Of a DNA stretch of 64,000 bases, positions 1-64,000 are shown piece by piece; the first letter of the stretch is position 1; each line of letters starts with the position of its first letter. Source of the DNA: Herpetosiphon aurantiacus DSM 785 (GTDB lineage Bacteria; Chloroflexota; Chloroflexia; Chloroflexales; Herpetosiphonaceae); assembly GCA_000018565.1 (NCBI GenBank), contig CP000875.1:5037199-5101198 (forward strand). Direction: 5' to 3'. The notes under the pieces were generated by a model, which saw only the letters and a list, made by a program, of their open reading frames with translations, made no database searches and was not told the origin of the DNA. Both the position numbers and the translations under genes were made by a program.

Positions 1-1
1 T

Positions 2-3000
2 GGGATAACAGGGCGCTTCCCCGATGCCCGTGACGTGGCTGCCTTCTGGCAGAATCTGGTCGCGGGGGTGCGGTCAATCCGCTCTTTCACCGATGCGGAA
101 CTGCTGGCAGCGGGCGTCGATCCCGAGGTCTTGAACGATCCGAACTTTGTTAAGCATGGAACCAGGCTCGATGACATCGAGCTGTTCGACGCGGCGTTCT
201 TCGGCTACACGCCACGCGAAGCCGAGGTGATGGACCCACAGCACCGCCTGTTCTTGGAGTGCGCCTGGCAGGCTCTTGAGCAGGCCGGCTACGATCCGGA
301 AGGGTTCCGCGGGGCGATCGGTGTGTTCGCCGGCTCGGCGACCTCGACCTACAGGGGCAATAACCTCCATACCAATCGCGAGATCGCCGAGGCGGCCGGC
401 GGCCTGCAACTGGCCGTCGGCAACGATGTCGACTCGCTGGCGTCGACCGTGTCGTACAAGCTGAACCTGCGCGGGCCGAGCGTGGCGGTGCAGACGTTCT
501 GTTCGACCTCGCTGGTCGCAGTCCATATGGCCTGCCAGAGCCTGCTCACCTATGAGTGTGGCCTGGCACTAGCCGGCGGCGCTGTGATCGCCGTGCCACA
601 GGGCGAGGGGTACATGTACCAGGAAGGCGGCATCCTGTCGCCCGATGGACACTGCCGCACCTTCGATGCCAAGGCCCAGGGCAGCGTGATGAGCAATGGC
701 GTTGGGGTGGTGCTGCTGAAGCGCATGACCGATGCATTGAAGGATGGCGACACGATCTACGCGGTTATCCGCGGGTCGGCGGTCAACAACGACGGCATCC
801 GCAAGGTCGGCTACACCGCCCCTGGCTTGAATGGCCAGTCATCAGTGATTACCATCGCCCAGAGCCGGGCCAAGGTCGCCCCGGAAACGGTCAGCTATAT
901 TGAGGCCCACGGAACGGCCACGCCGCTTGGCGACTCGATCGAACTGGCCGCCTTGATCAAAGCGTTTGAGCGCGGCGCGCCACGCAAACAATCCTGCGCG
1001 CTGGGGTCGGTGAAGCCCAACATGGGGCACCTCGACCGGGCGTCGGGGGTGACGGGCCTGATCAAAACGACCATGGCTTTGCACCACCGCCAGCTGCCGC
1101 CCAACCTTGATTTCGAGGCGCCTAGCCCGGATATTGATCTGGCCAACAGCCCGTTCTACGTCAACACGCAACTGCGCGAGTGGCCGGCCAACGGCGCTGC
1201 GCCGCGCCGGGCCGGCGTCAACTCGTTTGGTCTGGGCGGCACCAACGTCCACGTCGTGCTGGAGGAAGCGCCTGCACCGGCGCCCGTGGCTCCGGCTCGC
1301 CCGGCCCAGTTGCTGGTGCTGTCGGCCAAGACCGCGACCGCCCTGGAGGCCATGACCGACAACTTGGCCGCCTATCTGGCCGGCGCCCCCGTCGATCTGG
1401 CCGACGTGGCCTTTACCCTCCAGGTTGGTCGCGCGGGCTTCAACCACCGCCGCATCCTGGTCGGCGACAGCGTGGCCGATGTCCGCGCCGCGTTGGTGGC
1501 AAAGGATTCGCGGCGCGTGCTGAGCGCCACGCAGACTGGACGCAACCGGCCGGTGGCGTTTGTGTTCCCCGGCGTGGGCGACCATTACGCCGGCATGGCC
1601 GGGACGCTGTACGCGACCGAGGCGGTCTTCCGCGAGGCGGTTGATCAGTGTGCCGAATTGCTGGCCCCGCGCCTTGGCCAGGATCTGCGCGCCGCCCTGT
1701 ATCCCGCCGATCAGCCGGCCGCAACCGCGGCCCACACGCTGTTTGCGGCTACTGCGGCGAGCAGTCGTGTGGCGGGAGCGCTGCATCAGACGGCGCTGGC
1801 CCAGCCGGCGGTGTTTGTGGTCGAGTACGCGCTGGTCCAACTGCTGGCGAGCTGGGGTATCCGGCCGCAAGCGCTGCTCGGCTATAGTCTGGGCGAATAC
1901 GTCGCGGCGACGGTCGCCGGGGTGTTGAGCCTGGAGGACGCGCTGACCTTGGTGGCCAAACGCGCCCAGTGGATCCAAGCCCAGCCGCATGGCGCGATGC
2001 TGGCCGTCTCGCTGGGCGTCGAGGCCATCCAGCCCTACCTGAATACCGAGGTGGCGCTGGCGGTGGTCAACAGCCCAATGACCTGTGTCTTGGCCGGCTC
2101 GCAGCCCGCCTTGGCGGCGCTGGCGGAGCGCTTCGCGGCCGCCGACGTGGCCAGTCGCTGGCTGGAGACGAGCCACGCGTTCCACTCGCCGATGCTGGCG
2201 CCGGTGGCGGCCGAACTGACCGCGCTGGTACGCACGCTGCGGCTCCAGACGCCCAAAATTCCCTATATCTCCAATGTGACTGGCACGTGGATCACCGATG
2301 CCGAGGCGACCGACCCGGGCTACTGGGCGCGGCATATGGTCGAAACGGTGCAGTTTGCCGATGGCGTCGGTACGCTGCTGGCCGATGCTCAGCTGGCGCT
2401 GCTCGAAGTGGGACCGGGCCAAGCGCTGGGGTCGTTTATCCGCCAGCATCCGACCTGCGGCCGCACGCGTTTTGGCCAGATTGTCGCGACCCTACCGGGC
2501 GCAACGGAGCCGCAGCGAGATTTGATCGCGCTGTTGGAAGGGCTGGGGCGACTGTGGCTGGCCGGTGTCCCCGTCGATTGGGCCGGTTTCCACGGCGGCG
2601 CGGCCCGCCGCCGTGTCCCGCTGCCGACGTATCCCTTCGAGCGCAAGCGCTTCTGGATCGATGCGCCGAAGCGCGAATGGGCCGCGGCAAATCAGCCTGC
2701 CACGGTCGGCAAGCGGGCGGATATCGCCGATTGGTTTTATCGGCCCGAATGGGCACCCGCCGCACTCAATGCGCCGACCAATGACTCTAAACAGCGCTGG
2801 TTGATTTTTGTTGATGCCATGGGGATTGGCGCCGGCGTACGCCAACGGCTGGCCGAGCATGGCCACGAAGCGGTAACCGTCACGATCGGCGAAGGCTTCA
2901 AGCGTCTTGATACCCACCACTACGAGCTGGCGCCAACCCGACTGGCCGATTACCTAGACCTTATCGCGGCGATCCAGGGGCAAGACCCGCTGCCGACCCA

Positions 3001-6000
3001 TGTCCTCCATCTGTGGAGCCTGACGCCGCTCGCGGGGATCAAGTCCGGAGCGGCGCGCTTCGCAGCCGCGCAGGACTACTGCTTTACCAGCTTGCTTAAT
3101 CTTGCCCGCGCCTTTGAAGCGCAGGTGATTACCGACAGCATCCACATGCTGGTGGTTTCCAAAGGTATGCAGGCCGTCGATCCGAGCGACATCCCCGATG
3201 CCGACAACGCGACCCTCTTGGGAGCCTGCACCGTGATTGGCCAGGAGAACACCTCGATCATTGTCCGCAGCGTCGACCTGGATGTGGATCTAGATGCTCG
3301 CCACTTGGACGGGTATGCGGCGGGACTGATCGCCGAGGGCCAGAGCGGCAGCCACGATCTGCACGTTGCCTATCGCGACGGTCAACGCTTTGCCGAACGC
3401 TATGTCCCGCTGCGCCTGGAAGCGCTGTCCCAGCCGATCCTGCGGCCGGGCGGGGTGTATCTGATGACGGGCGGTCTGGGCGGGGTCGGGTTAATCCTGG
3501 CGGAGCATCTGGCGCGGACGGCGCAGGCGAAGCTGGTGCTGGTCGGCCGGCAGGGCTTGCCGGAGCGGGCGGCATGGGACGCGTGGCTGCGCGAACACGG
3601 CGCGGATGACGCCACCAGCCAGCGTATCCAGCGGGTGCGGACGATCGAGTCCGCCGGCGGCGTGGTTGAGGTAGTGGCCGCCGACGTGGCCGATCCCGAG
3701 CAGATGCGCCGCGCGGTCGCCATCGCCGAAGCCCGCTTCGGCCCGATCAATGGCGTCTTGCACGCCGCCGGCATTTCGGATGATACGGCCTTCCGACTGA
3801 TCCAGACCCTCGAACAGGCGACCTACGCCGCTCACTTCCAGCCGAAGGTGTACGGGTTGTACGCGTTGGAAGCGGCGTTGGGCGACCGGCCGCTGGACTT
3901 CTGCGTGCTGTGTTCGTCGGTGTCCTCGGTGTTGGGCGGGCTGGGTTTCGCGGGCTACGCGGCGGCCAACTGCTTCATCGATGCATTCACCCAGCGCCAC
4001 AACCGCACGCACGCAGTGCCTTGGGTCAGCGTCAACTGGGACACCTGGCACCTGCGCGCCGGCCAGCACGACGTCACCGGTCTTACGGTTGCCCAGTACG
4101 AGATGAGCCCGGCCGAGGGCGCGGCGGCCTTCGAGCGCGTCGCCGCGGCCCGGGGCCACAGCCAGATTATCAACTCGACCGGCGACCTCGACGCCCGCAT
4201 CCGCCAGTGGGTCCGCCTCGAGTCCATTCGCAACGATGCGGCCGTTGCGCCGGCTCCCGCGAGCAACGGCCGCCCGGAGCTGTCCACAACCTATGTTGCG
4301 CCGATCGGCGAGTATGAGCAACGCGTTTCCGCCATCTGGCAGCATGTGTTGGGCATCGACGAGATCGGACTTCATGACAACTTCTTCGACCTGGGCGGCA
4401 ACTCGCTGATCGCGCTTCAGCTGATCGCCCGGCTGAAGAAGGAGTTCAAGACTCACATTTCAGCGGTGGCGCTCTTCGAGGCGCCGACGGTGAGCACGAT
4501 GGCCCAATACCTGCGCCCCGAAGTCGCACCGGAAGAACATGTCGATCAGGAGCGCCTGCTGATTGAGCACCGCCGCGAGCAAACGCGCCAGACGGTGCAG
4601 GCGGATGGTATCGCGATCATCGGCATGGTCGGGCGTTTTCCCGGTGCCTCCAGCGTGGAGGAGCTCTGGCAAAATCTGCATAACGGTGTCGAGTCGACAA
4701 CCCACTTCACCGACGCAGAGTTGCTGGCGGCCGGCGTCGATCCCATGCAGGTGTACCACCCCGACTACGTGAAGTCGCGGCCGATCCTGCAAGAAGATAT
4801 CACCCTCTTTGATGCGGCGTTCTTTGGCTACACGCCGCGCGAGGCGGAGTTTCTCGACCCGCAGCAGCGCTTGTTCCACGAGTGCGCTTGGGAGGCCCTG
4901 GAGCAGGCCGGCTACGACACTCAGCGCTATCCCGGCCTGGTCGGCGTTTTTGGCGGCACCAACACCAACGCCTACCTCAACCGCATCGCCCGCGACCCAC
5001 GCTCCGACGGCCATATCACTGAGATCATCACCCTTGAGAACGACAAGGACGCGCTGGCGACCAACGTCGCCTACAAGTTGAACCTGCGCGGGCCAAGCTT
5101 CGCGGTGCAGACGTTCTGCTCGACCTCGCTGGTCGCCACCCACTTGGCCTGCCGCAGCCTGCGCCACGGCGAGTGCGATATCGCGTTGGCGGGTGGCGTG
5201 TCGGTCCGTGTCCCGGTCAACACCGGCTATCTGTATGAAGAAGGCGATCAGGTGTCACCGGACGGGCATTGCCGGACGTTCGATGCCAACGCGGGCGGAG
5301 CGACCTTCGGCGACGGGGTGGCGATCGTGGTGCTGAAGCGGCTGGCGGACGCGCTGGCCGACGGCGACACTATCCACGCCGTGATCCGTGGGTCGGCGAT
5401 CAACAACGACGGCGGCCTCAAGGTCGGCTACACCGCACCCAGCGTGGTCGGGCAGGCGGCGGTGGTGCAGGCTGCGCTGGCTGATGCCAATCTGGCCGCC
5501 GATGCCATCTCGTATGTCGAGGCCCACGGCACTGCCACCAAACTCGGCGACCCGATCGAGGTTGCCTCATTGACCAAGGCCTATCGCACGACCACCGACA
5601 AAGTTGGCTTCTGCGCGATCAGTTCGGTCAAACCGAACGTCGGCCACCTCGACCGCGCTTCGGGGGCGACCGGCTTGATCAAGACCGTCATGGCGCTCAA
5701 GCACAACGTGATCCCGGCCACGCTGCACTTCCAGACGCCCAACCCCGAGATCGACTTCGCCAGCAGCCCGTTCTTTGTGCCGACCGCGCTCACGCCGTGG
5801 ACGCGCAATGGCACACCGCGCCGGGCCGGGGTCAACTCGCTGGGTGTGGGTGGAACCAATGCGCACGTCATCGTGGAGGAAGCACCGCAGGTCGGGCCAA
5901 GTGGCCCCGGTCGGGCGGTCGAACTGCTGGTGCTGTCGGCCAAAACGGCGACCGCGCTGGAGGCAGCGACCACGAATCTGGCCGCCTATCTGGAGGAGCA

Positions 6001-9000
6001 GCCGATGGTGAATCTGGCTGATGTGGCTCACACGCTCCAGGTTGGGCGGCGGGTGTTTGAACATCGCCGGGTTGTGGTCGCCCGCGACGTGGCGGACGCG
6101 GTGGGCCTGCTGCGGAGCGGCGATGCGCGGCGGGTGCTGACGCTGGCACAGAAGCCGACCAGTCGGGGTGTGGCCTTTGTGTTCCCGGGCGTGGGCGACC
6201 ACTACATCGGGATGGCGGAGGGATTATACGCGACCGAGGGAGTATTCCGCGCGACGGTTGACCGCTGCTGTGCGCTGCTGACGCCACTGCTCGGATCGCC
6301 CATTCGGAAGGAAATCTACCCCGATGGTGGTGTTCCCGCCCAGACCGGCGTCGACCTGCGTGCTATGCTGCGCCAAGACGCGACGCCGAGGTCGGCGGGG
6401 CGCTTGCACCAGACGGCGTGGGCGCAACCGGCGGTGTTCGTGGTGGAGTATGCGTTGGTGCAGCTGCTGGCGAGCTGGGGCATCCGGCCGCAGGCGTTGC
6501 TCGGCTACAGCGTGGGTGAGTACGTGGCGGCGGCGGTCGCTGGGGTGTTGAGCTTGGAGGATGCCTTGACCCTAGTCGCCAAGCGTGCCCAGTGGATTCA
6601 GGCCCAGCCGGCCGGGTCGATGCTGGCGGTGAGCTTGAGTGCCGAGGCGATCGGTGCGTATGTGGGCGGTGCGGTGGCGCTGGCGGTGGTCAACAGCCCG
6701 ATGACCTGCGTCCTGGCTGGTCCGCAGGCGGCGTTGGAGGCGGTGAAAACCCGCTTGGACGGTGATGAGGTGGCCAGCCGCTGGCTGGAGACGAGCCACG
6801 CCTTCCACTCGCCGATGTTGGCGCCGGTGCAGGCCGAGCTGACGGCGCTGGTGCGCACGCTGCGGCTCCAGGCACCGCGCATCCCGTATATCTCCAACAT
6901 CACCGGTACGTGGATCACCGATGCGGAAGCGACCGACCCGGGCTACTGGGCACGGCACATGGTCGAGACGGTGCAGTTTGCGGACGGCGTTGGCACGCTG
7001 CTGGCCGATGCCCAGCTCGTGGTGCTGGAAGTGGGGCCGGGGCAGGCGCTGGGGTCGTTTATCCGGCAGCACCCGGCCTGCGGGCGCGACCGGTTCGGCC
7101 AGATCGTGGCCACGGTGTGTGGGATGACGGACACGAGCGATGACCTGGAGGTGCTGTTGAGCGCGCTGGGGCGGCTGTGGCTACACGATGTGGTGGTCGA
7201 TTGGGCCAGCTTCCGTGGCAGTGAAGTCCGCCAGCGTATCCCGCTGCCGACCTACCCCTTCGAGCGCCAGCGCTTCTGGATCGAGCTGCCTCCAAACCCG
7301 CGCGGGGATAGTGGGCGAAAGGTGCGCCGGTTTGATGCGGGCGACTGGTATGCCGTGCCCTCGTGGAAGCGCGCGGTCGCCCACGACGAGCTTATCGACG
7401 GTGCGGCCGGCCTGGGCGACCAGGGTAGCTGGCTGGTGCTGGCGGATGGCGAAGGACTGGCCGCTGGGTTGACCGCCTGGCTGGAAGAGCGCGGCCAGAC
7501 CGTGATCACGGTCACGCCCGGCGCAGCCTTTGCCCAGCACAGTGCAACGGCGTATACCGTGCGCGCCGGCAGCCGCGAGGATTTCACGGCCTTGTTGCAG
7601 ACACTGGAGCGTCATGGCCAGATGCCTAGTCGCATCGTCCATGCCTGGCTAGCGACCCCTAAGGTGGGTGCCGCTCAGCTTGACGATGTGGGGCTGGCGG
7701 AGTCCTTGGATCTCGGCTTCTATAGCCTGCTGGCGCTGGCCCAGGCGCTTGGCGAGCAGGATATTGAGTGGTGTGAGATCAATGTCCTCACCTCCGAGAT
7801 GCACGACATCAACGGCCGCGAGGAGCTCAACGTGGCGGCGGCGGCAGTGATTGGGCCGTGCAAGATTATTCCGGTCGAGTATCCGAACCTGACCGCGCGC
7901 TCCATCGATATCCTGTTGCCGGCCAGCCCCGCTGAGCGGGCGACCTTGGTCGCGCAGATCGGCGCTGAGCTGGCTACCCCACCGACCGGCGATCTGGTCG
8001 CCTTCCGCGGCGCCCATCGCTGGGTTCAGATGATGGAGCCGGTTGCGCTGCCGACAGCGCCCGCGTCGCATCCGCGCTTGCGGACGGGCGGGGTGTACCT
8101 GCTGACCGGCGGCTTGGGCGGGATCGCCCTCGGCTTGGCCCGCGACCTGGCGGCGACGCTTCAAGCCAAGCTGGTGCTGGTCAACCGCTCCAGCCTGCCC
8201 GACCGTGCCACCTGGCCGGCGCTGCTCGAACGCGACGGTGCCGAGCAGGGCGTGGGGCGGCGCATTCAGCAGGTGCTGGATCTGGAGGCGCTGGGCGCGG
8301 AGGTGCTGGTCATTCAGGCCGACGTCACCGACGCGGTGGCGATGGCGCGGGCGGTGGCTGAGGCCCAGGCACGCTTCGGGACGATCCACGGTGTGCTCCA
8401 CACGGCCGGCGTGCCCGGCGTGGGCTTGATGCAGCTTAAGGATGCCGCGACGGCAGCGGCTGAGCTGGCGCCCAAGGTTCAGGGCACGCTGGCGCTGACT
8501 CGGGCGTTGGCCGGGGTGCCGCTGGATTTCTTGGTGTTGTTCTCGTCAGTGACGTCAGCGACGGGCGGCGGGCCGGGCCAGGTGGCCTACTGTGCCGCCA
8601 ACGCCTTCCTCGACGCCTACGCCCGCAAGCATGCCACCGACCACGGCCGCACCGTGGCGGTGAGCTGGGGCGAGTGGTTGTGGGACGCCTGGTCCGACGG
8701 CCTGCAAGGTTTTTCAGCCGAAGATCAACTGCGCTTTCGGGCCTACCGCCGCACCTTCGGCATCACCTTTGACGAAGGCGCCGAGGCACTGCGCCGCATC
8801 CTGGCCTGCCGCATCTCGCACCTGTTTGTGACGACCGAAGACGTCGTCGCCATGTTCGAGGATAGCAAGGGCTCGGCGCTGCAGCGCGCCGCCCGCCAGG
8901 AGGACGCGGCCCAGCGCTACCCGCGCCCCGAGGTCAGCACCTCGTTTGTCGAGCCGCAAAGCGAGCTGGAGCAACAGGTCAGCGCGATCTGGAGCGAAGT

Positions 9001-9235
9001 GCTCGGCATTGCGCCGATCGGGGTCAATGACAACTTCTTTGATTTGGGCGGGAACTCGCTGATCGGGATTCAAATTGTGACGCGCTTGCGCCGAACATTC
9101 CAGGTCGCACTTCCGCTGACTATTTTATTTGACGCACCCACAGTGGAGGAAATGTCTATTGCGATTGAAATGATGCTGATCGACGCGATCGAACATTCAA
9201 GCGAGAGCGCGGCGGAATCTGTTTCCCGGGTCTGA
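2..9235 (+). CDS. Modular type I polyketide synthase, two KS-AT-KR-ACP modules (5' end outside window)
   Basis: The reading frame is open to the window edge and the first residues (GITGRFPDA) are KS N-terminal sequence, so the real start lies upstream. Residue numbers here count from the GTG at 35. Module 1: KS with Cys156 (FCSTSL), His292 (HGTAT) and His332; AT with Ser618 (GYSLG) and HAFH at 714-717, the malonyl-type signature; a structural sub-domain; KR with TGGLGGVG near 1147 and Tyr1308; ACP Ser1457. Module 2: KS Cys1695, His1831, His1871; AT Ser2159 and HAFH at 2255-2258; KR Tyr2852; ACP Ser3008. There is no DH, ER or TE, so each round should leave a beta-hydroxyl and the chain must pass to another protein, probably the NRPS at 12896. 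KS uses CSTSL rather than CSSSL, and both ATs read FPGVGDHY where FPGQGSQ is usual. Either AT might instead take the hydroxymalonyl-ACP made by the next four genes; sequence alone does not settle this. Confidence 0.97.
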   Translation, partial: GITGRFPDARDVAAFWQNLVAGVRSIRSFTDAELLAAGVDPEVLNDPNFVKHGTRLDDIELFDAAFFGYTPREAEVMDPQHRLFLECAWQALEQAGYDPEGFRGAIGVFAGSATSTYRGNNLHTNREIAEAAGGLQLAVGNDVDSLASTVSYKLNLRGPSVAVQTFCSTSLVAVHMACQSLLTYECGLALAGGAVIAVPQGEGYMYQEGGILSPDGHCRTFDAKAQGSVMSNGVGVVLLKRMTDALKDGDTIYAVIRGSAVNNDGIRKVGYTAPGLNGQSSVITIAQSRAKVAPETVSYIEAHGTATPLGDSIELAALIKAFERGAPRKQSCALGSVKPNMGHLDRASGVTGLIKTTMALHHRQLPPNLDFEAPSPDIDLANSPFYVNTQLREWPANGAAPRRAGVNSFGLGGTNVHVVLEEAPAPAPVAPARPAQLLVLSAKTATALEAMTDNLAAYLAGAPVDLADVAFTLQVGRAGFNHRRILVGDSVADVRAALVAKDSRRVLSATQTGRNRPVAFVFPGVGDHYAGMAGTLYATEAVFREAVDQCAELLAPRLGQDLRAALYPADQPAATAAHTLFAATAASSRVAGALHQTALAQPAVFVVEYALVQLLASWGIRPQALLGYSLGEYVAATVAGVLSLEDALTLVAKRAQWIQAQPHGAMLAVSLGVEAIQPYLNTEVALAVVNSPMTCVLAGSQPALAALAERFAAADVASRWLETSHAFHSPMLAPVAAELTALVRTLRLQTPKIPYISNVTGTWITDAEATDPGYWARHMVETVQFADGVGTLLADAQLALLEVGPGQALGSFIRQHPTCGRTRFGQIVATLPGATEPQRDLIALLEGLGRLWLAGVPVDWAGFHGGAARRRVPLPTYPFERKRFWIDAPKREWAAANQPATVGKRADIADWFYRPEWAPAALNAPTNDSKQRWLIFVDAMGIGAGVRQRLAEHGHEAVTVTIGEGFKRLDTHHYELAPTRLADYLDLIAAIQGQDPLPTHVLHLWSLTPLAGIKSGAARFAAAQDYCFTSLLNLARAFEAQVITDSIHMLVVSKGMQAVDPSDIPDADNATLLGACTVIGQENTSIIVRSVDLDVDLDARHLDGYAAGLIAEGQSGSHDLHVAYRDGQRFAERYVPLRLEALSQPILRPGGVYLMTGGLGGVGLILAEHLARTAQAKLVLVGRQGLPERAAWDAWLREHGADDATSQRIQRVRTIESAGGVVEVVAADVADPEQMRRAVAIAEARFGPINGVLHAAGISDDTAFRLIQTLEQATYAAHFQPKVYGLYALEAALGDRPLDFCVLCSSVSSVLGGLGFAGYAAANCFIDAFTQRHNRTHAVPWVSVNWDTWHLRAGQHDVTGLTVAQYEMSPAEGAAAFERVAAARGHSQIINSTGDLDARIRQWVRLESIRNDAAVAPAPASNGRPELSTTYVAPIGEYEQRVSAIWQHVLGIDEIGLHDNFFDLGGNSLIALQLIARLKKEFKTHISAVALFEAPTVSTMAQYLRPEVAPEEHVDQERLLIEHRREQTRQTVQADGIAIIGMVGRFPGASSVEELWQNLHNGVESTTHFTDAELLAAGVDPMQVYHPDYVKSRPILQEDITLFDAAFFGYTPREAEFLDPQQRLFHECAWEALEQAGYDTQRYPGLVGVFGGTNTNAYLNRIARDPRSDGHITEIITLENDKDALATNVAYKLNLRGPSFAVQTFCSTSLVATHLACRSLRHGECDIALAGGVSVRVPVNTGYLYEEGDQVSPDGHCRTFDANAGGATFGDGVAIVVLKRLADALADGDTIHAVIRGSAINNDGGLKVGYTAPSVVGQAAVVQAALADANLAADAISYVEAHGTATKLGDPIEVASLTKAYRTTTDKVGFCAISSVKPNVGHLDRASGATGLIKTVMALKHNVIPATLHFQTPNPEIDFASSPFFVPTALTPWTRNGTPRRAGVNSLGVGGTNAHVIVEEAPQVGPSGPGRAVELLVLSAKTATALEAATTNLAAYLEEQPMVNLADVAHTLQVGRRVFEHRRVVVARDVADAVGLLRSGDARRVLTLAQKPTSRGVAFVFPGVGDHYIGMAEGLYATEGVFRATVDRCCALLTPLLGSPIRKEIYPDGGVPAQTGVDLRAMLRQDATPRSAGRLHQTAWAQPAVFVVEYALVQLLASWGIRPQALLGYSVGEYVAAAVAGVLSLEDALTLVAKRAQWIQAQPAGSMLAVSLSAEAIGAYVGGAVALAVVNSPMTCVLAGPQAALEAVKTRLDGDEVASRWLETSHAFHSPMLAPVQAELTALVRTLRLQAPRIPYISNITGTWITDAEATDPGYWARHMVETVQFADGVGTLLADAQLVVLEVGPGQALGSFIRQHPACGRDRFGQIVATVCGMTDTSDDLEVLLSALGRLWLHDVVVDWASFRGSEVRQRIPLPTYPFERQRFWIELPPNPRGDSGRKVRRFDAGDWYAVPSWKRAVAHDELIDGAAGLGDQGSWLVLADGEGLAAGLTAWLEERGQTVITVTPGAAFAQHSATAYTVRAGSREDFTALLQTLERHGQMPSRIVHAWLATPKVGAAQLDDVGLAESLDLGFYSLLALAQALGEQDIEWCEINVLTSEMHDINGREELNVAAAAVIGPCKIIPVEYPNLTARSIDILLPASPAERATLVAQIGAELATPPTGDLVAFRGAHRWVQMMEPVALPTAPASHPRLRTGGVYLLTGGLGGIALGLARDLAATLQAKLVLVNRSSLPDRATWPALLERDGAEQGVGRRIQQVLDLEALGAEVLVIQADVTDAVAMARAVAEAQARFGTIHGVLHTAGVPGVGLMQLKDAATAAAELAPKVQGTLALTRALAGVPLDFLVLFSSVTSATGGGPGQVAYCAANAFLDAYARKHATDHGRTVAVSWGEWLWDAWSDGLQGFSAEDQLRFRAYRRTFGITFDEGAEALRRILACRISHLFVTTEDVVAMFEDSKGSALQRAARQEDAAQRYPRPEVSTSFVEPQSELEQQVSAIWSEVLGIAPIGVNDNFFDLGGNSLIGIQIVTRLRRTFQVALPLTILFDAPTVEEMSIAIEMMLIDAIEHSSESAAESVSRV

Positions 9236-9259
9236 TAACGTAATTTTATGGAGGAATCA

Positions 9260-10111
9260 ATGGCTATCAAAAAAGTTGGCGTGATTGGCGCTGGTGTGAT
9301 GGGTATCGGGGTTGGCCAGAGCCTGGCCCAGGGCGGCTACGAGGTAGTCCTGATCGACATCAACGATCAGATTCTGGAGCACGCCGAGCGCGAAATCCGC
9401 AGCAACCTGCGACTCTTCAAAATGCTTAACAAAGGTGTGGAGCTGGATATCGCCGCGACCCTCGGCCGTATCACCTTCGCCACTGACTACGAGCACCTCA
9501 GCGACGCCGACTTCGTGGTTGAGAACGTGGTTGAGAATTGGGAGATCAAGAAGGCCGTCCACCTCAAGCTGGATGCCATCTGCCCTGCCCACACGGTGGT
9601 CGCCGTCAATACCTCGGCGATCTCGATCACCCGCGTCGGCTCGCTGACCAAGCGCCCGTCGCAGATCGTCGGCATGCACTTTATGAACCCGGTACCCATG
9701 AAGCCGACCGTCGAGGTGATCCGCGGCTACCACACCTCCGATGCGACCATCGCCACCGCCAAGGAATTGCTGGCCGGCATGGGCAAGAAAGGTGTCGTCG
9801 TACAGGATATGCCCGGCTTTGTTTCCAACCGGGTCTTGATGCTGACGGTCAACGAGGCGGTCTTCCTGGTGCAGGATCAGGTCGCCAGTGCCGAAGAAGT
9901 CGACACGATCTTCAAAGAATGCTTCGGCCACAAGATGGGTCCGCTGGAAACCGCCGACCTGATCGGCCTGGATACGATCCTTTACTCGATCGAGGTGCTC
10001 TACGAGAGCTACAACGATAGCAAGTACCGTCCCTGCCCGCTGCTCAAGAAAATGGTCGACGCCGGCCTGCACGGCCGCAAAAACGGCAAAGGCTTCTATA
10101 CCTACGAGTAG
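9260..10111 (+). CDS. 3-hydroxyacyl-CoA/ACP dehydrogenase of a hydroxymalonyl-ACP cassette (FkbK/ZmaG-like)
   Basis: A 283-residue protein of the 3-hydroxybutyryl-CoA dehydrogenase family. The N-terminus carries a Rossmann motif (GVIGAGVMG), and the C-terminal half contains MHFMNPVP and a PGFVSNR segment typical of the family. The ATG at 9260 is chosen over the one at 9248 because GGAGG (9250-9254) sits 5 bases upstream and the protein then begins directly at the Rossmann strand. In FK520, ansamitocin and zwittermicin pathways, such enzymes act with an acyl-ACP dehydrogenase on glyceryl-ACP to give hydroxymalonyl-ACP. The next three genes complete that set, which is why the biosynthetic role is preferred over butyrate-type metabolism. 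It lies 24 bases after the PKS gene and is probably co-transcribed with it. Confidence 0.9.
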   Translation: MAIKKVGVIGAGVMGIGVGQSLAQGGYEVVLIDINDQILEHAEREIRSNLRLFKMLNKGVELDIAATLGRITFATDYEHLSDADFVVENVVENWEIKKAVHLKLDAICPAHTVVAVNTSAISITRVGSLTKRPSQIVGMHFMNPVPMKPTVEVIRGYHTSDATIATAKELLAGMGKKGVVVQDMPGFVSNRVLMLTVNEAVFLVQDQVASAEEVDTIFKECFGHKMGPLETADLIGLDTILYSIEVLYESYNDSKYRPCPLLKKMVDAGLHGRKNGKGFYTYE

Positions 10112-10201
10112 CGCTTCACCGCATATTCCGTCCGGGCGACGGTTCGTCGTGACCGGAGATTGATATGGCCATTTTTTAATGTATTTCAAGGAGACAATTC
10201 C

Positions 10202-10459
10202 ATGACCACCGATAGCCTGACCGTCGACGACATCAAAGCCCGCACCCGCGCCTTCATCGGCAAATTCTTCAAGAATATCGAGCTGCAGGATGATGAGGAT
10301 ATTTTCGCCCTCGGCTTTGTCAATTCGCTGTTTGCCATGCAGCTGGTGATGTTTATCGAAAAAGAGTTCGGCATCGCGGTCGAGGACCAGGATCTGAACA
10401 TCGATAACTTCCGCACGATTAACGCGATGGCTGATCTGGTCAAGGGAAAAGTGCTGTAG
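10202..10459 (+). CDS. Free-standing acyl carrier protein of the hydroxymalonyl cassette (FkbJ/ZmaD-like)
   Basis: An 85-residue stand-alone carrier protein. The start at 10202 is set by AAGGAG at 10188-10193, 8 bases upstream; a longer in-frame ATG at 10160 lacks such a site. The phosphopantetheine serine lies in GFVNSLFAMQL, with NSL where DSL is usual. The protein is acidic and helical (FIEKEFGIAVEDQ, then a helix to KGKVL), as for ACPs. In FkbJ-type systems this ACP receives a glyceryl group from the FkbH-like enzyme and is oxidised while loaded, then offers hydroxymalonyl or methoxymalonyl to a PKS AT. The flanking genes fit that role. It could in principle serve another acyl chain, but the neighbourhood makes that unlikely. 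Confidence 0.9.
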   Translation: MTTDSLTVDDIKARTRAFIGKFFKNIELQDDEDIFALGFVNSLFAMQLVMFIEKEFGIAVEDQDLNIDNFRTINAMADLVKGKVL

Positions 10460-10471
10460 CGCTATATGCAT

Positions 10472-10520
10472 AGGCGTCCGGCGGAGATACGGCCATCCGC
10501 GTATCCGCCGCCGGACGCCT
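10472..10520 (+). other. Intergenic hairpin between ACP and acyl dehydrogenase genes
   Basis: Left arm 10472-10491 and right arm 10500-10520 are reverse complements with one bulged or mismatched position (core GGCGTCCGGCGG / CCGCCGGACGCC) and a loop of about 8 bases. No T-tract follows, so it is not a classical intrinsic terminator. It may stabilise or process the polycistronic mRNA or reduce downstream translation. Confidence 0.6.
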
Positions 10521-10548
10521 GTGCGCCTGGCGCCTGGAGGAATAGTGA

Positions 10549-11679
10549 ATGCGAATCGAGCTTACTGAACAGCAAGCCAGCGCGAAGGCGGCGTTTCGTG
10601 CCTTCGTCGATCATGAAATCGTGCCATACGCCGACCAATTCGATCGCGAGGAGCGCGTCCCGGCGGCCGTTATCCAAAAGCTGGCCCGCGAGGGCTACTT
10701 GGGCCAGGTCGTTCCCGAAGAGCAAGGCGGCACCGGCAGCGATATGGTCACCTTTGGTATCCTCAACGAGGAGTTGGGGCGCGGCTGCTCATCGATCCGG
10801 AGCCTGCTGACGGTGCATAGCATGGCGGCGTTCGCCGTGTTGAAGTGGGGCAGCGCAGACCACAAAAGCCGCTTTCTGTCCCGGCTGGTCAGCGGTGAGA
10901 TCATCGGCGCGTTTGCCTTGAGTGAGCCGAACGTCGGCAGCGACGCCAAAAGCGTCGAAACTTCCGCCCGTTTGGTCGGCGACCGCTACGTGCTCAACGG
11001 GCGCAAGCGCTGGATGACCTTCGGCCAGATCGCCGATGTGTTCCTGCTGTTCGCCCAGGTCGAGGGCAAGGTGACGGCCTTCCTGGTCGAAAGGAACAGC
11101 CCCGGTTTCTCGACCGAGCCAATCACAGGCATCCTGGGCACCCGCGGCTCCATGCTTGCCGAACTGCGCTTGGACGATTGCGAGATCCCTAAGGAAAATC
11201 GCCTCGGCGGGCTGGGCTTCGGCCTAGCGGCGATCGGCACGTCGGCCCTGGACATCGGCCGCTACAGCGTCGCTTGGGGCAGCGTTGGCATCGCCCAGGC
11301 ATGCCTGGAAGCCTGCGTGGAGTATACCAGCACCCGGCGGCAGTTCGGCGTGCCGATCAAAGATCACGATCTGGTGCGCCAGATGATGACCAATATGATC
11401 ACGAACACCAAGGCGGCCCGCATGCTGTGCTATCAGGCCGGCTATCTCAAGGATAGCGGCGACTCGCGCACGGTGATGGAAACATGGATCGCCAAATACT
11501 TCGCCTCAACCGCAGCCATGAAGATCGCTGCGGACGCCGTCCAGCTCCACGGCGCCAACGGCTGCAGCGAGGAGTATCCGGTGCAGCGTTACTTCCGCGA
11601 CGCCAAGATCATGGAAATCATCGAGGCCAGCACCCAGCTCCAACAGATGAACATCGCCCAGTACGCCTACGAGTACTAA
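10549..11679 (+). CDS. Acyl-ACP dehydrogenase of the hydroxymalonyl cassette (FkbI/ZmaE-like)
   Basis: A 376-residue flavin-dependent acyl-CoA dehydrogenase family protein, about the normal family length. GGAGG at 10536-10540 lies 8 bases before the ATG. Visible family motifs are ALSEPNVGSD (flavin/substrate region), the arginine-rich TRRQFGVPI helix, and a C-terminal QRYFRDAKIMEIIEAST segment that carries the glutamate at the catalytic-base position (IIEAS replacing the more usual IYEGT). In FkbI-type pathways it oxidises the glyceryl-ACP made by the FkbH partner, with the hydroxyacyl dehydrogenase completing the oxidation. Gene order (dehydrogenase, ACP, acyl dehydrogenase, HAD protein) supports a single cassette. 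FAD binding and the ACP substrate are inferred from the family. Confidence 0.92.
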   Translation: MRIELTEQQASAKAAFRAFVDHEIVPYADQFDREERVPAAVIQKLAREGYLGQVVPEEQGGTGSDMVTFGILNEELGRGCSSIRSLLTVHSMAAFAVLKWGSADHKSRFLSRLVSGEIIGAFALSEPNVGSDAKSVETSARLVGDRYVLNGRKRWMTFGQIADVFLLFAQVEGKVTAFLVERNSPGFSTEPITGILGTRGSMLAELRLDDCEIPKENRLGGLGFGLAAIGTSALDIGRYSVAWGSVGIAQACLEACVEYTSTRRQFGVPIKDHDLVRQMMTNMITNTKAARMLCYQAGYLKDSGDSRTVMETWIAKYFASTAAMKIAADAVQLHGANGCSEEYPVQRYFRDAKIMEIIEASTQLQQMNIAQYAYEY

Positions 11680-11709
11680 GGCATTTACATAACGAAAGGA
11701 ACCTTGCCA

Positions 11710-12780
11710 ATGGCCGTGCAGCAGACCGCCGAGCTGATCAAAGAAGAGAAAAAAAACAAATCGGTCAAGTGTGTCGTCTGGGATCTCGACAACACGGTGT
11801 GGAAGGGCATCCTGCTCGAAGACGAGCATGTCACGCCCTTCCCCAACGTCGTCGCGGTGATCAAAGAGCTTGACAGCCGCGGCATCCTCAACTCGATCTC
11901 AAGCCGCAACGACCATGACCTAGCCGTGGCCAAGCTCGAGGAGCTGGGCCTGCTTGAGTATTTCCTGTACCCTCAGATCAACTGGAACTCCAAGGCCTCC
12001 TCGATCAAGGAGATTGCCAAGCTGATTAACATCGGCCTCGATACCTTCGCCTTCGTTGACGACCAGCCCTTCGAGCGCGAAGAAGTCACCTTCGAAATCC
12101 CCGACATTCTGTGCATCGACGCGCTCGACGGCGAGAAAATCCTCGACATGCCGGAGATGATGCCGCGCTTTATCACCGAGGACTCCCGGCTGCGCCGCCA
12201 GATGTACCAGAGTGATATCTCGCGCAACGGGGCCGAGCAAGAGTTTCAAGGCTCCAACGAAGAGTTCCTGGCTACGCTGAAGATGGTCTTCACGCTGGCC
12301 CCGGCCCAGGAGGATGACCTGCAACGGGCCGAAGAGCTGACCCTGCGCACCAACCAGCTCAACACCACCGGCTACACCTACTCTTACGACGAACTCAACG
12401 CGTTCCGCCACTCGGGCCGCCACAAGCTCTACATCGCCTCGCTGGACGATAAGTACGGCACCTACGGCAAAATCGGCCTGACTCTGGTCGAGTGCGGCGA
12501 GGAGATTTGGACAATCAAGCTGCTGCTGATGTCCTGCCGGGTCATGTCGCGGGGCGTGGGCACGATTATGATCAACCACGTTATGAACGAGTGCAAGCGG
12601 GCCGGGCGCCGCCTCCAAGCCGAGTTCGTTTCCAACAACCGCAACCGCATGATGTATATCACCTATAAGTTCGGCGGCTTCAACGAGGTCAACCGGATCG
12701 ATGATCTGGTGATTTTCGAGAACGATCTGTCCAATATCCAACCGTTCCCGGAGTACGTCAAGGTCAACATTCTGGATTAG
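11710..12780 (+). CDS. FkbH-like HAD-family glyceryl-ACP synthase
   Basis: A 356-residue protein of the FkbH family. The N-terminal HAD motif VVWDLDNTVW has the DxDxT pattern, followed by SSRNDHD and AFVDDQPFERE, both characteristic of FkbH proteins. The C-terminal part contains the family block beginning LRTNQLNTTGY and a GNAT-like LYIASLDDKYGTYGKIGL segment. Family members take 1,3-bisphosphoglycerate, dephosphorylate it and load a D-glyceryl group on the partner ACP, the first step toward hydroxymalonyl-ACP or methoxymalonyl-ACP. The ATG at 11710 is used, with AAGGA at 11696-11700; a TTG two codons earlier is possible. No FkbG-type O-methyltransferase is present in the cassette, so the unmethylated hydroxymalonyl unit is the simpler prediction. 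Confidence 0.95.
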   Translation: MAVQQTAELIKEEKKNKSVKCVVWDLDNTVWKGILLEDEHVTPFPNVVAVIKELDSRGILNSISSRNDHDLAVAKLEELGLLEYFLYPQINWNSKASSIKEIAKLINIGLDTFAFVDDQPFEREEVTFEIPDILCIDALDGEKILDMPEMMPRFITEDSRLRRQMYQSDISRNGAEQEFQGSNEEFLATLKMVFTLAPAQEDDLQRAEELTLRTNQLNTTGYTYSYDELNAFRHSGRHKLYIASLDDKYGTYGKIGLTLVECGEEIWTIKLLLMSCRVMSRGVGTIMINHVMNECKRAGRRLQAEFVSNNRNRMMYITYKFGGFNEVNRIDDLVIFENDLSNIQPFPEYVKVNILD

Positions 12781-12895
12781 GCCTGGCCGCGCCGACCGGG
12801 GCGTGGTTATTTGTCGGACGCATGTTTCTCAATCTGGCTGACGGGCAGGCGCTTGGCTTCGCGGGCGCGTCTGCCCCGCCCATCGAAGGATTACC

Positions 12896-15800
12896 ATGTA
12901 CACAAAAGAAGAACTCTTGAAGCGGCGCGCCCAGCTTTCGGCCAATCAGCGCACGATGCTGGACAAGCAACTCCGTGGGGAAGCGATGCTCCAGGCCGAT
13001 CCAGGCTACGCCGCGATCGGCAAACGGCCGGCCGATGCGCCGACGCCGCTGTCTTTTTCCCAGGAGCGCCTCTGGTTTTTGCAGCAGCTTGACCCCGCCA
13101 ACGCCGCGTTCAATGGCCTGCGGCCCATGATGATCGCCGGTCCGCTGGACATCGATCTGATCAACCGTGTCGCCAGGGAGATGTACCGGCGCCACGAGAT
13201 CCTGCGCACCAGCTTCCGCTTGATCGATGGTGCTCCATGCCAGATCGTGGACCAGGATCTGCCCCGCACCTACGCCGTGCCGGTCATCGATCTGGGCCAC
13301 CTGCCGCCCGGCGACGCCGAGGCCGAGGCACGCCGGCTGATGGCCGAGGAGGCGCGCACGCCGTTTGACATGGGCCAGGCACCGATGATGCGTCTCACTC
13401 TGATCAGCCTGGACGCCGCCGAGCATGCGCTGCTGCTGAGCCTTCACCATATCGCCTATGATGAATGGTCTAATCAGGTGCTGGTCGATGAGTTCTCCGT
13501 GTTGTATCGGGCCTTCGCCCAGGGCCAACCCTCGCCCTTGCCCGAGCTGCCGATCCAGTACGGCGATTACGCCTACTGGCAGCGCGAGTGGTTGCAGGGA
13601 TCGGTGCTGGAAGCCCAGCTCGCCTACTGGGCCGAGCAGCTCGGCGGCGCGCTGCCGACCCTGGATCTGCCGACCGACCATCCCCGGCCTGCGGTCCAGA
13701 ACTTCCGCCTCCGTACCGAGCAGACCCTTCTGCCCGCCGAGCTGGCCGCCGCCCTGCGGGCGATGAGCCAGAAGGAAGGCGTGACCCTGTTTATGGCCCT
13801 GCTAAGTGCCTTCAAAACCCTGCTTTTTTACTATACAAATCAACCTGAGAGCATTGTCGGCACCTTTATCGCCGGGCGGAGCCGGCCGGAACTTGAGCGA
13901 CTGATCGGCTTTTTTGTTAATTCGCTGCCGCTGCGCAGCGACCTTACCGGCGATCCCACCTTCTCCGAGGTGCTCAAGCAGGTGCGCGCGGTGACCCTGG
14001 GCGCCTACAACCACCAGGATGTGCCTATCGAGAAGCTGATCGAGACCTTCACGCCCAAGCGTGACCTCAGCCGAACGGCTATCTACCAGGCGATGTTTGT
14101 CTTGCAGAACGTTCCCAAGCCCGGTGATGCCGCCGAGCCGTCGGCCCTAGTGATCCGCGAGTGGCAGGATGCCGACGCTTCGGCCGGCGCCGACCTCCAA
14201 TGCGACATTACCCTGATGGTCTACGAGTTGCCGGATGGCGGCCTGCGCTGCCAGTTCGAGTACGACTCGTCACTGTTCGAGGCGGCGACGATCCAACGCA
14301 TGCTCGCTCAATTCGAGACTCTGCTCGCGGCGGTCTCCAGCAACCCCGGCCAGCGCCTCTCGCGTTTGTCCTTGCTGACCGACCAAGAGCGCCAGCAGGT
14401 GCTCTATGACTGGAATGCCACTGCGGTGCCGTTCGCCGTGGACAGCTGCATCCATACGCTGTTCGAGTCCCAGGCGGCCAGAGCACCCCAGGCCATCGCC
14501 CTAGTGCATGGCAAGGAGCGTCTGACCTACGGCGAGCTTAACCGGCGGGCCAACCAGCTGTCCCACTACCTGCGCACGAGCGGAGTGGGCTCCGGGGGTT
14601 TTGTCGGGCTGGCCCTGGAGCGATCGGTGGAAATGGTGGTCGCGGTGTTGGGGGTGCTCAAGGCCGGCGCCGCCTATGTCCCACTCGACCCGACCTATCC
14701 GGCGGCGCGCCTCCAGTTTATGCTCGCGGACGCCGACGTCGGCTTCGTGCTGACCACGGGGCGCCTGCGTGATCGTCTGGCCGGCACGGACCGCACGCTC
14801 CTGGAGTGGGAAGCGCTCGGAAACCTGGACGCGTATCCGCCCGACGATCCGCCGGCTCGCGCAACTGCCGCAAGCCCGGCCTATGTGATCTACACCTCGG
14901 GATCAACTGGCCAGCCCAAAGGAGTGGTCGTGCCCCACGGCGCGCTCGTCCAGACCTACCACACCTGGGAGTCAGCCTACGGCTTGGATGGCGCCGTGCG
15001 CTGTCATTTGCAGATGGCAGCGTTCTCCTTCGATGTCTGCGCCGGCGATCTTATCCGCGCGCTCGGCTCCGGGGGCACTCTCGTGATCTGCCCGCGCGAC
15101 ACGCTGCTCGCCCCCGCCGACCTGCACGCGCTGATCGTCGCCGAGGGCGTGGACTGCGCCGAATTCGTGCCGGCGGTGTTGCGCGAGCTCGTCGCCTACC
15201 TGGAAGGCTCCGGCGGCGACCTGGGCTCTATGCGCCTGCTGATCGCCGGTTCGGATACCTGGTACGGCGAAGAGTATGCCCGGGTCGCCCGCCTCTGCGG
15301 CCCTGACACCCGCCTGGTCAATTCCTACGGCGTCACCGAGGCCGTGATCGACAGCACCTACTTCGAGGCCGGCGCGGCTGCCGAACTGCCCGCCAGACGC
15401 CAGGTGCCGATCGGCCGGCCATTCGCGGCGACCCGGGCGTATGTGCTCAATCGGCTCGGTCAGCCGCAGCCGATCGGCGTGCCCGGCGAACTCTATCTCG
15501 GCGGCTCGCGGCTGGCGCTGGGCTACTGGCGGCGCCCCGGATTAACCGCCGAGCGTTTTGTTCCCGATCCCTTCGCCGGGGAACCAGGCGCACGGATGTA
15601 CCGCACCGGCGATGCCGCCCGCTTCCGCGCCGACGGCACGATCGAGTTTCTCGGTCGGATCGACCAGCAGGTCAAGTTGCACGGTGTCCGCATCGAACTG
15701 GGCGAGATCGAGGCCATCCTGCTCCAGCAGCCCGGCGTCATCCAGGCCGCCGCCGCCATCCGCGAAAATCAACTCGGCCACCCCATCCTGGTAGCCTACC

Positions 15801-16276
15801 TTGTGACCGACGCGCTAGGCGATGAAGCGGCCTTGCGGGCGGCTCTGCGCGAACGGCTGCCCGAGCATATGGTCCCTGCGGCGACTATCATCCTCCCGTC
15901 CCTGCCGCTAACTCCCAACGGCAAGATCGACCGCCAAGCCCTGCCAGAGCCTGACCTTGGCAGATCGGAGATGAGCGCCGCCTACGAGGCGCCTGGGAGC
16001 CTGATCGAGGAAACGCTGGCCGAGATCTGGGGCGAAGTCCTCAAGCGCGAACAGGTCGGCATTCGCGATAACTTCTTCGAGCTTGGCGGCCACTCGTTGC
16101 TGATCACCCAGGTGATCTACCGGGCCAATGAGGCGTTTGAGCTTAATCTACCCCTACGCAGCCTTTTTGAGGAGCCGACGATCGCGGATTTCGCCCTGAG
16201 GGTCGAGGAAGCGCTCCTCGACAAACTTGAGCAACTCGACGATGAGGAAGCCCAGCAGCTGATCGAGGGGTTGTAG
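12896..16276 (+). CDS. Non-ribosomal peptide synthetase, single module C-A-PCP (ornithine-like pocket)
   Basis: A 1,126-residue single-module NRPS, preceded by GAAGGA 5 bases before the ATG. An N-terminal helix (RRAQLSANQ) precedes the C domain, whose active motif is HHIAYDEW at 184-190, with Glu in place of the usual Gly. The A domain has YTSGSTGQPKG near 664. Reading pocket positions by alignment to GrsA gives D-V-G-E-L-A-S-I-D, close to the ornithine code DVGEIGSID. Acidic E278 and D331 fit a basic side chain; I infer ornithine or a relative. The PCP serine is Ser1067. There is no epimerase or TE. The C domain probably condenses the polyketide from the upstream PKS onto this residue. The tail ending DDEEAQQLIEGL looks like a docking segment. 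The next NRPS begins with an A domain, so transfer of this chain is not explained by simple colinearity. Confidence 0.95.
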   Translation: MYTKEELLKRRAQLSANQRTMLDKQLRGEAMLQADPGYAAIGKRPADAPTPLSFSQERLWFLQQLDPANAAFNGLRPMMIAGPLDIDLINRVAREMYRRHEILRTSFRLIDGAPCQIVDQDLPRTYAVPVIDLGHLPPGDAEAEARRLMAEEARTPFDMGQAPMMRLTLISLDAAEHALLLSLHHIAYDEWSNQVLVDEFSVLYRAFAQGQPSPLPELPIQYGDYAYWQREWLQGSVLEAQLAYWAEQLGGALPTLDLPTDHPRPAVQNFRLRTEQTLLPAELAAALRAMSQKEGVTLFMALLSAFKTLLFYYTNQPESIVGTFIAGRSRPELERLIGFFVNSLPLRSDLTGDPTFSEVLKQVRAVTLGAYNHQDVPIEKLIETFTPKRDLSRTAIYQAMFVLQNVPKPGDAAEPSALVIREWQDADASAGADLQCDITLMVYELPDGGLRCQFEYDSSLFEAATIQRMLAQFETLLAAVSSNPGQRLSRLSLLTDQERQQVLYDWNATAVPFAVDSCIHTLFESQAARAPQAIALVHGKERLTYGELNRRANQLSHYLRTSGVGSGGFVGLALERSVEMVVAVLGVLKAGAAYVPLDPTYPAARLQFMLADADVGFVLTTGRLRDRLAGTDRTLLEWEALGNLDAYPPDDPPARATAASPAYVIYTSGSTGQPKGVVVPHGALVQTYHTWESAYGLDGAVRCHLQMAAFSFDVCAGDLIRALGSGGTLVICPRDTLLAPADLHALIVAEGVDCAEFVPAVLRELVAYLEGSGGDLGSMRLLIAGSDTWYGEEYARVARLCGPDTRLVNSYGVTEAVIDSTYFEAGAAAELPARRQVPIGRPFAATRAYVLNRLGQPQPIGVPGELYLGGSRLALGYWRRPGLTAERFVPDPFAGEPGARMYRTGDAARFRADGTIEFLGRIDQQVKLHGVRIELGEIEAILLQQPGVIQAAAAIRENQLGHPILVAYLVTDALGDEAALRAALRERLPEHMVPAATIILPSLPLTPNGKIDRQALPEPDLGRSEMSAAYEAPGSLIEETLAEIWGEVLKREQVGIRDNFFELGGHSLLITQVIYRANEAFELNLPLRSLFEEPTIADFALRVEEALLDKLEQLDDEEAQQLIEGL

Positions 16277-16328
16277 CAGCAATCGGGTGTCACTAGGAGC
16301 CAGTTAGTTCTCTCAGTAGGAGTGTTAA

Positions 16329-19300
16329 ATGTTGGGACTCAATTCTTCCTTGCCATTGCCCGAAGGGCAACCGGACCAGCCAATTGACCTCACGGCAATG
16401 GCAGCGTTGGACGCCCAACAGGCGTGGAACGCGACTTACAGCGACTATCCTGCTGATATCTGCATCCATGAGTTGGTGGAGATCCAGGCCGCGCAGACAC
16501 CCGATACACTTGCCCTCGCCGACCCGCTGGCTCAGGTCACCTACTGGCAGCTAAGCAAGCGTAGCAACCAGCTCGCCCATTATCTGCTGGCCCAAGGCGT
16601 TACCCCTGACACACCGGTTGCGGTGTGCATACCGCGCTCGACGGATCTGGTGGTGGCACTGCTGGGCATTCTGAAGGCCGGCGGGGCGTATCTGCCGCTT
16701 GACCCGGCCTATCCGGCCGAGCGCTTGACCTTTATGCTGGAGGACTCTCAGACGCCGCTCGTGCTCACGCGCGCTGGATTGCTCCGGCCCGAGGACGGTC
16801 TGCCGAAAACCGTCAAGCGGATCGCGCTTGATGATATGGCGGGTCTACTGGCCAATCAGCCGACCAGCGCGCCGTCCAGCCAGGTCGGCCCGGCCAACCT
16901 GGCCTATGTGATCTATACGTCCGGCTCAACCGGCCGTCCCAAAGGCGTGGCCATCGAGCATCGCAGTGCGATCAACCTGATCACCTGGCACCAGCGGGAA
17001 TTCGCCGTCGGCGCCGGCGACCGGGCCACCCAGGTCGCCAGCCCGGCCTTCGATGCGGCCGTCTGGGAGATTTGGCCCTATCTTACGACCGGGGCCAGTC
17101 TGCATATTCCGGCCGAGGAGCTGCGGTTGCTCCCGATGGAACTCAAGGATTGGATGGTCAGCCAGGCGATCACTATGTCGTTTCTGCCCACACCGATCGC
17201 CGAGCGCATCATTGCCCTGCCCTGGGACGGACCATGCTCGCTGCGAGTGCTGCTGACCGGCGGCGACCGTCTCCAGCGGCATCCCGACCACGAGTTGCCC
17301 TTTGTGCTGGTTAACAACTATGGCCCGACCGAGAATGCGGTTGTGAGCACCTCCGGACTGGTCGAGCTGGGCGCGGACCACGGCCAGCCCCCCTCGATCG
17401 GCCGGTCGATCGCCAACACCGAGGCCTATATCCTTGACTCGGCCATGCAACCGGTGGCGGTCGGCGCGCCCGGCGAGTTGTACGTCGGCGGCGTCGGGCT
17501 GGCGCGCTACTATCTCAACCGGCCCGACCTTACCGCCGAGCGCTTTGTTCCGCACCCGTTCAGCCGCCGCCCTGGCAGCCGGCTCTACCGCACCGGTGAT
17601 CGCTGTCAGTACCGAGCTGACGGCTCGATCGAGTTTTTGGGCCGCATCGACTTTCAGGTGAAAGTGCGCGGTTTCCGCATCGAGCTTGGCGAGATCGAGG
17701 TCTGCCTGGTCGGGCATCCAGCGGTCAAGGAAGCCGTCGCGGCGATCCAGGAGATGCCCAGCGGCGCCAATCGGCTGGTGGCGTTTGTCGCTCAACGCCC
17801 CGGCTCGGCGGTCGATAAAGCCGTTCTCAAGGAGTACTTGGGTCAGCACTTGCCAGAGTATATGGTTCCGACGGCGATCACAACCATCGACTCGTTCCCG
17901 CTCACCCCAAATGGCAAGATCGACCGCCGGGCGCTCCTGCTCCAGGCCGTCGTGCCAGCGGCCGGCGACCGAACCGCCCCGGCCACGCCAGTCGAGGCGC
18001 AGGTCGCCGCGATCTGGGCCGAGGTATTCAGCATGCCGGAGATTGGTATCCACAGCAACTTTTTCGACTTGGGCGGGCACTCGCTGCTGGCCACCCAGAT
18101 TGTTTCACGTGTCAACCAGACCTTCGGGGCGGCGCTGCCGATGCGCCAGCTCTTCGATACGCCAACCATCGCCGGCTTGGCGGCGGTGATCGGCGCTGCT
18201 GGCGGCCAGCCGGCGGTCTTTGGGTCGATCACCGCCCAGGATTACCCCACCGGGGCGGTGCTGCCGCTCTCGTTCGCCCAGGAGCGCCTCTGGTTTCTCA
18301 ACCAGCTTGATCCGGCGAGCGTGGCGTATACGATCCCGCTGGCCTGGCGTATCTCCGGTGAGGTCGATGAAGCGGCGCTCAGGCGAGCGCTCAACGATCT
18401 GGCCATGCGCCACGCGCCGTTGCGTAGCACCTTTCCCACCGTCGATGGGAGGCCGGTCGCCCGCCTCAGCGAGCAGACCCCTATCCCGTTCGAGGCCATC
18501 GACTTGGGCGGGCTGGATGGCGCGGCCAGGGTGGGCGAGGCCGAGCGTTATCTGCTGGCTGAGGCCGGCCGCCCCTTCGACCTCGCCGAAGGGCCGCTGC
18601 TGCGCGGAGTGCTGATTCGTCTGGATTCGGCCGATCACCTGTTTGCGCTCATCATTCACCATATCATCTTTGACGGCTGGTCGGTGGACATTTTTACCCG
18701 CGAGCTGGTGGCCCTGTATACGGCGGCGCTGGCTGGCGCGGATGCCGGGTTGCCGGCGTTGCCGATCCAGTATGCCGATTACGCCCGCTGGCAGCGGCGC
18801 TGGCTCCAGGGCGAGGCGCTGGAGGCGCAGGTCAACTACTGGAAGCGCCACCTGGACGATGCGCCGGCCGCGATCGACCTGCCAACCGATCGCCCGCGTC
18901 CGCCCGTCCAGACGTTCAACGGTGCCCTAGAACGCTTTGTCATCCCCGCCGATTTGACTGCGCGCCTGCGCACGCTGGCCATCCGCGAAAACGCCACCAT
19001 GTTTATGGCATCGCTGGCAGTCTTTAATATCCTGCTGGCCCGTTACAGCGGCCAGCGCGATCTGGTTGTCGGCACGCCGATCGCCGGGCGTCACCAGCTG
19101 GAGACTGAGCCGTTGATCGGCATGTTCGTCAATACCCTAGCGTTGCGCACCGTGATCCGTGGCAATCCAAGCTTTTTGGATGTGCTTGCGCAGGTGCGCG
19201 AAACAACCCTGGGGGCTTACAGCCACCAGGACCTGCCATTTGAGAAGTTGGTCGAGGTGCTCCACCCCGTCCGCGACCTCAGCTACACCCCGATTTTCCA

Positions 19301-22300
19301 GGTGATGTTCATCGTACAGAATATCCCCGAAGTTGCAGGCACGCGCTCCGATCTGGAAATGCGCTCGCTGGAACTGCCGGCCACGTCCAGTCAATTCGAC
19401 ATAACGTTTGAGTTGCAGGACACCAGTTCCGGCCTTGAAGGCGCCGTCACCTACAACACCGACCTCTTCGATGCCGCCACGATCAACCGCATGGCGGGGC
19501 ATTTCCAGCGCTTGCTGGCGGCGGTCATGGCCGATCCGACCCAGGCTGTGCTGACGATCCCCCTCGTCGCCGCTGCTCGGCGCGTGCCGAGCGGTGCGCC
19601 AGCCGTGCCGCCCTTGTTGCACGAGCGCGTGGTCTCCCAGGCCGCCCGGACGCCCCGTGCCGCCGCCGTGGTCGGCCGCGATGCGACCCTGACCTACGCC
19701 GAGCTTGATGAGCAGTCGTCGCGCTTGGCGGCGCACCTCCGCTATGCCGGCGTTGGCCCGGACGTCTGCGTCGGGGTGTACCTGGAGCGCACGCCGCGCC
19801 TGTTGGTGGTGCTGTTGGCGGTGCTGAAAGCTGGCGGGGCGTATGTGCCGCTTGACCCGGCCTACCCCGCCGAACGGCTGGCGTTTATGATCGAAGACAC
19901 CCGCGTGGCGGTGTTGCTGGCTGAGCACGCTTCGCGCGAAACCCTGCCATCCCACGCTGCCCAGGTGATCTTCGTCGATGCCCTGCCGCCGCTGCCGTCG
20001 GTTCAGCCGCCCAAGCGTGGGGCTGGGCCGGAGAACCTGGCGTATATCATCTACACCTCCGGCTCGACCGGGCGTCCCAAAGGGGTGATGATCACGCACG
20101 CCAACGCGGCGTTCTTTATGGATTGGGCGCTCGAGGTTTTCTCGCCGGCTGATTTGGAGGGCACCCTGGCCGCGACCTCGATGTGCTTCGATATCTCCAT
20201 TTTTGAGTTTTTCGCACCCCTGAGCTGCGGCGGGAGCGTGCTGCTGGCCGAAAACATCCTGCACCTAGCCGCCATGCCAGCGACACCGCCGATCACGCTG
20301 GTAAACACCGTCCCGTCGGTGTTCGCGGAGGTGCTGCGCGATACTGAGCTGCCGCCGTCGGTGCGAGTGGTCAACCTGGCGGGGGAGGCGCTGCCGCGGG
20401 TGCTGGTCGATCAGCTCTACGGATTGCCGACGGTGGAGCGGGTCTACAACTTCTACGGTCCATCCGAGGACACGACCTATTCGACGATCGACTGCGTTGC
20501 CCGCGACGGCGCGGGGCCGCCGCCGCTTGGCCGCACGATCGATAACAGCGAGGGCTATGTCCTTGATGGATTTCAGCAGCCGGTGCCGGTGGGAATAGCG
20601 GGGGAGCTGTATCTGGGCGGGGCGGGGGTGTCGCGTGGCTACTTTGGGCGGCCGGCGCTGACGGCGGAGCGGTATTTGCCCGACCCGTTCAGTGGTGTGC
20701 TTGGCGCGCGCATGTACCGCACGGGCGACCGGGTGCGGAGGCAGGCTGACGGCACGCTCGAATACCTAGGGCGGATGGACCGGCAGGTGAAGCTGCGGGG
20801 GTTTCGGATCGAGCTTGGGGAGGTGGAGGCGGCGCTGAGCGAGCAGGCGGCGGTGCAGGAGGCGGCGGTGGTGATCAAGGCCAGCCCGCGCGGCGACCCG
20901 ACCCTGGTGGGGTATGTGGTGGCGCGGGCTGGGGAGGCGTTGGACTCGACGACCGTGCAGGCGGCGCTGCGGGAGCGGCTGCCGGAGTATATGGTGCCCA
21001 GCCAGGTGGTGGTGCTGCTCGGCCTGCCGCGCACCAGCAGCGGCAAGCTGGATCGCCGAGCGCTACCGGAGCCAGACTTTGGCAGGGCGGTTGCGGCGGT
21101 TGCGGCGCTGACGGCGGATGGCGAAGCGTTGGCGGCGATCTGGGCGGAGGTGTTGCGGGTGCCGCGCGCCAGCCTCGACGCCCACAGCAACTTTTTCGAC
21201 TTGGGCGGGCACTCGCTGCTGGCCACCCAGATTGTTTCACGTGTCAACCAGACCTTCGGGGCGGCGCTGCCGATGCGCCAGCTCTTCGATACGCCAACCA
21301 TCGCCGGCTTGGCGGCGGTGATCGGCGCTGCTGGCGGCCAGCCGGCGGTCTTTGGGCCGATCACCGCCCAGGATTACCCCACCGGGGCGGTGCTGCCGCT
21401 CTCGTTCGCCCAGGAGCGCCTCTGGTTTCTCAACCAGCTTGATCCGGCGAGCGTGGCGTATACGATCCCGCTGGCCTGGCGTATCTCCGGTGAGGTCGAT
21501 GAAGCGGCGCTCAGGCGAGCGCTCAACGATCTGGCCATGCGCCACGCGCCGTTGCGTAGCACCTTTCCCACCGTCGATGGGAGGCCGGTCGCCCGCCTCA
21601 GCGAACAGACCCCTATCCCGTTCGAGGCTATCGACTTGGGCGGGCTGGATGGCACAGCCAGGGTGGGCGAGGCCGAGCGTTATCTGCTGGCTGAGGCTGG
21701 CCGCCCCTTCAACCTCGCCGAAGGGCCGCTACTGCGCGGAGTGCTGATTCGTCTGGATTCGGCCGATCACCTGTTTGCGCTCATCATTCACCATATCATC
21801 TTTGACGGCTGGTCGGTGGACATTTTTACCCGCGAGCTGGCGGCCCTGTATACGGCGGCGCTGGCTGGCGCGGATGCCGGGTTGCCGGCGTTGCCGATCC
21901 AGTATGCCGATTATGCCCGCTGGCAGCGGCGCTGGCTCCAGGGCGAGGCGCTGGAGGCGCAGGTCAACTACTGGAAGCGCCACCTGGACGATGCGCCGGC
22001 CGCGATCGACCTGCCAACCGATCGCCCGCGTCCGCCCGTCCAGACGTTCAACGGTGCCCTAGAACGCTTTGTCATCCCCGCCGATTTGACTGCGCGCCTG
22101 CGCACGCTGGCCATCCGCGAAAACGCCACCATGTTTATGGCATCGCTGGCAGTCTTTAATATCCTGCTGGCCCGTTACAGCGGCCAGCGCGATCTGGTTG
22201 TCGGCACGCCGATCGCCGGGCGTCACCAGCCGGGGACTGAGCCGTTGATCGGCATGTTCGTCAATACCCTAGCGTTGCGCACCGTGATCCGTGGCAATCC

Positions 22301-25300
22301 AAGCTTTTTGGATGTGCTTGCGCAGGTGCGCGAAACAACCCTGGGGGCTTACAGCCACCAGGACCTGCCATTTGAGAAGTTGGTCGAGGTGCTCCACCCC
22401 GTCCGCGACCTCAGCTACACCCCGATTTTCCAGGTGATGTTCATCGTACAGAATATCCCCGAAGTTGCAGGCACGCGCTCCGATCTGGAAATGCGCTCGC
22501 TGGAACTGCCGGCCACGTCCAGTCAATTCGACATAACGTTTGAGTTGCAGGACACCAGTTCCGGCCTTGAAGGCGCCGTCACCTACAACACCGACCTCTT
22601 CGATGCCGCCACGATCAACCGCATGGCGGGGCATTTCCAGCGCTTGCTGGCGGCGGTCATGGCCGATCCGACCCAGGCTGTGCTGACGATCCCCCTCGTC
22701 GCCGCTGCTCGGCGCGTGCCGAGCGGTGCGCCAGCCGTGCCGCCCTTGTTGCACGAGCGCGTGGTCTCCCAGGCCGCCCGGACGCCCCGTGCCGCCGCCG
22801 TGGTCGGCCGCGATGCGACCCTGACCTACGCCGAGCTTGATGAGCAGTCGTCGCGCTTGGCGGCGCACCTCCGCTATGCCGGCGTTGGCCCGGACGTCTG
22901 CGTCGGGGTGTACCTGGAGCGCACGCCGCGCCTGTTGGTGGTGCTGTTGGCGGTGCTGAAAGCTGGCGGGGCGTATGTGCCGCTTGACCCGGCCTACCCC
23001 GCCGAACGGCTGGCGTTTATGATCGAAGACACCCGCGTGGCGGTGTTGCTGGCTGAGCACGCTTCGCGCGAAACCCTGCCATCCCACGCTGCCCAGGTGA
23101 TCTTCGTCGATGCCCTGCCGCCGCTGCCGTCGGTTCAGCCGCCCAAGCGTGGGGCTGGGCCGGAGAACCTGGCGTATATCATCTACACCTCCGGCTCGAC
23201 CGGGCGTCCCAAAGGGGTGATGATCACGCACGCCAACGCGGCGTTCTTTATGGATTGGGCGCTCGAGGTTTTCTCGCCGGCTGATTTGGAGGGCACCCTG
23301 GCCGCGACCTCGATGTGCTTCGATATCTCCATTTTTGAGTTTTTCGCACCCCTGAGCTGCGGCGGGAGCGTGCTGCTGGCCGAAAACATCCTGCACCTAG
23401 CCGCCATGCCAGCGACACCGCCGATCACGCTGGTAAACACCGTCCCGTCGGTGTTCGCGGAGGTGCTGCGCGATACTGAGCTGCCGCCGTCGGTGCGAGT
23501 GGTCAACCTGGCGGGGGAGGCGCTGCCGCGGGTGCTGGTCGATCAGCTCTACGGATTGCCGACGGTGGAGCGGGTCTACAACTTCTACGGTCCATCCGAG
23601 GACACGACCTATTCGACGATCGACTGCGTTGCCCGCGACGGCGCGGGGCCGCCGCCGCTTGGCCGCACGATCGATAACAGCGAGGGCTATGTCCTTGATG
23701 GATTTCAGCAGCCGGTGCCGGTGGGAATAGCGGGGGAGCTGTATCTGGGCGGGGCGGGGGTGTCGCGTGGCTACTTTGGGCGGCCGGCGCTGACGGCGGA
23801 GCGGTATTTGCCCGACCCGTTCAGTGGTGTGCTTGGCGCGCGCATGTACCGCACGGGCGACCGGGTGCGGAGGCAGGCTGACGGCACGCTCGAATACCTA
23901 GGGCGGATGGACCGGCAGGTGAAGCTGCGGGGGTTTCGGATCGAGCTTGGGGAGGTGGAGGCGGCGCTGAGCGAGCAGGCGGCGGTGCAGGAGGCGGCGG
24001 TGGTGATCAAGGCCAGCCCGCGCGGCGACCCGACCCTGGTGGGGTATGTGGTGGCGCGGGCTGGGGAGGCGTTGGACTCGACGACCGTGCAGGCGGCGCT
24101 GCGGGAGCGGCTGCCGGAGTATATGGTGCCCAGCCAGGTGGTGGTGCTGCTCGGCCTGCCGCGCACCAGCAGCGGCAAGCTGGATCGCCGAGCGCTACCG
24201 GAGCCAGACTTTGGCAGGGCGGTTGCGGCGGTTGCGGCGCTGACGGCGGATGGCGAAGCGTTGGCGGCGATCTGGGCGGAGGTGTTGCGGGTGCCGCGCG
24301 CCAGCCTCGACGCCCACAGCAACTTTTTCGACTTGGGCGGGCATTCCCTGCTGGCGGCCCAGGTCATCTCGCGCGTGCGCGACCTATTCGCGATTGATCT
24401 CTCGATCCGCGCCTTGTTTGAGCAGCCGGTCTTCGGCGATTTCGCCGACCGGATCGCCGCGCGGCGCCGCGAAGGGGCGGTAGCTTCCCTTCCGCCACTG
24501 GTGGCGCAGGCGCTGTCCGAAGACGACCTGCCGCTGTCAGTAGATCAAGAGCGCTTTTGGTTTGTGCAGCAGCTTGATCCCATGTCGGCTGCCTATAACA
24601 TCAGCCTCGCTCTCGATCTGGAGGGAGCGATCGATGGCAAGCTGCTGGAGCGCTGTTTCAACGCCATTGTCGAGCGGCACGAGAGCCTGCGCGCCTTCTT
24701 TGTGCCGGTGAATGGCGCCCCGACCTACCGCGTCCGGAAGCAGCTCGATGTGCCGCTTGCCCTGCACGACCTGAGCTTGTTGGCGTCGGACGCGGCGGCC
24801 GCCGAAACCGAGCGCCTCACCATGGCTCTGACCCAACGGCCGTTTGATCTGGCCCGTGATCCGTTGATCCGCACCGCACTGATCCAGACTGCGCCGGACG
24901 CGGCCCGGCTGGTTATGGTCCTGCACCATAGTGTCTTCGATGGCTGGTCGCTGGACGTTATGGCCCGCGAGCTTACCACCTTATATCAGGCTGGGATCGA
25001 CGGCCGCGCCGACCTGGCGGCGACCCTGACGCCCCTGCCCATCCGCTACGCGGATTACGCGGCCTGGCAGCGAGGCTGGCTCCAAAGTGCGGCTACGATG
25101 CGCCAGCTGGACTACTGGCGCGCGCAGCTCGCCGGCGCCCCGCCGCTGATCGAGCTGCCGCTTGATCGCCCCCGCCCTCCGGCGCAAACCTTTCGCGGCG
25201 CGCAGCTGCCTGTCGCGCTTGACGCCGAGCTGGCCGGGCGGCTGCGGGTCTTGAGCAAGCGCGAAGGCGCGACCCTGTTTATAGTCCTGCTGGCCGCGTT

Positions 25301-28300
25301 CAAGGCCATGGTCGCCCAGTGCACCGATCAGCGCGACCTCGTGATCGGGATGCCGATCGCCAACCGGCCGCATCGGGAAACCGAGGCGCTGATCGGCCTG
25401 TTTATTAACTCGCTGCCGCTGCGCACCCGCTTGCCCGGCAACCCGTCGTTCCGCGACATCGTGCGGCAGGTCCGCGCAACTACCCTCGACGCCCATGATC
25501 ATCAAAACATACCCTTGACCAGGATCGTCGAAGCCGTGTCTGCTAGCCGCACCGCCACCCATGCGCCGATCTTTCAGGTGATGTTTGATCTGGGCCAAGA
25601 CCGCCTCACTGCGCTGCAGATTCCCGGCGTTCGCGTCAGCCCGAAGAATATCGATCCGGGCACAGCCATGCTGGATTTGACCTTTGATTTCGTCGATACC
25701 GGCGACGAGATCAAAGGCAGCATCGAATATAATACCGATCTCTTCGAGTCCAGCACCATCGCCGCCATCTTCCAGGATTTCCAGGCAACTTTAAGCGCCG
25801 TTGCCGCCAACCCCAACCTATGCCTTGCCGAACTGCCGCTGGCGAGCTGGCCCAAGCCAGCCCAAGGCGCAGCCCGCAGCACTGAAGAACGAAAGGCCGC
25901 TACTTTGACCGAATCCACCCCCGAATCGACGCAGAACTCGCGCCAGGATCAGCTTGCCGCTCGCCGGGCGCAGCTTTCCGGTTCAAAACAAGCTTTGATC
26001 GAGAAATTGCTCAAACGCGAGAAATCCGGCCCGGCCCGCCCGCCGCTGATCGAGCGCCGCGCCGATGAAGGGCCGCAGCCGCTGTCGTTCGCCCAAGAAC
26101 GCCTCTGGTTCCTCGATCAGCTCAACCCGGAGAGCATGGCGTATGTGATCACGATCGCCAAGCAGATCACCGGCTCACTCGACCCTCGCCTGCTGGAGCG
26201 GGCGCTGGCCGCGACTGTTGATCGGCACGAGATCCTGCGTACCACCTTCCGCGAGGTTGATGGCCAGACCTCCCAGGTCATAGCGCCGGAGGTGGCGACC
26301 GATCTGGAGATTGCTGACCTGCGTACCTTGGATGCTAGCGAACGTCCGGCCGAAACCAAACGACTCATCGCGGTGAGCCTCTCCAAGCCGTTTTGCCTGA
26401 GCGAGAGTCCGCTGCTGCGCCTGCTGCTGATCCGGCTGGAGCCGACCGAACAGATTTTGCTCCTCACCATCCATCACATCGTGTTCGATGGCTGGTCAGC
26501 CGAGATTTTCTTCCGCGAGCTTGGCGAGTTCTACATCGCGGGCGTCCGCAGCGCGGCCGACCTTGCGGGCGTCCTGCCGGCGTTGCCGATCCAGTATGCC
26601 GATTACGCCCGCTGGCAGCGGCGCTGGCTCCAGGGCGAGGCGCTGGAGGCGCAGGTCAACTACTGGAAGCGCCACCTGGACGATGCGCCGGCCGCGATCG
26701 ACCTGCCAACCGATCGCCCGCGTCCGCCCGTCCAGACGTTCAACGGTGCCCTAGAACGCTTTGTCATCCCCGCCGATTTGACTGCGCGCCTGCGCACGCT
26801 GGCCATCCGCGAAAACGCCACCATGTTTATGGCATCGCTGGCAGTCTTTAATATCCTGCTGGCCCGTTACAGCGGCCAGCGCGATCTGGTTGTCGGCACG
26901 CCGATCGCCGGGCGTCACCAGCCGGGGACTGAGCCGTTGATCGGCATGTTCGTCAATACCCTAGCGTTGCGCACCGTGATCCGTGGCAATCCAAGCTTTT
27001 TGGATGTGCTTGCGCAGGTGCGCGAAACAACCCTGGGGGCTTACAGCCACCAGGACCTGCCATTTGAGAAGTTGGTCGAGGTGCTCCACCCCGTCCGCGA
27101 CCTCAGCTACACCCCGATTTTCCAGGTGATGTTCATCGTACAGAATATCCCCGAAGTTGCAGGCACGCGCTCCGATCTGGAAACGCGCTCGCTGGAACTG
27201 CCGGCCACGTCCAGTCAATTCGACATAACGTTTGAGTTGCAGGACACCAGTTCCGGCCTTGAAGGCGCCGTCACCTACAACACCGACCTCTTCGATGCCG
27301 CCACGATCAACCGCATGGCGGGGCATTTCCAGCGCTTGCTGGCGGCGGTCATGGCCGATCCGACCCAGGCTGTGCTGACGATCCCCCTCGTCGCCGCTGC
27401 TCGGCGCGTGCCGAGCGGTGCGCCAGCCGTGCCGCCCTTGTTGCACGAGCGCGTGGTCTCCCAGGCCGCCCGGACGCCCCGTGCCGCCGCCGTGGTCGGC
27501 CGCGATGCGACCCTGACCTACGCCGAGCTTGATGAGCAGTCGTCGCGCTTGGCGGCGCACCTCCGCTATGCCGGCGTTGGCCCGGACGTCTGCGTCGGGG
27601 TGTACCTGGAGCGCACGCCGCGCCTGTTGGTGGTGCTGTTGGCGGTGCTGAAAGCTGGCGGGGCGTATGTGCCGCTTGACCCGGCCTACCCCGCCGAACG
27701 GCTGGCGTTTATGATCGAAGACACCCGCGTGGCGGTGTTGCTGGCTGAGCACGCTTCGCGCGAAACCCTGCCATCCCACGCTGCCCAGGTGATCTTCGTC
27801 GATGCCCTGCCGCCGCTGCCGTCGGTTCAGCCGCCCAAGCGTGGGGCTGGGCCGGAGAACCTGGCGTATATCATCTACACCTCCGGCTCGACCGGGCGTC
27901 CCAAAGGGGTGATGATCACGCACGCCAACGCGGCGTTCTTTATGGATTGGGCGCTCGAGGTTTTCTCGCCGGCTGATTTGGAGGGCACCCTGGCCGCGAC
28001 CTCGATGTGCTTCGATATCTCCATTTTTGAGTTTTTCGCACCCCTGAGCTGCGGCGGGAGCGTGCTGCTGGCCGAAAACATCCTGCACCTAGCCGCCATG
28101 CCAGCGACACCGCCGATCACGCTGGTAAACACCGTCCCGTCGGTGTTCGCGGAGGTGCTGCGCGATACTGAGCTGCCGCCGTCGGTGCGAGTGGTCAACC
28201 TGGCGGGGGAGGCGCTGCCGCGGGTGCTGGTCGATCAGCTCTACGGATTGCCGACGGTGGAGCGGGTCTACAACTTCTACGGTCCATCCGAGGACACGAC

Positions 28301-31300
28301 CTATTCGACGATCGACTGCGTTGCCCGCGACGGCGCGGGGCCGCCGCCGCTTGGCCGCACGATCGATAACAGCGAGGGCTATGTCCTTGATGGATTTCAG
28401 CAGCCGGTGCCGGTGGGAATAGCGGGGGAGCTGTATCTGGGCGGGGCGGGGGTGTCGCGTGGCTACTTTGGGCGGCCGGCACTGACGGCGGAGCGGTATT
28501 TGCCCGACCCGTTCAGTGGTGTGCTTGGCGCGCGCATGTACCGCACGGGCGACCGGGTGCGGAGGCAGGCTGACGGCACGCTCGAATACCTAGGGCGGAT
28601 GGACCGGCAGGTGAAGCTGCGGGGGTTTCGGATCGAGCTTGGGGAGGTGGAGGCGGCGCTGAGCGAGCAGGCGGCGGTGCAGGAGGCGGCGGTGGTGATC
28701 AAGGCCAGCCCGCGCGGCGACCCGACCCTGGTGGGGTATGTGGTGGCGCGGGCTGGGGAGGCGTTGGACTCGACGACCGTGCAGGCGGCGCTGCGGGAGC
28801 GGCTGCCGGAGTATATGGTGCCCAGCCAGGTGGTGGTGCTGCTCGGCCTGCCGCGCACCAGCAGCGGCAAGCTGGATCGCCGAGCGCTACCGGAGCCAGA
28901 CTTTGGCAGGGCGGTTGCGGCGGTTGCGGCGCTGACGGCGGATGGCGAAGCGTTGGCGGCGATCTGGGCGGAGGTGTTGCGGGTGCCGCGCGCCAGCCTC
29001 GACGCCCACAGTAACTTCTTCGCCCTCGGTGGTCACTCGCTGCTGGCCACCAGGATTGTCGCGCGGGTGCGCCAGGAGTTGCAGATCGACCTGCCCTTGC
29101 GGCGACTGTTCGAGTCCCCGACGCTGGGCGAGCTGGCGGCGGTGCTGCGCGTTCAGCCGACGACCCCGACGGCTCTGGTACCGCCGTTGACGGCGCAGGC
29201 GCGGCCGGAGCGCATCCCGCTCTCGTTTGCCCAGGAGCGGCTATGGTTCTTGGAACAGCTCGACCCGGGGCAGTCCACCTACCTTATCCCACTGGTGCGG
29301 CGAGTGCGCGGTGCACTGGACTGGGCGCTGCTGGAGCGCTGCCTGAATACCGTGGTGGCGCGGCACGAAAGCTTGCGCACTACGTTCCAGGCTGTCGATG
29401 GCACGGCCTATCAGGTCATCGCCCCGGAGCTGCATGTGCCGATGCTGTACCACGATCTGCGCGGGTTGAACGAGGCCAGCCAGACCGAGCGTCTGGCGGA
29501 AGTGCGGCGCTTCTTGACCGAAACACCCTTCGACTTGGCGGCGGGTCCGCTGCTGCGAGCTGGCTTGATACAGGTGCGTCACGCCGAATACGTGCTGATC
29601 TTGACGCTGCACCATAGCATCAGCGACGGCTGGTCGCTGGATGTGCTGCTGGATGAGTTGACCCAGCTGTATGCGGCGGGGCAGGCGGGAACGCGCGCGT
29701 TGGCGGAGGTGCTGACGCCGCTGGCGGTGCAGTACGCCGATTACGCGCTGTGGCAGCGCAGCTGGCTGCGCGGCGCCGAACTGTCCCGCCAGATCGCCTA
29801 CTGGAAAACCCATCTAGCTGGCGCGCCGCCGCTGCTGGAACTGCCCGGCGATTTTCCGCGGCCGGCCCATCAGTCCTTCCGGGGCGGCACGCTGAGCTTC
29901 GCTGTGGGGGCGGATCTGACGGCGCAGTTGCGGGAGCTGGCGCAGGTGCACGAAGCAACGCTGTTTATGACGTTGTTGGCGGCGTTCACGGTGCTGCTGG
30001 CGCGCTACAGCGGGCAGGGCGACATCGTGGTTGGGACACCGATCGCCGGGCGAACCCATGCGGCCAGCGAAGGACTGATCGGGATGTTCGTGAACACCCT
30101 GGCCCTGCGCACGCGTGTCGGCGATAACCCCGACTTCCTGACGCTGTTGGCGCGCGTGCGTCAGACGGCGCTGGGCGGCTACGCCCACCAGGATGTGCCG
30201 TTTGAAAAGCTGGTCGAGGAACTCCAGCCGGTCCGTAACCTGAGCTACAGCCCGATCTTTCAGGTGTTTTTTATGGTGCAGAATACGCTGGCCGGGGAAA
30301 GCGTGGTGGCAGGTCTGGCATCGGAGGGGGAGGAGCAGGCCGGGGAAACGAGCAAGTTTGATCTGAGCTTGGCATTGCAGGAAACCGGGGAAGGACTGAC
30401 GGGGAGCCTCGAATACAGTCGCGACTTGTTTAGCTCGGTGACGGCGGCGCGGATAGCGGAACACTTCCAGATGCTGCTGGTGGCGTTGGTCGCTACCTCT
30501 ACCCGCCCCGTACTCGACCTGCCGTTCCTAACAGCCGCCGAGCAAGCGCGGATCATCGACGCCAACCTGCGTCCGGCAGTCGAACCCGCCGGCGCGCCCC
30601 GGCTTCCGCATCGCCTGATCGCTGACCAGGCCGAGCGTACTCCCGAGGCGATCGCGGTTGTTGTTGGTGCGGCGTCGCTCCTCTACCGCGATATCGATCA
30701 CCAGTCCGATCAATGGGCGCAGGCGCTCAGACGTCATGGCGTTGGCCCGGAAACTATTGTGGCAATCTGCCTTGAGCGCTCGCCGACTATGCTGGTTGCC
30801 CTGCTGGCGGTGCTGAAGTCCGGCGGTGCCTTCGCCTTGGTCAACCCCCGCAATCTAGACCAGCTACCCGCGCTAATTGAGGAGCTGGCTCCGGCGGTCG
30901 TGCTGCGGGATGCCACCGCCCCTCAAGTGCCCGCGACCGCCGGACGGGCCGTTCTGGACCTCAGTGCTGATTGGGCGGAGATTGCCAGCTTGCCTGCGGT
31001 TTCGCTTGACCACATGCTCCATCCGGACTCGGCGGCGTGCCTGGTGCAAACCGACGGCGCGGCTGGCACGCGCAGGCTGGTGGTGCTGAGCCACCGCGCG
31101 CTTGGCCAGCGGCTCCTTGCAGCCCAGGCCGCCTATCCGCTCTATCCGACCGATCGCGTGTTGCATAGTGCGGCGCTTGAGACCGGTGACGCGGTGTGGG
31201 CGTGGTTGGCACCTCTGACCGCCGGGTCGGCGGTGGTGCTTGATGTGGCGGGCGGCGAATCGGCTGGACCAAGCCTGATTGAAACAGTCACCGCCCAAGA

Positions 31301-34300
31301 TGTCACGGTGGCGCGGCTGCTGCCGTCGCAGCTCGATGTTCTGCTGGATGCGCCGCGCTTCACCGAATGCACAACCTTACGGATGGTTCTCGCAGCGGGC
31401 GAACCGCTGTCTCAGACGACCCAGGATCGCTTCTTTGAGCGATCCGCCGCAGAGTTGTATAACCTGTATGGCGCCGCCGAGACCACGCTGGATGCGCTAG
31501 CCTGGCGGTGCGCACGCGACGCGGATCTGTCCGATCCGTCGGCTCCGCTTGGTGCGCCACTTGAGGCGACGCAGGTAGCGCTGCTGGATGACCAGGGCCG
31601 GGTCGTGCCGGTGGGAATAGCGGGGGAGCTGTATCTGGGCGGGGCGGGGGTGTCGCGTGGCTACTTTGGGCGGCCGGCGCTGACGGCGGAGCGGTATCTG
31701 CCCGACCCGTTCAGTGGTGTGCTTGGCGCGCGCATGTACCGCACGGGCGACCGGGCGCTGTACCGGGCTGATGGCATGCTCGAATATCGCGGTCGTGTCG
31801 AGCAGCAGGTGAAGCTGCGGGGGTTTCGGATCGAGCTTGGGGAGGTGGAGGCGGCGCTGAGCGAGCAGGCGGCGGTGCAGGAGGCGGCGGTGGTGATCAA
31901 GGCCAGCCCGCGCGGCGACCCGACCCTGGTGGGGTATGTGGTGGCGCGGGCTGGGGAGGCGTTGGACTCGACGACCGTGCAGGCGGCGCTGCGGGAGCGG
32001 CTGCCGGAGTATATGGTGCCCAGCCAGGTGGTGGTGCTGCTCGGCCTGCCGCGCACCAGCAGCGGCAAGCTGGATCGCCGAGCGCTACCGGAGCCAGACT
32101 TTGGCAGGGCGGTTGCGGCGGTTGCGGCGCTGACGGCGGATGGCGAAGCGTTGGCGGCGATCTGGGCGGAGGTGTTGCGGGTGCCGCGCGCCAGCCTCGA
32201 CGCCCACAGCAACTTCTTCGCCCTCGGTGGCCACTCGCTGCTGGCCACCAGGATTGTCGCGCGGGTGCGCCAGGAGTTGCAGATCGACCTGCCCTTGCGG
32301 CGACTGTTCGAGTCCCCGACGCTGGGCGAGCTGGCGGCGGCGCTGCGCGTTCAGCCGACGGCCCCAACGGCCCTCGTGCCACCGTTGCTGCCGACTGAGC
32401 GGCCGGAGCGCATCCCGCTCTCGTTTGCCCAGGAGCGGCTATGGTTCTTGGAACAGCTCGACCCGGGGCAGTCCACCTACCTTATCCCACTGGTGCGGCG
32501 AGTGCGCGGTGCACTGGACTGGGCGCTGCTGGAGCGCTGCCTGAATACCGTGGTGGCGCGGCACGAAAGCTTGCGCACTACGTTCCAGGCTGTCGATGGC
32601 ACGGCCTATCAGGTCATCGCCCCGGAGCTGCATGTGCCGATGCTGTACCACGATCTGCGCGGGTTGAACGAGGCCAGCCAGACCGAGCGTCTGGCGGAAG
32701 TGCGGCGCTTCTTGACCGAAACACCCTTCGACTTGGCGGCGGGTCCGCTGCTGCGAGCTGGCTTGATACAGGTGCGTCACGCCGAATACGTGCTGATCTT
32801 GACGCTGCACCATAGCATCAGCGACGGCTGGTCGCTGGATGTGCTGCTGGATGAGTTGACCCAGCTGTATGCGGCGGGGCAGGCGGGAACGCGCGCGTTG
32901 GCGGAGGTGCTGACGCCGCTGGCGGTGCAGTACGCCGATTACGCGCTGTGGCAGCGCAGCTGGCTGCGCGGCGCCGAACTGTCCCGCCAGATCGCCTACT
33001 GGAAAACCCATCTAGCTGGCGCGCCGCCGCTGCTGGAACTGCCCGGCGATTTTCCGCGGCCGGCCCATCAGTCCTTCCGGGGCGGCACGCTGAGCTTCGC
33101 TGTGGGGGCGGATCTGACGGCGCAGTTGCGGGAGCTGGCGCAGGTGCACGAAGCAACGCTGTTTATGACGTTGTTGGCGGCGTTCACGGTGCTGCTGGCG
33201 CGCTACAGCGGGCAGGGCGACATCGTGGTTGGGACACCGATCGCCGGGCGAACCCATGCGGCCAGCGAAGGACTGATCGGGATGTTCGTGAACACCCTGG
33301 CCCTGCGCACGCGTGTCGGCGATAACCCCGACTTCCTGACGCTGTTGGCGCGCGTGCGTCAGACGGCGCTGGGCGGCTACGCCCACCAGGATGTGCCGTT
33401 TGAAAAGCTGGTCGAGGAACTCCAGCCGGTCCGTAACTTTAGTCACCCGCCGATCTTCCAGGTCATGTTTATGGCCCAGAACACGCAGCAGGAAGCGGCG
33501 GCAGTCCAAGGGCTGGAGTCGGAACCGCTGGACAGTGACTCCGGCACCAGTAAGTTCGATCTGAGCCTGGCGCTGCAGGAAACCGCGGCGGGCTTGGAAG
33601 GAAGCTTCGAATACTGCACCGATCTGTTTGCTCCCGCTACCATCGAGCGGATGGTGGGCCATTTCCAGTCCTTGCTGGCGGCGCTGACGGCCGAGCCGAC
33701 GCGCCCGGTGCTGAGTATTCCCTTTATCGCTGACGAAGAGCGGACGCTGCTGGTCGAGACGTGGAACGCTACCAAAACGCCGGCACACACGCCGACGATG
33801 GTCCATGAGTTGATCGCCGCCCAGGCCCAGCGAACGCCCGCGGCCGTCGCCGCACGCTACGGCGATCAAACCTTGACCTACCGCGAGTTGATAGCCCGCG
33901 CAAACCAGCTAGCCCACGCCCTTCAGGAACGCGGCGTCGGGCCTGATGTGCTGGTTGGTATCTGCGTCGAGCGCTCGCTGGATTTGATGGTCGGACTACT
34001 TGGCATTGTGATCGCCGGCGGCGCGTATGTGCCGCTCGATCCGTCCTATCCGGCGGAGCGGCTCGCGTTTATGCTCGAAGATGCCCGCGTGGCGGCGCTA
34101 GTGACCCAGAAGCGACTGCTTAGCGGATTGCCGGCCGACAGCATCCCTAGGCTCTGCCTGGATACCGACTGGTCGCTCGTGGCCGGCAACCAGGACTGCC
34201 CGCCGGCAAGCGCTGTCACGCCCGCCCATCTGGCCTACATGATTTACACTTCCGGTTCGACCGGCCGCCCCAAGGGGACAATGATTCAGCACAGCGGCCT

Positions 34301-36383
34301 GGCGAACTACCTGACCTGGGCCGTCGATGCCTACGCAATGGCCGCGGGCGACGGCGCGCCGGTGTACTCCTCAGTTTCCTTCGACCTCACCATCACCGGA
34401 TTGTTCGGTCCGCTGCTGGCCGGGCGAACGGTGCATCTGCTTCCCGAAGACGCCGGTGCTGACGGTCTGGGGGCGAACCTGAGCGTCGCCGAGACCTATA
34501 GCTTGGTCAAGATCACTCCGGCCCATCTGGAGATTCTCAACCACCAGATGCCGGCGCACCAGGCAGCCGGCCGCACCCGCGCCTTTGTAATCGGCGGCGA
34601 AAATCTTCGTGCAGATATGGTGGCCTTCTGGCGCGACCATGCGCCGCAGACAGCGCTGATCAATGAGTACGGACCTACCGAAACCGTGGTCGGCTGCTGC
34701 GTCTACACCGTGACGACCGATACGCCGGCTGTGGGAGTGCTTCCGATCGGCCGCCCGATCGCGAATACCCAGATGTACGTGCTTGATCCGAGGCTGCAAC
34801 TTGTGCCGATTGGCGTCGTGGGCGAACTCTACATCGGCGGGGCCGGCGTAGGGCGCGGATATCACAGGCGCCCCGATCTGACGGCCGAGCGCTTCGTCCC
34901 CGATCCGTTTGGCGGCCAACCCGGCGCCCGGCTGTATAAAACCGGCGATCTTGGCCGCATCCTGGCCGACGGAACGCTGGAGTGCCTGGGCCGCGTGGAC
35001 CATCAGGTCAAAGTGCGTGGTTTCCGCATCGAGCTGGAGGAGATTGAGGCAGCACTGCTCCGGCAAGCCGGCGTGCGCGAGGCGGTGGTGGCGGCGCGGC
35101 GCCAGGAATCCGGCGATATTCAGCTAGCCGCCTATGTGGTTGCGGCGCCAGATAACCCGCTGCAGATCCCGACCCTGAAGCAATCCCTTCAGGAGCTGCT
35201 GCCTGCCTATATGGCGCCGAGCCATATCATGCTGATCGACGAACTGCCGCTGACGTCGAATGGGAAAGTCGACCGGGGAGCTCTGCCGGCCCCTGCGCAG
35301 ACTCTGGCTAGCGAGGCGGTGCTGCTGGCGCGCGATGCTCTGGAATTACGCATCACCCAGGTCTGGGAGTCGATCCTGGAGGTCAGGCCGATCGGCGTCA
35401 ATCAAAATTTCTTTGACCTCGGCGGCCATTCGTTGGCGGCGGTGCGCCTGATGGATCGCATCGAGAAGGCATTTAACCAGTCCCTGCCGCTTTCCGCGTT
35501 GTTTCAGGGCGGCACCATCGAGCAGCTCGCCGTCATCCTGCGGCAGCAGAAGGCTGGCTCCGGCTCGGCCCTGATCCCCATCCAGCCGGGCGGCTCGCAG
35601 CGGCCGTTGTTCCTAGTGCACCCTATCGGGGGCAACGTGGTCTGCTACATCCAGCTGGCGCGCGCGATTGGCGGCGACCAGCCGGTTTATGGCCTGGAGG
35701 CGATCGGGTTGCACGCGGGGCGGGCGCCTCAGCGGCAGATCGAGGTGATGGCCTCCCACTATATTGAGGAAATCCGCACCGTTCAACCGGACGGCCCTTA
35801 CCTACTGGGCGGCTGGTCTTTCGGGGGCGTTGTCGCGCTGGAGATGGCCCAACAACTGATCCTGCAAGGGCAGGATGTGGCGCTGCTGACCCTGATCGAC
35901 AGCCAGCCCCCCGCCGCCGATCGGTCTCGTATGGGCTATGACCCGGCGCTGTGGCTGCTGCTGTTCGCCGAAGATACCGGTCTGATCAGCCGGGACGCCG
36001 CCGCCAGCCTGCACAGGGTTTTGGGTGAGCTGGCGCCGGATGCGCAGCTCGAACACCTGCTGGGCTATCTGCAAAGCCTGGGCGCCCTGCCGCCAGACGC
36101 CGATCTGGAGCGGATCACCCGGCTGTTCACAGTCTTCACATCCAACATGGAGGCTAACGACGCCTACAATGGCCGCATCTACCAGCAGCCGGCTTTGCTT
36201 TTCCAGGCCGATGATCGCGGCCGCGACGGTCTAGCCGACCATGCCGATGAGTGGAGGCGGCTGGCGCCTGATCTGGTCTGCCATGTCGTTCCCGGTACCC
36301 ACTACTCGTTGCTTCAGGCTCCCGTAATCGACGGGATCGCGGAGCAGATTCGCGCGGCGATCGGCCGTTATGATACACGCTAG
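16329..36383 (+). CDS. Giant non-ribosomal peptide synthetase, 6,684 residues, six A-PCP units and terminal thioesterase
   Basis: Domains by residue: A1 30-510 (code DAWFLGNVV, leucine), PCP1 Ser585; C2 HH777, A2, PCP2 Ser1629; C3 HH1821, A3, PCP3 Ser2673; C4 HH2866 with no A-PCP after it; linker 3175-3245; C5 HH3382, A5, PCP5 Ser4237; C6 HH4428, A6 degenerate, PCP6 Ser5303; C7 HH5494, A7 (DLTKVGEVG, nearest asparagine, then aspartate), PCP7 Ser6368; TE 6410-6684 with Ser6497 in GWSFGG. A2, A3 and A5 share the pocket D-I-F-N-N-A-F-T-Y, close to the alanine code DLFNNALTY. Every C domain keeps HHxxxDG. No E or methylation domain is seen. It opens with A rather than C, as an initiation module would, though an upstream NRPS exists. 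GGAG precedes the ATG by 8 bases. Codes were aligned by eye to GrsA, so substrates are predictions. Three regions repeat at DNA level and are listed separately. Confidence 0.96.
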   Translation: MLGLNSSLPLPEGQPDQPIDLTAMAALDAQQAWNATYSDYPADICIHELVEIQAAQTPDTLALADPLAQVTYWQLSKRSNQLAHYLLAQGVTPDTPVAVCIPRSTDLVVALLGILKAGGAYLPLDPAYPAERLTFMLEDSQTPLVLTRAGLLRPEDGLPKTVKRIALDDMAGLLANQPTSAPSSQVGPANLAYVIYTSGSTGRPKGVAIEHRSAINLITWHQREFAVGAGDRATQVASPAFDAAVWEIWPYLTTGASLHIPAEELRLLPMELKDWMVSQAITMSFLPTPIAERIIALPWDGPCSLRVLLTGGDRLQRHPDHELPFVLVNNYGPTENAVVSTSGLVELGADHGQPPSIGRSIANTEAYILDSAMQPVAVGAPGELYVGGVGLARYYLNRPDLTAERFVPHPFSRRPGSRLYRTGDRCQYRADGSIEFLGRIDFQVKVRGFRIELGEIEVCLVGHPAVKEAVAAIQEMPSGANRLVAFVAQRPGSAVDKAVLKEYLGQHLPEYMVPTAITTIDSFPLTPNGKIDRRALLLQAVVPAAGDRTAPATPVEAQVAAIWAEVFSMPEIGIHSNFFDLGGHSLLATQIVSRVNQTFGAALPMRQLFDTPTIAGLAAVIGAAGGQPAVFGSITAQDYPTGAVLPLSFAQERLWFLNQLDPASVAYTIPLAWRISGEVDEAALRRALNDLAMRHAPLRSTFPTVDGRPVARLSEQTPIPFEAIDLGGLDGAARVGEAERYLLAEAGRPFDLAEGPLLRGVLIRLDSADHLFALIIHHIIFDGWSVDIFTRELVALYTAALAGADAGLPALPIQYADYARWQRRWLQGEALEAQVNYWKRHLDDAPAAIDLPTDRPRPPVQTFNGALERFVIPADLTARLRTLAIRENATMFMASLAVFNILLARYSGQRDLVVGTPIAGRHQLETEPLIGMFVNTLALRTVIRGNPSFLDVLAQVRETTLGAYSHQDLPFEKLVEVLHPVRDLSYTPIFQVMFIVQNIPEVAGTRSDLEMRSLELPATSSQFDITFELQDTSSGLEGAVTYNTDLFDAATINRMAGHFQRLLAAVMADPTQAVLTIPLVAAARRVPSGAPAVPPLLHERVVSQAARTPRAAAVVGRDATLTYAELDEQSSRLAAHLRYAGVGPDVCVGVYLERTPRLLVVLLAVLKAGGAYVPLDPAYPAERLAFMIEDTRVAVLLAEHASRETLPSHAAQVIFVDALPPLPSVQPPKRGAGPENLAYIIYTSGSTGRPKGVMITHANAAFFMDWALEVFSPADLEGTLAATSMCFDISIFEFFAPLSCGGSVLLAENILHLAAMPATPPITLVNTVPSVFAEVLRDTELPPSVRVVNLAGEALPRVLVDQLYGLPTVERVYNFYGPSEDTTYSTIDCVARDGAGPPPLGRTIDNSEGYVLDGFQQPVPVGIAGELYLGGAGVSRGYFGRPALTAERYLPDPFSGVLGARMYRTGDRVRRQADGTLEYLGRMDRQVKLRGFRIELGEVEAALSEQAAVQEAAVVIKASPRGDPTLVGYVVARAGEALDSTTVQAALRERLPEYMVPSQVVVLLGLPRTSSGKLDRRALPEPDFGRAVAAVAALTADGEALAAIWAEVLRVPRASLDAHSNFFDLGGHSLLATQIVSRVNQTFGAALPMRQLFDTPTIAGLAAVIGAAGGQPAVFGPITAQDYPTGAVLPLSFAQERLWFLNQLDPASVAYTIPLAWRISGEVDEAALRRALNDLAMRHAPLRSTFPTVDGRPVARLSEQTPIPFEAIDLGGLDGTARVGEAERYLLAEAGRPFNLAEGPLLRGVLIRLDSADHLFALIIHHIIFDGWSVDIFTRELAALYTAALAGADAGLPALPIQYADYARWQRRWLQGEALEAQVNYWKRHLDDAPAAIDLPTDRPRPPVQTFNGALERFVIPADLTARLRTLAIRENATMFMASLAVFNILLARYSGQRDLVVGTPIAGRHQPGTEPLIGMFVNTLALRTVIRGNPSFLDVLAQVRETTLGAYSHQDLPFEKLVEVLHPVRDLSYTPIFQVMFIVQNIPEVAGTRSDLEMRSLELPATSSQFDITFELQDTSSGLEGAVTYNTDLFDAATINRMAGHFQRLLAAVMADPTQAVLTIPLVAAARRVPSGAPAVPPLLHERVVSQAARTPRAAAVVGRDATLTYAELDEQSSRLAAHLRYAGVGPDVCVGVYLERTPRLLVVLLAVLKAGGAYVPLDPAYPAERLAFMIEDTRVAVLLAEHASRETLPSHAAQVIFVDALPPLPSVQPPKRGAGPENLAYIIYTSGSTGRPKGVMITHANAAFFMDWALEVFSPADLEGTLAATSMCFDISIFEFFAPLSCGGSVLLAENILHLAAMPATPPITLVNTVPSVFAEVLRDTELPPSVRVVNLAGEALPRVLVDQLYGLPTVERVYNFYGPSEDTTYSTIDCVARDGAGPPPLGRTIDNSEGYVLDGFQQPVPVGIAGELYLGGAGVSRGYFGRPALTAERYLPDPFSGVLGARMYRTGDRVRRQADGTLEYLGRMDRQVKLRGFRIELGEVEAALSEQAAVQEAAVVIKASPRGDPTLVGYVVARAGEALDSTTVQAALRERLPEYMVPSQVVVLLGLPRTSSGKLDRRALPEPDFGRAVAAVAALTADGEALAAIWAEVLRVPRASLDAHSNFFDLGGHSLLAAQVISRVRDLFAIDLSIRALFEQPVFGDFADRIAARRREGAVASLPPLVAQALSEDDLPLSVDQERFWFVQQLDPMSAAYNISLALDLEGAIDGKLLERCFNAIVERHESLRAFFVPVNGAPTYRVRKQLDVPLALHDLSLLASDAAAAETERLTMALTQRPFDLARDPLIRTALIQTAPDAARLVMVLHHSVFDGWSLDVMARELTTLYQAGIDGRADLAATLTPLPIRYADYAAWQRGWLQSAATMRQLDYWRAQLAGAPPLIELPLDRPRPPAQTFRGAQLPVALDAELAGRLRVLSKREGATLFIVLLAAFKAMVAQCTDQRDLVIGMPIANRPHRETEALIGLFINSLPLRTRLPGNPSFRDIVRQVRATTLDAHDHQNIPLTRIVEAVSASRTATHAPIFQVMFDLGQDRLTALQIPGVRVSPKNIDPGTAMLDLTFDFVDTGDEIKGSIEYNTDLFESSTIAAIFQDFQATLSAVAANPNLCLAELPLASWPKPAQGAARSTEERKAATLTESTPESTQNSRQDQLAARRAQLSGSKQALIEKLLKREKSGPARPPLIERRADEGPQPLSFAQERLWFLDQLNPESMAYVITIAKQITGSLDPRLLERALAATVDRHEILRTTFREVDGQTSQVIAPEVATDLEIADLRTLDASERPAETKRLIAVSLSKPFCLSESPLLRLLLIRLEPTEQILLLTIHHIVFDGWSAEIFFRELGEFYIAGVRSAADLAGVLPALPIQYADYARWQRRWLQGEALEAQVNYWKRHLDDAPAAIDLPTDRPRPPVQTFNGALERFVIPADLTARLRTLAIRENATMFMASLAVFNILLARYSGQRDLVVGTPIAGRHQPGTEPLIGMFVNTLALRTVIRGNPSFLDVLAQVRETTLGAYSHQDLPFEKLVEVLHPVRDLSYTPIFQVMFIVQNIPEVAGTRSDLETRSLELPATSSQFDITFELQDTSSGLEGAVTYNTDLFDAATINRMAGHFQRLLAAVMADPTQAVLTIPLVAAARRVPSGAPAVPPLLHERVVSQAARTPRAAAVVGRDATLTYAELDEQSSRLAAHLRYAGVGPDVCVGVYLERTPRLLVVLLAVLKAGGAYVPLDPAYPAERLAFMIEDTRVAVLLAEHASRETLPSHAAQVIFVDALPPLPSVQPPKRGAGPENLAYIIYTSGSTGRPKGVMITHANAAFFMDWALEVFSPADLEGTLAATSMCFDISIFEFFAPLSCGGSVLLAENILHLAAMPATPPITLVNTVPSVFAEVLRDTELPPSVRVVNLAGEALPRVLVDQLYGLPTVERVYNFYGPSEDTTYSTIDCVARDGAGPPPLGRTIDNSEGYVLDGFQQPVPVGIAGELYLGGAGVSRGYFGRPALTAERYLPDPFSGVLGARMYRTGDRVRRQADGTLEYLGRMDRQVKLRGFRIELGEVEAALSEQAAVQEAAVVIKASPRGDPTLVGYVVARAGEALDSTTVQAALRERLPEYMVPSQVVVLLGLPRTSSGKLDRRALPEPDFGRAVAAVAALTADGEALAAIWAEVLRVPRASLDAHSNFFALGGHSLLATRIVARVRQELQIDLPLRRLFESPTLGELAAVLRVQPTTPTALVPPLTAQARPERIPLSFAQERLWFLEQLDPGQSTYLIPLVRRVRGALDWALLERCLNTVVARHESLRTTFQAVDGTAYQVIAPELHVPMLYHDLRGLNEASQTERLAEVRRFLTETPFDLAAGPLLRAGLIQVRHAEYVLILTLHHSISDGWSLDVLLDELTQLYAAGQAGTRALAEVLTPLAVQYADYALWQRSWLRGAELSRQIAYWKTHLAGAPPLLELPGDFPRPAHQSFRGGTLSFAVGADLTAQLRELAQVHEATLFMTLLAAFTVLLARYSGQGDIVVGTPIAGRTHAASEGLIGMFVNTLALRTRVGDNPDFLTLLARVRQTALGGYAHQDVPFEKLVEELQPVRNLSYSPIFQVFFMVQNTLAGESVVAGLASEGEEQAGETSKFDLSLALQETGEGLTGSLEYSRDLFSSVTAARIAEHFQMLLVALVATSTRPVLDLPFLTAAEQARIIDANLRPAVEPAGAPRLPHRLIADQAERTPEAIAVVVGAASLLYRDIDHQSDQWAQALRRHGVGPETIVAICLERSPTMLVALLAVLKSGGAFALVNPRNLDQLPALIEELAPAVVLRDATAPQVPATAGRAVLDLSADWAEIASLPAVSLDHMLHPDSAACLVQTDGAAGTRRLVVLSHRALGQRLLAAQAAYPLYPTDRVLHSAALETGDAVWAWLAPLTAGSAVVLDVAGGESAGPSLIETVTAQDVTVARLLPSQLDVLLDAPRFTECTTLRMVLAAGEPLSQTTQDRFFERSAAELYNLYGAAETTLDALAWRCARDADLSDPSAPLGAPLEATQVALLDDQGRVVPVGIAGELYLGGAGVSRGYFGRPALTAERYLPDPFSGVLGARMYRTGDRALYRADGMLEYRGRVEQQVKLRGFRIELGEVEAALSEQAAVQEAAVVIKASPRGDPTLVGYVVARAGEALDSTTVQAALRERLPEYMVPSQVVVLLGLPRTSSGKLDRRALPEPDFGRAVAAVAALTADGEALAAIWAEVLRVPRASLDAHSNFFALGGHSLLATRIVARVRQELQIDLPLRRLFESPTLGELAAALRVQPTAPTALVPPLLPTERPERIPLSFAQERLWFLEQLDPGQSTYLIPLVRRVRGALDWALLERCLNTVVARHESLRTTFQAVDGTAYQVIAPELHVPMLYHDLRGLNEASQTERLAEVRRFLTETPFDLAAGPLLRAGLIQVRHAEYVLILTLHHSISDGWSLDVLLDELTQLYAAGQAGTRALAEVLTPLAVQYADYALWQRSWLRGAELSRQIAYWKTHLAGAPPLLELPGDFPRPAHQSFRGGTLSFAVGADLTAQLRELAQVHEATLFMTLLAAFTVLLARYSGQGDIVVGTPIAGRTHAASEGLIGMFVNTLALRTRVGDNPDFLTLLARVRQTALGGYAHQDVPFEKLVEELQPVRNFSHPPIFQVMFMAQNTQQEAAAVQGLESEPLDSDSGTSKFDLSLALQETAAGLEGSFEYCTDLFAPATIERMVGHFQSLLAALTAEPTRPVLSIPFIADEERTLLVETWNATKTPAHTPTMVHELIAAQAQRTPAAVAARYGDQTLTYRELIARANQLAHALQERGVGPDVLVGICVERSLDLMVGLLGIVIAGGAYVPLDPSYPAERLAFMLEDARVAALVTQKRLLSGLPADSIPRLCLDTDWSLVAGNQDCPPASAVTPAHLAYMIYTSGSTGRPKGTMIQHSGLANYLTWAVDAYAMAAGDGAPVYSSVSFDLTITGLFGPLLAGRTVHLLPEDAGADGLGANLSVAETYSLVKITPAHLEILNHQMPAHQAAGRTRAFVIGGENLRADMVAFWRDHAPQTALINEYGPTETVVGCCVYTVTTDTPAVGVLPIGRPIANTQMYVLDPRLQLVPIGVVGELYIGGAGVGRGYHRRPDLTAERFVPDPFGGQPGARLYKTGDLGRILADGTLECLGRVDHQVKVRGFRIELEEIEAALLRQAGVREAVVAARRQESGDIQLAAYVVAAPDNPLQIPTLKQSLQELLPAYMAPSHIMLIDELPLTSNGKVDRGALPAPAQTLASEAVLLARDALELRITQVWESILEVRPIGVNQNFFDLGGHSLAAVRLMDRIEKAFNQSLPLSALFQGGTIEQLAVILRQQKAGSGSALIPIQPGGSQRPLFLVHPIGGNVVCYIQLARAIGGDQPVYGLEAIGLHAGRAPQRQIEVMASHYIEEIRTVQPDGPYLLGGWSFGGVVALEMAQQLILQGQDVALLTLIDSQPPAADRSRMGYDPALWLLLFAEDTGLISRDAAASLHRVLGELAPDAQLEHLLGYLQSLGALPPDADLERITRLFTVFTSNMEANDAYNGRIYQQPALLFQADDRGRDGLADHADEWRRLAPDLVCHVVPGTHYSLLQAPVIDGIAEQIRAAIGRYDTR
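18050..24343 (+). repeat. Tandem near-identical C-A-PCP coding repeats, period 3,132 bp
   Basis: Two copies, 18050-21211 and 21182-24343, overlap at a shared PCP-coding sequence and are offset by exactly 3,132 bp (1,044 codons). I see about ten scattered single-base differences, nearly all in the first third (for example GGGTCGATC/GGGCCGATC near 18226/21358 and CAGCTGGAG/CAGCCGGGG near 19096/22228). The last two thirds look identical by eye. The units encode modules 2 and 3 of the giant NRPS. Silent sites are conserved too, which points to recent duplication or gene conversion rather than protein-level selection. Confidence 0.93.
24501..25839 (+). other. Unpaired condensation domain (C4) inside the giant NRPS
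   Basis: Residues about 2725-3170 of the NRPS form a complete C domain: LSVDQERFWFVQQLD at the start, HHSVFDGWS at 2866, IRYADYAAWQ, IGLFINSLPLR, and a normal end. No A or PCP follows. A linker of about 70 residues and a second complete C domain come next. It is not an epimerisation domain, since the motif and flanks are C type. It differs in sequence from the other C domains of this protein, so it is not part of the recent repeats. Confidence 0.88.
25891..26010 (+). other. Fossil NRPS N-terminus between two condensation domains
   Basis: The linker between C4 and C5 contains LAARRAQLSGSKQ followed by a charged helix. This resembles the N-terminal segment of the separate NRPS at 12896 (LKRRAQLSANQR), which also directly precedes its first C domain. 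In the DNA an in-frame TTG at 25905-25907 is preceded by GAAAGG (25891-25896). This is the layout of a gene start now embedded in one frame, suggesting that two NRPS genes were fused here. Whether the internal start is used is unknown. Confidence 0.55.
26575..29011 (+). repeat. Third copy of the C-A-PCP coding repeat
   Basis: About 2.4 kb matching 21883-24319 (offset 4,692 bp) with only two base differences that I can find: an ATG/ACG change in LE(M/T)RSLEL near 27184 and a G/A change near 28480. It starts abruptly within C5, at TGCCGGCGTTGCCG, and ends abruptly within the PCP5 coding sequence at CCCACAG. The sharp edges inside domains show recombination or gene conversion across module boundaries. 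Confidence 0.92.
28407..33437 (+). repeat. Second tandem repeat family, period 3,198 bp (A C-terminal half, PCP and C)
   Basis: Copies at 28407-30239 and 31605-33437 are offset by exactly 3,198 bp (1,066 codons). They cover the C-terminal subdomain of A5/A6, PCP5/PCP6 and most of C6/C7. Identity is interrupted by a short divergent patch near 28556-28610/31754-31808 and another in the PCP-C linker near 29166-29210/32364-32408. The A-domain C-terminal part also matches the 3,132-bp repeat units. The copies end abruptly inside the C domains, just after GGTCCGTAAC. Confidence 0.9.
30561..32076 (+). other. Degenerate adenylation domain (A6) in the giant NRPS
   Basis: Residues about 4745-5250. The ATP-binding A3 motif, TSGSTGRPKG in the sister domains, reads TDGAAGTRRL at 4908-4917, so the glycine/serine loop and the lysine are lost. 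A2 (normally GGAYVPLDP) reads GGAFALVNP. A5 reads NLYGAAETT. The Asp235 position that binds the amino group aligns with Gly. From GIAGELYLGG onward the domain is again canonical, with YRTGD and SGKLDRR, and is nearly identical in DNA to A2, A3 and A5. The N-terminal two thirds look dead while the C-terminal part has been overwritten by a working copy. Confidence 0.85.
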
Positions 36384-36399
36384 GCGGACATGCACCACC

Positions 36400-36438
36400 G
36401 TTCGGCTCCCGCGCCTAAGGATGGCGTGAGAGCCGAAC
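36400..36438 (+). other. Intergenic hairpin after the giant NRPS gene
   Basis: GTTCGGCTC (36400-36408) pairs with GAGCCGAAC (36430-36438), with extra pairing inside (CGCGCC/GGCGTG) and a loop of about 7 bases. No T-tract follows. It lies between the NRPS stop and the type II thioesterase start, resembling the other hairpins between genes of this cluster. Confidence 0.55.
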
Positions 36439-36506
36439 TATCCTGGCACACTACGGAATCTCTCTTGTATAGCGAGGAATCCTCGCGAAGGAATCAAAAG
36501 CACCCT

Positions 36507-37271
36507 ATGACAACTATCGACCAAACCACCACCAAATGGCTGACCTTTCCCCGACCCAATCCTCAGGCCAAAATACGCCTGTTTTGCTTCTCCTACGCCG
36601 GCGGCGGAGCGTCGACCTTCCGCCCATGGATGCAACACTTGGCGCCAAGCATTGAGCTGTGCGCCGTTCAGCTGCCCGGTCGCGAGAACCGGCTTCGCGA
36701 GGCCCCGCTGACCCGCGTTGATCCGATCGTCGATACCTTGAAACAGATGCTGCCGGCGTATTTTGATAAACCCTTCGCTTTGTTCGGCCATAGTCTGGGG
36801 GCCATCCTGGCCTTCGAACTGGCGCGCGCCCTGCGCAACCATCCCGAGGCCCGGCTGGCCCATGTGTTTGTGTCGGCCCGCATCGCTCCGCAGGCGATCG
36901 ATCCGGAGCCGCCGATCTACCAGTTGCCAGAAGCCCAGTTCCTGGCCAAACTGCGCCAGCTCAACGGCACCCCGACGATGGTGTTCGAGAACGAGGAACT
37001 GCTGGAGATGCTCATGCCGATCCTGCGGGCCGATTTTGCCCTCAACGAAACCTACGCCTACCGGCCGGAGCCGCCGCTTGATGTGCCACTGACGGTGTTT
37101 GGCGGCACCGAGGATCCCAAGGTCAGCGAGGCCGAGCTGGGGGAATGGTCGGCCCAGGCGGGCGGGCGCTTCGCGCTCAAGATGTTCCCCGGCGACCATT
37201 TTTTTGTCAGCAGCGCCCAGCAGGCGATTGTTTCGCTAATCAACGGCGAGCTTCAGACAGTCCATGGCTAG
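36507..37271 (+). CDS. Type II thioesterase (editing thioesterase of the NRPS/PKS)
   Basis: A 254-residue alpha/beta hydrolase of the GrsT/SrfAD family. Ser96 lies in GHSLGA, the Asp is probably in FGGTEDPKV, and the His is in FPGDHFFV. The N-terminus has RLFCFSYAGGGAS, the oxyanion strand typical of the family. The ATG at 36507 is preferred: the upstream in-frame extension from 36390 covers the intergenic hairpin and has no family resemblance, and AAGGA occurs at 36488-36492, though 14 bases away, which is long. These enzymes remove wrong or stalled acyl groups from carrier proteins. In this cluster it may also clear the PCP next to the degenerate A domain. Confidence 0.94.
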   Translation: MTTIDQTTTKWLTFPRPNPQAKIRLFCFSYAGGGASTFRPWMQHLAPSIELCAVQLPGRENRLREAPLTRVDPIVDTLKQMLPAYFDKPFALFGHSLGAILAFELARALRNHPEARLAHVFVSARIAPQAIDPEPPIYQLPEAQFLAKLRQLNGTPTMVFENEELLEMLMPILRADFALNETYAYRPEPPLDVPLTVFGGTEDPKVSEAELGEWSAQAGGRFALKMFPGDHFFVSSAQQAIVSLINGELQTVHG

Positions 37272-37315
37272 CGCATGCTGGCCCCGTTTTGGCATAACAC
37301 CTGGAAGGAAGAACG

Positions 37316-38275
37316 ATGACGATCTCCATATCGGTCAAAGACTTGCGTAAATCGTATGGCAAAGACAGCGCCGTTTTGAAGGGGCTGTCGCTAGACCTCT
37401 ACCAGGATGAGATCCTGGCATTGCTCGGCCCGAACGGCTCGGGCAAAACGACCCTGATCAAAATCCTCGCCACCCTGCTGACCAAGGACTCGGGCAAGGT
37501 GCATATCCTCGGCCAAGACCTGGACGACGACGAAAACGAAATCCGCCATCTCTTCGGCTACGTCGGCCAGGATACCGAGCGCTCGGCCTACTCGCGCCTG
37601 ACCGTAGTCGAGAACCTGCAATTCTTCGGCGCCCTTCGCGGGCTTGACAAGCGACAGGTCAACGCCCAGATCGAGAAACTGGTCGAATACTTCGATTTTA
37701 AGTCCAACCTGAAAAAGTACTTTGGCTACTTGTCCGGCGGCCAAAAGCAAACTGTGGTGATTATGCGGGCGCTCCTGCACGATCCGGCCGTGATTTACCT
37801 CGACGAGCCGACCAAAGGCCTCGACCCGCTGATCGCCAAGAATATCCGCAGCTTTCTCAAGAAATATGTCAAGGAAGAACACAAAACCTTGCTGCTGACT
37901 TCGCACATTTTGTCCGAAGTCGACGAGCTATCGAGCCGGGTCGCGCTCATCCACGACGGCGTGATCGCGTCGGTCGGCACAGCGCAGGAGCTCAAGCAGG
38001 GGGTTGGCGTCGACGGCTTCATCGAATTGCAAAAACACTCGATCCCGCTGGGTGTCGTCGATAAAATCCTCCGCCTGCCGCCAGTTCTCAACAGCGACGA
38101 TCAGGATAGCGAATGGGTGTCGTTTGGCATCAACAATATGGTCGATGCGATGGAAGGGATCATCCATATCTTGCGCGAGGAACAGATCCAGAGCCAGTTC
38201 CGCTACCGCAACGTCTCGCTCGAAGACGCCTTTGTGTATCGGATGGGCTTGCTGTCCGACGGGTTTGAAGCTTAA
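37316..38275 (+). CDS. ABC transporter ATP-binding protein (DrrA-like export)
   Basis: A 319-residue ABC ATPase. Walker A GPNGSGKTT is near residue 39, the signature LSGGQKQ near 141, and Walker B VIYLDEPT near 159, followed by the D-loop GLDP and a switch His in LLTSHILSE. The C-terminal extension of about 100 residues is typical of DrrA/CcmA-type exporters. AAGGAAG lies just before the ATG. The permease gene begins 12 bases after its stop, so the two form an exporter. Given the position inside the cluster, export of, or self-protection from, the peptide product is the likely role. Confidence 0.95.
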   Translation: MTISISVKDLRKSYGKDSAVLKGLSLDLYQDEILALLGPNGSGKTTLIKILATLLTKDSGKVHILGQDLDDDENEIRHLFGYVGQDTERSAYSRLTVVENLQFFGALRGLDKRQVNAQIEKLVEYFDFKSNLKKYFGYLSGGQKQTVVIMRALLHDPAVIYLDEPTKGLDPLIAKNIRSFLKKYVKEEHKTLLLTSHILSEVDELSSRVALIHDGVIASVGTAQELKQGVGVDGFIELQKHSIPLGVVDKILRLPPVLNSDDQDSEWVSFGINNMVDAMEGIIHILREEQIQSQFRYRNVSLEDAFVYRMGLLSDGFEA

Positions 38276-38287
38276 ACAGGGGGAAGT

Positions 38288-39157
38288 ATGATCTCGGAAA
38301 CTCAAGTCACGCGTGATACTCACTATGTGAAATCCAGCAAATCGAAACCAATATCGTCGTGGAAGGTCTTCGTCGCCACCACGGTCAAGGATCTGCTCAT
38401 CCAGTTTCGCTATCTGCCCAACCTCGTGGGCCGGCTTTTCGAACTGACGATTCGCATCGGCTTCTTCTATTTGCTCGCCAGCATCACGACCTACACCGTC
38501 GCCGGCTCGGTGCTAACCGGCCGCAGCCTGATCGTTTTTATGTTCGGCGGGTTGCTGCTGTTCGTCTACAGCAATACCTCTTTCACGGCGCCCATGAACG
38601 CCGTCAGCAACGACTTGCACAACGGCACCCTGGAATACCTGTACAGCAATCCGTCGTCGCGCTATGCCTATTTCCTGGGCAACGTGCTGTCCAGCGCGAT
38701 CGTGAACCAGATTGTGTTTCTGCCACTGTACATCGTCCTGTTTTTCATCGCCGAGGCGACCGCCTTCAACATGCTTATGGTGTTGCTCGTCTGTCTGGCG
38801 GTGATGGGCGTGCTGATCTCGATCGGCATCATGATCGCCATGCTGGCGCTGATCTGGCGTCAGGTTGGGGCGTTTGTGCAAATCCTGGCCATCCTGTTTG
38901 AATTCGTGTCGGGAACCTACTTCCCACTTTCCGCCTATCCGCTGCCGCTCCAGTATGTGGCCTACGCGCTGCCCTATACCTGGGGCTATGACCTTATCCG
39001 CTACTACAGCCTGCAAAACAAGTGGCAGACGATCCTACCTCCGTGGATTGAGTGGTGCATCCTGGGCGCGTACGCCGTGGTTTTCATGGTGATCTCGCGA
39101 ATCCTGCTGGTCAAGGCCGAGCGGCGTTCCAAGAAGCTTGGCTTACATTTCATCTAG
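38288..39157 (+). CDS. ABC-2 type transporter permease
   Basis: A 289-residue integral membrane protein with about six hydrophobic stretches (for example IGFFYLLASITTYTV, SLIVFMFGGLLLFVY, IVFLPLYIVLFFIA and a run of valines and leucines near residue 160). Between them is the conserved NDLHNGTLEYLYSNP loop characteristic of ABC-2/DrrB permeases. It follows the ATPase gene by 12 bases with GGGGGAAG as ribosome site, so the two proteins are expected to be made together and form one exporter in the cytoplasmic membrane. Its substrate is inferred from position only. Confidence 0.93.
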   Translation: MISETQVTRDTHYVKSSKSKPISSWKVFVATTVKDLLIQFRYLPNLVGRLFELTIRIGFFYLLASITTYTVAGSVLTGRSLIVFMFGGLLLFVYSNTSFTAPMNAVSNDLHNGTLEYLYSNPSSRYAYFLGNVLSSAIVNQIVFLPLYIVLFFIAEATAFNMLMVLLVCLAVMGVLISIGIMIAMLALIWRQVGAFVQILAILFEFVSGTYFPLSAYPLPLQYVAYALPYTWGYDLIRYYSLQNKWQTILPPWIEWCILGAYAVVFMVISRILLVKAERRSKKLGLHFI

Positions 39158-39166
39158 GCGCTGGTT

Positions 39167-39202
39167 CCGGGACGAGGCGTTATTCGCGGCGCCTCGTCCC
39201 GG
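39167..39202 (+). terminator. Perfect 13-bp hairpin after the exporter operon
   Basis: CCGGGACGAGGCG (39167-39179) and CGCCTCGTCCCGG (39190-39202) are exact reverse complements with a 10-base loop, 9 bases after the permease stop. No run of T follows, so it may act as a weak or Rho-assisted terminator, an RNA stability element, or both. DAHP synthase lies just beyond. Confidence 0.6.
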
Positions 39203-39238
39203 CCGGATGTTTGACTAGTCAATCGAAGGAGCGCACCA

Positions 39239-40114
39239 TTGATCACTCTGGATTGTAAGCTCGCCGCGCGGACGCCCGAACGGCAACGCACGACGGTAGA
39301 TGTTGGCGGCGTTCGCATCGGCGCGGAGGAAATTGTCGTCATCGCCGGCCCTTGCAGCGTGGAAAACGAGGAGCAAATTCTGGCGACGGCGCAGCATGTG
39401 CGCGCCGCGGGGGCGCACATGCTGCGCGGCGGCGCCTACAAGCCACGCACGTCGCCATACGCGTTCCGCGGCCTGGGCGAGGAAGGGCTTCAACTGTTGG
39501 CCAAAGCCCGCGAAGCAACCGACCTGCCGGTGGTCACTGAAGTGATGACGCCGGCCGATGTGGGATTGGTCGCCGAGTACGCCGATATGCTTCAGATTGG
39601 CGCGCGGAATATGCAGAACTTCCATCTATTGGAGGCCGTCGGCCGCATCCAGAAGCCGGTGTTGCTGAAACGCGGCATGTCGGGGACGATCCAGGAGTGG
39701 CTGCTTGCGGCGGAATATATCTTGAACTGTGGTAACCCCAATGTCGTCCTGTGCGAGCGGGGCATCCGCACCTTCGAACCCAGCCTGCGCAACACGCTCG
39801 ACCTCGGCGCCTTGGCCTTCGCCAAGGAACTGAGCCATCTCCCGGTTATCGCCGACCCCAGCCATGGCGTGGGGCGTCGCAGCCTGGTCGGCCCGCTTGC
39901 CCTGGCCAGCCTCGCCGCCGGGGCCGACGGGCTGATCTTGGAGGTCCACCCACATCCCGAGCGCTCGGTTTCGGACTCCCAGCAGACCGTGGATTGCGCC
40001 GAATTCGCCGACATTATGCTGCGAGCGGACGCGGTGGCCTCTGCCGTGGGGCGCAGACTGCACCTGCCAGCGATCACGCCCGCCTACGCCGAGGCGGCGG
40101 ATGTTCCTGCCTGA
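39239..40114 (+). CDS. 3-deoxy-7-phosphoheptulonate (DAHP) synthase, cluster-associated copy
   Basis: A 291-residue class Ib (KDO8PS-like) DAHP synthase, which condenses phosphoenolpyruvate with erythrose 4-phosphate at the entry of the shikimate pathway. Motifs seen are [52 protein letters not shown] and PSHGVGRR, all in family order. The start is TTG at 39239, with AAGGAG at 39226-39231 and a 7-base gap; no ATG fits. Base composition matches the NRPS cluster, not the flank, so it probably arrived with the cluster. A dedicated copy would raise aromatic or chorismate-derived precursor supply, implying an aromatic building block, perhaps loaded by a part of the line upstream of the window. There is no fused chorismate mutase or ACT regulatory domain. 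Confidence 0.95.
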
Positions 40115-40950
40115 CCTTGCCAGTGCGCCCGACCTAGGACGGCGACGCAGCGCTTGACCCGCTTGCGATTCTAGCAGCCCTAGGTATTGACGCACCCAGG
40201 ACTATCCTACACGTATCGGGCAGTTCGGACACGGCCGTCTGGAATCGGCACCGGCCAGAGCTGGCAGGACTTGCGGGGTTTTCACCAAGATGAAGACGAG
40301 CGGTGCCGACGGGAATGAGCTGCTTTGCGGCTGGCCGGGGAAACTGGCCTGTCGGTGCCGCCGGTGCGGGGTCAGTCGGTCAGTCGGCGGCGGTCGGTCA
40401 TGCTCTTGGACTGACTGGCGAGCAACTCGCTCAGCCAGGCCTGCCTGCGCCAGACCCTCGCGGGATGGCGCAGGGGCTTTGAGTTCGGCCAGACTCAGGC
40501 CCGCATGCACGCGATCACCGATTCCGCACCGGAACCGTCCGGCGGTGAATGGCTCGCTGACGCGGGCGCAAGCCACCAGCGGCTTCCGCTATAGCAGCCG
40601 TCGGAGTTAGTCGAGCTTACGCCAGCAGGGCGTGCGGGTTGGTCGCCATTGCATCCTTTGCCTGATACGGAATGCCAGTCTTCACCTGGGCCGCATGAAA
40701 TGGCGGCGGCAGACGACCGTGCGTGCGGCGCGTCTGCCGCCCCGAATCACCTTAAACGCCAGTTCGTGTCACTTTCCGCCCTATACTGGGTCTTCCGCAA
40801 TATCTGTGATGCTCACCTGTGCTAAAGTGATAAGGATGCTAATCTCCACTCTAGGATACCCATATGCCTTTAAACCCTTGTTAAATTGCCCTGTTTTCGG
40901 CTTGAAACCCCCACCATCCAGCACTGTCAAGTATAGCTCATCGCGCATTC
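40115..40950 (+). other. Gene-free, GC-rich junction with possible transposase debris
   Basis: No intact gene is visible over about 830 bases. At 40617-40740 one + frame reads LRQQGVRVGRHCILC then LGRMKWRRQTT, which looks like the helix-turn-helix of an IS630-type transposase. The match is weak and has no continuation. The rest shows no recognisable coding sequence on either strand. It forms the outer edge of the NRPS cluster. Confidence 0.4.
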
Positions 40951-42153
40951 CACCCAGACCGCCATCGTTTGCCTGACCTGCGCAACCACGACCTCGCGGC
41001 GGTACGGCCGGTATTGTCGGCGGGTACTCGATCTTCCTTGGATGACAATGCCAGTCCAGTTGGAACTTCATCTCCAGCGGTTTCGCTGTCCGAATCGGCG
41101 GTATCTGCGCCAAACCTTTGTTGAACCGCTGCCGACACTGGCACTACCCCATGCCCACCGAACCACCCGCTTGGCGCGGACGCAACAACGGTTCGCCTTA
41201 GCACTCGGTGGTGAAGCTGGCGTGTGGACGCTCAATCACCTAGGCATTACCACCAGCTCTGACACGCTCTTGCGCCTGATTCGCGCCTTCGAACCTGCGG
41301 TCGCCGAGGCTGTGACCCATGGTGGTATTGACGATTGGGCCTATCACAAACGCTACGGCGATTGACGCGTGGCTCCAAGCGCATCCCACCATCTAGGTCT
41401 TCAGCCGTGATCACTCCGACATTGGCATCACGGCCGCCACTGTGGGCGCACCCCAAGCCCAGCAGATCGCTGATCGCTTCCATCTGCTCACCAATCTGCG
41501 GGATGCGATCGTCCGGCTTGTGGAGCGGGAAGGGCCGGTACTTCGCCCAGCTGCCAAACAGGCCGGCGCAAGCGAGCGTGCCATAGTGACCGCTGTGGAG
41601 AACGCAGTGCACCGGCTATCGTGGGCTGCTGTGCGAACTCCAAACACAGCATGACTTTACCGACAGCTATTCCAGTCTGCGGCGGTTGATGAATCGACTG
41701 ATCGATAAACGGCCGGGAACGGCGTAGCGTGATGTGCCGCTACTACCGCTGGCTCCCGCACCGTTCCGGCTGCGGTCGACGCAGCAAACGGCGTGGGCGT
41801 TGGTGTATCCAACATCGGTGGCCACAAAGGCCAAGACCGCCGAATCCGATCAGACCTCTATCGCCCAGATCGGTACGTGGAATCCTGCGATCCAGGCGGC
41901 CTATGGCCTGGCACAGCGGTTCGTGCGGCTCGTCCGCACGCGTGATGCGGCCGGATTGGATGCGTGGTTGGCAGACACGGAAGCCAGTGTCATCGGGTTC
42001 GCCAGCGGACTGCGGACTGATTATGCAGCAGTCGCCAATGCGCTCACGCAGCCCTACGGCAATAGTCCCATCGAAGCGCATATTCATCGACTAAAGCTGA
42101 TTAACGGACGAGCGAACTTTGATTTGCTGGGCAAGCGTGTGCTGGCAATTTAA
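40950..42153 (+). pseudogene. ISL3-family transposase remnant, frameshifted and internally deleted
   Basis: Pieces of one ISL3 transposase occur in the right order but in different frames. The N-terminal zinc-finger end is VQLELHLQRFRCPN, followed by ARTQQRFALALGGEAG, LGITTSSDTLLRLIR and GGIDDWAYHKRYG (to about 41365). After a deletion, DAWLQAHPTI is followed by a stop, then TVGAPQAQQIADRFHLLTNLR (to about 41650). The C-terminal end after 41765 runs through SPIEAHIHRLKLINGRANFD to a stop at 42153. At least two frameshifts, one in-frame stop and one internal loss make it inactive. Terminal inverted repeats were not recognised. Confidence 0.85.
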
Positions 42154-42159
42154 TGGGCA

Positions 42160-42632
42160 TCACAGGCGATTCGGGAGAGCCAGTATCGGGCGACGATTGA
42201 CAACCTTCTCGTCGATGGTCGCGGTCACCCGTTATGTGCCTGTCTCACGCCCGGCAGACCCACGAAAGTACCGTGATGTGGCAGGTCGTCGTGCCCCAGC
42301 GACACGGTCGTCCGTGCGGACGACCGCTCCAACTGTCAGGTGATCGCAGCTACGATGCCCGCCGTATCGTCCACTGGCTTCAGCAGTATGGGATTCGATC
42401 GGTGATTCCGCCACGCCGCCGATGCGGGATGCGCAAGGCTGGTCCGGTCGGCTATGACGCAGCGGCCTATCGTGCCCTCAATGTGGTCGAAGGCACCATT
42501 GTGTGCCTGAAAGAGTGCCGTTCGGTCGCCACGTGGTTTGAGAAACTGGCGCTGAACGATCGCGGATTCGTCCATCTGGCCATGATTCAACGCGTGGTTC
42601 GCATCCTGGCACCATCCACATCGCTATCCTGA
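42160..42632 (+). pseudogene. IS5-family transposase, C-terminal remnant
   Basis: The frame ending at 42632 encodes GDRSYDARRIVHWLQQYGIR, VIPPRRRC, YRALNVVEGTIVCLKECRS and ATWFEKLALN. These correspond to the D-(E) end of IS5-group DDE transposases (DKGY..., IPxR, RNVVERxxxxLKxxRRxATRYEK). The N-terminal half is missing or out of frame before about 42250. The catalytic E region reads NVVEG rather than NVVER. With the ISL3 remnant immediately upstream it forms a patch of decayed mobile elements at the cluster boundary. Confidence 0.8.
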
Positions 42633-42991
42633 ATTATCAGATAGAGCCTACTTTTTGTTGAAACGAATCTGCAGGCACTATAAGATATTTAGCCACTTGG
42701 AAGGAAAACTCTCATACCTTACGAATAGTGCTACATATTGTCTCATTACTGGAGTGACTGACTTTGCAGTAAAGAATAAGAGTATGGTTGAGAAACATGT
42801 ATTTCGTTCCCACAGAGTGGGCATATGAGGCTGTTGGTTTCCAACTTTATTTTTGGTGTGCGAGCTATTTTGTAGTAGTCGCCCATCGCCAGTTTCCAAC
42901 TTTAGCGCATACAAGAACCGTGAAACTTAGCCGCTTTGAGCGTAAAATCGAATGTTTCCAGTTTCCAACTTTATTCCCCGTGCACATTAGC
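42633..42991 (+). repeat. AT-rich gene-free stretch with three copies of GTTTCCAACTTTA
   Basis: No convincing gene is present. The 13-mer GTTTCCAACTTTA occurs in the same orientation at 42837, 42892 and 42961 (spacings 55 and 69 bases); the second and third copies also share a preceding CA. The sequence between copies is not conserved. This is where the AT-rich chromosome begins, after the transposase remnants. Confidence 0.6.
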
Positions 42992-43699
42992 TTATTTCAC
43001 CCCGCCAAAGGCGGCGAAACAACTATTTTTATGCAGAATATCCAGCTTTTGGAAGCCAACGCTCCGCAAAACGTCAATTTGCCAGAGTAATGGGCGCGGC
43101 GAATCTTCGATCTCGATATATTCAAATACTTGGTTGCGGTAAGCCTCATCGCGGAAATCGCTGAGATATTGACCATAGCGTTGCCACATCAAACTATGGA
43201 CGGCCTCACTGGAATGCTCCACCAGATCGAAAATCCACAGCGAACCACCTGGACGCAAGGCGGCATAACATTGAGCAAAAACCGCCTGCCATTCAGCATC
43301 GTCGCGTAGGTGGTGAAATACCGCCGCTGCCACAATAATATCAACCTGCTCACTGCCCAACTCAAGCTGGCGGACATCGCCTTGTAAAGCAGTGACCTTG
43401 CCAGTTGTGGCTGCACCGACCCGTTGTTGCGCTCGCTCAAGCATTGACGAGCTCAAATCGATCAGCGTCACATCAAGGTTGGGTAATTCTTGCAAAACTC
43501 GTAGGCTGTAATTGCCAGCGCCGCAGCCAATATCCAAGACATGGCGAGCATTAGGAGTAGTGGCGGCAGCCGCTTGAGCAACCAACGTCATTGCTAAAGG
43601 GGCATCGACGGTCGCCGATTGGCCAGTTTCCAAATTGGAAAAACGCTCAACATCAGCATCGAAGCGGGCACGAATGGTTTCAACCGTTGATTTGGCCAT
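42992..43699 (-). CDS. Class I SAM-dependent methyltransferase
   Basis: A 235-residue methyltransferase. Motif I is VLDIGCGAGNYSL, followed by an acidic end of strand 2 (VTLIDLSSSM), GDVRQLEL, and AAAVFHHLRDD, which is the usual Methyltransf_25/12 layout. The ATG with complement at 43697-43699 is chosen: GAGG lies 9 bases upstream, while earlier starts at 43708 and 43774 have poor spacing or none. The substrate is unknown. It sits alone, transcribed away from the SDR operon, in AT-rich DNA beyond the mobile-element debris. I therefore regard it as chromosomal and not the missing O-methyltransferase of the NRPS cluster. Confidence 0.88.
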   Translation of the reverse strand: MAKSTVETIRARFDADVERFSNLETGQSATVDAPLAMTLVAQAAAATTPNARHVLDIGCGAGNYSLRVLQELPNLDVTLIDLSSSMLERAQQRVGAATTGKVTALQGDVRQLELGSEQVDIIVAAAVFHHLRDDAEWQAVFAQCYAALRPGGSLWIFDLVEHSSEAVHSLMWQRYGQYLSDFRDEAYRNQVFEYIEIEDSPRPLLWQIDVLRSVGFQKLDILHKNSCFAAFGGVK

Positions 43700-43870
43700 G
43701 GGGAACATCCTCAAACCACAAATAAGCGTCAATCGCGCTATTTTAGCAGGTTTGAGTAATTTTGTACTGATCAATATAAGACAGATTTAGTGCTCTTTTG
43801 GTTGGTTGAGTTTTAGTATTTTCAATTCCCGACCCAACCTCGCTGCATGGTTTCGTTGCTCAATCAATCC

Positions 43871-44710
43871 TTAATCGATGGTGGTCAGTTTGATTGGTAA
43901 TGCTGGAGCAGGCTTGCCGCGTACACGCCGAATTGCTTCTTTGAGTGCGCCCAGCAACAAGCGTGGTGGCGAAAGTAGGCTGATGCTCAAGCCATTGCGG
44001 CCATCGGTGGCCTTCGATGCAAGCCAAACCGCTTTTTGCGCCGGCACACTAGGCGGATTGCCCCACATGCGCAAAATGGTACTGAGGGCTTCAAGTTTGG
44101 ACTCGTAGCCCGCCATCACTTGCACATCGGTCAGCATATCGGTGGTCATCAAGCCTGGGTTAAAGCCCAAAATTTCGATGCCTTGGTTACGATGTTCTTT
44201 GGCGAGGGCCAAGGTAAAGTTGCGCACCCAGCTTTTGCTAGCGCCATAGGCGGTTTGAAACGGCACAGGCCCAGTATCACCACGCCCAAACAGATTGATC
44301 AATTTGCCATGGCCTTGTTGTTGGAAATATTTGAGTGCAGTAATTGAGCCATGGTACGTGCCAAAAATATTGGTGTCGATCACACGCCGATAATCGCGGG
44401 GATGAATTGCCACAGTCGCGCCATAAGGCCCAGCCACGCCAGCATTGTTGACCCAGACATCGAGTTTGCCAAACTGGGCGATAGTTTGATCGCGCAAGGC
44501 TTCGATTGCTGCCAAATCGCCAACATCGCAAGTTGTTGCCAGCACATGGCTCGATTGGCGTTTGAGTTGAGCAAGGGCTTGTTCAAGGCTAGCTTGATCG
44601 CGGCCAGCGATCACAACTTTGGCTCCTTGGCTGAGCATTGCTTCGGCCATCGCCAAGCCCAAGCCACGGCTGCCACCAGTAATGACAATTACTTTATCGA
44701 GCAATTTCAT
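43871..44710 (-). CDS. Short-chain dehydrogenase/reductase
   Basis: A 279-residue SDR. The cofactor motif is TGGSRGLG, the strand-4 motif VNNAGVAGP, and the active-site YGASK. The serine usually found two strands earlier (INxSS) is replaced: the protein reads LINLFGRGDTG, so the normal catalytic Ser seems absent and activity may be altered. Its start overlaps the stop of the HAD gene by 17 bases, so the two are probably translationally coupled. The substrate is unknown. The C-terminal 60 residues end in a basic, proline-rich tail (RGKPAPALPIKL). Confidence 0.9.
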   Translation of the reverse strand: MKLLDKVIVITGGSRGLGLAMAEAMLSQGAKVVIAGRDQASLEQALAQLKRQSSHVLATTCDVGDLAAIEALRDQTIAQFGKLDVWVNNAGVAGPYGATVAIHPRDYRRVIDTNIFGTYHGSITALKYFQQQGHGKLINLFGRGDTGPVPFQTAYGASKSWVRNFTLALAKEHRNQGIEILGFNPGLMTTDMLTDVQVMAGYESKLEALSTILRMWGNPPSVPAQKAVWLASKATDGRNGLSISLLSPPRLLLGALKEAIRRVRGKPAPALPIKLTTID

Positions 44711-45386
44711 CGGCTACTCCTAAAAATGCCTGAAGCTGGGCCAATTCGCCCAAATTTTCGAGCAGCAAATCGGGCTGGTGCTCAGAAAGTTGTTCGCGGC
44801 TGAACTTACCACTTGCCACGGCAACCGAGCATGCTCCAGCAATTTTGGCGCAAGCAATATCAAACGGCGTATCGCCAATTACCACTACATCATCAAACGT
44901 GCCATGCCAACCAGCAGCTTGCGCTCGTTGCAATGCGACGGGCACTAAATCGTTGCGAATATGGCTATCCGAGCCGAATGCGCCCCATTCCCAACGAAAA
45001 TGGCGGCTTAGATCAACAGCATCGAGTTTGATTTTAGCGGTACGTTGCAAATTGCCTGTTAGCAAGGATTGAATCGTATGGGGTTGTAAGTGGCTCAAGG
45101 CCGAATGAACACCATGTAAAATTGTGGTTTCGCGTTGCAGATATTCAAAACGAGCTTGTAATTCGCCTTCATACACGGCGTAAAATTGCTCAAGCCGCTC
45201 GAGAATTGCTGCCTCTTCCCATGAATGGAGTGTCTCACGAACGATCAGGCCATCAGTTTTGCCAGCGGTTGAGCTAAGCGGCAGATCAACTTCGTATACA
45301 CGCTGAAACGCAGCCTTGAAAGCTTCAAGACTGCGCCCATGTGACCGAATCAGGGTTCCATCAATATCCCAAAGCAGCAATTTCAT
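44694..45386 (-). CDS. HAD-family phosphatase, phosphoglycolate phosphatase-like
   Basis: A 230-residue HAD hydrolase. Motif I is LLWDIDGTLI (DxDGT), a C1-type helical cap follows, motif II is SLLTGN, and motif IV is VVIGDTPFDIACA. This fits the phosphoglycolate phosphatase/beta-phosphoglucomutase branch; the true substrate cannot be named. It is the middle gene of a minus-strand trio. Its ATG overlaps the upstream gene's stop as ATGA (45383-45386), and its own end overlaps the SDR start. This strongly suggests one mRNA with coupled translation. Confidence 0.9.
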   Translation of the reverse strand: MKLLLWDIDGTLIRSHGRSLEAFKAAFQRVYEVDLPLSSTAGKTDGLIVRETLHSWEEAAILERLEQFYAVYEGELQARFEYLQRETTILHGVHSALSHLQPHTIQSLLTGNLQRTAKIKLDAVDLSRHFRWEWGAFGSDSHIRNDLVPVALQRAQAAGWHGTFDDVVVIGDTPFDIACAKIAGACSVAVASGKFSREQLSEHQPDLLLENLGELAQLQAFLGVADEIAR

Positions 45387-45973
45387 TGTTCGGTTGGTTC
45401 CCCATTGACAAGGTCGGCCAGCGGCTGTACCAATTCGCCAAGGCTGCGGAATTGTGGCCCTAACTCAGTATCTTTGAGTGGAATATTGACTGGTACAGTT
45501 AAACTGACGGGCACTGAGGCTTGCAGCGGAATTGTCAGGCTCAAATAGACTGGCAATTCCAAGCCTTCGGGCAAATTCAAGGCCACGCTGGCTTTGAGGT
45601 AGCCAACGCCAGGCAGGGTGATATCGGCAGGCACTTGCAACGGCACAGCTTGAGTTATCCGCACATTGGTATTTTGGCTGACAGGCACTTGTAAGGTGAT
45701 CGGCAACTGCTCGTTGAGTGGCACACTAGCTTTAATCGTGGCATTGCTTAGCCCATCAATGGTATCAGTTAATTTAGCGATCGTTGGTTTGAGCGGCGCG
45801 AGGCCTGTTTTATAGCCAAATAGCGCAATTGCCAAAACGACTAAACCAATAATTAACACAACATTGAGGATAAAGGAGGTCATGATCATAAACTTGTACG
45901 AGCGATCGATATCAACTCGTTCAACAGCAGTTGTTTTGGTCGAATCGGTGGATTTGCGGTTGCGATTGGCCAC
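45383..45973 (-). CDS. Single-pass membrane protein with a repetitive proline/valine-rich exported domain
   Basis: A 196-residue protein. The GTG at 45973 is used because AAGGAGG lies 5 bases upstream; a longer in-frame reading would run through a palindromic intergenic repeat and is rejected. Residues about 28-52 form one membrane helix (SFILNVVLIIGLVVLAIAL), preceded by basic residues, so the C-terminus is probably outside. That part is a succession of short beta-like units around prolines (LPITLQVPVS, VPLQVPADI, LELPVYLSL, IPLQASVPV, LTVPVNIPL), which may form a repeated strand structure. I recognise no named domain. It begins a three-gene operon with the HAD phosphatase and the SDR. Confidence 0.82.
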   Translation of the reverse strand: MANRNRKSTDSTKTTAVERVDIDRSYKFMIMTSFILNVVLIIGLVVLAIALFGYKTGLAPLKPTIAKLTDTIDGLSNATIKASVPLNEQLPITLQVPVSQNTNVRITQAVPLQVPADITLPGVGYLKASVALNLPEGLELPVYLSLTIPLQASVPVSLTVPVNIPLKDTELGPQFRSLGELVQPLADLVNGEPTEQ

Positions 45974-46062
45974 GTCAACCTCCTTGCAGTGCCTCGAAGG
46001 GGAAAATTCATCAGCAGTATACCACAGCCAATCGTTGCTTGTCATGATGATTAAACTTGACT

Positions 46063-46151
46063 CCCTCACCCCACCCCCTCTCCCACTGCGGCGGGCGAGG
46101 GGCGCATTCCAGGTTTCCCCCTCGCTCGCTCGGCGGGAGAGGGGGTGAGGG
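46063..46151. repeat. GC-rich imperfect palindromic intergenic repeat
   Basis: Left arm CCCTCACCCC...CTCTCCC (46063-46084) and right arm GGGAGAGGGGGTGAGGG (46135-46151) are largely reverse complementary around a centre with GGGCGAGGGG and CCCCCTCGCTCG, giving nested stems. The same CCCTCACCCCCTCTCCC block recurs at 50808-50824. It lies between divergent genes, and similar elements are probably dispersed through the genome. Confidence 0.7.
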
Positions 46152-46231
46152 CACGCCAATCGACGGCGCATCCCCAACCATTATTAAACCTACCCTTGAA
46201 AGTTAGGGGTGAGGAAACTTATTTATAGCTT

Positions 46232-46262
46232 TTGATCCTGAAACGATGCGCTATGCTACAAT
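46232..46262 (+). promoter_or_regulatory. Possible sigma-70 promoter of gatA
   Basis: TTGATC (46232-46237) and TACAAT (46257-46262) are separated by 19 bases and sit 43 bases before the gatA ATG. Spacing is longer than ideal, but the -10 element is good; a similar GCTACAAT occurs before other genes here (49320, 51842). Confidence 0.4.
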
Positions 46263-46304
46263 GCGCGTTGGTAAACAAGCAAGCCCATGCGTGAGGATGT
46301 GATT

Positions 46305-47756
46305 ATGGCCCTCCATGAATTGACAATTGCCGAGGCCCGCGCCCAATTAGATCGCGGTGAGATTACCTCGGTGCAACTGACCGAGGCTCTGCTGGAACGC
46401 ATCGCCGCGTTAGAGCCAACCCTGCATTCGTTTTTAACTCAAACGCCCGATTTGGCCCTGCAACAAGCGCAAGCCGCCGACGAGCGCATCAAGGCTGGCA
46501 ACGCCACGAGCTTAACTGGTATTCCCTTGGGCATTAAAGATGTGATTGTCACCAAAGATGTGCGCACTACCTGCGGCTCGAAAGTGCTGGAAAATTGGGT
46601 TCCGCCCTACGATGCCACCGTCGTGAGCAAACTCAACGAGGCTGGCACGGTAACCCTCGGCAAGCTTAATATGGATGAGTTTGCCATGGGTTCATCCAAT
46701 GAAAATAGTGCGTTTGGCGGTACACGCAACCCATGGGATACCGAACGTGTGCCTGGTGGCTCGTCGGGTGGTTCGGCGGCGGCGGTTGCTGCTGGCCAAG
46801 CTTTTGGCACATTGGGCACCGATACTGGTGGTTCAATTCGCCAACCTGCCGCGTTGTGTGGCATCGTTGGTTTGAAGCCAACCTACGGGCGGGTTTCACG
46901 CTATGGTTTGGTAGCCTTTGCCTCATCACTCGATCAATGTGGGCCGTTCGCCCGCACGGTTGAAGATGTGGCCTTGTTGCTCGAAACGATTGCTGGTCAT
47001 GATCCCAAAGATTCAACCAGCGCCAATTTGCCAGTACCCGACTATCGTGCTAGCCTCACTGGCGATATTCGCGGCCTCAAAGTTGGCGTGCCCAGCGAAT
47101 ATTTCGTCGATGGTATGGAGCCTGGGGTTGAAAAAGCCGTGCGCACGGCGATCGAGCAGATTAAAGATTTAGGTGCTGAAATTGTTGAGGTTTCGCTGCC
47201 CCACACCAAATATGCCTTGCCCGTCTATTACATCATTGCGCCAGCCGAATGTAGCACCAACTTGGCTCGCTTCGATGGTGTGCGCTATGGCGTGCGATTA
47301 GAAGGCAATGGGCTGTTCGATGAAATTGAATCGACGCGTGGCCAATTGTTTGGCGCGGAAGTGCGCCGCCGGATTATGCTTGGAACGTATGCACTCTCAT
47401 CGGGCTATTACGATGCCTACTATCGCCGCGCCCAACAAGTACGAACCTTGATTCGCCGCGACTTCCAAGAAGTTTGGAGCAAAGTCGATCTATTGGCAGC
47501 ACCAACCTCGCCCAGCGTGGCCTTCAAAATTGGCGAAAAAGCTGATGATCCAGTAGCGATGTATCTCTCGGATGTGTGTACATTGCCGATTAACTTAGCG
47601 GGTGTGCCTGGTTTGGTTGTACCCTGTGGCTTCAGCGACAATTTGCCAACAGGCCTGCAATTAATTGGCAAGCCATTCGATGAAGCGACCTTGCTGCGCG
47701 TCGGCCATGCCTACGAGCAAAATAACAGCTGGCACAAACAACATCCTAATTTGTAG
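46305..47756 (+). CDS. gatA: Aspartyl/glutamyl-tRNA amidotransferase subunit A
   Basis: A 483-residue amidase-signature protein of normal GatA length. It has the Lys-Ser-cisSer catalytic set: Lys in GIPLGIKDV, the serines in [14 protein letters not shown], and [11 protein letters not shown]. It releases ammonia from glutamine for GatB, which amidates Glu-tRNA(Gln) and Asp-tRNA(Asn) in organisms lacking GlnRS or AsnRS. The ATG at 46305 has GAGGA at 46293-46297; an upstream in-frame ATG at 46287 is less well placed. The neighbours are unrelated, so gatB and gatC must lie elsewhere. Codon use is that of the AT-richer chromosome. GatA and other amidases resemble each other, but length and the GIKD...[19 protein letters not shown] region point to GatA. 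Confidence 0.95.
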
Positions 47757-47768
47757 CCAAACGTTTCG

Positions 47769-47825
47769 TAACCACGAAGAACGCGAAGATCACTAAGTAA
47801 CGATCCTTCACGCTCTTCGTGGTTA
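47769..47825 (+). terminator. Hairpin after gatA, probable terminator
   Basis: The arms at 47769-47787 and 47807-47825 (TAACCACGAAGA... / ...CTCTTCGTGGTTA) pair over 19 positions with two mismatches and a 19-base loop, 13 bases after the gatA stop. It is followed by AAATTTC and then an imperfect TCATCC-rich repeat that recurs near 50870-50908. Confidence 0.55.
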
Positions 47826-47933
47826 AATTTCATCCCTCATCCTTCATCCCTCATACTTTCCTTGGGCTATTGCAATCTCCGAGCGCCGCCGCTACCATTG
47901 AACTACGAAAGCATCTAGTAGGGAGCCAACGGC

Positions 47934-49253
47934 ATGACCAGTTATAGCATCACTGGGCGGGTGGTTCGGACGATTGATCTTGCGCCGCTTGCCAACATTA
48001 GCGTGCGGTTTATCTCACAAGCAGGCTATCTGAGCAATGTGGCCAATCGCAGCCTTTTGCCAGCAGGCCAGGTCGATTGGACGCGCTCGCTGACAGGGTT
48101 TAGTGGCACGCGCTGGGAATGTTGGGAGCAGCAGATCAACAGCAAAGTAGCAATTGCTTGGGGCGATTTTCGCGATGGTGCGCTGATCTACAACCCACAT
48201 TTGAGCGATGATGGACGGGTGTTTCATAGCGATAAAACCTATTTGATGCCCGAAGTTTCGCCAGCCCAAGAAGTGAGCTGGACGCGCCAAATCACTGGGT
48301 TTGCTGGCTCGCGTTGGGATTGCTGGGTACAATATATCGATAAGCGTGTGCCAATTAGCTGGGAATCGTTTCGAGATAATGCTTTGATTCATAATCCCCA
48401 ACTGGCGGCTGATGGACGTTTATTCCAAACCGCCAAAACCTATCTGATTCCCGATGTCGCGCCAGTGGCCCGTGCTGCCTGCGAAGTCAAAACCGATGCT
48501 CAAGGCAATTATCGCTTTGACAATATTGGAGCAGGCGCGGTTGGCTTGCTCGAAGTCAATGTGGCTGGTTATACGCCTGTTCGCGTGCCAGTAATTGTCA
48601 ACAATACAATTAATCAACCGATCAATGTGCGCGGTGGTGGCAGCGGTGTGCGTTCGGCTCACCCTAGCTATAATGCTTTACATCCCAAAGTGCGGGCGAT
48701 TATTGATCAAGCCTTGTTTATGCTGGGCGATGAAAAAACCGTCTACGATGCGCTGCCCACGAATTTGCAACAAATGTGTTATGGAGCGCAATTCGCCAGC
48801 AATCCCAATCATCAATACTACAAAGATATTGTTTGTGCCGATTTGGTGAGCATTTGTTTGGCCGCAGCAGGCTTTAATGTCAATTGGAACAGCGGAGCCA
48901 ATCCCCATATGGCCCAGCATTATGCACCCGGCCCCGCCACCCTGCAAGAAATTACCGATGCCAACGATTGGCAACCAGGCGATGTGTTGGTATTTGGCAA
49001 TAATGGCGCGGCGCGAGCTGGCCATGTGACGTTGTATGTTGGCCCTTTCCAAGGCACCGATCGTTCAGGCACAAACTATTCGTTGAGCGCCAATTTCGAT
49101 GTGGTTGAGGCCAGCATGAACTTTGACCTTGCCAATGGCCAGCGTTGGGGCTTGGGCAACATCGCCACCACCCGCCAACAATGTTTACAAGGCAAACGTG
49201 GCTATCAATGGGTCAAGCGGGTGCGTTTGAAAGAAGTCGCAGCATTAATCTAA
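47934..49253 (+). CDS. Putative cell-wall hydrolase: carboxypeptidase-regulatory-like domain, two LysM-like repeats, NlpC/P60-type domain
   Basis: 439 residues. The N-terminus (SITGRVVRTIDLAPLANISVRF) begins a carboxypeptidase-regulatory-like beta-sandwich that resumes at CEVKTDAQGNYRFDNIGAG. Between these parts sit two copies of a unit of about 63 residues: VDWTRSLTGFSGTRWECW...KTYLMPE and VSWTRQITGFAGSRWDCW...KTYLIPD. Each unit ends NPxLxxDGRxFxxxKTYLxP, which resembles a LysM ending. The C-terminal third has Cys in VCADLVSIC and His in ARAGHVTLYVG, preceded by WQPGDVLVFG, the pattern of NlpC/P60 or DUF1287-type cysteine peptidases acting on peptidoglycan. No signal peptide is seen, so how it leaves the cell, if it does, is unclear. 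The family call is by motif only. Confidence 0.72.
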   Translation: MTSYSITGRVVRTIDLAPLANISVRFISQAGYLSNVANRSLLPAGQVDWTRSLTGFSGTRWECWEQQINSKVAIAWGDFRDGALIYNPHLSDDGRVFHSDKTYLMPEVSPAQEVSWTRQITGFAGSRWDCWVQYIDKRVPISWESFRDNALIHNPQLAADGRLFQTAKTYLIPDVAPVARAACEVKTDAQGNYRFDNIGAGAVGLLEVNVAGYTPVRVPVIVNNTINQPINVRGGGSGVRSAHPSYNALHPKVRAIIDQALFMLGDEKTVYDALPTNLQQMCYGAQFASNPNHQYYKDIVCADLVSICLAAAGFNVNWNSGANPHMAQHYAPGPATLQEITDANDWQPGDVLVFGNNGAARAGHVTLYVGPFQGTDRSGTNYSLSANFDVVEASMNFDLANGQRWGLGNIATTRQQCLQGKRGYQWVKRVRLKEVAALI

Positions 49254-49321
49254 TATTGCTGCGCTCAAATGAAGTGACGATCTGCAACCGATTGCTGATT
49301 CGCAGGTGGGCTAAACTGCGC

Positions 49322-49327
49322 TACAAT
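49322..49327 (+). promoter_or_regulatory. Possible -10 element before the B12-binding mutase subunit gene
   Basis: TACAAT within GCTACAATGGG lies 40 bases upstream of the ATG at 49368. TTCGCA, 17 bases further upstream (49299-49304), is a poor -35 match. Confidence 0.3.
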
Positions 49328-49367
49328 GGGGCATATCGTCATTTCTCAATGTGGAGGAAAGACCCTC

Positions 49368-49781
49368 ATGGAACGACCAATTCGGGTGTTAGTGGCCAAA
49401 CCAGGGCTTGATGGCCACGACCGTGGCGCAAAAGTGATCGCCCGTGCCTTGCGTGATGCAGGCATGGAAGTTATTTATACTGGGTTGCAACAAACCCCCC
49501 AAATGATCGTTGAAGCCGCCTTGCAAGAAGACGTTGATTGCATCGGCTTGTCGATTCTCTCAGGGGCGCATATGACCTTGCTGCCCAAAATCACCACCAT
49601 GCTGCGCGAAAACGATGGCGCGGATATTTTGGTTGTAGCTGGCGGCATTATCTCCGATGAAGATGCAGCAATCTTGCGCAACGATCATGGGATTGCGGGG
49701 ATTTTCGGGCCTGGCTCTTCGACCCATGCAATTATCGATTTTATTCGTGAGCATGTTGAGCGTAGCTCGGTAGAAGGGTAG
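49368..49781 (+). CDS. Methylmalonyl-CoA mutase-type B12-binding subunit
   Basis: A 137-residue cobalamin-binding protein equal to the C-terminal domain of acyl-CoA mutases. It contains the DGHDRG (DxHxxG) cobalt-ligand motif, SILSGAH (the S-x-L element) and VAGGII (GG element), all needed for base-off B12 binding. The ATG at 49368 has GGAGGA 9 bases upstream; an ATG at 49326 lacks one. The catalytic large subunit is not in the window. The next gene encodes the MeaB chaperone GTPase, starting 7 bases after the stop, which supports a split mutase (methylmalonyl-CoA mutase or a relative such as isobutyryl-CoA or ethylmalonyl-CoA mutase). Confidence 0.92.
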
Positions 49782-49788
49782 GTTGGGC

Positions 49789-50763
49789 GTGGAACTTGTA
49801 GCAAAGGCTCGTGCTGGCAATCGCCGTGCACTGGCCCGCTTGATAACCTTGGTTGAAGCTGGCGATGCCCAAGCCCAAACGGCTTTGGCGGCGCTCTACC
49901 CCTACACTGGCCATGCTCATATTGTTGGGGTAACTGGCGCACCTGGCACTGGCAAATCGACCTTGGTAACCCAAATGGCCTTGCATTGGCGTAGCCTTGG
50001 GCGCACGGTCGCCGTGTTGGCAGTTGACCCAACCTCGCCATTTAGTGGTGGCGCAATTTTAGGCGATCGGATTCGCATGCAAGCGTTGGGCGGCGACAGC
50101 GGCTGTTATATTCGTTCGATGGCGAGCCGTGGCAGCCTTGGCGGTTTGTCGCGGGCCACTGGCGATGCGGTCAAAGCGCTCGATGCAGCAGGTTTTGACA
50201 TTGTGATTGTTGAAACTGTGGGGGCTGGTCAGGCCGAGGTCGAAATTGCCCGCGAAGCCCATACTGTGGTGGTGGTTGAAGTGCCAGGTATGGGCGATGA
50301 TATTCAGGCGATCAAGGCTGGCATTTTGGAAATTGCCGATGTGTTTGTGGTCAATAAAGCTGATCGCGAGGGCGTTGAGCGCACAGTTCGGCAATTGCAG
50401 ATGATGCTGCATCTTGGCAGTGGCGAGCACCGTGATGGCTGGGAGCCACCGATTGTCCAGACTGTTTCCAACACTGGCAAGAATATCGCCGAGGCGGCTG
50501 CGGCGGTCGAACGGCATCTCGCCCACCTCAAAAGCAACAATTTGCTCGAATTGCGCGAACGCGAGCGGATTGAGCGCGAGTGGAAAGTGATTATGCGTGA
50601 AACGTTGTTGCGCCAATTGCTGCAACGACTTGAGCCGCACGTCCATGAACAGCTACTCAAACAGATGAGCGAGCGCCAACTCGACCCATATGCCGCCGCC
50701 AATCAAGCGATTGAAAGCGTTTTGGAATTCCCGCAATCGGCAACTCCATCCGGGCAAAGCTAG
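49789..50763 (+). CDS. meaB: MeaB/ArgK-type GTPase, chaperone of B12-dependent mutase
   Basis: A G3E-family P-loop GTPase of about 324 residues. Walker A is GAPGTGKST, then AVDPTSPFSGGAILGDRIRM, ETVGAGQAE and the base-recognition NKAD, in the order typical of MeaB. It protects and reactivates adenosylcobalamin-dependent mutases and gates cofactor loading. The start is uncertain between GTG 49789 and TTG 49783; both follow the AAGGG at 49774-49778, and GTG gives the better distance. The C-terminal helix (MSERQLDPYAAANQAIESVL) is the family's dimerisation arm. It forms a pair with the upstream B12-binding subunit. Confidence 0.93.
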   Translation: MELVAKARAGNRRALARLITLVEAGDAQAQTALAALYPYTGHAHIVGVTGAPGTGKSTLVTQMALHWRSLGRTVAVLAVDPTSPFSGGAILGDRIRMQALGGDSGCYIRSMASRGSLGGLSRATGDAVKALDAAGFDIVIVETVGAGQAEVEIAREAHTVVVVEVPGMGDDIQAIKAGILEIADVFVVNKADREGVERTVRQLQMMLHLGSGEHRDGWEPPIVQTVSNTGKNIAEAAAAVERHLAHLKSNNLLELRERERIEREWKVIMRETLLRQLLQRLEPHVHEQLLKQMSERQLDPYAAANQAIESVLEFPQSATPSGQS

Positions 50764-50807
50764 GAGTAGCAGGATCAAGCTTTGGCGGTTGGCAATGGAT
50801 TAACATG

Positions 50808-50850
50808 CCCTCACCCCCTCTCCCGCACAGCAGGCGAGGGGGAAACTCCC
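50808..50850. repeat. Copy of the GC-rich palindromic intergenic repeat
   Basis: CCCTCACCCCCTCTCCC (50808-50824) followed by GCAGGCGAGGGGGAAACTCCC matches the left part of the element at 46063-46151. A TCATCC-rich stretch follows (about 50870-50908), similar to the one after gatA. Confidence 0.6.
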
Positions 50851-50915
50851 AATAACCCATCTCCAATCCCTATGTTCTTCATCCCTCATAATTCATCCTT
50901 CATCCTTATCTAGGA

Positions 50916-50944
50916 TTGACACTACCCAAGCTGCCAACTATAAT
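50916..50944 (+). promoter_or_regulatory. Consensus sigma-70 promoter of the pyrimidine operon
   Basis: TTGACA (50916-50921) and TATAAT (50939-50944) are exact consensus hexamers separated by 17 bases. A start about 7 bases downstream (near 50951) would begin the transcript at the PyrR-binding hairpin. Confidence 0.92.
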
Positions 50945-50952
50945 CGAGCAGT

Positions 50953-50984
50953 CCTTTAAATGCGGTCCGGCGAGGCTGCGAAGG
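50953..50984 (+). promoter_or_regulatory. PyrR-binding RNA hairpin (pyr leader)
   Basis: The sequence contains GGTCCGGCGAGGCT, which fits the known PyrR recognition loop (purine-rich, UCC-N-G-N-GAGG-Y-U), and is closed by a CCTTT/AAGG stem (50953-50956 with 50981-50984). The B. subtilis pyr leader sites have the same layout. PyrR bound to UMP should hold this hairpin and favour the attenuator just downstream. Confidence 0.88.
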
Positions 50985-51024
50985 CGTGTAGCTCAATAGC
51001 AATTTTTTGCCCATTTTCGCTCAT

Positions 51025-51062
51025 GCCCTAGGTCGGATCGTCGGCTTAGGGTTTGTTGTTTC
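51025..51062 (+). terminator. Attenuator hairpin in the pyr leader
   Basis: CCCTA (51026-51030) pairs with TAGGG (51047-51051), with additional pairing between the flanking GGTCGG/TCGGC parts, and is followed by TTTGTTGTTT. Placed 40 bases after the PyrR hairpin and just before the first gene, it fits a transcription attenuator. The GCCCTAGGTCG 11-mer of its left arm recurs near 51801, upstream of pyrR. Confidence 0.65.
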
Positions 51063-51073
51063 TCCGAGGTTGT

Positions 51074-52421
<1,348 letters not shown>

Positions 52422-52422
<1 letters not shown>

Positions 52423-55400
52423 TGGGGCGAAGCGGGCAAGCACGACGACGGCGACGGACATCACGCTTTTTGGAGCAAGTTGGGTCACGGCGCAAACGAG
52501 CAGCGGTGGCACCATTGCAACTTGATGGCCGCGAAGAAACTGCTGCGTTGTTGGCGACCCTTGATGAACTTGCACCATTGTTAGGTGAGCAGAGAATTAT
52601 GGTTGAAGATGAAGAACTAGCCAATTTATTGAGCCGCTGTACGATTGACCTTCGCGCTCGCGCTGAACGCGATGAGTTGCGTCCAGCCTTTTTGCGCGAC
52701 GAGGATTTGCTGGCAGTCCAGCAATTGCTCACCTCGATGGATCATGTGAATCCAATTATTTTGGGCAAGGCGCGTTCGGGCAAAACCGCCTTGGTGCATG
52801 AATTGGTGCGGCGTTTGGTTAAAACTCCCGAAAATATGCCCGAAAAACTGCGCGATTTGCCGATGTATGAGATGACTCCAGCCTCATTATTGGCTGGCTT
52901 GCAATTTGGCGAGGGCTGGCGAGCCAATCTCTCAACCTTGTTTGGCAAATTGGCTGAACATGGCGCGGTATTGTTATTTATTCGCGATATTCACGCCGCA
53001 GTTGGGGCGGGGGTTAAGCGTGGTGATGATGATGATGATGATTTGGCCGCCGCGCTTGAGTCAAATTTACACAATGGCAAATTGAAAATTATCGCCGAAG
53101 CGCGGCCAGATCGTTGGCAGGCCATCGCTGCTGATCGCGAATCATTTGCCGATTTGTTTACCTCGATTCAATTGGCGATTCCCAAGCCTGAGCAGGTTGC
53201 CGAAATTGTCCAGCATGTGGCTGAACGTCATCGCCAACGCGCCAATATTGAGGCTACCAGTCAAGCGACTGCGATTGATATTGCAGGCCGCTTTATTCTG
53301 AACCAAGCCTTTCCTGGCAAGGCGATTGAATTGCTGGAAGATTCGCTGCTCTTAGCTGAACGCCAGCACGAGCCAGAAGTTTTGCCGCGCCATGTGGTTG
53401 AATGTTTTGGCAATCGCACTGGCCTAACTAAATTATTGCTTGATGAAAATGAGCGCTTTGATGAAATTGCCTTGCGCCGTTCATTCAGCGAACGAGTGCT
53501 CGGCCAAGATCCCTCAGTAATTGCCATGGTCCAAAAATTGGCCTTGCTCAAAGCTCGCCTACACGATCCGGCGCGGCCAATGGGTGTCTACTTTTTCCTT
53601 GGGCCAACGGGCGTAGGCAAAACTGAGCTAGCCAAAACTTTAGCCTCAACCTTGTTTGGCAGCGAAGAACGCTTTGTACGCTTCAACATGGCCGATTACA
53701 GCGGCGAATACGATTTTGCCCAATTATTTGGCCGTACTTGGGGCGATAGCGATGCTGAACGCCGTGGCAAGCTGACCATGGCGCTGATCAATTTGCCCTT
53801 TGCGGTGCTATTGCTTGATGAATTTGAAAAAGCCCATCGCTCAATTTTCAATCGCTTTCTGCAATTGTTCGATGAAGGTATTTTGGTCAATGCGATGGGC
53901 GAGGAAATCAATCTTCGTAACACGATCATCATTATGACCAGTAATTTTGGCGCGACGATTGTGCAAGGTGAGACTTGGGGCTTTGCCGCCCGCGAAGGTA
54001 TCGAAGCGGTTGAACGGCGCGTGTTACGCGAAACTGAAGAATTTTTCTCGCCCGAATTTATCAATCGGCTTGATGGAGTGATTTTCTTCAAGCCGCTTTC
54101 GCAGAGCGATATGCGCAAAATTGCCGCTCGCGAAATGCGCAAATTATTTGAGCGTGAAGGCTTGGTGCGGCGCAACGTGCAGGTTGAGCTTGATGATGCT
54201 GTGCTCGATATTTTGCTCAAACATGGTTATAGCATCCGTTATGGCGCACGCTATCTCAAGCGCCAAATCGAAAAGATGGTCACCTATCCTTTGGCTTCGG
54301 CCTTGCTGACGCGGCCTGAGCAAACCAATGGCTTGTTGCGCTTATACGTGGCACGCGAGCAAATCAAGGCTTCGTGGGTGGCAAATGATGATGATGAGCC
54401 GCTGCTACCATCGCCTGAGGAGCAAGCGCTGCAATTGCCCCAAACGATCGAAGAAGCAGCGCAGTTTATCGAGCAACTGCATAATCGGCTCAAGCATCTG
54501 ATCAAGCAATTGAATGTGGTTGAGGCCCGCGAACGCCAAACTGAACTAATGGACGAAATGTCCAGTCCCAGCTTTTGGGATGATCATGAACAAGCGCAGT
54601 TTTTGCTGACAGAATTGAGCAATGTGGCGCGACGCGTTGGCCGCTGCGACGATCTGCGGCGTTTATATGACGATGCCGACCAACTATTGCAACGGATTCG
54701 CGAGCGCAACGAGCGGCGTTTGTTCCCCGAACTGATGCGCATGGCCAAGCGGCTTGAGCGCGATTTACGCTTTGCCGAACTGGAAATGCTGTTCAGTAAC
54801 CCCGAAGATTGGCACGATGCTTATATCATTTTGGAGAGCGACCAAGCAGGCTTGCGCTGGGTTCGCAACTTGGCCAACGCCTACTTAGAATGGTCGCTAG
54901 GCAAGCGCTTTGAAGCCAAAGTGATCGACGAAACACCCGCCGAAGATAATCTGATTCGCGTGACCTTGCAGATTAGTGGTTCTGGCGCGTTTGGTTTATT
55001 GCGCAGCGAAGCAGGCACCCATCGCATCTCAGAAACTGGCGGCGAGCCACGGCTCAAAACCGTGACCCAAGTGCAGATAACGGTATTGCCTGTGCCAACC
55101 GAGGATACGCCAGCCCCGGCCAGCAGCGACATTGAAATGGCGGTGATGAATACCCGCGCCGATGGCTATTTCTTGCGCAAATTGCGGGTAACTGGACGGG
55201 CAATCCATCGCTATTCTGGCGCAGCCGCCTTTGCATGTGCTGGCAGCGAACGAGCCGTGCGCGAAATGTTGCTGAGCATCTTGTTGGGGCGCTTGGCAAT
55301 GAAACAGCTTGATGATTTTATTCAGCCCAGCGACGATGCTTGGGGTTCGGTGGTGCGCAGCTATCACTTGGGCAAGCGCTCAACGATCAAAGACCCGCGC

Positions 55401-55505
55401 ACCGAAATCGTCCATACCAATCCCAAAGCAGCCCTTGCTGGCGAGCTTGATCTCTTTATTGAAGCGGCGTTACGTTGGCGAGCAGCCTTGCCAGCCCGTC
55501 GCTAA
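52422..55505 (+). CDS. Clp/Hsp100-type double AAA+ ATPase fused to a release-factor-2-like domain lacking GGQ and SPF
   Basis: 1,027 residues. After a short basic N-terminus comes D1, with Walker A GKARSGKT near 115 and a degenerate Walker B, LLFIRDIH near 187, where Clp proteins have FIDEIH. An acidic (GAT)n-coded run is near 201. D2 is intact: GPTGVGKTELA near 396, LLLDEFEKAH near 464, GARYLKR sensor-2 near 607. It also has WGF near 519, where ClpC and ClpA carry their ClpP-binding loop. From about 665 the protein follows RF2: MDEMSSPSFWDD near 709; an RF2-like core ending FGLLRSEAGTHRI near 857-869; SDIEMAV near 902; and STIKDPRTEI with GELDLFIEAAL at the end. The SPF codon-recognition tripeptide reads SET, and the segment that should hold GGQ has none. 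It therefore probably binds ribosomes without terminating. It overlaps pyrR by one base and lies in the PyrR-controlled transcript. Its function is not known to me. Confidence 0.9.
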
Positions 55506-55514
55506 ACCGTCAAG

Positions 55515-55546
55515 GCGCTTAGGCCACAACCTAAGCGCTTTTGTTT
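55515..55546 (+). terminator. Intrinsic terminator between the Clp/RF2 fusion gene and pyrB
   Basis: GCGCTTAGG (55515-55523) and CCTAAGCGC (55530-55538) form a perfect 9-bp stem with a 6-base loop, followed by TTTTGTTT. It would end or reduce transcription before pyrB, so pyrB is expressed by read-through or from its own, unrecognised promoter. Confidence 0.85.
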
Positions 55547-55580
55547 ATTAGTTGCTACTTGCTATAGATGGAGAATTTTT

Positions 55581-56537
55581 ATGAGTTCGCCAACCACTAC
55601 ACCGCGCCGTCGGCATGTGCTTGATCTTGATGATTGGAGTGCTGATGAGTTACGCACACTTTTGACCATCGCCACCCAGATGAAGGATGTGCTGGAGCGT
55701 CCGGTTAAGCAAGTGCCAACGTTGCGCGGCAAAATTGTGGTCAATATGTTTTGGGAAGATAGCACCCGCACTCGTTCGTCATTTGAGCTAGCGGCCAAAG
55801 CGCTCTCGGCCAACGTGCTCAGCCTCGGAGCCAAAGATACCAGCGTCAAAAAAGGCGAATCATTGGTCGATACGGTGCGCACGGTGCAAGCCTTGGGAGC
55901 CGATTATATTGTGATGCGCCATGGCCAAAGTGGCTCGCCCTATCTGGTGGCGCAGCATTTCCGTGGCTCGGTGATTAATGGTGGCGATGGTCGGCATGCC
56001 CATCCATCGCAAGCCCTGCTCGACCTATTCACGATGCACGAACGGCTAGGTGAGTTGGCCGACAAAAAAGTCGTGATTGTTGGTGATATTTTGCATAGCC
56101 GCGTGGCTCGCTCCAATTTGTGGGCGTTGACGACGATGGGCGCAAAAGTCGTGGTTTGTGGCCCACCAACCTTGATCGGCCCAGCCAAATATTGGCAAAG
56201 CACATGGCCCAATGTTGAAATTTCGCATAGCCTTGATCAAGCTGCTGAGGGTGCTGATGTGCTGATGGCCTTGCGTTTGCAACACGAACGCATGGAAGGT
56301 GGTTTGTTGCCATCATTGCGCGAATATAGCCGCCGCTTTGGCCTGAATGCTACCCGCGTCGCCAGCGCCAACTCCAACGTGATTGTGATGCACCCCGGCC
56401 CGATGAACGAAGGCGTGGAGATTATGCCCGATGTAGCAACTGGCCCACACTCAGTAATTGAAACCCAAATTACCAATGGCGTAGCCATGCGCATGGCCTT
56501 GTTCTACTACCTTGCCACTGGTAGCGAACAGGTGTAG
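55581..56537 (+). CDS. pyrB: Aspartate carbamoyltransferase, catalytic subunit
   Basis: A 318-residue ATCase of normal length. The carbamoyl-phosphate motif is FWEDSTRTRSSFE, the substrate loop lysine lies in DTSVKKGESL, HPSQALLD carries a further active-site His/Gln, and HPGPMNEGVE is the C-terminal signature. It makes N-carbamoyl-aspartate, the first committed step of pyrimidine synthesis. GGAG lies 7 bases before the ATG. It follows pyrR and the Clp/RF2 gene but is separated from them by an intrinsic terminator. No pyrI or dihydroorotase gene follows; a strong terminator stands after its stop. Confidence 0.97.
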   Translation: MSSPTTTPRRRHVLDLDDWSADELRTLLTIATQMKDVLERPVKQVPTLRGKIVVNMFWEDSTRTRSSFELAAKALSANVLSLGAKDTSVKKGESLVDTVRTVQALGADYIVMRHGQSGSPYLVAQHFRGSVINGGDGRHAHPSQALLDLFTMHERLGELADKKVVIVGDILHSRVARSNLWALTTMGAKVVVCGPPTLIGPAKYWQSTWPNVEISHSLDQAAEGADVLMALRLQHERMEGGLLPSLREYSRRFGLNATRVASANSNVIVMHPGPMNEGVEIMPDVATGPHSVIETQITNGVAMRMALFYYLATGSEQV

Positions 56538-56561
56538 ATCCGATCCATCATCAGGATTGTG

Positions 56562-56596
56562 GCCCCTCGCCCATACGAGTGAGCGAGGGGCTTTTT
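56562..56596 (+). terminator. Intrinsic terminator after pyrB
   Basis: GCCCCTCGC (56562-56570) pairs perfectly with GCGAGGGGC (56583-56591) around a 12-base loop and is followed by TTTTT. It separates pyrB from the convergent minus-strand gene. Confidence 0.92.
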
Positions 56597-56624
56597 GCGC
56601 TGAACCAGAGGCGAAGGCCACGAA

Positions 56625-59243
56625 TTAACGTTGGACTATTGGGATAAACAGTTGGTCGATTGGCAAGAATGGGATTGGCTCCTCAAAGATTGGCCGTGGT
56701 TGTTTACTGGTGATCGTTTCAAAGTTGCGACCTGCTGGCGGATTAGGTATCGCCGTAAACAGATAGCGACCAGCCTCACTACTACTTACTTGCACGATGT
56801 ATTCGCCAGCTAGCGGTGTAGGATTATAGCTAATTTGATCCAATCCAAGGCTGGTTGATTGTTGAGTTGGTGCAGTCCAGATATATGGTTCCCATGCGTG
56901 CAAATTGCTATTGCCAAACTGGCTTTGTAAACGAAAGGCTTGGGCTTGGTCGCGCTTGAGGCTAAATCGATAGATATGTTTTTGGTTTTGGCTGATCGTT
57001 GCGGGCAACGGCGCATAATTTAGCCGCACAATGGCCGGAATCAAGCTATAGCCATTGCTCGAATAGCCCCAAACATACAAGACCACCGCACCAGGATCTA
57101 AGCCTGCTACGCTTAATTGCACTGTTGGTAAAGTTGGTTGATTGATCGTGGTAGTAGCCCGCAACACTGGCGTTTGCAAGCGCGGGTTGGCAGCATTGCC
57201 CTGATATTGATAGGCTTGGATAATCACCCTTGAAACTGGTGTACCGCTGCCCGCTTGCTGCTGAACATTCAGCGTAACGGTTGGGCTATTGGATAATTGC
57301 AGATTGTTCGAGGTCTTGACAATAAGCATTGGGCGACGCGGCACGGTTGGCGCAATATTCAGCGAGCGGGTAAGCACATTATTATTTTCGTTGCTTTCTT
57401 GCACATGCTGGCCGCCATCGCCAACGACCCGCAAGCTATAAACTCCAGCAGTCGTTGGTTGCCAAATTTTTTGCGCATAGATTCGTTGGCTACCAGCCTC
57501 AAGTTTGGTCAACATCAAACTATCAGTAAATACGACTGTACCATTCAAGACAACCTCAAAGCAGAGATCGCTACGTTGCACTGCGCGAGTGACATTCAGC
57601 ATAACACTCAAACGAATCGATTCATTGACCGCCAAGTTGCTATCGGCAGGGTTAAATTGGCTTAGGCTGATGTCGGCGCGAGGAGTCGATTGATCGCGGG
57701 CAGCAGGTAAGCTCGGCGTACACAACGCTGTTTGTACCTCAATATCACGCCAATATTCCTGAAACACTTCATCCCAGCCGTTGCGATGGGTCACATCGGC
57801 TAAAAATGCTAACGGATGCGGATTATCTGGCTGGGTGTCGTCATCGTGATACCAATGGGCCTGCCAGCTTAATTCGGTTGCTCCCGCCACCGAGAGGCCT
57901 TGCAAATCGGCATATAAACTCAAGCCAGCGGCATCATCATCAAGCCCAAGTGGATTCAGTCCATCAAAAATCCATTGGGTTGGAGTTGGGTCGAACCACG
58001 GAAAATCGTTATCCGCCAAGCGATAAACCACGACCATCGGATTACCGCTATTATTGCGAATCCGATCGCGGGTTTGGGCGGCAAAGCTAGCAACTTGCGG
58101 ATTGAGATTGGCGAAACTTTGACTCAAACCATGAGCAAAACTGCGCAAATCGACCAAGCCATCGGGCGCATTCAGCTCCCAATCGCTTGGCTCACAATAG
58201 GTCAGATCGTATTTTCGGCTCTCAAGGTAGGCATTAAACAAGGCTGTGCGGGTAACTTCGCGCTGGCTGGGATTGAGCAAATTGGTATAGATGGCGTTCG
58301 AAGCACTATCCCACGTGGTTTTGAGATTATTTAATTGATCGGCATCGATCACGCTTAAAATCCGTGGATGATCGCTGCTTGGCAGTTGATTATGGTAGCT
58401 ATCGAGAATATGTCGGGCCATTTGTAGCGGGTTGGGGTTGCTGTTCAAGCCAAGCAAGGCATTACCGGGCATGGTTGGGTCGAAAAAGGCATAGTTGGGC
58501 GAGGCAGTCAGATATTCGGCATACGGTGCAAGTGGGTATAAGGCCTCAATCGAGCCACTAAAGCACATCAACACATCGAGCACGGCCAAGCGAGGGCCAA
58601 TCGGAGCCGCAATTGCCAAAGCCAAGGCCAAATCATTGGGCGAAAGCGCATTATAGCCGCTGATACTCGTGGTCAGCGTGTGATCGGTCACATCGGCATT
58701 GGCCCCAATGCGGGTGGGCAACGGTGGCAGATTGACGCTGCTGACTGGGCGTTCGGGCTGGCTGAGGTTTGAAATCTCGATATCGGGCATAATTGGCACA
58801 CCATGGCCAATGTAGCTCAAGGTGTAGTTTTGGCCAGTGTAACTGCTTTTGGCCCACAATAAAAACCCGCCCAAGGTTCGGCCATCAGTTACATCATATT
58901 CTTTAAGGTTGCTATCAATAATTCCATCAATATCGGGCAAGCCAATCAAGGTATTGACATTGCCATTCTGCACAACCCGCACATGGGTATCATTCATTCC
59001 CGCCAAATCAGCCAACACAATCGCCGTTAGATCGGGCTGACCAACAGTGGCATTAGTGATGCTAGTGAGGGTTGCATCATAATACGGGGTTAAATTCATC
59101 GTGCTATCAAGCCGATTATCGTAGGCCAAAATATAAATGGCCACCAATGGCGCTGCTTTCGGTGTTGCCTCCACGATTGGCGGAAGCATGGCACTTAACA
59201 ATAGACCGATCAGCAAGCAGCACCGCAGCAGACGTGTTCCCAT
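56625..59243 (-). CDS. Secreted clostripain-like (C11) cysteine peptidase with CARDB and C-terminal beta domains
   Basis: 872 residues from the ATG at 59243, which has GGAGGA 7 bases upstream. It begins with a signal peptide (RLLRCCLLIGLLLSAMLP). The catalytic part shows IYILAYDNRLD, a His in SYIGHGVP and a Cys in LDVLMCFSGS, the dyad pattern of clostripain-type C11 peptidases, which cleave after basic residues and self-process. A CARDB-like domain (ICLSV-type strands ending VQESNENNNVL, about 525-625) and two further beta domains follow, the last resembling a PPC domain (QNQKHIYRFSLK). It is probably released or surface-bound, with no membrane anchor or sortase motif. A predatory gliding bacterium would use such proteases outside the cell. 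The family call rests on motifs and layout. Confidence 0.82.
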   Translation of the reverse strand: MGTRLLRCCLLIGLLLSAMLPPIVEATPKAAPLVAIYILAYDNRLDSTMNLTPYYDATLTSITNATVGQPDLTAIVLADLAGMNDTHVRVVQNGNVNTLIGLPDIDGIIDSNLKEYDVTDGRTLGGFLLWAKSSYTGQNYTLSYIGHGVPIMPDIEISNLSQPERPVSSVNLPPLPTRIGANADVTDHTLTTSISGYNALSPNDLALALAIAAPIGPRLAVLDVLMCFSGSIEALYPLAPYAEYLTASPNYAFFDPTMPGNALLGLNSNPNPLQMARHILDSYHNQLPSSDHPRILSVIDADQLNNLKTTWDSASNAIYTNLLNPSQREVTRTALFNAYLESRKYDLTYCEPSDWELNAPDGLVDLRSFAHGLSQSFANLNPQVASFAAQTRDRIRNNSGNPMVVVYRLADNDFPWFDPTPTQWIFDGLNPLGLDDDAAGLSLYADLQGLSVAGATELSWQAHWYHDDDTQPDNPHPLAFLADVTHRNGWDEVFQEYWRDIEVQTALCTPSLPAARDQSTPRADISLSQFNPADSNLAVNESIRLSVMLNVTRAVQRSDLCFEVVLNGTVVFTDSLMLTKLEAGSQRIYAQKIWQPTTAGVYSLRVVGDGGQHVQESNENNNVLTRSLNIAPTVPRRPMLIVKTSNNLQLSNSPTVTLNVQQQAGSGTPVSRVIIQAYQYQGNAANPRLQTPVLRATTTINQPTLPTVQLSVAGLDPGAVVLYVWGYSSNGYSLIPAIVRLNYAPLPATISQNQKHIYRFSLKRDQAQAFRLQSQFGNSNLHAWEPYIWTAPTQQSTSLGLDQISYNPTPLAGEYIVQVSSSEAGRYLFTAIPNPPAGRNFETITSKQPRPIFEEPIPFLPIDQLFIPIVQR

Positions 59244-59338
59244 GGGATAATCCTCCGCAAACGCCAACGCCTGCCCAAGCCAAAACTGGCTGAGCAAGCG
59301 TCGGTAACCTCATTGTTTGAATTGGCTAGCAGTGCCGT

Positions 59339-62300
59339 TTATTTTTCGTAGGTTGGCTCTGGTTCGCCGTTTGGCACAAGCGTAACATCGATTCGATTGA
59401 CCCCAAGCTCATCGACTGAGATCGGCTGAGCTTGGTCGGCGGTGGCGGCATCTTTATACCAAATTGATTGGTAACCAGCCTGCTCGACAAAGATCAAATA
59501 ATCACCATTGGCTTCGCCGCTCACTTCATAGAACCCTTGTTCATCGGTTTGGGCACTGGCAACTAACTCGGGAGCTGGATTGCCAGTAGTGCCACGGCGA
59601 TACAAGTAGACATTGGCATCTACAAGTGGCAAGCCGGCGCTATCAAAGACATGGCCGCTAACCACGTGGGTCAACAAGACCTTCAATTGATAATCCTCGG
59701 TTTCGCCGTATTCCCAACCAGCGGTTGGGCCACGACCATCGGCGGCGGTTGCCGGGGTGTTGCTGATGGTGATCCGCAGCCAAACTGGCTTGAATGGCAA
59801 AGTTGGTTGATAGGAATAGAATACTGGCGTTACCAAACTGTAGACATTCGGGCCGCTAAGATTGACAACCTGATTTTGGACAGCCCATTCGCGAGCAGTA
59901 CGGGTAATCCCGAGTGAATCGACACAACCATAGTTTGTGCCCCATTGTCCATTCGCGCCCCAATCGATCCAGACATTAACATAGGCGACCATCGAGCCAG
60001 TTGGGGCTGGATTATTGGGCAAACGCACGGTATAGGGCAAGGTGTTGGCGCGGCAGTGGCCAAAACTGTTGGCCGTTGGTGGACCACCAGCAAAGGTATC
60101 GTCAGCGCGATCATAATTGCCACGGTTGAGCGCGGTTTGAATATTGGTTGTGGCATCGTCATCAAGCCCAATATCGGCATCAGTTTCAGCGGTCAACGAT
60201 TTACCTAGCATATACGGCATGCCCAAGTTTTGGTGTAATGGGCCTTTGGGCAAGGCGGCTGGCACACGGTTGAAAATCGTTGGGAAGAAACCTTGGGTCG
60301 CTGGCGAATAGGCGAGGATGCTTGCTCCTGCGCTGTTATTGCTATCCGGAGCATCGCCCAAATCGGGCATGAAGATATAATCCTCGGTTTCGCCAAACTC
60401 CCAACCAGCAGTTGGCCCACGACCATCAGCGGCGCTGGCAGGCGTTGGGCTAACCGTCATGCGGAACCAAATTCCAGCCCGTTGTGGTGGATGGTAGGGG
60501 AAGAACGCAGGCGTAGTAAAGGTATTGACTCCAGGGTTCAGCACAATCGCCTGATTTTGCACGGCCCATTCATTGGAAAGCCCATTGGGACATTGCAAGG
60601 TTCCGCCCCAATTGCCGCTGCGATTCCAATCCCACCATGAGTTGAAATAGACCGTCAAAGGGCCAGCCGTATTGTTTGTGACGGTGTAAGTAAACCGGGT
60701 TGAAACACAGTGTTTATAGCCTTGGAGTGTGCGTGGGCTAACCAAGCCATCGTCAGCGCGATCTTGGTCGTTCATGTTGAGGGTCGGCGAGATGTTATGA
60801 GTATAATCCATGTCGAACGAAATGTCAGCTTCTTTTTCGAAGGTTACACCTCGGCCAAGGTGATAGCGCCGAGCATCGCGGTGGAAGGGGCCAATTGGGG
60901 CGGGGCCACCAAAGACGGTTGGGAAACGGGCAATCACGCCAGTAACATAGGTGGTCATATTGACCGCGAAGTTGTTGCTTGAATCGGGGGCATCGCCCAA
61001 ATCGCTAACCGGAGTTGGTGGTGGTGGTGTCGCAATAGTTGGAGTCGGGGTATTGGTTGGCGTATTGGTTGGGGTGTGAGTTGGCGTATTGGTTGGCGTT
61101 GGGTTACTGGTATAGCGCAACAGATAATCTTCAGTTTCGCCATATTTCCAGCCACTGCTTGGGCCACGGCCATCATCGTTGGTTGCTGGACTGTCGCTAA
61201 TCGTGATCCGAATCCAGATATCGCCCAAATTGCTGGTTTGAATCCCACTCAAGAAATTAGGCGTGACATAGTTACCGCTGACAACTGGGATCATTTGGTT
61301 TTGCACGGCCCATTCATTGGCCAAGCCACCATTACATTGGGTTGAACCACCCCAGAAACCACTGCGGTTCCAGTCAATCCAGACGTTGACATACAAACGA
61401 GTGACACCCGCTGGAACGCTATTGACCGTTACTTGATAGTCAAGAGCCTCGGTTTGGCAGGCTGGAATAAAGCTATTGACAGTGGGCACGCCCAAATAGA
61501 AGGCATCATCAGCTTTATCAAGGTTGGGCAGATTGGTGCTTGGCTGAATATTGTTCACAACATCAGCATCGGGGCCAATATCTGCCTCGCGTTCAAAGGT
61601 TGAGAGGTTGCCAAGCACAACTTGTTTGGCATCATAGTGCAATGGGCCTTCGGGCAAGCCTGTGCTAGGATCGAACACGGTCGGGTAGCGAGCACCCGTG
61701 GCTGGAGCATAGGCTAACATGCCAGTCGAGAAGTGGTTGGTCGAATCCGGCGCATCGCCAAGATCGGAGATAATATCATTACCACTTGGGGTTGGCGTTG
61801 GGGTAAACGTCCGCGTTGGTGGCGGGGTATTGGTTGAGGTCGCAGTTGCCGTATTGGTTGGCGTTGGGGTAAAGGTGCGGGTTGGTGGTGGGGTTGGGGT
61901 AAACGTCCGCGTTGGGACTGGGGTTGGGGTAAAGGTTTTGGTTGGTTCTGGGGTTGGCTCATCGCTACCAGTTAATAGGTAGTCCTCGGTTTCGCCATAT
62001 TTCCAGCGGTTGGCTGGGCCACGGCCATCATCATTGGTTGCAGGCGTTTCGCTCAACGAAATCCGCATCCATAATGGTTTGTTGCTATTGGTGTTGACTG
62101 GCAAGAAAGCCGAGGTGCTGAAAATATAGGTGCCAGGGCCAGTGATCACATTCACATCATTTTGAACTGACCATTCGGTGGTGGAGGCATTAGGACACGC
62201 AAAAGTTGCTCCACCCCAATAGCCGCTGCGATCCCAATCGAACCACAGGTTGGTATACAGCTTGATTGTGCCACCAGTCCAGCTTGGGTCAACCGTCACT

Positions 62301-62728
62301 TGGTAGCGCAGTTGGGTTGGCTGGCAGTTGGGCAAGCTATTGATATCCAAGGGGCTGAGGAAGGCATTATCATAGCGATCTTGGTCGGGGGTGTTGGCGC
62401 TGGGGTCGATGTTATTTGGGCCATCAGCATCAAAACCACTATCAGCCTCATCCTCTTGGCTCACACCAGGGCCAAGGTGAATCAACTTAGCCAAGATGTG
62501 TGAAGGGCCATTCGGGACGGTCGAGAAGACGGTTGGATACTTAGCAGGCACGCCGCTATAGGCATCCATCATTAAACCAAAATTGTTGTTTGATGATGGT
62601 GCATCGCCGAGATCGATGCTCACATCATCGGCCAACGGAGCAGCCTTGGCAGAACTGCCAATCGCTAATGCTAAAATAAACATGACCATAAATGCGATCA
62701 TGCCAAACCGACGTAGAACCAACGACAT
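59339..62728 (-). CDS. Large secreted protein with four GEVED-type repeats, Thr/Pro linkers and a carboxypeptidase-regulatory-like domain
   Basis: 1,129 residues from the ATG at 62728, with AAGGAGGA upstream and a signal peptide (FGMIAFMVMFILALAIGSSAKA). Four repeats of about 200-220 residues follow. Each starts (D)LGDAPDSxN, contains WFDWDRSGYWGG- or WIDWNRSGFWGG-like segments and SETPATNDDGRGP, and ends GETEDY, the hallmark of GEVED domains. Repeats 1-2 and 2-3 are joined by Thr/Pro-rich linkers (PTRTFTPTP, NTPTNTP), which look like extended, possibly glycosylated spacers. The C-terminal 90 residues (VVSGHVFDSAGLPLVDANVY... GFYEVSGEANGDY) form a carboxypeptidase-regulatory-like domain. The many Asp-rich turns suggest calcium binding. 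It is probably a cell-surface or extracellular structural/adhesive protein; no anchor is visible. Confidence 0.88.
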   Translation of the reverse strand: MSLVLRRFGMIAFMVMFILALAIGSSAKAAPLADDVSIDLGDAPSSNNNFGLMMDAYSGVPAKYPTVFSTVPNGPSHILAKLIHLGPGVSQEDEADSGFDADGPNNIDPSANTPDQDRYDNAFLSPLDINSLPNCQPTQLRYQVTVDPSWTGGTIKLYTNLWFDWDRSGYWGGATFACPNASTTEWSVQNDVNVITGPGTYIFSTSAFLPVNTNSNKPLWMRISLSETPATNDDGRGPANRWKYGETEDYLLTGSDEPTPEPTKTFTPTPVPTRTFTPTPPPTRTFTPTPTNTATATSTNTPPPTRTFTPTPTPSGNDIISDLGDAPDSTNHFSTGMLAYAPATGARYPTVFDPSTGLPEGPLHYDAKQVVLGNLSTFEREADIGPDADVVNNIQPSTNLPNLDKADDAFYLGVPTVNSFIPACQTEALDYQVTVNSVPAGVTRLYVNVWIDWNRSGFWGGSTQCNGGLANEWAVQNQMIPVVSGNYVTPNFLSGIQTSNLGDIWIRITISDSPATNDDGRGPSSGWKYGETEDYLLRYTSNPTPTNTPTHTPTNTPTNTPTPTIATPPPPTPVSDLGDAPDSSNNFAVNMTTYVTGVIARFPTVFGGPAPIGPFHRDARRYHLGRGVTFEKEADISFDMDYTHNISPTLNMNDQDRADDGLVSPRTLQGYKHCVSTRFTYTVTNNTAGPLTVYFNSWWDWNRSGNWGGTLQCPNGLSNEWAVQNQAIVLNPGVNTFTTPAFFPYHPPQRAGIWFRMTVSPTPASAADGRGPTAGWEFGETEDYIFMPDLGDAPDSNNSAGASILAYSPATQGFFPTIFNRVPAALPKGPLHQNLGMPYMLGKSLTAETDADIGLDDDATTNIQTALNRGNYDRADDTFAGGPPTANSFGHCRANTLPYTVRLPNNPAPTGSMVAYVNVWIDWGANGQWGTNYGCVDSLGITRTAREWAVQNQVVNLSGPNVYSLVTPVFYSYQPTLPFKPVWLRITISNTPATAADGRGPTAGWEYGETEDYQLKVLLTHVVSGHVFDSAGLPLVDANVYLYRRGTTGNPAPELVASAQTDEQGFYEVSGEANGDYLIFVEQAGYQSIWYKDAATADQAQPISVDELGVNRIDVTLVPNGEPEPTYEK

Positions 62729-62944
62729 ACAATCCTCCTTACACGGGGTGGAACGTGACAATGGCGGGGACGTAGTGGAAGCTGGTTTTAGTATCGCAGT
62801 CAGTCATCGCTAACTCAATCAAAAAAGCTCTAGTGTTTTGAGCTATTTTGGGGTGGTTCGATTCGTCTCATGACCTGATTAGCCAAATGCTTCGAGATCT
62901 GCGGTGAGAGTGCGGAGTAGCCGCAATTTGGACAAGGATGTACC

Positions 62945-64000
62945 ATGAATCAGCCAGACTTGTTGGCCTACAACCTAGCAACGCTCGAAAAAATGCTGGC
63001 GGAAGCTTTGCGCCATGCCCGTGAGGGTGATGTGTTGTTTTTGGCGAGTTCGCCCTTAGCAACCTGCCAGATTATCGAACGTTGGTATGTTGCTGATACG
63101 CCCCAAGGTTCGGCTGAGCTTGGGCGGGCAGTTCAGGCGCTGTTGTGGTGGCTGATTGAGCGGATTCGCCCCCATGGTGAGCGCCATTGGCTGGCCTTGC
63201 CTTGGCGAGCATATAACGTGTTGGCGGGCTTTTATATCGAAGGCTTGCGGATTGCCGATCTCGCCGAGGCCATGGGCGTGGTCGAACAAACGATCTATCC
63301 AATTCGCAACCAAGCAGTGCAAAGCTTGGCCAAATTGCTGCTCGAAGAGTTACAGCAACCAAGCACCACACTTCCCAACCATGCGATTATTGGGTTGTAC
63401 CCGCAATTAACGGTTGCAGAACAAACCCTTGCCCGAATGTTGGCCTTCAATCAGCAACCACTAGCCCAACGTTGGCTGGAGCATTGGCTTGAATTAAATG
63501 CGATTGCCGAACCCATAATTCAACAATTAGCCGATCATGGCCTGATTAAAAGTGAAAGTTTGGCCTTGGTTGAAAAGCTGCGGCCCTTTTTGCAAAGCCA
63601 AATTAGCGCTCCCGAACGTCGGCGCTGGCATCAACAATTAGCTGAATTATTACAACCAAGCGAGCCACTCCAATCAATTCAGCATTGGTTGCAAGCCCAG
63701 GCCTATGATCAAGCAGCCAGCCTAATCATCGCTGAGCATCAAACGATTGTTGATAATTTGCAGGGTCGCGCACTGCGCGAATTGTTGGCCCAGATTCAAG
63801 CCCACGATATTCAACAACCACAGCTGTGGTTTCGGCTCAAGTTGGTCAGTGGCGATGTGGCCATGACCATGAACGATGTCCAAACCGCCTTGGGCGAATA
63901 TCAAGCGGCTTTGGCTGCCAACGAGCCGTTGCTCAAAGCCGAGGCCTATTACAAGCGGGGCAAGGCTTTTCGCTCGCAAAGCACCATGGAAGCGCAAGCC
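62945..64000 (+). CDS. TPR-type protein with sigma-region-4-like helix-turn-helix (3' end outside window)
   Basis: The frame runs from the ATG at 62945 (AAGGA at 62934-62938) to the window end without a stop, at least 352 residues. Residues about 98-136 (YIEGLRIADLAEAMGVVEQTIYPIRNQAVQSLAKLL) look like the helix-turn-helix of sigma region 4. The rest is helical, leucine- and glutamine-rich, and reaches TPR-like units at the end (ALGEYQAALAANEPLLKAEAYYKRGKAFR). Such HTH-plus-TPR proteins are common in large Chloroflexota genomes and may be regulators, but the role here is unknown. It is transcribed divergently from the GEVED gene across a 216-base gap. Confidence 0.8.
   Translation, partial: MNQPDLLAYNLATLEKMLAEALRHAREGDVLFLASSPLATCQIIERWYVADTPQGSAELGRAVQALLWWLIERIRPHGERHWLALPWRAYNVLAGFYIEGLRIADLAEAMGVVEQTIYPIRNQAVQSLAKLLLEELQQPSTTLPNHAIIGLYPQLTVAEQTLARMLAFNQQPLAQRWLEHWLELNAIAEPIIQQLADHGLIKSESLALVEKLRPFLQSQISAPERRRWHQQLAELLQPSEPLQSIQHWLQAQAYDQAASLIIAEHQTIVDNLQGRALRELLAQIQAHDIQQPQLWFRLKLVSGDVAMTMNDVQTALGEYQAALAANEPLLKAEAYYKRGKAFRSQSTMEAQA

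Follow-up and report, generated by a model that had tools for sequence, protein, structure and literature searches.

A candidate hydroxymalonyl-ACP cassette adjoining a repetitive polyketide synthase array in Herpetosiphon aurantiacus

Gene content and setting of the cassette

The window, a stretch of 64,000 nucleotides from Herpetosiphon aurantiacus 114-95T, contains four genes resembling fkbK, fkbJ, fkbI and fkbH (positions 9248-12780) that are preceded by a polyketide synthase (PKS) gene and followed by a nonribosomal peptide synthetase (NRPS) gene, with gaps of 12, 90, 89, 24 and 115 nt in the order PKS-K-J-I-H-NRPS; all genes described here lie on the + strand unless marked otherwise. The FkbK-like 3-hydroxyacyl-CoA dehydrogenase (9248-10111; PF02737, 194.3 bits; PF00725, 118.1 bits), which is 60-75% identical to the FkbK of most cassette loci, is predicted to oxidise glyceryl-ACP. 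The FkbJ-like stand-alone ACP (10202-10459; PF00550, 34.7 bits), the predicted carrier of the extender unit, likely starts at the ATG at 10202, the listed start being a TTG at 10160, and has a family-conserved serine, S42, in GFVNSL. The FkbI-like acyl-CoA dehydrogenase (10549-11679; PF00441, PF02771 and PF02770) shows 61-68% identity to the FkbI of many cyanobacterial and Chloroflexota cassettes and would perform the second oxidation, yielding hydroxymalonyl-ACP. The FkbH-domain protein (11704-12780; TIGR01686, 276.5 bits against a cut-off of 146.65) has a TTG as its listed start and an in-frame ATG at 11710, possesses the family-conserved residues D27, D29, T31 and C278, and is predicted to transfer the glyceryl unit of 1,3-bisphosphoglycerate to FkbJ. 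Used as a query, it matched a single genomic location, and all four cassette genes occur together in 64 of 80 relatives' loci.

Downstream of the cassette lie an NRPS module of the C-A-PCP type (12896-16276; Pfam), predicted to receive the polyketide chain, and a large NRPS that has six A domains and ends in a thioesterase (16329-36383; Pfam, scanned as two halves). These are followed by a stand-alone thioesterase (36390-37271; PF00975, 166.5 bits), an ABC transporter (37316-39157; PF00005 and PF01061) comprised of an ATPase (37316-38275) and a membrane protein (38288-39157), and a DAHP synthase (39239-40114; TIGR01361, 390.9 bits against a cut-off of 267.75), which probably supplies a chorismate-derived starter. 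Transposase and TniQ or TnsD-like genes mark the borders of this island. The consulted portions of the 2011 genome paper (PMC3368417) likewise place such genes at its flanks, describe the cluster as a foreign-looking island and list it with 'genes for the production of hydroxymalonyl-acyl carrier protein'; the hydroxymalonyl proposal for the four-gene kit is thus already published. No product of the cluster is named in the literature that we searched.

The FkbG-H-I-J-K cassettes for methoxymalonyl-ACP include an O-methyltransferase. Those of the FK506/FK520 and bafilomycin systems share homologues of FkbH, FkbI, FkbJ and FkbK with the present locus, and the original prediction had rested on the adjacency of these four genes and the lack of an FkbG. 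This was borne out: no FkbG homologue was found upstream in the PKS proteins of the cluster, and no methyltransferase Pfam family was detected at E 1e-5 in any of the nine PKS proteins or either half of the large NRPS, or at 0.001 in the NRPS at 12896-16276. On these scans, an O-methyltransferase domain concealed inside the modules was discounted. No O-methyltransferase gene stands among or beside the cassette genes, the region 36390-40114 being occupied by the thioesterase, transporter and DAHP synthase. The closest methyltransferase seen is a generic one (42992-43774, - strand) that lies beyond transposase remnants in DNA of about 51% GC. A PF01596 search of the genome recovered two O-methyltransferases, at 1.17 and 5.88 Mb, both outside the cluster, so methylation in trans is possible. 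The adjoining FkbH-domain protein, ACP and two dehydrogenases are the same four enzyme types as ZmaN, ZmaD, ZmaG and ZmaE, which make hydroxymalonyl-ACP in the zwittermicin system, and hydroxymalonyl is the best reading of what the cassette would produce.

Acyltransferases of the fourteen-module array

The last PKS protein of the cluster (1-9235; Pfam and motifs), whose start lies 46 nt upstream of the window, has two KS-AT-KR-ACP modules, nos. 13 and 14 of an array in which 12 further modules lie upstream. The AT of module 13 (1559-2416; PF00698) carries GYSLG at 1880, HAFH at 2174 and an FPGVGDH loop, and that of module 14 (6176-7039; PF00698) GYSVG at 6503, HAFH at 6797 and a GVG loop; both are predicted to take hydroxymalonyl from FkbJ. 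The KR domains of modules 13 (3452-4051; PF08659) and 14 (8087-8683, ends approximate; PF08659 in two stretches and motif position) have the catalytic K, S, Y and N all in place, and across the array 11 checked catalytic residues are kept in 14/14 modules.

The original prediction had correctly reported HAFH in both ATs of the window, but had passed over their GYSxG active-site motif and placed the acceptor of the special unit in an AT that was either atypical or upstream. In cassette loci, however, HAFH pairs with both GHSxG and GYSxG, and the GYSLG and GYSVG ATs of the window are of the very kind found beside such cassettes; its hydroxymalonyl product stands, whereas its inference on the acceptor AT does not. 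HAFH was therefore rejected as proof of malonyl use. Inspection upstream for other ATs revealed 12 further GYS ATs, and an acceptor in one unusual upstream module was also rejected, because the motif is identical in kind across all array modules.

All 14 array ATs have GYS[L/V]G in place of GHSxG, V in place of Q in the GxG loop and R at the third position of the RXR motif, the first residue of which is non-polar in 13 (A) and S in one. They fall short of the full MXW rule (Park et al.; hydrophobic residues at both RXR ends) and so are not filed under it. No GHS-HAFH module occurs within the array. Modules one and two of the cluster carry GHSMG with VASH, and their ATs group with YASH-type ATs in the tree. 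Among characterised ATs, the consulted portions of a zwittermicin study (PMC4207774) give GYSFG for ZmaA-AT (hydroxymalonyl-ACP), GYSLG for ZmaF (aminomalonyl-ACP) and GHSIG for ZmaK-AT (malonyl-CoA). ZmaA-AT, the sole AT in our comparison with a biochemical test, resembles the array ATs in its Tyr for His and its altered GxG loop (GNG), but differs in having GAAH and a hydrophobic MCM and in falling on a separate branch of the tree, with a GHS pair close by, outside the clade of the array ATs.

A first AT tree used 141 of 149 rows, near-copies, L099 (the same place as L134), L122 and L123 being omitted. A second, computed without the three motif stretches, retained 107 of these 141 rows, with 11 groups of long or remote rows omitted and the cyanobacterial GYS rows limited to 12 sampled. 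With the motif columns removed, a GYS clade of 54 rows was recovered (support 100/99) that contains all 14 array ATs. These form a clade of their own (100/99), and the GYS-HAFH ATs of a butyrolactol-type cluster are their closest kin (92/89).

Co-occurrence of the signature and the cassette

The same three features recur beside cassettes elsewhere. In the other cassette loci (L119-L121 lay outside this analysis), GYS ATs have L, V or I in the loop in 54 of 56 cases (not found in two) and begin the RXR motif with a non-polar residue in 55 of 56, while the GHS-HAFH ATs of cassette loci have Q in the loop in 22/23 and a non-polar first RXR residue in 0/23. In the cyanobacterial survey of 148 genomes, all eight with FkbI (threshold E 1e-100) show the GYS pattern, as opposed to 3/140 without FkbI, and all nine GYS sites in those eight genomes lie less than 7 kb from FkbI; the GHS pattern occurs in 136 of the 148. 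FkbI was found in 10/13 Streptomyces genomes with GYS versus 3/67 GYS-negative genomes tested, and in Chloroflexota five of the six genomes with an FkbI of at least 58% identity have GYS, a count that includes G000. Two surveys were centred on genomes picked for having a cassette, G001 and G006, and both of these are included in the counts, which are not independent because the genomes are related.

The association has exceptions in both directions. Among the relatives' loci, 51 combine the complete four-gene cassette with a detected AT; 11 of these have no GYS AT in the 10 kb flanks, and GYS is hence not required. GYS without FkbI was encountered in the three cyanobacteria, in 3/13 Streptomyces and, in Chloroflexota, in the relative G819, a second Herpetosiphon genome. 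One cyanobacterial match (G034) has a stop codon in its reading; the other two (G019 and G089) combine GYSMG with an unaltered GQG loop and GAFH, so the full signature is absent from them. In four Streptomyces cassettes (L097, L098, L100 and L101; 4/4 annotated loci) the gene with the GYS AT is annotated as an FkbM-family methyltransferase, and GYS alone therefore cannot separate hydroxymalonyl from methoxymalonyl use; the present cluster lacks such a gene.

The predicted polyol and its alternatives

A close parallel is butyrolactol A from Streptomyces, in which labelling showed the order malonyl, methylmalonyl, hydroxymalonyl, with hydroxymalonyl entering four times and eight oxygenated carbons lying in a row. 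In its cluster and in a relative on S. cattleyicolor pSCAT, K-J-I-H directly follow the last PKS gene, as they do here, and a nearby O-methyltransferase is likewise unreported for the butyrolactol A cluster. The AT order of the pSCAT relative (GHSVG three times, GHSQG, a decayed AT, GYSVG, GYSLG, then the cassette) is in line with the labelled order, although it has only two intact GYS ATs against four labelled units and is linked to butyrolactol via a table of relatives. In AT kinship and arrangement, the Herpetosiphon locus is a candidate butyrolactol-type polyol PKS, a type with several consecutive hydroxymalonyl modules before the PKS end and the cassette adjacent; its substrates are predicted. 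The two differ in starter and, as far as the consulted part of that table goes, in the NRPS portion, which is unreported there.

From gene content, motifs, phylogeny, GYS-cassette linkage and intact catalytic residues, we consider it fairly probable that the cassette serves all 14 array modules with hydroxymalonyl throughout, not one special module. In the proposed scheme, FkbH, FkbJ, FkbK and FkbI would convert a glycolytic three-carbon unit to 2-hydroxymalonyl on FkbJ, where it would be left uncapped for want of an O-methyltransferase step. The 14 GYS-type ATs would move it to their own modules, and each cycle would comprise KS condensation and KR reduction, with no DH or ER, before the chain passes to the NRPS. 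Since the 14 KRs look intact, hydroxymalonyl in all 14 modules implies an unbroken run of as many as 28 carbinol carbons, made up of the 14 alpha carbons, 13 array carbonyls after reduction and the carbonyl of the preceding unit. The number of such units predicted here, up to 14, exceeds both the four of butyrolactol and the single one of zwittermicin. AT substrates, activity, stereochemistry and product are all deduced from sequence. The seemingly new feature is that the marks expected of hydroxymalonyl use extend to every one of the fourteen repeating modules. More tentatively, loading of all 14 from one stand-alone carrier may give a p-hydroxybenzoyl-started lipid-like stub, a fully hydroxylated chain of 28 carbons and a seven-residue peptide, by far the longest hydroxymalonyl run among the clusters compared, with GYSxG, a GxG loop without Gln and a non-polar first RXR residue as the signature separating such ATs from HAFH malonyl ATs.

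If so, a cultured strain encodes a sugar-like polyol longer than any we found in the hydroxymalonyl literature, with hydroxyls arising from extender choice and not from later hydroxylation. Polyols of this kind would then be mis-predicted, as modules like these count as malonyl under the customary HAFH rule. The AT signature is open to direct testing, and the 14 near-copy modules provide a ready-made series on which ATs and KRs could be engineered.

Three other readings were weighed. Hydroxymalonyl might enter at one or a few array modules, the remaining GYS ATs using malonyl-CoA with a motif left over from module copying or of relaxed specificity. The single duplication-born clade fits this, the motif having been inherited and not gained 14 times, as do the HAFH and third-position R retained as in malonyl ATs and the one or two GYS ATs of most other cassette loci. 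Yet 0/14 have reverted to GHS, to Q in the loop or to a charged residue at the start of RXR, and the array is devoid of GHS-HAFH modules, whereas malonyl-type modules stay GHS in mixed loci. One such locus, on a Gloeocapsopsis dulcis plasmid (L095), has the same order PKS, K, J, I, H, NRPS with no methyltransferase listed between, but a single GYS AT beside three GHS ATs. We regard this restricted use as unlikely, though not negligible.

Methylation of the carrier-bound unit by an O-methyltransferase from elsewhere in the genome, giving methoxymalonyl, is highly improbable: the two PF01596 genes and the FkbM-annotated Streptomyces cassettes speak for it, but both genes lie more than 0.8 Mb away, the scanned cluster proteins are free of methyltransferase domains and the island looks foreign in the consulted portions of PMC3368417. 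The least probable reading is that cassette and array no longer cooperate in a horizontally acquired island that is silent or decayed. The flanking transposase and TniQ or TnsD-like genes, the want of a named product and the G819 assembly, in which the cluster's first part is present but neither FkbI nor FkbH, are consistent with it; against it stand the long open frames and the full set of checked catalytic residues.

The cassette, its island and the absence of FkbG

The cassette most likely makes hydroxymalonyl-FkbJ, with every acyltransferase (AT) of the adjoining array of 14 KS-AT-KR-ACP modules using it: the four enzymes would build the unit on FkbJ, a stand-alone ACP, from which each array AT would take it. 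The predicted adjacency of the cassette genes was borne out by Pfam and NCBIfam, which place the FkbK- (9248-10111), FkbJ- (ending at 10459), FkbI- (10549-11679) and FkbH-like (11704-12780) genes on the + strand. They are flanked by the last PKS gene and an NRPS gene, and neighbouring genes are 12 to 115 nt apart. Family-conserved residues of the four proteins are mostly retained, with a few changes; in the FkbI-like protein G360 is replaced by A, next to a Glu that we take to be catalytic. All four genes were found, within the stretch fetched, at 64 of 80 relatives' loci, these being the best 80 of 211 FkbH relatives.

The genome comprises 6,785,430 bases, of which the chromosome accounts for 6,346,587, and the window spans chromosome positions 5037199-5101198. 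Table 6 of PMC3368417 lists for H. aurantiacus 114-95T a cluster 'PKS/NRPS 5' of 16 PKS and 7 NRPS modules (112.6 kb; product type macrolide), and because this entry names hydroxymalonyl-acyl carrier protein production genes, the cassette has been described before, with hydroxymalonyl as its assigned product. The same source terms the cluster foreign, citing a GC content of ~66% and transposon fragments at both ends. We observed transposase remnants downstream (41734-42632) and TnsD and TniQ-like genes upstream (4960083-4963592 of the genome), framing the high-GC island. No assignment of these ATs or of a product was found in the largely open-access literature searched on Herpetosiphon and hydroxymalonyl polyketides, including passages of the review PMC4902038.

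The original prediction also held that no O-methyltransferase (FkbG) accompanies the cassette, and indeed scans of nine PKS proteins and both NRPS proteins, of the cassette itself and of the genes up to 40114 detected no methyltransferase. A generic methyltransferase lies at 42992-43774, on the far side of the transposase remnants, and a genome-wide search for PF01596 recovered two genes elsewhere. In four Streptomyces cassette loci (L097, L098, L100, L101; ~16300-18800) a ~2.5 kb gene annotated as FkbM methyltransferase also holds an AT with the GYS motif (Tyr for His in GHSxG), so that AT and methyltransferase seem to be fused there.

The probable acceptor acyltransferases

Sixteen of the 24 AT matches in the genome belong to this cluster, whose first two modules are fully reducing (GHSMG with VASH) and are followed by the array. 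Both ATs in the window carry HAFH as predicted, but their active-site motif is GYSLG or GYSVG rather than GHSxG; the proposed check for further ATs upstream revealed 12 more of the GYS-HAFH type, so that all 14 array ATs combine GYSLG or GYSVG with HAFH. These are the only 14 sites of the GYS pattern in the genome, the other ten ATs having GHS or GQS.

At other cassette loci three marks co-occur, namely Tyr for His, a GxG loop without Gln and a non-polar first RXR residue. The loop lacks Gln in 54 of 56 GYS ATs (in the other two it was not found) and the first RXR residue is non-polar in 55 of 56; the GHS-HAFH ATs of such loci have Gln in the loop in 22 of 23 cases and a non-polar first RXR residue in none of 23. 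The array ATs have V in the loop throughout (14/14) and A (13) or S (1) as first RXR residue. According to PMC4207774, the two zwittermicin ATs using ACP-bound units have GYSFG and GYSLG and the malonyl-CoA AT has GHSIG, and hydrophobic residues at both RXR ends are proposed for ATs accepting ACP-bound units; none of the 14 array ATs has a hydrophobic residue at the second end.

Phylogenetic analysis of 141 ATs placed the array ATs with the GYS-HAFH ATs in a single group of 77 (SH-aLRT 99). A tree of 107 rows, built without the GxG, GYS and HAFH columns, recovered a GYS group of 54 (100/99) and kept the 14 together (100/99), their nearest group being six ATs from butyrolactol-type and related clusters (92/89). 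ZmaA-AT fell outside the group of 54, with a GYSFG AT of G845, a Chloroflexota genome; Tyr may thus have more than one evolutionary origin.

Butyrolactol provides a calibration. Labelling in PMC5355916 showed that butyrolactol A is built from acetate units and a single methylmalonyl unit, with C1-C8 supplied by hydroxymalonyl; the paper reports no O-methyltransferase near the butyrolactol A cluster and tabulates S. cattleya proteins as relatives. On an S. cattleyicolor plasmid, which we infer to carry a butyrolactol-type cluster, the AT motifs run GHSVG three times, GHSQG, GHGVG in a decayed AT, GYSVG and GYSLG, ahead of the K-J-I-H genes; its two intact GYS ATs alone do not account for four hydroxymalonyl units. 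The decayed AT (L134, ~33 kb, - strand; scat position 61.8 kb) is shortened and lacks the catalytic Ser, and its module may need loading by a neighbour.

Linkage of GYS acyltransferases to cassettes

Among 148 cyanobacterial genomes of one order (that of G001), FkbI was found in 8, GYS in 11 and the GHS pattern in 136. GYS occurred in 8/8 genomes with FkbI versus 3/140 without, and the nine GYS sites of those eight are each no more than 7 kb from FkbI; G051 has a further copy of FkbI, whose contig carries no GYS site. In Streptomyces GYS was present in 13 of 392 genomes, with FkbI in 10 of these 13 versus 3 of 67 GYS-negative genomes tested, and in all ten genomes with both the two lie on one contig within 10 kb. 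Of 400 Chloroflexota genomes, eight have GYS and six FkbI at at least 58% identity, five of the six also having GYS; the remaining GYS genomes are G796, which has FkbH at 72%, G768 and G819. G819, a second Herpetosiphon, holds the cluster's first part (L122-L123, G819:C9:1-40000), matching over 36.7 kb with 96.5% nucleotide identity; the contig breaks off within the array, and neither FkbI nor FkbH was found in the assembly.

Counting against the linkage, no GYS AT appears within the fetched stretch at 11 of the 51 relatives' loci that have the complete cassette and a detected AT. Four of these have stand-alone ATs with APFH. At L030, L066, L092 and L093 the sole AT detected is of the GHSLG type with APFH; three of these ATs begin no more than 130 nt from the FkbH match, so the unit may be handled there by a different AT family.

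The H. aurantiacus genome has the most GYS sites (14), followed by G845 with six (G845:C2; L126, L127, L131). Four of the latter are array-spaced, ~210 kb from the FkbI of that genome, and one further AT is ZmaA-like (GYSFG, GNG, IAAH).

The predicted product

Eleven catalytic positions per module, chosen as known for these families and including those of the KR, are retained in 14/14 array modules, which by spacing and Pfam content lack DH, ER and methyltransferase domains. The modules are 44-88% identical in pairs, which points to an origin by duplication. Use of hydroxymalonyl throughout would give 2n = 28 contiguous carbinol carbons, the same rule yielding 8 for the four units of butyrolactol. 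The NRPS proteins, with 7 A domains, would add up to seven residues, and a thioesterase would free the finished product. Since a chorismate-lyase-like gene (PF01947, 65.9 bits) and a 712-aa AMP-ligase with a carrier domain, resembling FadD22 (both at chromosome 4964758-4967498, upstream of the window), share the island with a DAHP synthase (39239-40114), the starter may be 4-hydroxybenzoate, loaded as 4-hydroxybenzoyl.
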